From the NCBI GenBank assembly GCA_017625065.1, contig JAGALS010000050.1, forward strand, positions 1 through 32,340: a stretch of 32,340 nt of DNA. The letters are read 5' to 3'. The stretch's first letter is position 1. Every line of letters starts with the position of its first letter. Source of the DNA: Clostridia bacterium. Its GTDB lineage: Bacteria; Bacillota; Clostridia; Oscillospirales; CAG-272. Shown piece by piece: positions 1 to 32,340 of this stretch. The notes below the pieces were generated by a model that was not told the DNA's origin, did no database searches, and was given only the letters and a program-made list of their open reading frames with translations. The translations under genes and the position numbers were made by a program.

Positions 1-568
1 CGACGATGTGATCATGATCACGCTTGGCACGGGCGTTGGCGGCGGCATCGTGATCGGCGGAAAGCTTTATTCGGGCTTCAACTATATGGGCGCTGAGCTT
101 GGCCACATCGGCATTGAGGCAAGAGGTAGACAGTGCACCTGCGGCAGACGCGGCTGCTGGGAAGCATACAGCTCCGCGACGGCGCTGGTCAAGTTCACCA
201 AGGAAAAATTGGCCGCCTGCAAGGACACCGTGATGTGGGAAATGTGTAAGGGTGATATCGAAAAAGCCAGCGGGCGTACCGCGTTTGACGCATCTAAGAA
301 GGGTGACAGAGCAGGGCAAGAGGTGGTTGACACCTATATCGAATATCTTGCCTACGGTATCACAAATCTGATCAATATCTTCCAGCCCCAGGTGCTTTGC
401 ATTGGCGGCGGCGTTTGCGGAGAGGGTGATTATCTTTTGAACCCCTTGAAGGCACTTGTCGATCGCGATCAGTACGGCACAAACGCACACGATGACAAGA
501 CCGAGCTGAAAATTGCCGAGCTTGGCAACGATGCGGGCATCATCGGTGCGGCGCTGCTGGGTATCTGA
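1..568 (+). CDS. ROK family sugar kinase (glucokinase-like), 5' truncated by the window
   Basis: This is the C-terminal part of a ROK-family kinase that phosphorylates a hexose, probably glucose, in the cytoplasm. The frame is open from base 2, so the true start lies outside the window and about the first 120 residues are missing. Visible are the glycine-rich phosphate-binding stretch ITLGTGVGGG, the GHI motif with its conserved histidine, and the ROK zinc signature CTCGRRGCWE. A second glycine-rich segment (CIGGGVCGEG) near the end fits the ATP-binding fold. The stop at 566-568 is followed by no clear terminator of its own; the repeat at 619-791 may end transcription. The exact sugar cannot be told from this fragment; N-acetylmannosamine kinase or a ROK regulator are less likely alternatives. 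Confidence 0.9.
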   Translation, partial: DDVIMITLGTGVGGGIVIGGKLYSGFNYMGAELGHIGIEARGRQCTCGRRGCWEAYSSATALVKFTKEKLAACKDTVMWEMCKGDIEKASGRTAFDASKKGDRAGQEVVDTYIEYLAYGITNLINIFQPQVLCIGGGVCGEGDYLLNPLKALVDRDQYGTNAHDDKTELKIAELGNDAGIIGAALLGI

Positions 569-618
569 AACAAGAAAAGAAGTCGTCCTAATATAGATGC
601 GTAAAGAATGAAATAAGC

Positions 619-791
619 AAGGCTCCCTTGTCGCAAAACAAGGAAGCCTTTGGCTTCTTTTTGAAGAACGCGTTGCGTTCTTCGTGGAGCATATCGCAAA
701 GCGACTGAGGGATTGTGTTGGTTTGATTTTAATCTTTACAATCCCTCCGCCTCGCGTTTGCTCGGCACCTCCCTTTACACAAGGGAGGCTT
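619..791 (+). repeat. MITE-like structured repeat, copy 1
   Basis: The element begins AAGGCTCCCTTGT and ends ACAAGGGAGGCTT, near-perfect inverted termini with one mismatch. Nested inside are smaller inverted repeats: GAAGCC/GGCTTC, GAAGAACGC/GCGTTCTTC and GAGGGATTGT/ACAATCCCTC. It carries no convincing ORF. A near-identical copy lies at 25320-25482 in the same orientation. The run of T after the right end (790-795) could make the element act as a terminator for the kinase gene upstream. Confidence 0.85.
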
Positions 792-872
792 TTTTGTGTA
801 ATGATGCATTCATGAAAAAGCCTATCTTGCTATCGTAAATGGTTTTAAATACCGCAAAATGTGGGTGTGGGG

Positions 873-901
873 TTGACAAATTTTTCGTTTTGTGATATAT
901 A
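873..901 (+). promoter_or_regulatory. Sigma-A type promoter of the DUF1836 operon
   Basis: TTGACA at 873-878 is separated by 17 bases from TATATA at 896-901. It lies 43 bases before the DUF1836 start codon, in AT-rich sequence. Confidence 0.6.
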
Positions 902-943
902 ATATAATGTACGGATAAGAAAAAAACAGAAGGAGCGTTATAT

Positions 944-1675
944 ATGACTGAAAAAGAGTTATTGGAACGCATCAAAACCGCGGTTGCGGATGCCGATCTT
1001 GCCGACACCGACATCCCTGCGATCGACTTGTATCTGGATCAGATCCTTTCCCTTGTGGCGGATAAAAACGCGACCTCGGCGCCCCGCTACAGAGAGCGCG
1101 CACTGACCAAGACGATGATCAACAATTATTCCAAGGATGGCCTCATTAGCCCCATAACGGGTAAGAAATACTCCCGTTCGCATATTGTCGAAATGCTGCT
1201 TGTGTACGCGCTGAAGAACACGCTTTCGATCGACGAGATCAAACGAGTGCTGACGGGCGTGCGCGAGGAATGCGGCTTTACGGGTGAGGATATGATACGT
1301 GCCTATCACCAATTCCTTTCGCTCAAGGAAAACAATCGCACAAGAGCGGGGGAGATCGTACACACGATGCTCGGCGAGGATGCGCTTGGCGTGGAGAGCG
1401 ACTACGATTTCTTCCTTTCCTTGCTTGACATTCTGTCGCTGTCGGCTTACCTCAAGGAGATCGGCAGAGAGCTGCTGGAGAGCCGCTATAAGGATCTTGC
1501 TCTGCGCGATCAAGAGATCAAACAACGCGAAGAGCAGGAAAAGAAGGAAGGCAAAGAGCAAGCGGGCGCTGAAAAACGCGAACGTAAGGCAAAAAAGGTG
1601 CAGGAAAAGGCAGAGCGCAAGATCGCGAAGCTGGATGCCACACCCGTTGCGGACGTGATCGGAGACCGCGATTAA
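944..1675 (+). CDS. DUF1836 domain-containing protein, probable transcriptional regulator
   Basis: A 243-residue cytoplasmic protein of the DUF1836 family, which is widespread in Firmicutes and resembles MerR-type helix-turn-helix proteins. The core at about residues 45-105 shows the typical pattern RYRERALTKTMINNYSKDGL, then SRSHIVEMLLVYALKNTLSI. The C-terminal 50 residues are a highly charged Lys/Glu/Arg/Ala coil. The start at 944 is supported by AGGAG at 931-935 and a promoter at 873-901. It heads an apparent operon with the pantothenate-kinase-like gene (48-base gap) and an ECF transporter component, so it could regulate them. No target is shown by the sequence. Confidence 0.85.
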   Translation: MTEKELLERIKTAVADADLADTDIPAIDLYLDQILSLVADKNATSAPRYRERALTKTMINNYSKDGLISPITGKKYSRSHIVEMLLVYALKNTLSIDEIKRVLTGVREECGFTGEDMIRAYHQFLSLKENNRTRAGEIVHTMLGEDALGVESDYDFFLSLLDILSLSAYLKEIGRELLESRYKDLALRDQEIKQREEQEKKEGKEQAGAEKRERKAKKVQEKAERKIAKLDATPVADVIGDRD

Positions 1676-1723
1676 GTTTGGAGATACCGTCTTTTGGCGG
1701 TAGCTCCGTTGAGGAGAAAGAGC

Positions 1724-2563
1724 ATGATTTTAACTGCGATGATCGCCAACCGCACCGTGTCCTTTGCTTTGTTTGAAGCGGGTGCCGATGCGAAAACAGC
1801 GCATCCCAAGGCGACCTTTTCGATCGCGGCACGCCCGATGCGTACCGCCGATGAATATACCGCCCTGATCTCTTTTATGATGCAGCAAAAAGCCCCCGAT
1901 GCCGCGGTGGAAAGTACCCTCGTCGCTTCGGTGGTTCCCACCTTAACGGGTGAGATCTGCGGCGCGTTGCGCGCGCTTTTTGCCAATGCCGCGTGCCTTA
2001 CGGTCGGCGCGGGGCTGAAAACGGGGCTGACCATCCGCACCGATGCGCCCGCACTTTTGGGCGCGGATCTGGTCGCGATGGCCGTGGGCGGACTTACTGT
2101 GCAAAAGCCACCTTTTTTGGTGCTTTGCTGTGGGGATATGACCACGCTTTCCGTCGTTGGTGCAGGAAAGGACACACCAAGCTTTTTGGGCTGCTCGATC
2201 CTGCCGGGCGCGGCGATCTCGGCGGAATCGCTCAATATGAATGCCGCCTTGCTTTCCACGGTGGGGCTTTCCCATCCGGTTTCTGCCATTGGCACGAATA
2301 CCGAGGATAGCATAAGATCCGGTGTTTTGCTCGGCCACGCCGCCGCTATCGAAGGGCTGATCGCGCGCTTTGAGCGCGAGCTTGGCGTGAAGGATATTCC
2401 CGTGATCGTCACGGGTGAGGAGGTCGCGTTGCTTACCCCTTTGCTTGATCGCAAAACGATCTGCGACGGGGAGCTTGTCCATCGCGGACTGTACGCGCTG
2501 ACACAGCTGAACGCGCGAAAAATCGAAAATTCCCGCAAACGGTATCAATCATTTCGGTCATAA
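1724..2563 (+). CDS. coaX: Divergent type III pantothenate kinase-like protein
   Basis: The 279-residue product aligns along its length with type III pantothenate kinases, which phosphorylate pantothenate in the first step of coenzyme A synthesis. Landmarks are GLKTGLTIRTDAPALLGAD, the CSILPGAAISAESL segment, GTNTEDSIRSGVLLG and a late VIVTG. Three usually conserved residues are altered. The N-terminal DxGNT motif reads MIANRT (Asp lost). The second DFGTATT-type motif reads CCGDMTT (Asp lost). GADR reads GADL, although its catalytic Asp is kept. The start at 1724 follows GAGGAG at 1711-1716; an in-frame GTG/ATG 30 bases earlier has no ribosome site. Whether it is still an active kinase is uncertain. 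The neighbouring vitamin-type ECF component supports a pantothenate theme. Confidence 0.75.
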   Translation: MILTAMIANRTVSFALFEAGADAKTAHPKATFSIAARPMRTADEYTALISFMMQQKAPDAAVESTLVASVVPTLTGEICGALRALFANAACLTVGAGLKTGLTIRTDAPALLGADLVAMAVGGLTVQKPPFLVLCCGDMTTLSVVGAGKDTPSFLGCSILPGAAISAESLNMNAALLSTVGLSHPVSAIGTNTEDSIRSGVLLGHAAAIEGLIARFERELGVKDIPVIVTGEEVALLTPLLDRKTICDGELVHRGLYALTQLNARKIENSRKRYQSFRS

Positions 2564-2592
2564 CGGGCTTTTCCGTATTGATAAATTTGAAC

Positions 2593-2646
2593 TGCGCCGC
2601 ATTCACGAGAGGTGAAGCGGCAGCACGGGGTAAAGTCCCCGAAGGA
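2593..2646 (+). promoter_or_regulatory. Two-hairpin leader before the ECF transporter gene
   Basis: The first hairpin pairs TGC-GCCGC-TTCAC (2593-2606) with GTGAA-GCGGC-GCA (2612-2625) around the loop GAGAG, leaving one bulged A on each strand (2601 and 2622). A second hairpin, CGGGG/CCCCG, follows at 2626-2641 and abuts the ribosome site AAGGAG (2642-2647). Two opposed bulged adenosines match the general description of the pan RNA motif, but I cannot check its consensus, so the identity is a hypothesis. Confidence 0.45.
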
Positions 2647-2654
2647 GACGTCTT

Positions 2655-3353
2655 ATGGAAGACAACAAAAATGAAGTGTTACACGAGGATGTAACAGAAA
2701 TGTACGCAGACGGTATGGGAAATGGGGCAATTCCCACACGTACCGTACATCGCAGAGCGCGCCGGAATAAAACGCTTTATATGGTGACACTTGCCATTTT
2801 GACCGCGCTTGTCGTGGTGCTGCAGCTTTGGGGCAGCGCGATCCCGATGCCCGGCTCGACCTCCCTGTCGCTTGTGCTGATCCCCATCGTGATCGGCGGA
2901 CTTGTGCTTGGTGTCAAGGCGGGTGCGTTCCTTGGCTTTGTGTTCGGGCTGTTTGTGTTTGTATGGTGCGGCGTGCTTGGCTACGATCTCTTTACCGCCT
3001 TTTTGTTCGCAAACCAACCTGTGATGACGGGGCTGATCTGCATCGTGAAGGGAACCGCTGCGGGACTTGTGCCGCCCATCGTGCATCGTGCGCTACGCAA
3101 CCGTATGCCCTTTGGGTCGGTTGTGATCGCTTCGGCAGTGGCACCGATTTGCAACACGGGTCTTTTTATGATCGGTATGCTCATCATTATGAAAACCTTG
3201 GAAACCTATCTTGCGGGCGCTATGACCGTGGGGTATTTCCTTGGCGCGATCATCCTGGTCAATTTCGCTGTTGAGTTTGCCTTCAACCTGATCCTCTCGC
3301 CCGCGATCTACCGCATTATTGGCGCGGTCGCAAAGCAGTATAAGCGCAAATAA
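2655..3353 (+). CDS. ECF transporter S component, possibly for pantothenate
   Basis: A 232-residue integral membrane protein with a 40-residue cytoplasmic N-terminus followed by about six hydrophobic segments. It contains the LTALVVVLQLWGSAIPMPGS and GxKAGAFLGFVFGL patterns typical of S components. These bind a vitamin and load it into the shared EcfT/EcfAA' module, which is not encoded in the window. The start is preceded by AAGGAG (2642-2647) and by a two-hairpin leader. Its place 92 bases after a pantothenate-kinase-like gene suggests pantothenate as substrate, but folate or another vitamin cannot be excluded. A terminator follows at 3382-3423. Confidence 0.85.
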   Translation: MEDNKNEVLHEDVTEMYADGMGNGAIPTRTVHRRARRNKTLYMVTLAILTALVVVLQLWGSAIPMPGSTSLSLVLIPIVIGGLVLGVKAGAFLGFVFGLFVFVWCGVLGYDLFTAFLFANQPVMTGLICIVKGTAAGLVPPIVHRALRNRMPFGSVVIASAVAPICNTGLFMIGMLIIMKTLETYLAGAMTVGYFLGAIILVNFAVEFAFNLILSPAIYRIIGAVAKQYKRK

Positions 3354-3381
3354 TTCGCCCCGTTAACGGGGATTTCTCAAA

Positions 3382-3423
3382 AAAGCATCCGATATCGTGC
3401 TGACGCGGTCGGATGCCTTTTTG
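3382..3423 (+). terminator. Rho-independent terminator after the ECF gene
   Basis: GCATCCGA (3385-3392) pairs with TCGGATGC (3409-3416), followed by a T-rich run. A short CCCCGTTAACGGGG palindrome lies just upstream. Confidence 0.8.
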
Positions 3424-3473
3424 CGTTTACTGTGACAATCCGCCCTTATTTGTCGACGTATGATTTTTGACTA

Positions 3474-3502
3474 TTGATTTTTTCGTCGGAATATGTTATA
3501 TT
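3474..3502 (+). promoter_or_regulatory. Promoter of the DegV gene
   Basis: TTGATT (3474-3479), 17-base spacer, TATATT (3497-3502) with an extended TG at 3494-3495. It lies 65 bases upstream of the start codon. Confidence 0.6.
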
Positions 3503-3567
3503 TATATATGCGAGTCAAATGAAAGCGGTGTGTTATCGCGCATAGCAACCAAAAAGGAGAGAGCATC

Positions 3568-4422
3568 ATGAATATCAAAATTATTACCGATTCCACAGCA
3601 GACATTCCACGTGCGGTGGCGGAGCAATATAACATCACGGTTGCATCTCTGGATGTAATTATGGACGGTCAGCCTCGCAAGGCGGTGGATGTGAGCGAGA
3701 AAGAGTTTTACGACCATTTGAATGACTGCCTTGCAAACGGAAAGCCCTTGCCCACCACCTCGCAGGTGACCATTGTGGGCTTTGAGGATGTGTTGCGCCC
3801 TTATGCCAACGTCGAGGACACCTTCGTTCTGGTGCTGACGATCGGGAAGGAACTCAGCAACACCTATAACAGTGCCGCCAAGGCAATCGAATCACTTGGG
3901 ATGAAGAACGTTTATTTGTTTGATACCTATATGACCTCTCTGGCGCTTGGCGCGCTTGTGATCGAGGTGGCAAAGTTGGCGCAGGCGCCCGACGCTACGG
4001 TAGAAAAGGTGATAGAGGCGGGCGAGGATCTGAACAGCAGAGTATGGGTCTATCTTGCTATTGATGATCTGCGTTGCCTGAGAGCAGGCGGCAGACTTTC
4101 TGCCACGGCGATGGCGCTGGGCTCAATGCTTCATCTGAAGCCCATTGTTTATATTTACAAGAAGGTAGAAATTGCTGCCAAGACTATCGGACAAGGTAAG
4201 GCATACAAATGGATCGCGGAGCGCGTGGAGGCGGAGCGCGATGAATCGCTGCCTGTATATTTAGCCAGCGCCGAAGTGCCCGAATTACTTGAAAAAATGA
4301 CTTCGCACTATGGCGAGAAGATGGGCTTGACGGGGGATGAGGCAATGTTTTCCCTGGGGCCAATCGTTGGAGCGCATGCGGGACCGGGCAGCATCGCAGT
4401 AGCATTTTTCAAAAAGAAATAA
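3568..4422 (+). CDS. DegV family fatty-acid-binding protein
   Basis: A 284-residue soluble protein of the DegV family. Its members bind a long-chain fatty acid and, as FakB proteins, present it to the fatty acid kinase FakA for incorporation into phospholipid. The N-terminus IKIITDSTADIP is the family signature. The middle TTSQVT motif and the RCLRAGGRLSATAMALGSMLHLKPI stretch around residues 170-195 are the usual ligand-pocket regions, and the C-terminal GPIVGAHAGPGSIAVAF is also typical. Length is normal for the family. AAGGAGAG precedes the start. It has its own promoter and stands alone, converging on the mannonate dehydratase gene. No FakA homologue is visible in the window. Confidence 0.93.
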   Translation: MNIKIITDSTADIPRAVAEQYNITVASLDVIMDGQPRKAVDVSEKEFYDHLNDCLANGKPLPTTSQVTIVGFEDVLRPYANVEDTFVLVLTIGKELSNTYNSAAKAIESLGMKNVYLFDTYMTSLALGALVIEVAKLAQAPDATVEKVIEAGEDLNSRVWVYLAIDDLRCLRAGGRLSATAMALGSMLHLKPIVYIYKKVEIAAKTIGQGKAYKWIAERVEAERDESLPVYLASAEVPELLEKMTSHYGEKMGLTGDEAMFSLGPIVGAHAGPGSIAVAFFKKK

Positions 4423-4452
4423 AAAACAGAGGGGCTTGCCCCTCTGTTTTTA
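4423..4452. terminator. Bidirectional terminator between degV and uxuA
   Basis: ACAGAGGGG-CTTG-CCCCTCTGT flanked by A5 on the left and T5 on the right, so it can work for both converging genes. Its right edge overlaps the uxuA stop codon. Confidence 0.9.
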
Positions 4453-5499
4453 CTTTTCAAGCGCCTTTTCACAAGCCTCAAACAGCCCGTTGATGTAGGC
4501 GGCGCCAAGCGCTCTGTCAAAGAGCCCGTACCCGGGCTTGCCACACTCACCCCATATCATACGACCGTGATCGGGACGCACGTATCCGTCAAAGCCGTTC
4601 TCGCACAGCGCTTTTACGATCTCATATATGTCAAGCGAGCCGCAGGAGGAAAGATGTGCGCGCTCCTCAAAGGAGCCGTCCTCCATGATCTTGACATTGC
4701 GGATGTGCATGAACGCGATGCGGTCCATTTCGGCGTATTTACGTACCATTTTAACAACATCATTGGATGCGGCACAGCCGAGGCTGCCCGTGCAAAGGCA
4801 CAGCGAATTTGCGGGGCTGTTCACTAAATTCAGGAAACGGTCTATGTTTTTTTCGCCCGTGATGATACGCGGCAGCCCAAAAATGGGGTAGGGCGGATCG
4901 TCGGGGTGGATCGCCATTCGTACGCCGCAGCTTTCCGCCACAGGGATCACTTTTTTCAAAAATCTCTCTAAATTTTGCCAAAGCCCTTCTTCTCCAAGCG
5001 CACTGTAAGCGGCGATCAGCTCGCGCACCTCGCTTTGGGTGTAGCTGGCATCCCAGCCGGGCAGATGGATGTCGTCCTTTAAGGGATCAAGCCCTTTGAG
5101 CTGCTCCCAATACATCACAAGAGAGGTCGAGCCGTCGGGCGCTTTTTTATCAAGCTGTGTGCGTGTCCAGTCAAAGACGGGCATAAAGTTGTAGGTCACA
5201 CACTTCACGCCGTACTTGGCACAGCGGCGGATATTCTCGCAATAGACCTCAAGTAAGTGCTCTACGTCACCCCGCCCGAGCTTGATATCCTCGTGAACGG
5301 GGATCGATTCCACCACGTCGAAAACAAGGCCGTTTTTTTCGCACGTAGCCTTCATTTCGGCAAGCGCTTCCTCGGGCCACACCTCGCCGGGGCTTACCTC
5401 GTAGACCGCCGAAACGATCGAGCGCATCCCCGGGATCTGTGATATGTATTGCAAAGAGATCGGATCGCTTTGTCCGTACCAACGAAAAGAAAGCTTCAT
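4450..5499 (-). CDS. uxuA: Mannonate dehydratase
   Basis: A 349-residue enzyme, the usual UxuA length, that dehydrates D-mannonate to 2-keto-3-deoxygluconate in glucuronate catabolism. The N-terminal SFRWYGQSDPISLQYISQIP and the segment VYEVSPGEVWPEEAL match the family closely. Metal-binding and active-site stretches include MAIHPDDPPYPIFGLPRI, LCLCTGSLG, FMHIRNVK and YVRPDHGRMIWGE, with the conserved His, Cys and Asp residues in place. It is monocistronic here, with no other uronate genes nearby. A minus-strand promoter lies at 5536-5564, and the gene ends in a shared terminator. Confidence 0.95.
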   Translation of the reverse strand: MKLSFRWYGQSDPISLQYISQIPGMRSIVSAVYEVSPGEVWPEEALAEMKATCEKNGLVFDVVESIPVHEDIKLGRGDVEHLLEVYCENIRRCAKYGVKCVTYNFMPVFDWTRTQLDKKAPDGSTSLVMYWEQLKGLDPLKDDIHLPGWDASYTQSEVRELIAAYSALGEEGLWQNLERFLKKVIPVAESCGVRMAIHPDDPPYPIFGLPRIITGEKNIDRFLNLVNSPANSLCLCTGSLGCAASNDVVKMVRKYAEMDRIAFMHIRNVKIMEDGSFEERAHLSSCGSLDIYEIVKALCENGFDGYVRPDHGRMIWGECGKPGYGLFDRALGAAYINGLFEACEKALEK

Positions 5500-5535
5500 T
5501 TTCTGAACCCCCGTGTCTGAAATTCATCTACGCCC

Positions 5536-5564
5536 ATTGTATCACAATTTTTTTGCAAAAACAA
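5536..5564 (-). promoter_or_regulatory. Promoter of uxuA
   Basis: Read on the minus strand: TTGTTT (5564-5559), a 17-base spacer and TACAAT (5541-5536) with an extended TG just before the -10. Confidence 0.6.
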
Positions 5565-5621
5565 GCAGAGCGTGTAATTTGAACCTTTTTTCAAAAAGAA
5601 CTTTATTTTTTTGCGTATATG

Positions 5622-5630
5622 TGCTATAAT
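5622..5630 (+). promoter_or_regulatory. Extended -10 promoter element of the flavodiiron gene
   Basis: TGCTATAAT at 5622-5630, 33 bases before the start codon. No good -35 is seen 17 bases upstream, as is common with extended -10 promoters. Confidence 0.55.
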
Positions 5631-5662
5631 GATGTCAAATGACAACCGATATGGAGGATAGA

Positions 5663-6826
5663 ATGAACATCACACAGGATATTCAATACGTTGGCGTGAA
5701 CGATCACGAGATCGATCTGTTTGAGGGGCAGTACGACGTACCGAACGGAATGGCATATAATTCCTATGCCATTATCGATGAAAAAATCGCGATCATGGAT
5801 ACCGTTGACGCCCGTTTTGGCGAAGAATGGCTCAAAAATATCGAGATGGCGCTGCAGGGCAGAGTACCCGATTATCTGGTGGTGCAGCATATGGAGCCCG
5901 ACCACTCTGCAAACATCACGACCTTCGCAAAGGCGTACCCCAATGCAAAGATCGTTTCTTCCGCCAAGGCGTTCGTGATGATGAAAAACTTTTTCGGCAA
6001 TGATTTTGCTGACCGTCAGATCGTTGTTGGAGAGGGCATCACGCTTTCCCTTGGCAAGCACGAGCTGACCTTTGTGACAGCCCCGATGGTGCATTGGCCC
6101 GAGGTCATCGTGACCTACGACAGCGCCGACAAGGTGCTGTTTTCGGCAGACGGCTTCGGTAAGTTCGGCGCATTGGATGCAGACGAGGATTGGGCGTGCG
6201 AGGCGCGCCGCTACTACATCGGTATCGTCGGCAAATACGGCGCACAGGTACAGGCGCTGCTCAAAAAAGCGGCAGGGCTTGACATTCAGATCATTTGCCC
6301 CCTGCACGGTCCGATTTTGACCGAAAATCTCGGGTACTACCTCCATCTTTACAACACGTGGTCGAGCTACGGCGTGGAAAGCGAGGGCATCGTCATTGCC
6401 TACACCTCGGTCTACGGCAATACCAAAAAGGCGGTGATGCGCCTTGCGGATCTTTTGCGCGAAAAGGGATGCCCGAAGGTGACCGTGAATGATCTTGCCC
6501 GCTGCGATATGGCAGAGGCGGTCGAGGATGCCTTCCGCTACGGCAAGCTGGTGCTTGCGACCACCACCTACAACGGCGAGATCTTTCCGTTTATGCGTGA
6601 GTTCATCCACCACCTCACGGAGCGCAATTTCCAGAACCGTACCGTCGCTTTTATTGAAAACGGTAGCTGGGCGCCGATGGCGACAAGGGTGATGAAGGGA
6701 CTGCTGGAAAAGAGCAAAAATCTGATCTTTACCGAGGCAACGGTACGACTTTTGTCCGCGATGAACAGCGAAAGCGAGGCACAGCTCGAAGCACTTGCAG
6801 ACGAGCTTTGCAAGGAATATAAATAA
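5663..6826 (+). CDS. FprA-type flavodiiron protein (anaerobic flavoprotein, O2/NO reductase)
   Basis: A 387-residue A-type flavoprotein. These cytoplasmic enzymes reduce oxygen to water, or nitric oxide to nitrous oxide, protecting anaerobes. The N-terminal metallo-beta-lactamase-like domain (about 1-245) carries the diiron ligand motif HMEPDH (His76, Glu78, Asp80, His81), with further ligand regions at VHWPE and PLHGP. The C-terminal flavodoxin domain (from about 250) begins IAYTSVYGNTKKAV, the FMN phosphate loop. I chose the start at 5663 because GGAGG (5653-5657) lies 5 bases before it; an ATG 24 bases upstream would overlap that site. The rubredoxin gene 45 bases downstream is the expected electron donor. 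Confidence 0.95.
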   Translation: MNITQDIQYVGVNDHEIDLFEGQYDVPNGMAYNSYAIIDEKIAIMDTVDARFGEEWLKNIEMALQGRVPDYLVVQHMEPDHSANITTFAKAYPNAKIVSSAKAFVMMKNFFGNDFADRQIVVGEGITLSLGKHELTFVTAPMVHWPEVIVTYDSADKVLFSADGFGKFGALDADEDWACEARRYYIGIVGKYGAQVQALLKKAAGLDIQIICPLHGPILTENLGYYLHLYNTWSSYGVESEGIVIAYTSVYGNTKKAVMRLADLLREKGCPKVTVNDLARCDMAEAVEDAFRYGKLVLATTTYNGEIFPFMREFIHHLTERNFQNRTVAFIENGSWAPMATRVMKGLLEKSKNLIFTEATVRLLSAMNSESEAQLEALADELCKEYK

Positions 6827-6871
6827 TTTTCCGAAAAAGAGGGCATACTCTTTCAAAAAAGGAGTATTGCT

Positions 6872-7033
6872 ATGAGTAAATACGTTTGCGACGTTTGCGG
6901 TTGGACCTATGATGAGGCAGCGGGCGCGCCCGATGAGGGGATCGCGCCGGGCACCAAATTTTCGGATCTGCCAAACGATTTTGTCTGCCCCGTGTGCGGT
7001 GTCGGCAAGGATCAGTTCAGCGCGGCGCAATGA
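6872..7033 (+). CDS. Rubredoxin
   Basis: A 53-residue rubredoxin, a small iron protein that passes single electrons. Two CxxC(G) knuckles hold the iron: YVCDVCGW at residues 4-11 and FVCPVCGV at 37-44. The aromatic residues Trp11, Tyr13 and Phe30 are in the usual places. AAGGAG precedes the ATG at 6872. It follows the flavodiiron gene with no intervening promoter or terminator and is closed by a strong terminator, so the two form a two-gene oxygen-detoxification operon. It almost certainly feeds electrons to that enzyme. Confidence 0.95.
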
Positions 7034-7079
7034 GCACAAACGGGAGGTCGAAAAATCGACCTCCCGTTTGTGCTTTTTT
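7034..7079 (+). terminator. Strong terminator after rubredoxin
   Basis: A perfect 18-bp stem, GCACAAACGGGAGGTCGA with its complement, around an A4 loop, followed directly by T6. It starts at the base after the rubredoxin stop. Confidence 0.95.
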
Positions 7080-7186
7080 GTACTTGCAATCTTGTGCTTT
7101 TCGTGATACAATAATAGTGAGGGAAAGGTTGCTTTTTGGAAAAAAGTGGCTTAACGTACCTAGTTTTTCGCATTTGGAGGCCTTTT

Positions 7187-7948
7187 ATGCAAATGGTTCT
7201 GCTCACAGCGCTGGGCGTTGGCGGTGCAACGGTCATCGGCGCCTTGCTCGGATTTTTATTCAAAAATCCTTCGCACCGTTTTCAGGATATGATCCTGTCG
7301 TTTGCCGCGGGCGTGATGCTTGCCGCGGCGGTGGTCGGATTGATCATCCCATCCCTGGAATACGGGGAAGGGAAAGTGCGTATTTTGATAACCGTTGCGG
7401 GCGTTCTTTGCGGTGCGGTGTGTCTCAATTTGATCGACCGTCTGGTGCCCCATTTGCACAAAATGACGGGTACGGATCAGGAAATTCATCCCGAAAAGAC
7501 GGCACAGCTCAATAAGGTCTTGCTGTTTGTCATCGCCATCGGCATCCACAATCTGCCCGAGGGGATCGCCGCGGGTGTCAGCTTCGGCAGCGGCAACGTG
7601 GCGCAGGCGCTGACGGTCGCGGGCGGCATCGCGTTGCAAAATATCCCCGAGGGTATGGTGATCATTGCCCCGATGATCGCCGCGGGTATGAGCCGCAAGC
7701 GCACACTTCTGATCGCGCTTGCCACGGGTGTTGTCGAGGTGGTCGGCACCTTGATCGGCTATTTTGCCATCACGATCTCGGCGGCGATCCTGCCCTTCGC
7801 GCTCGCCTTTGCGGGGGGCACGATGCTGTACGTGATCAGCGACGAGATGATCCCCGAAACGCACGCCCACGGCAACGAGCGCGTGGCGACCTACTCCCTT
7901 TTGATCGGCTTTTGCCTGATGCTTGTCTTTGATTTTTTGCTTGGATAA
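7187..7948 (+). CDS. ZIP family metal transporter (GufA-like subgroup)
   Basis: A 253-residue membrane protein of the ZIP family, which imports zinc, iron or manganese. The signature metal sites are HNLPEG (His121 to Glu125) and QNIPEG (residues 151-155); the Gln in the second site is typical of the GufA-like subgroup. A further DEMIPETHAHG near the C-terminus belongs to a late helix. About eight hydrophobic segments are visible, with a short loop containing His residues at 89-101. I chose the ATG at 7187 because GGAGG (7176-7180) precedes it by six bases; a longer open frame back to 7136 lacks a site. It is monocistronic and terminated at 7954-8005. Confidence 0.93.
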   Translation: MQMVLLTALGVGGATVIGALLGFLFKNPSHRFQDMILSFAAGVMLAAAVVGLIIPSLEYGEGKVRILITVAGVLCGAVCLNLIDRLVPHLHKMTGTDQEIHPEKTAQLNKVLLFVIAIGIHNLPEGIAAGVSFGSGNVAQALTVAGGIALQNIPEGMVIIAPMIAAGMSRKRTLLIALATGVVEVVGTLIGYFAITISAAILPFALAFAGGTMLYVISDEMIPETHAHGNERVATYSLLIGFCLMLVFDFLLG

Positions 7949-7953
7949 GGTGC

Positions 7954-8005
7954 ACAGCCCCCGACGAACCGTTTCAGCCCGTCGGGGGCTGTTTGTCGCT
8001 TTTTT
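7954..8005 (+). terminator. Terminator after the ZIP gene
   Basis: CAGCCCCCGAC (7954-7964) pairs with GTCGGGGGCTG (7981-7991), followed after a few bases by T6. Confidence 0.85.
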
Positions 8006-8090
8006 GTGGGAAATTAATATAAATATATAATATAAATACACAAATCCGTAAGTAAATTTATATAAAATATGCCATATTTCAGAAAAAATA

Positions 8091-8119
8091 TTGACAAAAT
8101 GCGCTTGTTATGATATACT
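8091..8119 (+). promoter_or_regulatory. Promoter of the TetR gene / export cluster
   Basis: TTGACA (8091-8096), exactly 17 bases, TATACT (8114-8119), downstream of a 100-base AT-rich stretch. It leaves a leader of about 125 bases before the TetR start. It is the clearest promoter before the SipW cluster. Confidence 0.75.
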
Positions 8120-8252
8120 TATCCATACCTATCAGCATTGGTTATATGTATTTAGCAAAAAATTGGGGGCTTTTTGCCAAATACGGACGTCGATGTGATT
8201 TTTTTTGGAGCGAATGTAGTAAACACTACAAATCGCGAGCTGGAGGAGAAAA

Positions 8253-8870
8253 ATGGCAGCGCAGCATGAGAAAATACGCGAGGCTCTGGTAGCCAACGCG
8301 ATCCATCTGATTGCCGTTGGCGGGTTTGAGAAGGCGACAACAAGGGAATTGACGCATTACGGCAGTGATCTGTTGGACTTCAAAATGAACGAGAGCTATA
8401 TCTACCGCCTCTTCGGAAGCAAGGAAGATCTGTACGAAAAGGCATTTGACCGCTTGGACCACGAGCTGTTTTATGCATTTCGGCGCGGTGTTGAGGCCGT
8501 TGGCGGCTTTGAGGGTGAGACGAAGCAGCGGCTCTACGAGTTCTTTTTGAGAGCCTGGGGCTTCATTTTGGGAAACGAGGAGCGCTGCCGATGCTACGTG
8601 CGGTATTATTACTCGGTCTACTTCAAGGGCAATTCCTTAAGGGCGCACAGAAAGCTGTTTAAGGGAATTGTAAGCGAAATGACCCCCATATTCAAGGAAG
8701 AGGCAGACGTTGAAGCCATTCTGCACAGCATTTTCACGGCGCTGTTCGATTTTGCGATCCGCGTGTACAACGGCGACCTCAGGGACGATGACATCAACAG
8801 ACCCCACATCTTCAATGTGCTTTACTGTATGATGATGACCTACCTAAAGGACCCTGTGAAAGCATCCTGA
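8253..8870 (+). CDS. TetR/AcrR family transcriptional regulator
   Basis: A 205-residue TetR-type regulator. The N-terminal helix-turn-helix is recognisable in residues 8-60: IREALVANAIHLIAVGGFEKATTRELTHY, then ESYIYRLFGSKEDLYEKAF, which matches the usual recognition-helix plus YxxFxSKExLxxxAF pattern. There is a longer than usual insertion between the two helices. The C-terminal 140 residues are the variable ligand or dimer domain, rich in aromatic residues. The start is set by GGAGGAG at 8242-8248. It lies directly upstream of the SipW cluster on the same strand, with 81 bases to the next gene. Control of the cluster is plausible but only inferred from position; no operator was identified. 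Confidence 0.88.
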   Translation: MAAQHEKIREALVANAIHLIAVGGFEKATTRELTHYGSDLLDFKMNESYIYRLFGSKEDLYEKAFDRLDHELFYAFRRGVEAVGGFEGETKQRLYEFFLRAWGFILGNEERCRCYVRYYYSVYFKGNSLRAHRKLFKGIVSEMTPIFKEEADVEAILHSIFTALFDFAIRVYNGDLRDDDINRPHIFNVLYCMMMTYLKDPVKAS

Positions 8871-8951
8871 CCTTGTGATCGGGAGCCGCTGAAGTGCCGG
8901 CGCTGATGTGACGATGACACGTTGACACAAACAAGAGATTTGGAGAGAAAC

Positions 8952-9449
8952 ATGAACAAAAAAACCGTATTCATAATCATCTCAGCGCTTTTGATGTTGG
9001 GACTCATGGCAAGCATGCTGCTCATGCTTACGATGAAGGCACATGAGAATTTCCCCAAAAACATCAAGGTGCGGGAGGACGGCGTGACCGAGGACGTTTT
9101 CGCGATCCGGGATCTGCAGCTCTGCCCCACCGAAAGCAAGGAATACGAGATCGACCTTTTCTGCGACGCCAGCGGCGATTACAACATCACGATGGCGTAT
9201 GAGGAGCGCAAGCAAGGAACCATGAAGCACTACGTTGACGTCGTTGTGAAGGCAAACGGCGAAACGGTATACCAAGGCAAGCTTTCAAAATTGATCGACG
9301 GTAAAGAGATCGTGAGCTTTGACGGGACTCTTCTGGCAGAGCATCCGCTGACGGTTACAGTGACCTACACCATGCCCTATGAAACAGGAAACGAGGCGCA
9401 AGGAACCTCGGCAGACTTTGACATCCATCTCAAGATTCAAAAAATCTGA
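8952..9449 (+). CDS. Membrane-anchored exported protein of the SipW cluster, unknown function
   Basis: A 165-residue protein with a hydrophobic N-terminal segment (about residues 5-28, containing IIISALLMLGLMASMLLMLTM), then an all-beta-looking extracellular part. It lacks the TFA-[LW]-F-[ST] signature of the other cluster products, so it may remain anchored by an uncleaved signal. The segment LQLCPTESKEYEIDLFCDAS resembles the strand that begins TasA/camelysin-type folds (a Pro-Thr/Gly-Glu turn then alternating residues), but the similarity is weak. The start at 8952 follows GGAGAG at 8942-8947; an ATG 30 bases earlier has no site. It is 15 bases from the first signal peptidase. A minor subunit or cell-surface anchor is a guess. 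Confidence 0.75.
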   Translation: MNKKTVFIIISALLMLGLMASMLLMLTMKAHENFPKNIKVREDGVTEDVFAIRDLQLCPTESKEYEIDLFCDASGDYNITMAYEERKQGTMKHYVDVVVKANGETVYQGKLSKLIDGKEIVSFDGTLLAEHPLTVTVTYTMPYETGNEAQGTSADFDIHLKIQKI

Positions 9450-9464
9450 TAACAGAGAGGACTT

Positions 9465-10220
9465 ATGGAAAAGCAGAAATTGAAAAAAGCCGGCAAGATC
9501 ACGGTCGATGTGATCACTTATCTCTTTATCGTATTATGCGTGCTGGCAGTCGTTCTGGTGATCACCTCAAAACGGGATCCCGACGGAACGTCCACGATTT
9601 TCGGGAAGCAGATGCGATACGTGCAATCTCCCTCCATGGAAAAATGTGATGCGACCGACGTCAGTGCTTTTGAGATCAAGGACATCCCGATGCGGTCAAT
9701 GGTCTTTATTGAGACCGTGCCCGACGACCCTGCCAAGGCGGCCGAGTGGTATGCGAGCCTGAAGGTCGGTGACGTTTTGACATTTAAATACGTCTACGTC
9801 AGGCAAGAGACCATCACGCACCGTATCACGGCGATCGAGCCGAAGGAAACGGGCGGCTACATCATATCGCTTGAGGGTGATAACAAAAACAGCGAGGACG
9901 GCGCGCTCACACAGAAGATCGACACCTCGATCGAAAACAGCCCCAATTACATCATCGGTAAGGTGACGGGGCAAAATTATCCGCTGGGACTGCTGATCAA
10001 TGCGTTGAAATCCCCCGCAGGCATCGTTTGTATCATCATTTTACCGGCGCTTGCGATCATCGTTCTTGAGGTGATCAAGATCGTTAATGTGTTCGGTGCG
10101 GAGCGCAAGAAAAAGGACGATGAGGTCAAAGCGCAGCAACAAAGCGAGCTTGAGGAGCTGCGTGCGCGCCTTGCCCAGCTGGAAGCGAAAAACAATGAAA
10201 ACAATGGCGATAAGCCTTGA
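9465..10220 (+). CDS. SipW-type signal peptidase I, first copy
   Basis: A 251-residue signal peptidase of the SipW/ER type (Ser-His rather than Ser-Lys). An N-terminal transmembrane helix (17-35) is followed by QSPSMEK with the catalytic Ser57, then ETITHRI with His119, and LEGDNKNSED with the conserved acidic Asp139. A second membrane helix lies near 185-207, and the protein ends in a charged coiled-coil tail (210-251) on the cytoplasmic side. Such enzymes cleave the special signal peptides of TasA/camelysin-like proteins, six of which follow in this cluster. GAGAGG precedes the start. Gaps to its neighbours are 15 and 33 bases, consistent with one operon. Confidence 0.9.
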   Translation: MEKQKLKKAGKITVDVITYLFIVLCVLAVVLVITSKRDPDGTSTIFGKQMRYVQSPSMEKCDATDVSAFEIKDIPMRSMVFIETVPDDPAKAAEWYASLKVGDVLTFKYVYVRQETITHRITAIEPKETGGYIISLEGDNKNSEDGALTQKIDTSIENSPNYIIGKVTGQNYPLGLLINALKSPAGIVCIIILPALAIIVLEVIKIVNVFGAERKKKDDEVKAQQQSELEELRARLAQLEAKNNENNGDKP

Positions 10221-10253
10221 TATATATAAAAATTCAACAAAGGAGAGAAAAAG

Positions 10254-11090
10254 ATGCAAATGACTATGGAAATGCTGTTTATGGCTTTTATGGTGATCGT
10301 GACGGCTATGGCGTTGTTCGCCATTATGGTCGTGTTCCGCGACGTCGTAAATGAAGTCATTCACGGCAGAAGACAGCGCGAAAAGGAAACGCGCGACATC
10401 GTGGAAAGAGCAGAGCGTGTTGTCGCACAGGCACAGCTCCAGATGGAGCAGGCCGCGGCTTGCGTAGCTGCTGCTGAAGCGGAGCCCGAACCCGAACCCG
10501 TGCCGGTGATCGCCGAGCCCGTGGTCGAAGAGGCGCCCGTGGAGGAGCCCGCCCCGATCGAAGAAGCGGTTGAAGAGCCGGTTGAAGAGGTCGCAGCGGT
10601 CGAGGAAGCGGTGGAGGAGGCCGAAGCCGAGGACGACGAGGGTACGGTCAAGTTCTCCGCAGGACAAAAGCAGACGTTGGAAGAGAAGTATCTTGCGCTG
10701 TCTGCACAAGCAAGAGGCTGGTTTGATGAGATCATCAAGTACGCCTCTGCCGTTGAGGGAAGCAAGCGCTTCAAGAACGCCCGCTATGAGGAGTATAAGG
10801 TCGGTAAGAACCGTCTTGTACGACTGCTGATCAAGCGCGGCATCATTCACTGTGAGTTCATGCTGCAAAACAGCGACTTCAAGAACTACGTGAGTGAAAA
10901 CAAGATCTCCGTGCGCCAGGCGGCGACCACGATGCGCGTAGAAAACGAGGCGACTGTCGAAGCAGTGAAGAACAGTATCGACATTGCCGTGGCTGCCATC
11001 GCTGAGGAGAAGGAATACAAGAAGCAGCAGGCAAGAGAAAAGCGCAAGGCTGCCCGTGCGTTGGAAAACGCACAAAAGGAGCAGGCTTGA
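10254..11090 (+). CDS. Membrane coiled-coil protein with conserved cytoplasmic domain
   Basis: A 278-residue protein I cannot assign to a named family. It has one N-terminal transmembrane helix (about 6-28), a charged helix (35-70) and a Pro/Glu/Val/Ala-rich linker (about 78-128) of repeated EPV and VEE units. A compact domain follows (about 135-235) with the pattern FKNARYEEYKVGKNRLVRLLIKRGIIHCEFMLQN in outline. The end is a Lys/Arg/Ala/Glu coil (240-278). Positive charge after the helix places the bulk in the cytoplasm. It has a strong AAGGAGAG site and lies between a SipW peptidase and its substrates. A scaffold, chaperone or targeting role in their export is inference from position only. 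Confidence 0.8.
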   Translation: MQMTMEMLFMAFMVIVTAMALFAIMVVFRDVVNEVIHGRRQREKETRDIVERAERVVAQAQLQMEQAAACVAAAEAEPEPEPVPVIAEPVVEEAPVEEPAPIEEAVEEPVEEVAAVEEAVEEAEAEDDEGTVKFSAGQKQTLEEKYLALSAQARGWFDEIIKYASAVEGSKRFKNARYEEYKVGKNRLVRLLIKRGIIHCEFMLQNSDFKNYVSENKISVRQAATTMRVENEATVEAVKNSIDIAVAAIAEEKEYKKQQAREKRKAARALENAQKEQA

Positions 11091-11186
11091 TCCAAGGCTC
11101 TAGGCATTGATGTTTAGCATGAGGCAACTCATACTTTACATATAAAAAAGACAACTGCAAAATTTTAGAAGAAGGAGGTAAAGGCT

Positions 11187-11900
11187 ATGAAGAAGACGAA
11201 GCGAAGAAGCTTGGTTATGTCGGTTCTGATGCTGGTGCTTTCACTTGCACTTGTCGCAAGCGGAACCTATGCACTGTTTTCCGATCAAACCAAGATGACC
11301 AATCACTTGCAAGCAGGTAAGCTGGAGATCACGTTGGAACGTATTAAGCTGGAAAGAACAGAATTGGATTTGGTTACCGGCTACATGAAAGAGCAGCCCG
11401 TTGATGAAACCGTCGTTCCTTTCACGGATGAAACAACAGAAAACGTGTTTGGAATCACCGACAAAACGCTGATCGTGCCGCTTAGCACGTATACGGCGAC
11501 GATGAAGATCACGAACAACAGCGACGTAGCGTTTGGCTATTGGATCGAGATCGCGCTCAACTTTGAGGGCGAAAACGCGCTCGACGATGAAGAGCTTGCG
11601 GCATTGAAGCTTGATGAGCAGCTCAAGGTCTACGTCAACGACGAAGCGAAGGCTGTCACGTTGGATAAGGGGCTTAAGGTTGGCGATGAGGGAAATCCCA
11701 TCGGCAAGCTTGCCAAGGCACCGACACTTGACGGTAATGGCAATCCGTCGCATACGCTGAAGTACTTTGAGACCTTTGTTGTCAGTGTTTTGTTTGAAGA
11801 TCTTGACAACGAAGTCAACAACCTTGCACAAGGTCAAAAGTTGTGCTTCGATCTGATCGTTCACGCCGTACAGTTGACCGAAGAAGCACCCACCCCTTAA
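11187..11900 (+). CDS. TasA/camelysin-like secreted protein 1 (SipW-type signal)
   Basis: A 237-residue secreted protein. The N-terminus has KKTKRR, a hydrophobic core and the signature GTYALFSDQT, the SipW-class signal peptide, with probable cleavage after Ala29. The mature part resembles TasA/camelysin: an opening LQAGKLEITLERI strand, then STYTATMKITNNSDVAFGYWIEI, and a late FVVSVLFEDL strand. A strong AAGGAGG precedes the start. The 96-base gap upstream has no obvious terminator. Assembly into extracellular fibres, as in Bacillus TasA, is the likely role, but which cluster protein forms the main fibre cannot be told. Confidence 0.85.
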   Translation: MKKTKRRSLVMSVLMLVLSLALVASGTYALFSDQTKMTNHLQAGKLEITLERIKLERTELDLVTGYMKEQPVDETVVPFTDETTENVFGITDKTLIVPLSTYTATMKITNNSDVAFGYWIEIALNFEGENALDDEELAALKLDEQLKVYVNDEAKAVTLDKGLKVGDEGNPIGKLAKAPTLDGNGNPSHTLKYFETFVVSVLFEDLDNEVNNLAQGQKLCFDLIVHAVQLTEEAPTP

Positions 11901-11989
11901 ATGACAAGCAGGTCGCGCTTTTCGGACTTTCAGGCGCGAGCTGTGCACAACCAAGTCCGACATTATAATAATGAAAGGAAAAACCAACA

Positions 11990-13228
11990 ATGAAAAAGAA
12001 AGCATTGTTATCCTCGATCCTGGTCATCGCGCTTTGCCTTTGCCTGATCGCAGGAGGAACCTTCGCTTTGTTCACGGACAGCCATGAGCTGGACGTAGCG
12101 GTGACTGCAGGTAAGGTCGATCTTACCGCAGAATACGATACGGCTTCTATGCTGACCTGGTCCTCTTTGTACCACACGGAGAAGGACGCACGTACCGACG
12201 GTCTGTTTGACAACACCGGTACCGCAAAGTTTGTCACCGATGATAACGGTGAATACACCATCGTCGAGATCGACCGTATGACCCCCGGTGACGTTGCAAA
12301 GTTCAAGATCGATGTTGAGAACCTCAGCAACGTAAACGTGCAGTACAGAGTTCGTATGATCTCTCTTGCAGGCGAGCATGAGGTCGACCTCACCGAGGCA
12401 CTGACCATCACCGCTTACATCGACGGTATGAATTACCCCGTAACCGGCACCGAGAACGCCAGCGTTTGGCGCTTCATCGATGCAAATCAGCCCATCGAGG
12501 ATATCTGGGTGACCATTGCGTTCCGCAACACCCCCATGGACCTCAGCGACCTGAGCGTCGGCAACCCCGACAACAAGTATCAGGAGGCTCAGGCAAAGAT
12601 GGCATTCTTTGTTGAGGCTGTCCAGGGCAACGCGCAGACCTTCAATATGGTGACCGAGGAAGAGGGGCAGGCGGCTCTTATGGATCCCGCAACCGGCTAC
12701 CTTGCAAACTCCATTCACAACGGTGAGGGCGCAACCATCCCCGTAACCGAAATGCCTGTGAGCGGCGGCGCTGCTACCTTCTCCAACATTACGTTGGATT
12801 CCAGTAAGAGCACAGAATCGACCGTTCTTTGGGCTGTAGGCGACTCGACGGTTGTTCTTGCCGATCATGCAAATGTTATTGCTCCCACCGAGCCTTATGT
12901 TGATCCCGACGGTTATGTCTACAACACCTACGCTTATGCGGCAATGCTGGGCGAAGACGAGACCGCTACGCTTATCGTAGACGAGACCGCTTCGATCACT
13001 GCCCGCGGCAGCGAAGCAGTTGCAATCTTTGCTCAGGGCGGCACCTTCAACCTTGTGTTGAATGGCAGAGGCCTGATCAACATCGATCCCGGCGCAGTCG
13101 GACTTGGCTTCTCTAACTCGACCGTTCACATTTTTGTGGACAGCAGAGAGGCGATGAATGAGTACCGCGCAATGATGGAGACCATCAACGCTACCGTTTA
13201 CTGGTACATCGACGGCACTGCTGTCTAA
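11990..13228 (+). CDS. TasA/camelysin-like secreted protein 2 with beta-rich C-terminal extension
   Basis: A 412-residue secreted protein. Signal: MKKKALLSS, a hydrophobic core and GTFALFTDSHE, with probable cleavage after Ala26. Residues 27-235 form a TasA-like domain, with VTAGKVDLTAEYDT at the start and the central MTPGDVAKFKIDVENLSNVNVQYRVR pattern (Pro-Gly-Asp turn then strand). The C-terminal part from about 240 (GATIPVTEMPVSGGAATFSN, TESTVLWAVGDSTVVLADHANV and later repeats) has short strands like a small beta-helix. It ends EYRAMMETINATVYWYIDGTAV, with no anchor or LPXTG motif. GAAAGGA lies upstream of the start. It is a likely structural or accessory matrix subunit. Confidence 0.83.
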   Translation: MKKKALLSSILVIALCLCLIAGGTFALFTDSHELDVAVTAGKVDLTAEYDTASMLTWSSLYHTEKDARTDGLFDNTGTAKFVTDDNGEYTIVEIDRMTPGDVAKFKIDVENLSNVNVQYRVRMISLAGEHEVDLTEALTITAYIDGMNYPVTGTENASVWRFIDANQPIEDIWVTIAFRNTPMDLSDLSVGNPDNKYQEAQAKMAFFVEAVQGNAQTFNMVTEEEGQAALMDPATGYLANSIHNGEGATIPVTEMPVSGGAATFSNITLDSSKSTESTVLWAVGDSTVVLADHANVIAPTEPYVDPDGYVYNTYAYAAMLGEDETATLIVDETASITARGSEAVAIFAQGGTFNLVLNGRGLINIDPGAVGLGFSNSTVHIFVDSREAMNEYRAMMETINATVYWYIDGTAV

Positions 13229-13292
13229 TCTTACTTTCAAACACGCACAAACATAATTGCGAAACCCTAAAAATAACGGCAAGGAGGATATA

Positions 13293-13862
13293 ATGGCCCG
13301 TTCTCAAGTTAAAGTCAGAGCAATTATTATGGCGGCATTGACTATCCTGCTTTGCCTCTTATTCATCATTGGCTCGACGTTTGCATTGTTCACCGACAGC
13401 GACGGTAAGATCGGTATCAACGCGACAGCAGGTAATCTTGAGGTCGACATCATTGATGCATCCGACAACCCCAGCTCGCTGGTTGGTAAGACCTTGAATT
13501 TTGTCACCACGTCCGCACAGGATAAGATCCTGTTCGAGCCGGGCGCGGCGTTCTACACGCAGGGCTTCCGCGTGAAAAACAACGGCAACATTCCCTTGAA
13601 CTTCATTATTTATATAAGCGACGACAAGGAGACCGATGCCGATTTCCTGGACGCCTTCGAGGTATGGATCACAGACGATCCAAGCAGAACGATCGCGGAG
13701 CTGCCGGACTTCGACAAGCATCTTGACCGCGGTGAGACCAGTGACGTGTTTTATCTTGTCTTCCGTATGAAGGAAGATGTGGGCAATGAGTATCAAAACA
13801 GAACCTTCACGGGCGTGGGCGTTACGGTCTGCGCGGTGCAGGGAAACGTTAATATCGATTAA
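13293..13862 (+). CDS. TasA/camelysin-like secreted protein 3
   Basis: A 189-residue secreted protein, the simplest TasA/camelysin-like member here. The signal ends GSTFALFTDSDG, with likely cleavage after Ala31. The mature chain begins NATAGNLEVDIIDASD and contains FEPGAAFYTQGFRVKNNGNIPLNFIIYISDD, the usual turn-strand-Asn-Asn-Gly pattern of the family. The ATG at 13293 follows AAGGAGG (13281-13287); an upstream ATG at 13257 lacks a site. Its stop is only 11 bases from the second SipW gene, so the two are probably co-translated, which suggests a specific enzyme-substrate pair. Confidence 0.85.
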   Translation: MARSQVKVRAIIMAALTILLCLLFIIGSTFALFTDSDGKIGINATAGNLEVDIIDASDNPSSLVGKTLNFVTTSAQDKILFEPGAAFYTQGFRVKNNGNIPLNFIIYISDDKETDADFLDAFEVWITDDPSRTIAELPDFDKHLDRGETSDVFYLVFRMKEDVGNEYQNRTFTGVGVTVCAVQGNVNID

Positions 13863-13873
13863 AGGAGAAGATC

Positions 13874-14692
13874 ATGTCAAACGAAATAGCGAAAAAGGCA
13901 CTTGGCATTGTGACCAAGGTGCTGACGTGGATCCTCATAGCAGCCACGGTTTCTATGATGATCTTCACCATATTTTCGACACTCACCTTTGACAAAAACG
14001 ATCGAAGCCTTTTCGGTATCAGGTTTTACATCGTTTTGACCGACTCTATGAGCCCGTCGGAAAACAACAAGGACGACAAGATCCACTTCAATGCAGGTGA
14101 CATCGTTCTGATCAAAAACGTAAAGGATCCCACGGTTCTGCAGCCCGGTGACGTCATCGCGTTCGTTTCGCAAAACGAAGTCAGCTTCGGCGAAACGGTC
14201 ACGCATATGATCCGCGAGCGCAGAGAGACCACCGACGGCAAGCTGATCGGCTACGTGACCTACGGTACGAACACGGGAACGAACGACCAAACGATCGTTC
14301 AGCCCGAATACGTGCTCGGTCAGTATACGGGCAAGCTCCCCGGTGTAGGCAATTTCTTCGCGTTTTTGAAGACGACTCCCGGTTATATCGTGTGCATTCT
14401 GGTTCCGTTTTTACTGTTGATCCTGTATCAGGGTGTCAACACCGTCCGCCTGTTCAAGCGTTACAGACGCGAGCAGATGGAGGAAATGGATAAGGAGCGC
14501 GCGCAAATTGACGAGGAGCGTAAGCAATCTCTGGAAATGATGCGCGAATTGCAAGCCCTGCGCGAGCAGCTCGCCGCACAGCAATCGGGAGCGCAGGTCG
14601 CGCCCATGAATGGATCAGAATCAACGGCAGCTGCAGGCGAGGCAACCCCCGCAGCACCTGCTTCGAATGACTCTGAAGAGAACAAAGACTAA
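13874..14692 (+). CDS. SipW-type signal peptidase I, second copy
   Basis: A 272-residue signal peptidase unlike the first copy in detail. After an N-terminal membrane helix (14-36) comes LTDSMSP with the catalytic Ser58, then FNAGDIVLI, LQPGDVIAF and TVTHMIRE with His111. In the place of the usual GDxN box stands YGTNTGTNDQ (130-139), where an Asp survives at 138. A second helix (about 170-190) and a long cytoplasmic coil (195-245) follow, with an Ala/Ser/Glu-rich tail. It lies between three small substrates and the giant ones, so it may serve a different subset from the first enzyme. AAGGAGAAG precedes the start. Confidence 0.9.
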   Translation: MSNEIAKKALGIVTKVLTWILIAATVSMMIFTIFSTLTFDKNDRSLFGIRFYIVLTDSMSPSENNKDDKIHFNAGDIVLIKNVKDPTVLQPGDVIAFVSQNEVSFGETVTHMIRERRETTDGKLIGYVTYGTNTGTNDQTIVQPEYVLGQYTGKLPGVGNFFAFLKTTPGYIVCILVPFLLLILYQGVNTVRLFKRYRREQMEEMDKERAQIDEERKQSLEMMRELQALREQLAAQQSGAQVAPMNGSESTAAAGEATPAAPASNDSEENKD

Positions 14693-14734
14693 ACATAGTT
14701 CTTCGTAAGAAGAACGTCTTAGAGAGGATTAAAA

Positions 14735-17488
14735 ATGAAAAAAACATATTCTACGAAAAAAGCCTTGATTGTAAGCGCGCTTTCGCTGTTCCTTTGCATT
14801 GCGATGCTTGCAGGCTCCACCTTTGCGTGGTTCACGGACTCCGTGAAGAGCGAGAACAACATCATCCAGACCGGTAATCTTGACGTTGCGATGTACTGGG
14901 CAGAGGGTGGCAAGGATGTTCCCGCAGTAGGCGATGCAGCTTGGATCGACGCTTCCAAGGGCGCTATATTCAACCATGGCAACTGGGAGCCCGGCTATAC
15001 TCAGGCAAGACACATTCTGATCGCCAACGAGGGCAGCCTTGCACTCAACTACAGGTTGCGCATCGTAGCCAACGGCGCTGTCAGCAAGCTTGCTGACGTC
15101 ATCGACGTTTACTACGTAAAGGACACGACCCAGGCGATCGGCCGCGACCTTAAGGGCTGCACCAAGATCGGCACCCTGACCCAGGTTTTGGGCACTGCCT
15201 TCAACCTTTCCAATACCGTTAACGGCAGCTTGACCGCAGGCACTACCAACACATGGAGCCTGGTGCTTAAGATGCAGGAGACCGCTGATAACGATTATCA
15301 GAGCATGGATCTTGGCTGCACCTTCTCTGTTGAGCTGACCGCTACTCAGATGGCACATGAGGAAGATAGCTTCAATGAGAAGTACGATGAGCAGGCTCCC
15401 ATCGCCGATGTTCCCGCCGCTCTGGTAAGACCTCTGGTCGAGCTTGCCGTCAGCACCGACGGACCTTTGACCAACCAGGTCGGTGGCGTCGATCTTTCTA
15501 CGCTCGGCGTTGGCGAGCTTGACGTGGGCTACAAGTTCGAGCCCACTATGTCCCTTGAGGAAGCTAAAGAGTCCGCTTACAGATATTGGCATGCTGACTT
15601 TGTCGTAAAGGCAGACAGCAATGTGGCTGCCAACAGCATGGCATTGGCAGGCTACTACAATGCATGGTGTCAGTATAATGATAACAAGTGGATCGCTCTG
15701 GTATCTCCCGAAGATATTGCCGCCAACACCGAGATCCGTCTCGTTAATTCTATGGGCGGCGGTGGAATCACCGTAAACTGGGAGGAACTTTGTAACTACG
15801 GCAACGACGGCATTGGCTTCCAGTGCGGTGCCGTTGACGTTGACGGCTCCAACGAGGGTACCACCATCACCGTTGAGTTGCGTATGTATGAGACCTATCC
15901 CGAGGGTCAGTGCCCCGAGGATCACAACGGTCATAAATCCAAGAACTGCGAGACCGGTAACTACATCACCGTTGGCGTATTCACCCACACCTTTGGCGGT
16001 GATTACGAGACGCTTGATGACGGCACCGTGGTATTCAATCAGCTCGAGGGCGGCGTTGTTCTTTACGACACCTCCGATGTGACTGCAACCGACTACACCG
16101 TTCCCGCAGGCGTAACCGCGTTTGGTGCTGGTAGCATTAACGGCAACTTCAAGACCGTTACGATTCCCGCAACCGTTACCGACTTTGCTGCAACGGGTGT
16201 CAGCGCAACCGGTGCAAGCGGCGGCGCGTTCAAGGGCTCTGCCGTTGAAACCGTTGTACTTTCCGAGGGCATGACCGAGATTCCCGCAGCCGCGTTCAAC
16301 GGCGCGAAGAACCTCAAGTCCGTGAACATTCCTTCCACCGTTGATACCATCGGTGTAAACGCATTCAGACAGACCGCTATTACGGAGCTGACCATTCCCG
16401 CTACTGTTAAGAACATTAGCACTGGTTCTTTCCGTGATATGACCGCTCTTACCAAGGTAACGGTTGAAGGTAACGTAGCATTTGAAAACTATGCGTTCAG
16501 ATCTGTTCCCAACCTGACCCAAGTTTATCTGCTAGGTGACGACGTAACCTTTAACGGTAGCCAGTTTGCATGTCACTCCGATAATGGTGACGCAACCGGT
16601 ATTACCATTTATGTAGCAAACGCAACTGTTGCGGCTCGTGTTTATGCTGCGCAGGCATCGGCATACGGCTATGAGGTCAAGGTCCTCGGCGCTGCCGCTG
16701 ACGGCTCTGATGCCGATGAGGTTGTTAAGGCGACTAATACTGCCACTCTTAGTAGTGCTATTAACAATGGCACCGAAACCATTGTTCTTGGTGCAGGCAA
16801 CATTGAAATGCCCAGCAGCAATACAAATGCCAATATTACTATCGCCGGCACCAAGGATACCGTCCTTGATGTGACCAAGGGTGCTTACATGGACAGTGCC
16901 AACGTAACCATTACTGGTGTGACGATCAAGACCAGCACCGGTTATGTTATGGATGCAAACGGCAATAAGGGTTCTGACTACGCAGCTCTGTACTCTCCCA
17001 ACACCACCTATGTCAACTGTACTTTTGTTGGTCCTATGAGAGTGGGTCGTGACGGTGCTAAGTTCATCAAATGCACCTTCACTGAACTGGGCAATGACTA
17101 CATTTGGACTTACGGTAACGACGTAACCTTCGAGGGTTGTACCTTCAATACCGACGGTAAGGCAATTCTCATTTACAGCGATGGTGGTAACGAGGTTTCT
17201 CAGGTTACTGTGAAGGACTGCGTCTTTAATTCCACTCAGGGTGCGAAGGCCGGCGCAATCAATAACCAGAACTGTGCAGCCATTGAAATCCATAACTATG
17301 GCAACGGTGTGAATCTGACCACCTCCGGCAATACCTATGATTCCAACTTCTCCGGCGAGTGGAGAATCAAGACCTATGAGTCCGGCAAACCCAAGATCTT
17401 TGTTAACGGTGTCGAGTATACCACTATTGCTATCGATGGCAAGACCATGACCATCGATGCTAATAAGGATGTTACTGTTAACGAGTAA
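14735..17488 (+). CDS. Giant secreted protein: SipW signal, TasA-like domain, BspA leucine-rich repeats, beta-helix
   Basis: A 917-residue secreted mosaic. Signal: KKTYSTKKALIVSAL, a hydrophobic core and GSTFAWFTDSVKSENN, with likely cleavage after Ala31. Residues 32-210 are TasA-like (QTGNLDVAMYW; WEPGYTQARHILIANEGSL). A further beta region runs to about 445. Residues 447-618 are BspA/LRR_5-type leucine-rich repeats (FKTVTIPATVTDFA; SVNIPSTVDTIGVNAFRQT; LTIPATVKNISTGSF). Residues 670-915 look like a right-handed beta-helix, with repeated NCTF, KCTF, GCTF and DCVF turns. There is no LPXTG or C-terminal helix, so attachment would have to be non-covalent. A small hairpin (14698-14715) and AGAGG precede the start. 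An adhesin or matrix component is likely. Confidence 0.85.
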   Translation: MKKTYSTKKALIVSALSLFLCIAMLAGSTFAWFTDSVKSENNIIQTGNLDVAMYWAEGGKDVPAVGDAAWIDASKGAIFNHGNWEPGYTQARHILIANEGSLALNYRLRIVANGAVSKLADVIDVYYVKDTTQAIGRDLKGCTKIGTLTQVLGTAFNLSNTVNGSLTAGTTNTWSLVLKMQETADNDYQSMDLGCTFSVELTATQMAHEEDSFNEKYDEQAPIADVPAALVRPLVELAVSTDGPLTNQVGGVDLSTLGVGELDVGYKFEPTMSLEEAKESAYRYWHADFVVKADSNVAANSMALAGYYNAWCQYNDNKWIALVSPEDIAANTEIRLVNSMGGGGITVNWEELCNYGNDGIGFQCGAVDVDGSNEGTTITVELRMYETYPEGQCPEDHNGHKSKNCETGNYITVGVFTHTFGGDYETLDDGTVVFNQLEGGVVLYDTSDVTATDYTVPAGVTAFGAGSINGNFKTVTIPATVTDFAATGVSATGASGGAFKGSAVETVVLSEGMTEIPAAAFNGAKNLKSVNIPSTVDTIGVNAFRQTAITELTIPATVKNISTGSFRDMTALTKVTVEGNVAFENYAFRSVPNLTQVYLLGDDVTFNGSQFACHSDNGDATGITIYVANATVAARVYAAQASAYGYEVKVLGAAADGSDADEVVKATNTATLSSAINNGTETIVLGAGNIEMPSSNTNANITIAGTKDTVLDVTKGAYMDSANVTITGVTIKTSTGYVMDANGNKGSDYAALYSPNTTYVNCTFVGPMRVGRDGAKFIKCTFTELGNDYIWTYGNDVTFEGCTFNTDGKAILIYSDGGNEVSQVTVKDCVFNSTQGAKAGAINNQNCAAIEIHNYGNGVNLTTSGNTYDSNFSGEWRIKTYESGKPKIFVNGVEYTTIAIDGKTMTIDANKDVTVNE

Positions 17489-17794
17489 TTTCTAACTTTC
17501 CCCGGTCCACCCCTTCGGGGGTTGGGTGAAAGAAGCCTTCTCCAGCAGGGGGCTGTTGTCGCATAGCGACAACGTTGAGTTTGCTACGCAAACATCACGT
17601 GTCACGCGACCGCGTGACGGATGAGGAGAGCCGGTTCGTACAGCACAAAAGGTGTTCTCCTCATCCACCGCAAGCGGTCCCCCTTCTCCGCTGGAGAAGG
17701 CTGGGCGAAATCTCAACCCCTTCGGGGGAGGAAAAACCAAACAAAAATCACATTCCTTTATAGTCGAGCGATCGACACAACATACAAGGAGATT
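17489..17794. repeat. Intergenic structured repeat between the two giant genes
   Basis: This 306-base gap holds a composite palindromic element. AGCCTTCTCCAGC (17534-17546) is matched by its exact complement GCTGGAGAAGGCT (17690-17702). Outside these lie CCCC-TTCG-GGGG hairpins with the stable UUCG loop, at about 17512-17523 and 17719-17730. Smaller inverted repeats such as GTTGTCGCATAGCGACAAC, and CGCG-rich ones, fill the middle. A 62-codon open frame inside is not convincing. I see no transposase and no clean terminator. The ribosome site AAGGAG (17786-17791) for the next gene closes the gap. Confidence 0.7.
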
Positions 17795-20700
17795 ATGAAA
17801 ATGAAAACTATGAAAAGCACGAAGCGCTCGCTGCTGATCAGCGCACTTTCGCTGTTCCTTTGCGTAGCAATGCTTGCAGGAACGACCTTTGCGTGGTTCA
17901 CGGATAGCGTTTCGTCCAAAAACAACATCATCACGTCCGGTAACCTTGACGTCGAGCTCTACTGGAGTACTGATGCCAAGAACTGGGACAAAGTCGATGA
18001 AAACGATGAGATCTTTAAGGATGAGACCCTTTGGGAGCCCGGCCACACCGAGGTCGTTTACCTCAAGGTCGAGAACAAGGGATCTCTCTCGCTGAAGTAT
18101 CGTCTTGGCGTGAATATCGTTTCCGAGGATAGCGGTATCAACGCGGCAGGCGACGTCTTCTTCCTGTCTGACTACATTCAGATGGGCGTGGATTTCCAAG
18201 GCGCTGAAAACAAAGGCCCCTTTGCAGATCGCAAGGCTGCGATCGCCAAGGTCGAAAGCGCCGCAACGAAGATCTCCGCAGGCTACTCCAAGAGCAGCGT
18301 TCTGTACTCCGCAAACAATGCAGAGAAGCGGACCAGCGCAGAATACGCAGCACTTGTTGTGTATATGCCTGAAACGGTTGGCAACGTTGCAAACCACCAG
18401 ACGGGAACCAATCCCCCTGCGATCCAGCTTGGTCTGGACGTCTTCGCAACCCAGTATACATACGAAGAGGACTCCTTCGGTGCTGACTATGACGCAGGCG
18501 CACCTTGGGTAGGCGAGGCAGATACGACTTGGTATGATGCTTCCAAGGACGAGTTTACGCTGTCGACCGGCGCACAGCTTGCAGGCCTTGCTGAAATCGT
18601 CAACGCAGGCGATTCCTTTGAGAAAAAGACCGTGAAGCTTGATGCTGATATCGATCTGAACAACGTCAATTGGACCCCCATCGGTACAAAGGCAGCTCCC
18701 TTTAAGGGCACCTTCCTTGGCCAGGGTCACACCGTTTACAACCTGAAGTCGGTTGGCGAGAAGAGAGTTGGCTTGATCGGTGCAACCTGGGTTGGCGCAC
18801 ACATCGAGGGCGTTAACGTCGTGAACGCATACGTTTCCGGTAACGACTACGTCGGCGTTATCGTCGGCGGCGGTTACCTGGCTGCAAACTGCATCAAGGG
18901 TTGCTCTGTTACAAATGCGACTGTTATCGCGATGCCTTATCTGATGGCTAACGGCGAATACGACGGCGGCGCTAAGGCCGGCGCTATCGTTGGTCAGGCT
19001 TACAACGGCAGCCTGATCGGCAACACCGTTAAGAACGTGAACATCATGGCTTACAGAGACCTTGGCGGTATCGCAGGTATGCTGGCATTTGACGGCCCCA
19101 ACGGTGCGGTCGAAGCATCCGGCAACACCGTTGAAAGCGTTAGTTTGAGCTACGTTGGTGTTGCGGGCAAGTATGCTGACAACACGCCCAACCAGAATAT
19201 GGGTGACATCGTCGGTCGTGTCGGCAACAAGACCGTTGTCGCCAACGACAACAAGGGCGAAGCAGTCAAGAACGAAAAGGATCTTGGCGCTATCATGATC
19301 TTCACCCTTGACGAGCTGATCAACTTCGCAAAGGAAGTCAACGGCGGCAACACTTATGTCGGCAAGACCGTTATCCTTGGCGCTGATATCGACCTGTTGA
19401 ACATGGAGTGGACGCCTATCAACGGCTTCCAGGGTACGTTTGACGGTAATGAGAAGGTCATTTCTAATTTGAAGATCACCGGCAATAAGAGCGACGTTGG
19501 TTTCTTTGGCAAGGTCAATGCTGTAGAGATCAGAAATTTGACCGTTCATAACGCGACTGTTTCCGGCCGTTTGGATGTCGGTGTTGTAGCAGGCCATCCT
19601 TGGACTGCCAAGTTTACCAACATTGCTGTAACCGGTCACGTAGAGGTCAACGGCTTCGCTTACGTTGGCGGCGTCGGCGGTAAGAATGCTTACGCAAACT
19701 GGACCAATGTCACCGTTGACGTTGATGATACCTCTTACGTCAAGGCAATTTCTACTGAGAACGGTAAGAAATACCGCTCCTATGTGGGTGGTGTAGTTGG
19801 CTTCAATGGCGAGGGTGCCCACACCTTCAAGAACATCACCACTAACATTGACGTTATCGGTGACGTTTGCGATATCGGCGGTGCTTTCGGTATTGGCCAC
19901 TACGAAAACAAGTTCGAGAACGTTACCGTTACCGGTAATGTTACCTGCACCGGCAATGCTGACGAGATCGGCGGCATCCTCGGCGTATGGCACAACCAGG
20001 ACGGCACCTCCGTTCATCTGACCAACTGCAAGTTCACCGGCAAGATCACTGCCGCTGACGGTGCTGTGACCGATTGCGACTTGGTCGGCGGCGCTTACAC
20101 CACCACCGGTACCGGTGTGCTGGTCATCGACGGCAAGGACGCCGAGGGCAACTGGGCAGTTACCGACACGGCTTCTTTGGAGAGCGCTATCTCCAAGGGC
20201 GGCGATGTGAAGGTATACAATGATGTCAAAACTTCCGAAACCATTACCATTGCTGAGGGTGCAGATGTCACCATCGACCTGAACGGCAAGACTGTATCGG
20301 GTAACAAAGCCAAGAATAATGGTGCGGTTCTTGTGAATAACGGCACACTTACCATTACCGGCGGTACTATCGCTAACAAAACCACAAACGGCGCTTCTGT
20401 TATTGAAAACAAGGGTACTATGACGCTTGACGGTGCAATCGTTGAAGGTGCACCGATGAACCAGAGCGGATATCCTGCATATGCGATATTGAGCTACGGC
20501 AAACTCACGATCGAAGAAGGTACTAAAATCCTTGCAAACCGTGGCGGTATTTCCACCTGTAACGAGACAGGTGTGGATTACGGCAAGACCGAGGTTGTCA
20601 TCAATGGCGGCAGTGTTGTGGTCTCCAATGCGGCTGACGGTCGCAATATGACCCTGCACACCATTTATGCTTATGGTAAGAATACCGAGTTGACCATTAA

Positions 20701-21685
20701 CGGCGGTTATTTTGAAATGGGACATACCTCTACCGGCGGTGCGAGCGTTATTTGTCCCGCAGGTGCGAAAATCAACATCTATGGCGGCGATTTCCGCGAT
20801 GCTATGGATGATGACACTTGGACGAGTACGGGTAACTTCCAAAACTATATGGGCTATAATGTAGCACTCAATGTTCAGGGTGGTACTTATGACGACAAGA
20901 CTGTTGCGAAGAATCTCGCGAGCGGCTACGAAGTTGTAGAAGCTAACGGCTTGTACTATGTAGCTGCTAAAGGAACGGCCAAGGCTGCTGCCAGCGCTGA
21001 AGAAATGGCTGATGCCATCGAGGCAGGCGCAGATACGGTCATTCTGCCTGCCGGCGACTATGTCATTCCTGCTGCTGCAAAGGGCAAGACCTTGAAGATC
21101 ATTGGCAATGGCGAGGATACCAAGGTTGCTGTTAAAAAGGTCGGTACCGGTGGTGAGAACTGTGACTACGGTCTGGACGGTTCCACTGTTGTGTTTGAAG
21201 ATCTTACGATCACCACCAACAGCTCCACTTACATTGGCTATGCCCGTTGCAATGCGACCTACAACAACTGCATCATCAACGGCACTTATACCTTGTATGG
21301 CAACAGTGTATTTAATGGCTGCACCTTTAACGTAAGCGGTGACGTTTACAACATCTGGACTTGGGGCGCACCCAATGCCACCTTCAACAACTGTACCTTC
21401 AATTCCGACGGTAAGGCATTGTTGCTTTACGGTACGGCAAACACCAATCTGACTGTTAACAACTGCGTGTTCAACGATAACGGCGGTCTCACCGACCTGA
21501 AGGCTGCTATCGAGATCGGTAACGATTATGGCAAGTCCTATACGCTTACCGTTAACAACACCACTGTAAACGGCTACGAGATCAACGATAAGGGCATCAA
21601 TACCGGCTCCACCCTTTGGGCGAACAAGAACTCTATGGGTACCGATAAGCTCAACGTTGTGATCGACGGCGTTGACGTTTACTGA
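17795..21685 (+). CDS. Giant secreted protein: SipW signal, TasA-like domain, GLUG repeats, beta-helix
   Basis: A 1296-residue secreted mosaic, the largest product in the window. Signal: MKSTKRSLLIS, a hydrophobic core and GTTFAWFTDSVSSKNN, with probable cleavage after Ala33. Residues 34-230 are TasA-like (ITSGNLDVELYW; WEPGHTEVVYLKVENKGSL). Two GLUG-type modules start near 245 and 498, each with a QLAGLAEIVN-like helix, KLDADIDLNNVNWTPIG and FKGTFLGQGHTVYNL, then repeats such as GNDYVGVIVGG and FAYVGGVGGKN. Residues 800-1060 are beta-helix-like. Residues 1070-1296 resemble the end of the 917-residue protein (GCTFNVSG; FNSDGKALLLYG). The start at 17795 has AAGGAG; the frame is open 174 bases further up, but that region is repeat DNA. 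No wall anchor is seen. Confidence 0.87.
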   Translation: MKMKTMKSTKRSLLISALSLFLCVAMLAGTTFAWFTDSVSSKNNIITSGNLDVELYWSTDAKNWDKVDENDEIFKDETLWEPGHTEVVYLKVENKGSLSLKYRLGVNIVSEDSGINAAGDVFFLSDYIQMGVDFQGAENKGPFADRKAAIAKVESAATKISAGYSKSSVLYSANNAEKRTSAEYAALVVYMPETVGNVANHQTGTNPPAIQLGLDVFATQYTYEEDSFGADYDAGAPWVGEADTTWYDASKDEFTLSTGAQLAGLAEIVNAGDSFEKKTVKLDADIDLNNVNWTPIGTKAAPFKGTFLGQGHTVYNLKSVGEKRVGLIGATWVGAHIEGVNVVNAYVSGNDYVGVIVGGGYLAANCIKGCSVTNATVIAMPYLMANGEYDGGAKAGAIVGQAYNGSLIGNTVKNVNIMAYRDLGGIAGMLAFDGPNGAVEASGNTVESVSLSYVGVAGKYADNTPNQNMGDIVGRVGNKTVVANDNKGEAVKNEKDLGAIMIFTLDELINFAKEVNGGNTYVGKTVILGADIDLLNMEWTPINGFQGTFDGNEKVISNLKITGNKSDVGFFGKVNAVEIRNLTVHNATVSGRLDVGVVAGHPWTAKFTNIAVTGHVEVNGFAYVGGVGGKNAYANWTNVTVDVDDTSYVKAISTENGKKYRSYVGGVVGFNGEGAHTFKNITTNIDVIGDVCDIGGAFGIGHYENKFENVTVTGNVTCTGNADEIGGILGVWHNQDGTSVHLTNCKFTGKITAADGAVTDCDLVGGAYTTTGTGVLVIDGKDAEGNWAVTDTASLESAISKGGDVKVYNDVKTSETITIAEGADVTIDLNGKTVSGNKAKNNGAVLVNNGTLTITGGTIANKTTNGASVIENKGTMTLDGAIVEGAPMNQSGYPAYAILSYGKLTIEEGTKILANRGGISTCNETGVDYGKTEVVINGGSVVVSNAADGRNMTLHTIYAYGKNTELTINGGYFEMGHTSTGGASVICPAGAKINIYGGDFRDAMDDDTWTSTGNFQNYMGYNVALNVQGGTYDDKTVAKNLASGYEVVEANGLYYVAAKGTAKAAASAEEMADAIEAGADTVILPAGDYVIPAAAKGKTLKIIGNGEDTKVAVKKVGTGGENCDYGLDGSTVVFEDLTITTNSSTYIGYARCNATYNNCIINGTYTLYGNSVFNGCTFNVSGDVYNIWTWGAPNATFNNCTFNSDGKALLLYGTANTNLTVNNCVFNDNGGLTDLKAAIEIGNDYGKSYTLTVNNTTVNGYEINDKGINTGSTLWANKNSMGTDKLNVVIDGVDVY

Positions 21686-21701
21686 TCCTAACCAAAAACC
21701 A

Positions 21702-21768
21702 CCCAACCCCTTCGGGGGTTGGGCGGCAATCAAAGAACACAAGGTACACTTGTGCTCCTTGATTGCCG
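21702..21768 (+). repeat. Tandem hairpins before the last SipW-cluster gene
   Basis: CCCAACCCC-TTCG-GGGGTTGGG (21702-21723) is a perfect 9-bp stem with a UUCG loop. It is followed at once by a 20-bp stem with two A-C mismatches, in which CGGCAATCAA (21724-21733) pairs with TTGATTGCCG (21759-21768). There is no T run, so it is not a standard terminator. It could stabilise the end of the giant mRNA or tune expression of the next gene. Confidence 0.65.
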
Positions 21769-21800
21769 AAGCAAAAATCAAAAGACAAGGAGGAAATGCT

Positions 21801-22373
21801 TTGAATACACAAAAGAATACCGAAAAGCTCACCGACAAGGCGTTTTCTCGCTTGTGGATCACCTCTATCGTTGGCATCCTGATCTGCATCGCTTGCCTTT
21901 GCTCCACGACCTGGGCGTGGTTTAGCGCCGATCAATCGGCAGAGGGCAACACCGTGCAAAGCGGAAACTTTAACCTTGATATTTCGGTCACGAAGGAGCA
22001 GAGCTCCTCGACCGTTGAATCAAGAGAGCAGACTCTTGGCGATATCGAGATCACGGAGCTTTCAAACGGAAAGCTGTCTTGCACGCTTGAAAAAGGGCAG
22101 TACACGGTCGTTTTGAAGACAACACCGGACACGACGGTCTCCAGGGGCTTTTGTAAGATGATGGTCGGGGAGACGGCATATTACACCGATTCCATCAGCA
22201 CCGATGCGACGGACTCCTTCACCTTTACACTTGACGTGATCGAGGACGGCACCACGGTCCTCTTCTCGCCCGCGTGGGGCGTTCCCGCCGAGGTGGACGT
22301 TGAATGGAACAAAACGCTTCAGATCGGCACTGCAACCACTGTCGCACAGCAAGAAACAGAACAACAAGAATAA
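21801..22373 (+). CDS. TasA-like secreted protein with SipW-type signal, TTG start
   Basis: A 190-residue protein with a longer N-terminal region (residues 1-18), a hydrophobic core (ITSIVGILICIACLCS) and the signature TTWAWFSADQS, with likely cleavage after Ala39. The mature part begins VQSGNFNLDISVTKE, as in the other cluster members, and stays beta-rich. It ends Gln/Glu-rich. The TTG at 21801 is the best start: AAGGAGG (21788-21794) lies six bases before it. The ATG at 21796 is out of frame, and the next in-frame ATG upstream overlaps the previous gene. It is the last gene of the cluster, closed by a terminator at 22379-22410. A minor or capping subunit is possible; the function is unknown. 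Confidence 0.82.
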   Translation: MNTQKNTEKLTDKAFSRLWITSIVGILICIACLCSTTWAWFSADQSAEGNTVQSGNFNLDISVTKEQSSSTVESREQTLGDIEITELSNGKLSCTLEKGQYTVVLKTTPDTTVSRGFCKMMVGETAYYTDSISTDATDSFTFTLDVIEDGTTVLFSPAWGVPAEVDVEWNKTLQIGTATTVAQQETEQQE

Positions 22374-22378
22374 TCTCA

Positions 22379-22410
22379 ACGGGCTGACCGAATGGTCAGC
22401 CCGTTTTCTT
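22379..22410 (+). terminator. Terminator of the SipW cluster
   Basis: AACGGGCTGACC and GGTCAGCCCGTT form a perfect 12-bp stem with a short loop, followed by TTCTTT. Confidence 0.88.
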
Positions 22411-22411
22411 T

Positions 22412-22429
22412 AACAAAACACAAACATTT
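22412..22429 (+). promoter_or_regulatory. Direct-repeat box 1, upstream of cardiolipin synthase
   Basis: AACAAAA-CACA-AACATTT, two 7-base half sites with an 11-base period, the geometry bound by OmpR/PhoB-type regulators. A possible third half site (AATGCTT, 22434-22440) keeps the period. A weak -10 (TATAAG, 22469-22474) follows. Confidence 0.55.
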
Positions 22430-22503
22430 CGCAAATGCTTCAAAAACAAGAAGGTGGCAAAATAATCGTATAAGATCGGTAAGAGTTTGTGGGAGGGGCA
22501 GCT

Positions 22504-24072
22504 ATGAAAAGAAAGTACAGCGTGAGAGCGGGCAACAGAACCGTGGAGCGCGAATACAACTATATTCCCGTTCGGTATATCATCGCCGTTCTGATCACGG
22601 TATTGGAGATCGCGGCGATCATCGGCGTGGTGTTTGCGCTGTGTATGTTCGTTCCGTATTTTTATATTTTGTGCTATCTGACCGCATTTGGTTGCGTGAT
22701 CAAGATCATCGCCTCGGACGACAATCCCGATTACAAGGTGCCGTGGCTGCTTTTTGTGCTTGTTTTGCCGATCGTGGGCTTTATGCTGTACTTTTTGTTC
22801 TATTCGCGCAAGCTCCAAAGAAAATTCATCCGGCGCCTGGATGAAATGAAGTGCTATGATTATCAAAGGGAGAGCACCGACCTTGAAAAATCGCTTGCGG
22901 CGCAGGATCCGATGGCGGCGTCACAGGCAAGAATGCTGACAGCGATCTCGGGCTCACAGCTTTTCCAAAACACAAGGCAGACCTATTTTCCGCTTGGCGA
23001 GGATATGTTTGCCAAGATGATCCCCGACCTAGAGAGGGCAGAGAAATTTATTTTTGTGGAATATTTCATCATAGAGGAAGGAAAATTCTGGAACACGATT
23101 TTAGAGGTGCTAAAGCGCAAAGCGGCATCGGGTGTAACAGTGCGCGTGCTTTACGACGATATCGGCTGTATGAGCACGTTGCCCGGCGATTACGCCAAAA
23201 CGCTTCGCTCGTTTGGGATCGAGGCATCGCCATTTTCCCGTCTGCGTGGCAATGCCGACAGCGAGTTCAATAACCGCAATCACCGCAAGATTTTGGTCAT
23301 CGACGGCAAGATCGGCTACACGGGCGGTGTCAATATTGCCGATGAATATATCAACGAGGTCGAGCGCTTCGGGCATTGGAAGGACACGGCGCTCCGTCTT
23401 GAGGGCGAGGCGGTCTTTGAGCTGACGCGGCTTTTCCTTTGCGATTACGGCATCAACGTCAAAAAGCTCCCCGCGGACGATTTTTTCTATTATCCGGCGC
23501 AAGAAGAAGGGGATGGGGCAGAAGGATACCTGATCCCCTTTGGAGACGGTCCAAGGCCTTTGTTTTCGCACCGTGTTGGCAAAAACGTGATACAAAATAT
23601 GCTGAACGCCGCGACGAACTATATGTATATGACAACGCCCTATCTTGTCATTGACAACGACCTTTGCACCAGCATCGAGTCCGCCGCGCTGCGCGGCGTG
23701 GACGTGCGCATCATCGTGCCGCACGTTCCCGATAAAAAAATAGTCTTCGGCATCACGCGCAGCTTTTACAAACGGCTTTGCGACGCGGGGGTCCGCATTT
23801 ATGAGTACACCCCCGGCTTCATTCACGCCAAGAGCTATATCGCAGATGACACCTATGCTATGATCGGTACGATCAATCTGGATTACCGAAGCCTTGTACA
23901 CCACTTTGAAAACGGTGTCTGGATGTACAAGACCGATGCCATCAAGGATCTGAAGGAGGATATTGAGGATACCTTGGCAAGATCTGTTGAGGTCGCGCCC
24001 GACGCGGTAAAGGCAAGACCCATTGTACGCTTTATCCGATCGCTCGTCAAAATTTTTGCGCCGATGCTGTAA
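22504..24072 (+). CDS. cls: Cardiolipin synthase
   Basis: A 522-residue membrane enzyme of the phospholipase D superfamily, which joins two phosphatidylglycerols into cardiolipin. Three hydrophobic segments lie in residues 24-100, the usual arrangement. The first HKD motif is HRKILVID with His260; the second is HAKSYIADDTYAMIGTINLDYRSL with His441. Both are intact, and the length is normal for bacterial Cls. The ATG at 22504 follows GGGAGGGG (22491-22498). It has its own regulatory region, with a direct-repeat box shared by the next genes and by the response regulator gene, so cardiolipin supply may be part of an envelope-stress response. Confidence 0.93.
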   Translation: MKRKYSVRAGNRTVEREYNYIPVRYIIAVLITVLEIAAIIGVVFALCMFVPYFYILCYLTAFGCVIKIIASDDNPDYKVPWLLFVLVLPIVGFMLYFLFYSRKLQRKFIRRLDEMKCYDYQRESTDLEKSLAAQDPMAASQARMLTAISGSQLFQNTRQTYFPLGEDMFAKMIPDLERAEKFIFVEYFIIEEGKFWNTILEVLKRKAASGVTVRVLYDDIGCMSTLPGDYAKTLRSFGIEASPFSRLRGNADSEFNNRNHRKILVIDGKIGYTGGVNIADEYINEVERFGHWKDTALRLEGEAVFELTRLFLCDYGINVKKLPADDFFYYPAQEEGDGAEGYLIPFGDGPRPLFSHRVGKNVIQNMLNAATNYMYMTTPYLVIDNDLCTSIESAALRGVDVRIIVPHVPDKKIVFGITRSFYKRLCDAGVRIYEYTPGFIHAKSYIADDTYAMIGTINLDYRSLVHHFENGVWMYKTDAIKDLKEDIEDTLARSVEVAPDAVKARPIVRFIRSLVKIFAPML

Positions 24073-24083
24073 AGCGCATTTAT

Positions 24084-24112
24084 AACATTTTACAAACATT
24101 TATTTAGCAAAA
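24084..24112 (+). promoter_or_regulatory. Direct-repeat box 3 (variant), upstream of the first coiled-coil gene
   Basis: AACATTT (24084-24090), 4 bases, AACATTT (24095-24101), 4 bases, AGCAAAA (24106-24112): three half sites at 11-base period. A -10-like TAAAAT lies at 24130-24135. Confidence 0.5.
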
Positions 24113-24194
24113 CACAAAAAACACTTGTGTAAAATAAAGACATCAAAAGAAAATCAAGCAAAAATACAAAGAAAACGAAAAGGAGATTTTTACA

Positions 24195-24506
24195 ATGGGA
24201 ATCAAAGCATTTTTCAAAAACGCATTCAAGGATATGAAGAACAGCGCAAAGGCGCAGCACGAGGTAGACAAGGCGGAGCTTGAGGTTGCAAAGGCAGATG
24301 CAAGAGCGAGCTTTGAGGAAAACAGAGGCCACAACACCTACGCCAAGGCAAAGGCTGATGCAAAGAAGAGCTGGGATGACGCGCATATGAGCCCCGCTGA
24401 GAGAGCCGAGCGCGAGCAGGAGGCGCGTGACGCGAAGATCGCCGCGGCGAAGACAAAGACCGAGGAAGCAAACGCCCGTTTGGAAGCTGCAAAAAAGCAA
24501 GACTAA
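24195..24506 (+). CDS. Small charged coiled-coil protein A, unknown function
   Basis: A 103-residue, almost wholly alpha-helical protein with no membrane segment. It opens MGIKAFFKNAFKDMKNSAKAQHEVDKA, a possible amphipathic helix, then is rich in Ala, Lys and Glu with a coiled-coil look. It is a clear paralogue of the protein at 24969-25223, which shares MGIKAFFKNAF, DMK, AKAQH and VDKA in the same order. AAGGAG precedes the start. It is placed between cardiolipin synthase and a small membrane protein under the shared direct-repeat boxes. A role at the membrane surface, like phage-shock or stress coiled-coil proteins, is conceivable, but no family was recognised. Confidence 0.8.
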   Translation: MGIKAFFKNAFKDMKNSAKAQHEVDKAELEVAKADARASFEENRGHNTYAKAKADAKKSWDDAHMSPAERAEREQEARDAKIAAAKTKTEEANARLEAAKKQD

Positions 24507-24522
24507 CAAAACGCAAACATTT
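24505..24522 (+). promoter_or_regulatory. Direct-repeat box 2, upstream of the two-span membrane protein
   Basis: AACAAAA-CGCA-AACATTT. It matches box 1 almost base for base over about 40 positions, including the following TCGCAAA. A weak -10 (TATCCT, 24551-24556) follows 28 bases later. The box overlaps the stop codon of the upstream gene. Confidence 0.55.
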
Positions 24523-24587
24523 CGCAAAAGAATCAAAAACAACGATACGGTATCCTATATTCGCAACCAAACAACGAAAAGGAGAAT

Positions 24588-24953
24588 ATGATGAACAAGA
24601 ACGATCAGCAGTTTATGGCACAAAAAATTCGCACGCAGTATATGGAAAAGGAGCCCTCGGAGCTCGATGCACTCCGCGCGCTTGATACCAAGGTCAAGCG
24701 CCCCGCAAACATTTTTGCCTATGTATTCGGCACCATTGGCGCCCTTGTTATGGGCGCGGGGATGAGCCTTTTGATGACAGAGATCGGCACGACACTTGGC
24801 TTGGGCAACGTGACGGTGCCCGGGGTCGTGATCGGTATCGTCGGTATGGCAATGGCGCTCGTGAATTACCCGATCTACAAGCGCTTTCTTGGCAGCCGCA
24901 AGCAAAAATACAGCGCGGAGATCATCAGACTCAGCGACAATATTATGAACTAA
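24588..24953 (+). CDS. Small two-span membrane protein A, unknown function
   Basis: A 121-residue protein with a 40-residue charged N-terminus (EPSELDALRALDTKVKRPAN), two hydrophobic helices (about 43-65 and 77-95) separated by a short loop, and a cytoplasmic tail ending EIIRLSDNIMN. It is paralogous to the protein at 28287-28697. Both share the L-x-x-LD start, a GxIGAL-x-G-GMS-x-MT first helix, the LVNYPIY/LAYPLYN end of the second helix and a C-terminal EI(I/L)RL. AAGGAG precedes the start (ATG ATG). It is followed after 15 bases by the second coiled-coil gene. I do not recognise a named family. Confidence 0.82.
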   Translation: MMNKNDQQFMAQKIRTQYMEKEPSELDALRALDTKVKRPANIFAYVFGTIGALVMGAGMSLLMTEIGTTLGLGNVTVPGVVIGIVGMAMALVNYPIYKRFLGSRKQKYSAEIIRLSDNIMN

Positions 24954-24968
24954 AAGGAGAAAAGACAA

Positions 24969-25223
24969 ATGGGAATCAAAGCATTTTTTAAGAACGCATT
25001 CCGCGATATGAAGGAAGACGCCAAGGCGCAGCACCAGGTCGACAAGGCAAATTTTGCCGCCGCAAAGGCAGAATCCAAGGCGCAGTGGGAAGAGGCAAAG
25101 GCAATGAGCAGGTCCGAGACGCGCAAGCCCTTGATGCAGGCAAAGCGCGACGCGCAGATCGCCGAGGCGCAGAAGCGCCAGGCCGAAGCCCAGGCACGCA
25201 TTGATGCCGTCAGCAAAAAGTAA
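24969..25223 (+). CDS. Small charged coiled-coil protein B, paralogue of the 24195 product
   Basis: An 84-residue helical, Ala/Lys/Glu/Gln-rich protein. It begins MGIKAFFKNAFRDMKEDAKA like protein A and then diverges, being shorter by about 20 residues in the middle. AAGGAG lies in the 15-base gap after the membrane-protein gene, so these two are cotranscribed. A terminator follows at 25237-25270. The pattern A-membrane protein-B looks like a local duplication of a coiled-coil gene around a small membrane protein. The function is unknown; a peripheral membrane partner of that protein is the natural hypothesis. Confidence 0.8.
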   Translation: MGIKAFFKNAFRDMKEDAKAQHQVDKANFAAAKAESKAQWEEAKAMSRSETRKPLMQAKRDAQIAEAQKRQAEAQARIDAVSKK

Positions 25224-25236
25224 GATACACAAAACA

Positions 25237-25270
25237 GAAGCGAAGCGCAAAACCGCGCTTCGCTTCTTTC
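25237..25270 (+). terminator. Terminator after coiled-coil gene B
   Basis: GAAGCGAAGCGC (25237-25248) pairs with GCGCTTCGCTTC (25255-25266), followed by a short T-rich tail. Confidence 0.8.
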
Positions 25271-25319
25271 TGTCAAAAATCCATTATAAAAATTGATTAC
25301 AAAAAGTCGGTACTCCCCA

Positions 25320-25482
25320 AAGGCTCCCTTGTCGCAAAACAAAGAAGCCTTTGGCTTCTTTTTGAAGAACGCGTTGCGTTCTTCGTGGAGCATATCGCGA
25401 AGCGACTGAAGGATTGTTTTTTGGGGTGTGTACAATCCCTCCGCCTCGTTCCTCGGCACCTCCCTTTACACAAGGGAGGCTT
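25320..25482 (+). repeat. MITE-like structured repeat, copy 2
   Basis: The same element as at 619-791, in the same orientation, with ends AAGGCTCCCTTGT and ACAAGGGAGGCTT. The left 80 bases are almost identical between copies; the central loop between GGATTGT and ACAATCC differs in length and sequence (GTGTTGGTTTGATT versus TTTTGGGG-type). There is no convincing ORF. Confidence 0.85.
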
Positions 25483-25549
25483 ACAAAAAATCCGCTTTGT
25501 GTAAAATAGCGAGCCCAATTCTATATATTGATTTTTTACCCACAAGTGA

Positions 25550-25580
25550 AGCGCAAACGGCGTTTCGTTTGTGCTTTTTT
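25550..25580 (+). terminator. Terminator-like hairpin before the two-component operon
   Basis: AGCGCAAACG pairs with CGTTTGTGCT (one G-U pair), followed by T6. It would block read-through from the repeat region into the regulator operon. Confidence 0.65.
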
Positions 25581-25600
25581 AAAGAAAAAGAGAGGGCGCA

Positions 25601-25630
25601 AACAAAACTTTAACATTTATGTGCTATAAT
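25601..25630 (+). promoter_or_regulatory. Response-regulator promoter with direct-repeat box 4
   Basis: AACAAAA-CTTT-AACATTT at 25601-25618, the same 7+4+7 arrangement as boxes 1 and 2. It covers the -35 position of an extended -10, TGCTATAAT (25622-25630). The start codon lies 40 bases on. This suggests autoregulation. Confidence 0.6.
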
Positions 25631-25669
25631 AAAGTAAATTGGTGAAATTTTGCCGTTGGAGGTGCAAAC

Positions 25670-26341
25670 ATGTTCAAAATTTTGGTCGTTGAGGACGATA
25701 GAGATCTGAATCGCAGTGTCTGCTCTTTTTTGAACCAAAGCGGATATGAGGCGGTCGGATGCCTTGGCGCCGAGGAGGCCTATGACGAAATGTATAAGAC
25801 CACCTTTGACCTGATCGTGTCGGATATTATGATGCCCGGTGTCGACGGCTTTGAGTTTGCCAAAACGGTGCGCTCGCTGAGCAGTGACATTCCGATCCTG
25901 TTTATGAGCGCTCGGGACGATTTTGCCTCCAAGCAGCGCGGCTTTCGCATCGGCATTGACGACTATATGACAAAGCCGATCGATCTTGACGAGCTGTTTT
26001 TGCGCATCGGCGCGCTGCTGCGCCGTTCGAAGATCGCATCCAGCCGCCGCCTTGAGGTCGGCAAATTCGTCATGGACGCCGATGAGCGCACAGCGGTCCT
26101 CGACGGTGAGGAAATTGCGCTGACGGTCAGGGAATTTGACCTGCTTTACAAGCTCTTGTCCTATCCCAAAAAGACCTTCACCAGAACCCAGCTGATGGAT
26201 GAGTTCTGGGACGTCGACACGCAAACAAGCACACGTACGGTCGATGTTTATATGACAAAGCTGCGCGCAAAGCTTGCCAATTGCAGCGATTTTGAAATAC
26301 AGACCGTGCACGGACTTGGCTACAAGGCGGTGATCAAGTGA
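25670..26341 (+). CDS. OmpR-family response regulator
   Basis: A 223-residue DNA-binding response regulator. The receiver domain (1-120) has the acidic pair in VVEDD (residues 8-10), the phosphoacceptor Asp52 in LIVSDIMMPGVDGFEF, the MSARDD turn, and the conserved Lys in DDYMTKPID. The C-terminal winged helix (about 128-223) has EIALTVREFDLLYKLLSYP, TRTQLMDEFWD, TRTVDVYMTKLRAKL and the HGLGYKAV wing, all typical of OmpR/PhoB. TTGGAGG precedes the start. The stop overlaps the kinase start (GTGA). Such regulators bind 7-base direct repeats at about 11-base spacing, which matches the boxes found nearby. Confidence 0.95.
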   Translation: MFKILVVEDDRDLNRSVCSFLNQSGYEAVGCLGAEEAYDEMYKTTFDLIVSDIMMPGVDGFEFAKTVRSLSSDIPILFMSARDDFASKQRGFRIGIDDYMTKPIDLDELFLRIGALLRRSKIASSRRLEVGKFVMDADERTAVLDGEEIALTVREFDLLYKLLSYPKKTFTRTQLMDEFWDVDTQTSTRTVDVYMTKLRAKLANCSDFEIQTVHGLGYKAVIK

Positions 26342-27435
26342 GCAGGGATATCAGAGTCAAAAAAACATTGCGCGCGGTCAATCATTTCGTCATTTTCTTT
26401 TTGATGGTTGCCTTCATCGTTTCTTGCTGTATGCTGCTTTTTCTCAATACAATGACGAGATCGATGGGGATCGAGCTGACAAGCGATAATATCGAGCTTG
26501 CGGCAAAGATCACGATGCTCAACGTCGTGATCATCACGGCGCTTTTTACCGTTTTGGATCACGCGAGAAGGAAGATCACCGTCGAGCGCCCCACGCAAAA
26601 GATCATCGAGGCGGGTCGCAAGGTGATGGAGGGCGATTTTTCGGTACGTATCGAGAATTTGACGTCGATCGGCACCGAGGACCCTTTTCAAGAGATCGCC
26701 GAATGCTTCAACAAAATGGCACAGGAGCTTTCCTCGACCGAGACCCTGCGCACCGATTTTGTGGCAAACGTTTCCCACGAAATGAAGACACCGCTTGCAG
26801 TTATGCAAAATTACGGCACACTTTTGCAAGCGCCCGAGCTTTCCGAGGAAAAGCGGATCGAATATGCGAAAGCGCTGACCGATGCATCCCGCCGTCTTGC
26901 CGATATGATGACAAATATCCTAAAGCTGAACCGCCTCGAAAATCAGCAGATCACACCGACCTGTGAGCACTATAACCTTTCCGAGCAGGTTTGTGAATGC
27001 TTGCTTGGCTTTGAGGCGGCGTGGGAGAAAAAGGAGCTGAATATCGAGACCGATATTGAGGAGGATGTCTGCATTTCTTCCGATGCCGAAATGATGAGCC
27101 TTGTGTGGAACAACCTCTTTTCCAATGCCATCAAATTTACAGAAAAGGGCGGAACGGTATCGATTTTTCTGTACACAGAAGGGGATCACGCCGTTGTAAA
27201 GGTCAGCGATACGGGCTGCGGAATCTCCGCGGACGTTGGCAAGCATATGTTTGACAAATTCTATCAGGGCGATACCTCGCACGCAACGCAGGGCAACGGC
27301 CTCGGCCTCGCGCTTGTGAGACGCGTGATCGACATCACGGAAAGTGATATTTCGGTCGAAAGTGAGCTGGGTAAGGGCACGACCTTTACCGTGAGGATAG
27401 GGAGGTGCTGTGATGGCGTGGAAGCGGCTCGTTAA
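26338..27435 (+). CDS. Membrane sensor histidine kinase
   Basis: A 365-residue kinase that starts at GTG overlapping the regulator stop. It has two transmembrane helices (about 15-37 and 57-74) with a loop of only about 20 residues, so it probably senses the membrane itself rather than a soluble ligand. A HAMP-like linker (80-130) follows. Catalytic boxes: FVANVSHEMKTPLAV with His147, NNLFSNAIKF (N box), VSDTGCGIS (G1), FDKFYQGDTS (F) and GNGLGLALV (G2). All are intact. It is the partner of the upstream regulator. Short-loop kinases of this kind often respond to envelope damage or cell-wall antibiotics, which fits the cardiolipin and membrane-protein neighbours. Confidence 0.94.
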   Translation: MSRDIRVKKTLRAVNHFVIFFLMVAFIVSCCMLLFLNTMTRSMGIELTSDNIELAAKITMLNVVIITALFTVLDHARRKITVERPTQKIIEAGRKVMEGDFSVRIENLTSIGTEDPFQEIAECFNKMAQELSSTETLRTDFVANVSHEMKTPLAVMQNYGTLLQAPELSEEKRIEYAKALTDASRRLADMMTNILKLNRLENQQITPTCEHYNLSEQVCECLLGFEAAWEKKELNIETDIEEDVCISSDAEMMSLVWNNLFSNAIKFTEKGGTVSIFLYTEGDHAVVKVSDTGCGISADVGKHMFDKFYQGDTSHATQGNGLGLALVRRVIDITESDISVESELGKGTTFTVRIGRCCDGVEAAR

Positions 27436-28300
27436 AGCGCTGCTCTATCCGCATATAGCGGTGATGCTTGCCCTTGTGCCGATCGCGATCGCTTTGCTGA
27501 TCTATGCAATGGCGGTGCTCGGCAGTGACTCGGTCGTGGCCATTCTCGCCTACGTGCTTGCGGCATACACCCTGACGGTATGGTGTCTCAAAATCCCATA
27601 CCTGATCCGCTTTTTTAAAGCCTTCAAGCGCGAAAACAAATACGTGCAGCGCTGGCTTTGTGATGAGCGCTTGCGCGTGAACGTGTCGCTTTACGGATCA
27701 CTTTTTTGGAATACGGCATACGCCGTTTTTCAGCTTGCTATCGGGATCTATCACGGCTCCTTCTGGTTCTGCTCACTGGCGGTCTATTATATCTGCCTTG
27801 CCGCAATGCGCTTCTTTTTGCTACGGCACACGGCAAGATACAGAGCAGGCGAGCAGATGCGCGCCGAGCTCTTGCGCTATCGCGCCTGTGCGATCTGGTT
27901 CCTGCTATTGAACCTGGTGTTATCGGTGTTGGTCTTTTTTATGGTTTATTTCAACAGGACCTTTGTGCATCACGAGATCACGACCATCGCGATGGCGGCA
28001 TATACCTTTACGACCTTTACGGCGGCGATCGTCGGTATGGTCAAATACAGAAAATACAATAGCCCCGTTTACTCAGCATCCAAAACGATCAGCTTTACCG
28101 CGGGCTGCGTGTCGATGCTGACCTTGGAATCCACGATGCTGAACACCTTCGGTGCGACAAGGGAGGGCTTTCGCCGGATGATGCTGGCGCTCACGGGTGC
28201 GGCGATCGCCGCGATCCTTATTTTCCTCGGAGCTTATATGATCGTGACGGCGACAAAGAAATTGAAAGAAATTGAGAGTGAAGGAAATGGAGCAGAATAA
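27413..28300 (+). CDS. Multi-span membrane protein of the two-component operon, unknown function
   Basis: A 295-residue integral membrane protein with about seven hydrophobic segments (near residues 14-35, 42-60, 95-112, 118-138, 160-182, 195-215 and 260-285) and basic connecting loops. It overlaps the end of the kinase gene by 23 bases, and the ATG at 27413 follows GGAGG (27401-27405), so the genes are translationally coupled. A GTG one codon earlier is the alternative start. No transporter motif is visible. Its position suggests an accessory sensor or an effector of the kinase pathway; that is inference. Confidence 0.82.
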   Translation: MAWKRLVKALLYPHIAVMLALVPIAIALLIYAMAVLGSDSVVAILAYVLAAYTLTVWCLKIPYLIRFFKAFKRENKYVQRWLCDERLRVNVSLYGSLFWNTAYAVFQLAIGIYHGSFWFCSLAVYYICLAAMRFFLLRHTARYRAGEQMRAELLRYRACAIWFLLLNLVLSVLVFFMVYFNRTFVHHEITTIAMAAYTFTTFTAAIVGMVKYRKYNSPVYSASKTISFTAGCVSMLTLESTMLNTFGATREGFRRMMLALTGAAIAAILIFLGAYMIVTATKKLKEIESEGNGAE

Positions 28301-28697
28301 CAAAAACGGCTTTTCTTATACCTATTCCGCAAGGGAGCAGGAGGAGATCAGGCGTATTCGCAAAAAGTACGTTTCGAATGAGGCCGAGAGCAAAGAGGAT
28401 AAAATGGAGCGACTTCGCCGCCTGGATGCAGGCGTGACGACAAAGGGAACGGTGTTTTCGCTGATCGTCGGCATCATCGGCGCCTTGATCCTTGGCACGG
28501 GGATGAGCTTTGTGATGACCGATCTTGGCAACGTTTTTGAAAGCAAGATGCTTGCTATGGTGATCGGCATTTTGATGGGGTTTGTCGGTGCCGTCGGTGT
28601 GGCGCTTGCCTATCCCTTGTATAATTTTATCACCCGAAAAGAACGTCAGCGCATCGCGCCCGAGATCCTGCGCCTTACCGAAGAATTGACGAAATAA
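28287..28697 (+). CDS. Small two-span membrane protein B, paralogue of the 24588 product
   Basis: A 136-residue protein with a charged N-terminus (about 55 residues, including REQEEIRRIRKKYV and KMERLRRLDAGV), two hydrophobic helices (about 60-82 and 90-112) and a basic tail ending EILRLTEELTK. The helix sequences GIIGALILGTGMSFVMTDLG and LAYPLYNF parallel GTIGALVMGAGMSLLMTEIG and LVNYPIYKRF in the protein at 24588, so they are clear paralogues. The start overlaps the previous stop by 14 bases; ATG 28287 is preferred, with TTG at 28272 possible. It ends the two-component operon. The function is unknown. Confidence 0.8.
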   Translation: MEQNNKNGFSYTYSAREQEEIRRIRKKYVSNEAESKEDKMERLRRLDAGVTTKGTVFSLIVGIIGALILGTGMSFVMTDLGNVFESKMLAMVIGILMGFVGAVGVALAYPLYNFITRKERQRIAPEILRLTEELTK

Positions 28698-28700
28698 AAA

Positions 28701-28736
28701 ATCAGTCCCGATCATTGATCGGGACTGATTTTTTGC
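28701..28736. terminator. Terminator after the two-component operon
   Basis: AATCAGTCCCGATC and GATCGGGACTGATT form a perfect 14-bp stem with a 3-base loop, followed by a T run. An A run on the other side would let it serve the converging DUF1893 gene as well. Confidence 0.92.
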
Positions 28737-28753
28737 ATACGTTCTCGTTTTTT

Positions 28754-29179
28754 TCAGATCTTGATATTCATATCGACCATTTTTTGTCGGATCGCGCGAT
28801 AGGCGATCTCGGCATCCTCGATTTTCATCACCGCTTCCTCAAACGGGCAGATGCCGTCCCCCTTGCGATTGATGATATGGCTTGTTTTGGCTTCATATTC
28901 GACCAAAACGCCGTGCTGCTGCAAAAGCGCCAGGGCGGGTGCGCTGATCACGCGGGCGTACACGGCGCTGACACCAAGCAACAGATAAAGGAACGCCGCA
29001 CCCTTGCCAACGACCTTGTCCGCCGCCGAAAAGCCGCGCAGATCAAGCCCCGATTCCAGCCAAGCCGCCAAGGGCTTTACCCCTCGCTCAAAAGAGGTGT
29101 AGGTGCTTTCCCCACGGCACAAAGCACAGGTACAGTCCTTTGAAGCCAATACGGCTTTCGCTCTTTCCAGATCGGTCAT
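28754..29179 (-). CDS. DUF1893 family protein
   Basis: A 141-residue protein of the DUF1893 family, whose biochemical role is not established. It shows the family's ERAKAVLASKDCTCALCRGE opening, the SFERGVKPLAAWLESG stretch, ADKVVGKGAAFLYLLLGVSAVYARVIS, and the end CPFEEAVMKIED. Its two cysteines at CTCALC and the Lys-Gly-Ala segment are conserved features of the family as I know it. The start ATG overlaps the stop of the upstream aldo/keto reductase by four bases (ATGA), so the two are translationally coupled, and both are read away from the LuxR regulator. The function is presumably linked to that redox enzyme, but this is inferred from position only. Confidence 0.88.
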   Translation of the reverse strand: MTDLERAKAVLASKDCTCALCRGESTYTSFERGVKPLAAWLESGLDLRGFSAADKVVGKGAAFLYLLLGVSAVYARVISAPALALLQQHGVLVEYEAKTSHIINRKGDGICPFEEAVMKIEDAEIAYRAIRQKMVDMNIKI

Positions 29180-30318
29180 TTTTTCAGCCTCGCCACAAAG
29201 TCGGTCATCATTTCGCTGATCTTGATGTTCTGCGGACAGACCGCCTCGCAGGCTCTGCACCCGATGCAAGCAGAGGGCTTTTTCTCCTCGGGCATCGCGC
29301 CGATCGCCATGGGCGCAAGGAAGCCGCCACCCGAGTAAACGTGCTCGTTGTAAAGCTCGATCAGATTGGGGATATCAAGCCCCGTTGGGCAGTATTCCGT
29401 GCAATAGCGGCAGGCGGTGCAGGGCAGTGTGCTTTTCGCGGTCATCGCGCGCGCCACGTCAAACAGCTTTTGTATCTCGTCATCGGAAAGCGGCTTTTCT
29501 TCCTTGTATGTGGCAATATTTTCGGCAAGCTGCTCCATATTGGACATACCCGAAAGCGTGACTGTGACCTCGGGGATCGACTGCAGAAAGCGGAATGCCC
29601 ACTCCACGGTGCTTGCCTCGGGGCGCAGCGCCTTCAATTGTGCCTCGTAGTCGGCTTCAAGCACTGCCAGCTTGCCGCCGCGAACGGGCTCCATCACCCA
29701 GATCGGGATCTGCTTTTCGCGCAGCAGCTCGACCTTTGCTTTGGCGTTCTGCATTTTCCAATCCAGCCAATTGAGCTGGATCTGGCAGAACTCCATATGC
29801 TCGCCGTACGCATCAAGAAAGCGCTGAACGGTTTCGAGCGTGCCGTGCGTGGAAAAGCCGATATGGCGGATACGTCCCGCCTTTTTTTGTTCAAGCATAT
29901 CATTCATAATGCCGTATTGCGGATCAAGATAGGCATCGACGTTTAGCTCACACAGATTGTGGAACAGATAAAAATCAAAGTACTCGACCCCACAGCGCTC
30001 CAGCTGCTGTTCAAATATTTCTTTGATCTTTCCCATATTGTTCAAATCGTAACCGGGAAATTTGCTTGCAAGATAAAAGCTCTCGCGCGGATAAGCCTTC
30101 AGCAGCTCGCCAAGCACCACTTCCGACGTGCCGTGGTGATAGCCCCAGGCGGTATCAAAGTAATTGACCCCCTGACGTATCGCGTAATCGATCATTTCGC
30201 GCGTGGCGTCCTTGTCTATTTTCTTGCTGCCATCCTTGCAAAGAGGAAAGCGCATGCAGCCCATTCCCAGGGCTGAAAGCTTGATATCCTGAAAATTTTT
30301 GTAGATCATCCCATTCAC
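29176..30318 (-). CDS. Aldo/keto reductase fused to a 2[4Fe-4S] ferredoxin domain
   Basis: A 380-residue oxidoreductase. The N-terminal TIM barrel (1-275) has the aldo/keto reductase tetrad: Asp55 and Tyr60 in YFDTAWGYHHG, Lys86 in LASKFPG and His120 in YLFHNL. The C-terminus holds two Cys clusters: C300, C303, C306, C310 (CTACRYCTEYCP) and C351, C354, C357, C361 (CIGCRACEAVCP), for two 4Fe-4S clusters. This fusion is common in anaerobes, but its substrates are mostly unknown. The start at 30318 has GGAG five bases upstream on the minus strand; a second ATG three codons later is the alternative. Confidence 0.93.
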   Translation of the reverse strand: MNGMIYKNFQDIKLSALGMGCMRFPLCKDGSKKIDKDATREMIDYAIRQGVNYFDTAWGYHHGTSEVVLGELLKAYPRESFYLASKFPGYDLNNMGKIKEIFEQQLERCGVEYFDFYLFHNLCELNVDAYLDPQYGIMNDMLEQKKAGRIRHIGFSTHGTLETVQRFLDAYGEHMEFCQIQLNWLDWKMQNAKAKVELLREKQIPIWVMEPVRGGKLAVLEADYEAQLKALRPEASTVEWAFRFLQSIPEVTVTLSGMSNMEQLAENIATYKEEKPLSDDEIQKLFDVARAMTAKSTLPCTACRYCTEYCPTGLDIPNLIELYNEHVYSGGGFLAPMAIGAMPEEKKPSACIGCRACEAVCPQNIKISEMMTDFVARLKK

Positions 30319-30402
30319 ACTCCGTCATTATTGTAATTTGAGCCATATACCACCAAAAGTATAACACAACACAGCAAAAAAATCAATGCTGTTAAAGAAC
30401 GG

Positions 30403-30431
30403 TTGACAAGCCCGAAAAAATACGGTATAAT
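30403..30431 (+). promoter_or_regulatory. Strong promoter of the LuxR-type regulator
   Basis: TTGACA (30403-30408), 17 bases, TATAAT (30426-30431): a full consensus promoter. Transcription should begin within the palindrome that starts at 30431. Confidence 0.85.
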
Positions 30432-30477
30432 ATTATTCGCCAAAGCGAGCAATAATCACTCGCTTTGGCGAATAATA
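30431..30477. repeat. Perfect 19-bp inverted repeat at the transcription start
   Basis: The left arm 30431-30449 (contains TTCGCCAAAGCGAG) is the exact complement of the right arm 30459-30477 (CTCGCTTTGGCGAA and on), with a 9-base loop. It overlaps the last base of the -10 box. It could be an operator for a dimer, possibly the regulator encoded downstream, or a stable 5' hairpin on the mRNA. There is no T run after it, so a simple terminator is unlikely. Confidence 0.85.
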
Positions 30478-30511
30478 CAAAAACGGTATTTTCGGGGGAG
30501 GAGCTCACCGT

Positions 30512-31747
30512 ATGGAATACTTGAAAATAGACGAAGCCGCAAGGAAATGGGCGATCGGCGTGCGCCGCGTGCAGATCCTTTGTGCCGAGGGGAAGATTGA
30601 GGGGGCGGTGCGCTTCGGTCGTTCCTGGATGATCCCGAAGGACGCGAAAAAGCCCGTGGACGGCAGGACCAAGGCAGGCAGAGCTCACGTAAATGAGGAT
30701 ATGCCCCTGCCTCGCAAAACCCCGTTTCTTTATATGACCGACCTCTATCACACACCCGGAACCGCCGATGCGGTGGGCGAAAGCCTTGCCTACAATCACG
30801 AGGCGCAGGTGCTGTTTGAAGCCGAGGTCGCCTACTCGAGAGGGGAGATCGACAAGGTTTATGAGAGCGCAAATTACCTGCTCGGAAAGCACTCGGGCTT
30901 TTATGCCGTGCAGTCGGCGGGTATGCTGCTGGCACAGTGCGCGGTCTGGAAGGGTGATATCAATATGTGGCGCCGTGCCAAGGTGCATATTGCCGAAGCA
31001 CCCGCCAAAAACGATAACGACCGAGATGTGATGCAGCTTGCCATCAGCGCGGTAGATATTATGGTATATAATGTGGAAAACTTCCCGGAATGGTTCAAAA
31101 AAGGCAGATTCGAGCCAATTCACAAGGATGCGTATCCTGCGGCGAAGGTCTATTATGCCAAATATTTGTACGCGCTCGGCTATGCTGTGGCAATGGGTCT
31201 TGTCAAGGTGGAGGGAACGCAGGGTCTTTACATTATGTCGGTCATCTCGTTTTCGGTAGAGCCGATGATCTCCTGGGCAAGAGCGAATAACAGCATTATG
31301 TCCGAGATCTATCTGAGGCTGACCTGCGCCGCGATCTACCACAACTGCGGCAAGGAGGAGGATGCGATCTATCACATTGACAAAGCCATCGAGTTGGCTC
31401 TCCCCGACAGATTCTACGGCGTTCTTGCCGAATATTGCCGTGCGCTGGATACGCTGATGGAAAAGCGGTTGTCCCTTGTTGATGCGAGCGCTTGGGCAGA
31501 GATCAAAAAGCTCTATAAGATCTATAATGAGGGTTGGTCAAAGCTCTCGGGAACGGTTCGGGGAAAGAAAATCTTGACCACACTTTCCGCAAAGGAGCGC
31601 GAGGTCGCCAAGCTCGCGGCGTTCGGTATGAGCAATCAGGAGATCGCCGACAACCTCGGTCTGTCGCTTTCCATCGTCAAGCAAGCCATCCGCATCGTCA
31701 GCGAAAAATCCGGCCTGCCTCGTTCCGGCTTTGCCGCTATTCTTTGA
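30512..31747 (+). CDS. LuxR-type regulator with N-terminal excisionase-like DNA-binding motif
   Basis: A 411-residue cytoplasmic regulator. The N-terminus (1-50) looks like a MerR/excisionase-type helix-turn-helix: YLKIDEAARKWAIGVRRVQ, then EGAVRFGRSWMIPKDAKKP. The middle (80-345) is helical, with TPR-like character (AEVAYSRGEIDKVYESANYLLGKHSG; DAIYHIDKAIELAL). The C-terminus (about 352-405) is a LuxR helix-turn-helix: LSAKEREVAKLAAFGMSNQEIADNLGLSLSIVKQAI. Two different DNA-binding motifs in one chain are unusual. GGAGGAG precedes the start, and a consensus promoter with a palindrome lies upstream. The stop codon falls in another perfect palindrome. No target gene is evident. Confidence 0.87.
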   Translation: MEYLKIDEAARKWAIGVRRVQILCAEGKIEGAVRFGRSWMIPKDAKKPVDGRTKAGRAHVNEDMPLPRKTPFLYMTDLYHTPGTADAVGESLAYNHEAQVLFEAEVAYSRGEIDKVYESANYLLGKHSGFYAVQSAGMLLAQCAVWKGDINMWRRAKVHIAEAPAKNDNDRDVMQLAISAVDIMVYNVENFPEWFKKGRFEPIHKDAYPAAKVYYAKYLYALGYAVAMGLVKVEGTQGLYIMSVISFSVEPMISWARANNSIMSEIYLRLTCAAIYHNCGKEEDAIYHIDKAIELALPDRFYGVLAEYCRALDTLMEKRLSLVDASAWAEIKKLYKIYNEGWSKLSGTVRGKKILTTLSAKEREVAKLAAFGMSNQEIADNLGLSLSIVKQAIRIVSEKSGLPRSGFAAIL

Positions 31748-31766
31748 TAGCGGCAAAGCCGGAACG
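31721..31766. repeat. Perfect 20-bp inverted repeat across the regulator stop codon
   Basis: Left arm 31721-31740 and right arm 31747-31766 are exact complements with the loop TCTTTG. The TGA stop (31745-31747) lies at the loop. It would make a very strong terminator stem, but the T tract is missing; the next bases are the left end of the element at 31768. Confidence 0.85.
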
Positions 31767-31767
31767 A

Positions 31768-32186
31768 AATGCAAAATGCAAAGTGCAAAATGCAAAATTG
31801 AAGAGAGCATAATGGAAAATATAATTGAAAATAAGAGCTTTGAGTTTGCCGTAAGAATTGTAAAGCTGTATCAGCATTTAACAGAAAGTAAAAAAGAATT
31901 TGTTATGTCTAAGCAGCTATTGCGTAGTGGAACAAGCATTGGCGCAAATGTGAGCGAAGCACAAAAGGGACAAAGCAAGGCGGACTTTAATATGAAAATG
32001 AATATCGCCTTGAAGGAAGCAAATGAACAGAATATTGGTTAAGACTTCTTCACAGAACCGATTATTTAACAAAGCCGGAATTTGAAAGCATAGAAAAAGA
32101 TGCGAAGGAAATCATCGCGATCTTAGTGTCAATTTGCAAAAAAAACGAACCACTGATTTTGCATTTTGCACTTTGCATTTTGCATT
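31768..32186. mobile_element. IVS-like element: four-helix-bundle gene between 31-bp inverted repeats
   Basis: The left end (31768-31798) and right end (32156-32186) are perfect 31-bp inverted complements, made of short units such as TGCAAAATGCAAAGTGCAAA. They enclose only the four-helix-bundle gene. In 23S rRNA intervening sequences the same type of protein lies between complementary ends, so this looks like a relative inserted outside rRNA. A partial third copy of the right-end sequence runs off the window at 32320-32340. Confidence 0.6.
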
Positions 32187-32257
32187 CAATATATCTTTTT
32201 CCCCCAAAAAAAGATATATTGGAGCGCCAAAATATGTATCAAAAAACTGCTTTTTAG
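31812..32257 (+). pseudogene. Four-helix-bundle protein (23S rRNA intervening-sequence type), frameshifted
   Basis: The first frame (31812-32042) encodes 76 residues with the family marks SFEFAVRIVKLYQHLTESK, KQLLRSGTSIGANVSEAQ and DFNMKMNIALKEANEQ. It then stops early. The expected continuation, YWLRLLHRTDYLTKPEFESI then EKDAKEIIAILVSICKK, is read from 32033 in another frame. One base, probably an A in a Lys codon, is missing near 32031. There is no slippery run at the break, so programmed shifting is not obvious. The rest of the second frame after about 32150 runs into the right inverted repeat and stops at 32257. Sequencing error is possible. Confidence 0.8.
32187..32221. repeat. AT-rich hairpin after the IVS-like element
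   Basis: CAATATATCTTTTT (32187-32200) pairs with AAAAAGATATATTG (32208-32221) around CCCCCAA. It directly abuts the right inverted repeat. A further AAAATCTGCT/AGCAGATTTT pair at about 32276-32317 looks terminator-like. Confidence 0.6.
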
Positions 32258-32340
32258 GTAGTACCGCACATCAAAAAAATCTGCTATACTGTTAACAACG
32301 ACAGCAAAGCAGATTTTTTATTTTGCACTTTGCATTTTGC

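What the first reader, a model, noticed from the sequence alone, without database searches (positions are those of the whole stretch)
8952..22373. Expanded SipW/TasA-like export cluster with two dedicated signal peptidases and six substrates
Seen: six proteins carry the same signal signature ([GST]T-[FYW]-A-[LW]-F-[ST]), two SipW-type peptidases with Ser and His in place are interleaved with them, and all genes run on one strand between a TetR gene and one terminator. Known: the Bacillus TasA/SipW system makes biofilm fibres with one peptidase and two main substrates. Inference: this is a much larger extracellular fibre, matrix or adhesin system that combines small fibre-like subunits with giant repeat proteins. 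I do not know of a described system with this make-up.
Basis: partly seen in the sequence, partly recalled or inferred. Interest (0 to 1): 0.78.

Follow-up and report, generated by a model that had tools for sequence, protein, structure and literature searches.

The report
Twin signal-peptidase surface-fibre gene cluster
An uncultured Clostridia bacterium carries two linked kits for exporting fibre-type surface proteins, each with its own signal peptidase, and relatives appear to swap the end domains of these proteins between the two kits, suggesting an exchangeable system for gripping surfaces.

Summary
The window has exactly six copies of the stated signature, all in this cluster, two ER-type (SipW-type) peptidases, one strand, a TetR-like gene and a closing terminator-like hairpin.

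It is not one enlarged TasA operon but two joined modules. Module A is g2-sipA-g4-S1-S2; module B is S3-sipB-giants-S6. Each occurs without the other beside it, and both occur joined. The peptidases form two separate clades. After the inferred cleavage site, substrates downstream of sipA start with Leu (47 of 47 L/I/V) and those downstream of sipB with Trp (59 of 63); loci not used before agree. N-terminal camelysin-type domains never cross between the two classes (0 of 133 best hits); C-terminal passengers do (27 of 111).

Best reading: two donor-strand fibre chassis with separate peptidases and interchangeable passengers. Secretion, fibres, adhesion and peptidase specificity are inferred from homology, not shown. 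I rate it a new variant of the SipW/TasA kind.

The parts
8091..8119 (+). promoter-like site (TTGACA-17-TATACT, TG before -10) upstream of the TetR-like gene
   Evidence: consensus scan, 11 of 12; prediction only
8215..8230 (.). perfect inverted repeat TGTAGT-AAAC-ACTACA, candidate TetR operator
   Evidence: by eye a similar TGTAG[TC]nnnnACT element precedes tetR in 8 of the 9 loci printed, window included (not in L178); 4 further loci asked had no tetR frame
8253..8870 (+). TetR-like regulator
   Evidence: TetR_N 20.7 bits, below cut-off 24; 67-75% identical orthologues in the same place in G019, G194, G198, G208_C10
8952..9449 (+). g2: one N-terminal TM helix plus a beta-sandwich related to the substrates, without a cleavable SipW signal; proposed membrane tether
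   Evidence: AlphaFold2 model, mean pLDDT 88.3, helix 3-30 then strands; hhalign to giant N-domains 95.7%, E 1e-8, to S1 95.9%, E 6e-9, over the domain without the signal; no Pfam camelysin match in 17 of 17 members
9465..10220 (+). sipA: ER-type (Ser/His) signal peptidase, long cytoplasmic tail
   Evidence: SigPepSipWBacil E 1.1e-15, below equivalog cut-off; clade of its own, support 100; Ser57, His119 and the GDN Asp in 72 of 72
10254..11090 (+). g4: N-terminal TM anchor, acidic/Pro-rich linker, probably cytoplasmic C-terminal domain; in relatives the slot carries other domains, among them ribosomal L15-like (PF00828)
   Evidence: no Pfam family for the window copy at E<=0.1, two chance-level matches (0.64, 0.95) at E<=1; one NCBIfam match over the linker, 15.7 bits against a cut-off of 1259
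11187..11900 (+). S1: small SipW substrate, inferred mature start LFSD
   Evidence: PF12389 1.9e-8, TIGR04088 27.5 bits
11990..13228 (+). S2: SipW substrate with a variable C-terminal passenger, inferred mature start LFTD
   Evidence: PF12389 2.2e-8; TasA model 7.7e-8 over residues 3-78, 32.1 bits against cut-off 450
13293..13862 (+). S3: small substrate directly before sipB (module B), inferred mature start LFTD
   Evidence: TIGR04088 14.8 bits, below cut-off; in the 77 named loci S3 was labelled only where sipB follows
13874..14692 (+). sipB: second ER-type signal peptidase with a long cytoplasmic tail
   Evidence: TIGR02228 60.9 bits, over cut-off; SigPepSipWBacil 1.8e-22, below cut-off; separate clade, support 81
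14735..17488 (+). S4: 917-aa substrate, camelysin-type N-domain, LRR_5, beta-rich C-terminus; inferred mature start WFTD
   Evidence: LRR_5 2.2e-20, PF12389 8.1e-6; LRR part matches adhesin model HupY, 27.7 bits against cut-off 1250; AlphaFold2 model, mean pLDDT 68.8
17489..17794 (.). intergenic stretch built from dispersed genomic repeats
   Evidence: 37 matches in the own genome including itself, some being both strands of one site
17795..21685 (+). S5: about 1296-aa substrate; inferred mature start WFTD
   Evidence: TIGR04088 21.1 bits; PF12389 24.9 bits in the genome scan, 19.7 in the protein scan; AAGGAG before 17795
21801..22373 (+). S6: small last substrate (TTG start), inferred mature start WFSA
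   Evidence: TIGR04088 22.7 bits in genome scan, 18.7 in protein scan
22378..22405 (+). intrinsic terminator-like hairpin closing the cluster
   Evidence: 12-bp stem, 8 G-C pairs

Best explanation
The cluster joins two SipW/camelysin export-and-assembly modules, probably under one TetR-type regulator. In module A, SipA cleaves S1 and S2 before Leu-Phe. In module B, SipB cleaves S4, S5 and S6 before Trp-Phe, and also S3, which begins Leu-Phe. Cleavage frees an N-terminal segment that, as in TasA, acts as a donor strand inserting into the next subunit's beta-sandwich. The giant proteins are the same fibre subunit carrying a C-terminal passenger (LRR or other beta-rich repeats), so they ride in or on the fibre as adhesins without a wall anchor. 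The different first residue and a one-residue shift in strand register keep the two chassis apart, while passengers are exchanged between them by recombination. Membrane-anchored g2 tethers or starts the module A fibre; g4 is a cytoplasmic-side adaptor near SipA. Shown here: gene order, clades, family membership, residue pattern, passenger similarity across classes. Inferred: cleavage site, secretion, fibres, specificity, adhesion, roles of g2 and g4.
For: Modules found apart and together. In 294 other genomes sampled from the family, 12 of 14 with sipA also have sipB, against 41 of 294 overall (hypergeometric 8e-10; one, G329, is a doubtful 38% match; without it 11 of 14 against 40, 2e-8). 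SipA and SipB are separate clades. First residue after the inferred site: 47 of 47 L/I/V after sipA, 59 of 63 W after sipB; in the 59 of 77 named loci not used before, 116 of 122 L/I/M after sipA and 8 of 8 W after sipB. N-domain best hits cross class 0 of 133, passengers 27 of 111; the 3' end of window S5 is 74% identical over 633 aligned bases to an L-class S2 of G127. PF12389 in 25 of 25 giant N-domains and 16 of 16 S2 N-domains; S1 and giant N-domains hhalign 99.4%, signal included. A conserved Gly lies at +15 in S1 (64 of 66) and S2 (48 of 58) and at +16 in module B giants (53 of 56). In B. subtilis TasA the mature protein starts at 28 and donor-strand residues include F29 and F39 (PMC10151520, PMC9674648, passages), that is +2 and +12; here +2 is Phe in 57 of 66 S1 and +12 is Leu in 63 of 66. 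B. cereus TasA and CalY are reported not to work in B. subtilis without their cognate SipW (PMC4292775, passages).
Against: No experiment. S3 has Leu but sits before sipB, and in loci with sipB and no sipA on the contig the proteins before sipB have L 11, W 5, I 1, V 1, A 1 of 19, so the residue is not a strict peptidase code. L231 has three Trp-type substrates after sipA with no sipB in the held DNA. Other SipW genes also have mostly Trp substrates (37 of 58). The residue is inherited with the N-domain: only 7 changes on the N-domain tree, so the counts are few independent events. Passengers still group partly by class (27 crossings against about 56 in shuffles) and none crossed inside one contig. 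PDB profile searches by sequence found no TasA for S1, giant N-domains or g2, and no fold search could be run. Of the seven relatives' proteins, six substrates gave no Pfam passenger family at E<=0.001, so 'adhesin' rests on LRR_5 in S4 and on general knowledge. No single transcript is shown.
Confidence: 0.57

Rival explanations
1. One enlarged TasA-type matrix system with two redundant peptidases; the Leu/Trp difference is only ancestry of two paralogous N-domain families.
For: Only 7 label changes on the N-domain tree; S3 is Leu-type beside sipB; all genes run in one direction behind one regulator gene with one closing hairpin.
Against: The modules occur apart, the peptidases are separate clades, and passengers cross while N-domains do not.
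Confidence: 0.22
2. The giants are ordinary secreted or wall-bound adhesins that use SipW only for export; only the small proteins, if any, make fibres.
For: The PDB sequence search found no TasA; the S4 model has residues 35-50 without regular structure at low confidence; S4 carries a large LRR part.
Against: The camelysin-type match is kept in 25 of 25 giant N-domains, and giant N-domains align with S1. No wall-anchor family was hit in S4 or S5.
Confidence: 0.16
3. A spore-surface or developmental structure rather than a vegetative adhesin.
For: B. cereus TasA is also called spore coat-associated protein N (PMC13082335, passage).
Against: No sporulation gene was recognised among the window genes scanned; not tested further.
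Confidence: 0.05

Closest known systems
Bacillus subtilis tapA-sipW-tasA
   Same: ER-type SipW, camelysin-type beta-sandwich subunit, conserved segment straight after the cleavage site; a small protein gene directly before the peptidase gene and fibre-type genes after it, like S3-sipB-giants (PMC10151520, PMC9674648, passages).
   Different: One peptidase and two substrates there; here two peptidases of separate clades, six substrates, giant passenger-bearing subunits, a TetR-like gene, membrane proteins g2 and g4.
Bacillus cereus sipW-tasA, capP (bc1280), calY
   Same: Several camelysins and an assembly factor processed by SipW; hetero-filaments (PMC13082335, PMC4292775, passages).
   Different: One SipW; no giant passenger proteins and no second module in the passages read.
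Clostridium perfringens sipW-bsaABCRSD
   Same: Clostridial SipW operon with several secreted proteins; BsaA polymerises and needs SipW (PMC7395162, passages). 3 of 18 S1 members match the BsaA model at E<=0.01.
   Different: One SipW, two-component control; no twin module in the passages read.
Second SipW locus of the same genome (G000 contig C31, L019)
   Same: SipW followed by four small proteins with SipW-type signals and a 1560-aa protein.
   Different: Its peptidase lies outside clades A and B; by eye all four small substrates have Tyr after the inferred site.

Membership tests
ER-type signal peptidase (SipW/Sec11) | Ser and His catalytic residues in conserved boxes | tested here: met
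   S and H in 158 of 158; SEC11A match 2.7e-10
ER-type signal peptidase (SipW/Sec11) | First Asp of the GD[NA] box | tested here: inconclusive
   Kept in 72 of 72 SipA; Thr in 57 of 59 SipB, which keep the later Asp in 58 of 59
Bacillus SipW equivalog (NF046067) | Score over the NCBI equivalog cut-off | tested here: not met
   57.7 and 79.8 bits against 190: relatives, not Bacillus SipW equivalogs
SipW-dependent signal peptide (TIGR04088) | Score over cut-off in all six substrates | tested here: inconclusive
   S1, S2, S4, S5 over cut-off; S6 22.7 in genome scan but 18.7 in protein scan; S3 below
Camelysin/TasA family (PF12389) | Family match over cut-off | tested here: met
   S1, S2, S4 over cut-off; S5 below in the protein scan but over in the genome scan; not met by S3 and S6, which have no match
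Camelysin/TasA family (PF12389) | Match across the whole domain, not the signal region alone | tested here: inconclusive
   Window proteins match profile positions 3-79 at most; of three relatives with a match shown, one covers 6-165 of 196
TasA fibre (donor-strand assembly) | Fold of TasA by structure comparison | not tested
   Fold search never accepted a job
TasA fibre (donor-strand assembly) | Polymerises by N-terminal donor strand | not testable with these tools
   needs experiment
TasA equivalog (NF046066) | Score over cut-off | tested here: not met
   S2 32.1 bits and S1 15.1 against 450
BsaA family (TIGR04090) | Score over cut-off | tested here: not met
   S1 12.8 bits against 60

The most novel reading that the evidence does not exclude
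Two mutually exclusive donor-strand fibre systems run side by side in one cell, each gated by its own signal peptidase and strand register, and both draw on one shared, recombining pool of adhesin passengers: a Gram-positive, sortase-free surface-display kit that can re-load the same sticky domain on either fibre.
Probability: 0.33. Interest if true: 0.8.

Novelty: new variant of a known kind. Interest (0 to 1): 0.6.

Why it matters
If right, TasA-type fibres are not only a biofilm scaffold but a carrier for interchangeable adhesins in uncultured gut Clostridia: the 77 named loci with sipA are titled Clostridia, Clostridiales, Oscillospiraceae, Firmicutes or Bacillota, and by my count 52 of the 77 titles name a herbivore or its gut (41 sheep, goat, cattle, buffalo, yak or deer samples, 3 reindeer, 8 'Lapin', which I read as rabbit). 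It makes two questions directly testable: whether SipW peptidases have substrate classes, and whether the first residues of the donor strand decide which subunits polymerise together.

Tried and rejected
Sequence-profile searches of solved structures for TasA: none for S1, giant N-domains or g2. Fold comparison of the g2 and S4 models: ten tries met a full queue and one library was absent. The Leu/Trp residue as a strict peptidase code: rejected, since S3 and loci without sipA break it. One enlarged operon: rejected as the main reading because the modules separate. The S4-S5 gap as a special element: it is dispersed genomic repeat. Passenger exchange inside one contig: 0 hits, so it is seen only between contigs. 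A second window-type g4 domain in the own genome: only a weak hit over the linker (E 0.097). SipA clade outside the family: in an order sample of 394 genomes, at E<=1e-20 only, 7 matched; 3 strongly (E<1e-100, the own genome and two of its family) and 4 weakly (E about 1e-22 to 1e-23), one of them G038, whose protein is nearest SipB. SipW relatives on plasmids, sought for an annotated TasA to compare: 23 records, none taken further. Literature: ten searches listed no title or abstract start on a twin-SipW cluster; some listings were partial (25 of 29, 20 of 26, 20 of 50, 8 of 9) and the library is open-access only.

Limits of the counts: ORFs in scripts are mechanical, and signals were found by a score that leaves out the first mature residue; only ORFs passing it are counted. 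One search has 204 rows: 47 after sipA, 63 after sipB, 19 before sipB with no sipA, 58 after other SipW genes, 17 in none of these. Exceptions after sipB: H, L, T, I once each; the T (G226) looks like a misplaced site. The 18 named loci that overlap earlier material gave 43 of 43 L/I/V after sipA, W 17 and Y 1 after sipB, W 3 of 3 before sipA. In one search two S1 genes (L186, L205) were labelled g2 and two S2-position genes (L193, L197) S4 by best hit. Cross-class counts use only proteins classed L/I/V/M or W. One linear locus end can hide a partner module, and many of the genomes are incomplete.
Full report
What is there. The window is contig C40 of a 1.99-Mb, 88% complete genome. From 8952 to 22373, all on +, lie ten genes after a TetR-like gene: g2, sipA, g4, S1, S2, S3, sipB, S4, S5, S6, then a strong terminator-like hairpin and a cardiolipin synthase gene. 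A genome scan with TIGR04088 finds nine sites, six here and three in another SipW locus on contig C31. The two peptidases belong to the ER type: Ser and His invariant, and a profile of 15 matches SEC11A. They are far below the Bacillus SipW equivalog cut-off.

Two modules. Of 59 genomes searched with SipB, the own one included, 31 have some SipW homologue. I fetched stretches around some of these. They show g2-sipA-g4-S1-S2-S3-sipB-giant in G001, G014, G019 and G020 of the same genus; G004 has g2-g4-S1-sipB-giant without sipA. Around sipA orthologues in the family the joined form recurs in G130, G194, G198, G208 (two loci) and G062, while G247, G283, G127, G318, G123, G329 and G296 have module A without sipB beside it, and G272 is too short to tell. 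G027, G051, G055 and G038 have sipB with no sipA beside it. In the 77 named loci found with SipA, sipB follows on the held DNA in 18, in all 18 directly after S3, and S3 was labelled in no locus without sipB. Many contigs end early, so absence is weak evidence. In a sample of 294 other family genomes 14 carry a sipA orthologue (229 bits or more, next best 62.6) and 41 a sipB orthologue (114 bits or more, next best 84; weakest cases G329 and a split G117). Twelve carry both (p 8e-10; 11 without the doubtful G329, 2e-8): so sipB is without sipA in 29 of 41 and sipA without sipB in 2 of 14 (G247, G283). On a FastTree tree of 158 peptidases A and B each fall on one side of a branch, support 100 and 81. 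SipB has Thr where SipA and most others have the first Asp of the GD box, 57 of 59.

The first mature residue. The cleavage site is inferred by comparison with TasA, whose mature form starts at residue 28 (PMC10151520, passages). With a score that leaves out the residue after the site, substrates downstream of sipA and before any sipB have L 44, I 2, V 1 of 47; those downstream of sipB have W in 59 of 63 (H, L, T, I once each); those before sipB with no sipA on the contig have L 11, W 5, I 1, V 1, A 1 of 19; those after other SipW genes W 37, Y 15, F 4, T 1, R 1 of 58; 17 rows fit none of these. Of the 77 named loci 18 overlap material already used. The other 59 give, in 52 loci with substrates, L 112, M 2, I 2, F 1, T 1, W 3, P 1 of 122 after sipA, W in 8 of 8 after sipB, W in 2 of 2 before sipA, and one L far from sipA. 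The three W after sipA are all in L231, where no sipB is held. The pattern is strong by position but is inherited with the N-domain: the N-domain tree needs only 7 changes (8 without the first three residues). It is not a pure peptidase code, because S3 has Leu. The strand itself also differs: the conserved Gly is at +15 in S1 (64 of 66) and S2 (48 of 58), at +16 in module B giants (53 of 56), and at +18 in S3 (15 of 19). TasA donor-strand residues F29 and F39 (PMC9674648, passages) correspond to +2 and +12; S1 has Phe at +2 in 57 of 66 and Leu at +12 in 63 of 66. I therefore favour fibre specificity, with peptidase preference as a possible second reason. B. cereus TasA and CalY are reported not to work in B. 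subtilis without their cognate SipW (PMC4292775, passages), so SipW-substrate matching has a precedent.

Passengers. Of 290 substrates (179 L-class, 111 W-class), 137 have more than 100 residues beyond the N-domain. Best hits on other contigs (E<=1e-10): N-domain 0 of 133 cross class; passenger 27 of 111 cross. Shuffled labels give about 67 and 56 crossings, so passengers are shared across classes but not freely mixed. The clearest case for the window: a 223-residue stretch at the end of S5 is 77% identical to an L-class S2 of G127 (74% over 633 aligned bases at the 3' end), with no N-domain match at that threshold. No crossing was seen inside one contig. Exchange by recombination is the inference; loss or common ancestry of passengers was not modelled. 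What the passengers bind is unknown: S4 has LRR_5, whereas six giant or S2 proteins of relatives scanned gave no Pfam passenger family at E<=0.001.

Fold. PF12389 matches 25 of 25 giant N-domains and 16 of 16 S2 N-domains. Where positions were printed (S1, S2, S4, S5; three relatives), six of seven stop at profile position 79 or before and one covers 6-165 of 196. S1 and giant N-domains align at 99.4%, signal included; g2 aligns with S1 over the domain alone. Sequence profiles did not find TasA in the PDB and fold searches could not be run, so 'TasA fold' rests on Pfam and alignment. The S4 model (mean pLDDT 68.8) has the signal helix at 7-34 and residues 35-50 without regular structure, as expected for a strand lacking its acceptor, but low confidence would look the same.

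g2 and g4. g2 is related to the substrate domain on an uncut membrane helix (model 88.3), though no member matches PF12389. It could hold the base of the fibre or serve SipA; this is inference. g4 has a conserved N-terminal membrane segment and linker, and a C-terminal part that changes between genomes: PF00828 (ribosomal L15) in 6 of 10 scanned; by clustering of 77 loci, 58 with a slot ORF, one group of 35 with the window type, one of 10 with the L15 type, one of 3, ten singles, and 19 loci without a slot ORF by my rule (single linkage, so joins through the linker are possible). Five of the six genomes with a slot L15 domain also show a separate L15-sized match. The charge pattern suggests the domain is cytoplasmic (my reading). 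Why an export operon needs it is unexplained.

Regulation. A perfect inverted repeat lies at 8215-8230 before the TetR-like gene; similar elements precede tetR in 8 of 9 loci by eye. One transcript is not shown; the S4-S5 gap of 306 bases is dispersed repeat.

Verdict. Known kind: SipW-processed camelysins. New here, as far as the ten literature searches show: the twin-peptidase composite, giant passenger-bearing camelysins in two non-crossing chassis, and passengers shared between them.

Noticed in passing
window 10254-11090 slot; L100:6185-6703, L101:5988-6527, L105:14484-15035, L107:12797-13330, L109:6200-6727, L110:5366-5902: In these relatives the gene between sipA and S1 is a membrane-anchored protein ending in a ribosomal L15-like domain; five of the six such genomes also have a separate L15-sized match. 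Function unexplained.
   Followed up: partly
L019 (G000 contig C31) 5946-9506: Second, simpler SipW locus in the same genome with four small substrates, all with Tyr after the inferred site, beside a 1560-aa protein; in G019, G014 and G020 small proteins with similar signals lie downstream of the twin cluster, in G019 with a SipW gene.
   Followed up: partly
window 17489-17794: Dispersed repeat sequence between S4 and S5, 36 other matches in the genome, some being both strands of one site.
   Followed up: yes
window 619-719 and 25320-25420: Two copies of a 101-nt repeat, 96% identical.
   Followed up: no
window 24195-24506 and 24969-25223: Two small paralogous proteins beginning MGIKAFFKNAF; the first has no NCBIfam match at E<=0.1.
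   Followed up: no
G198:C153 and G123:C137: L15-like domains inside open frames of 1898 and 1330 aa.
   Followed up: no
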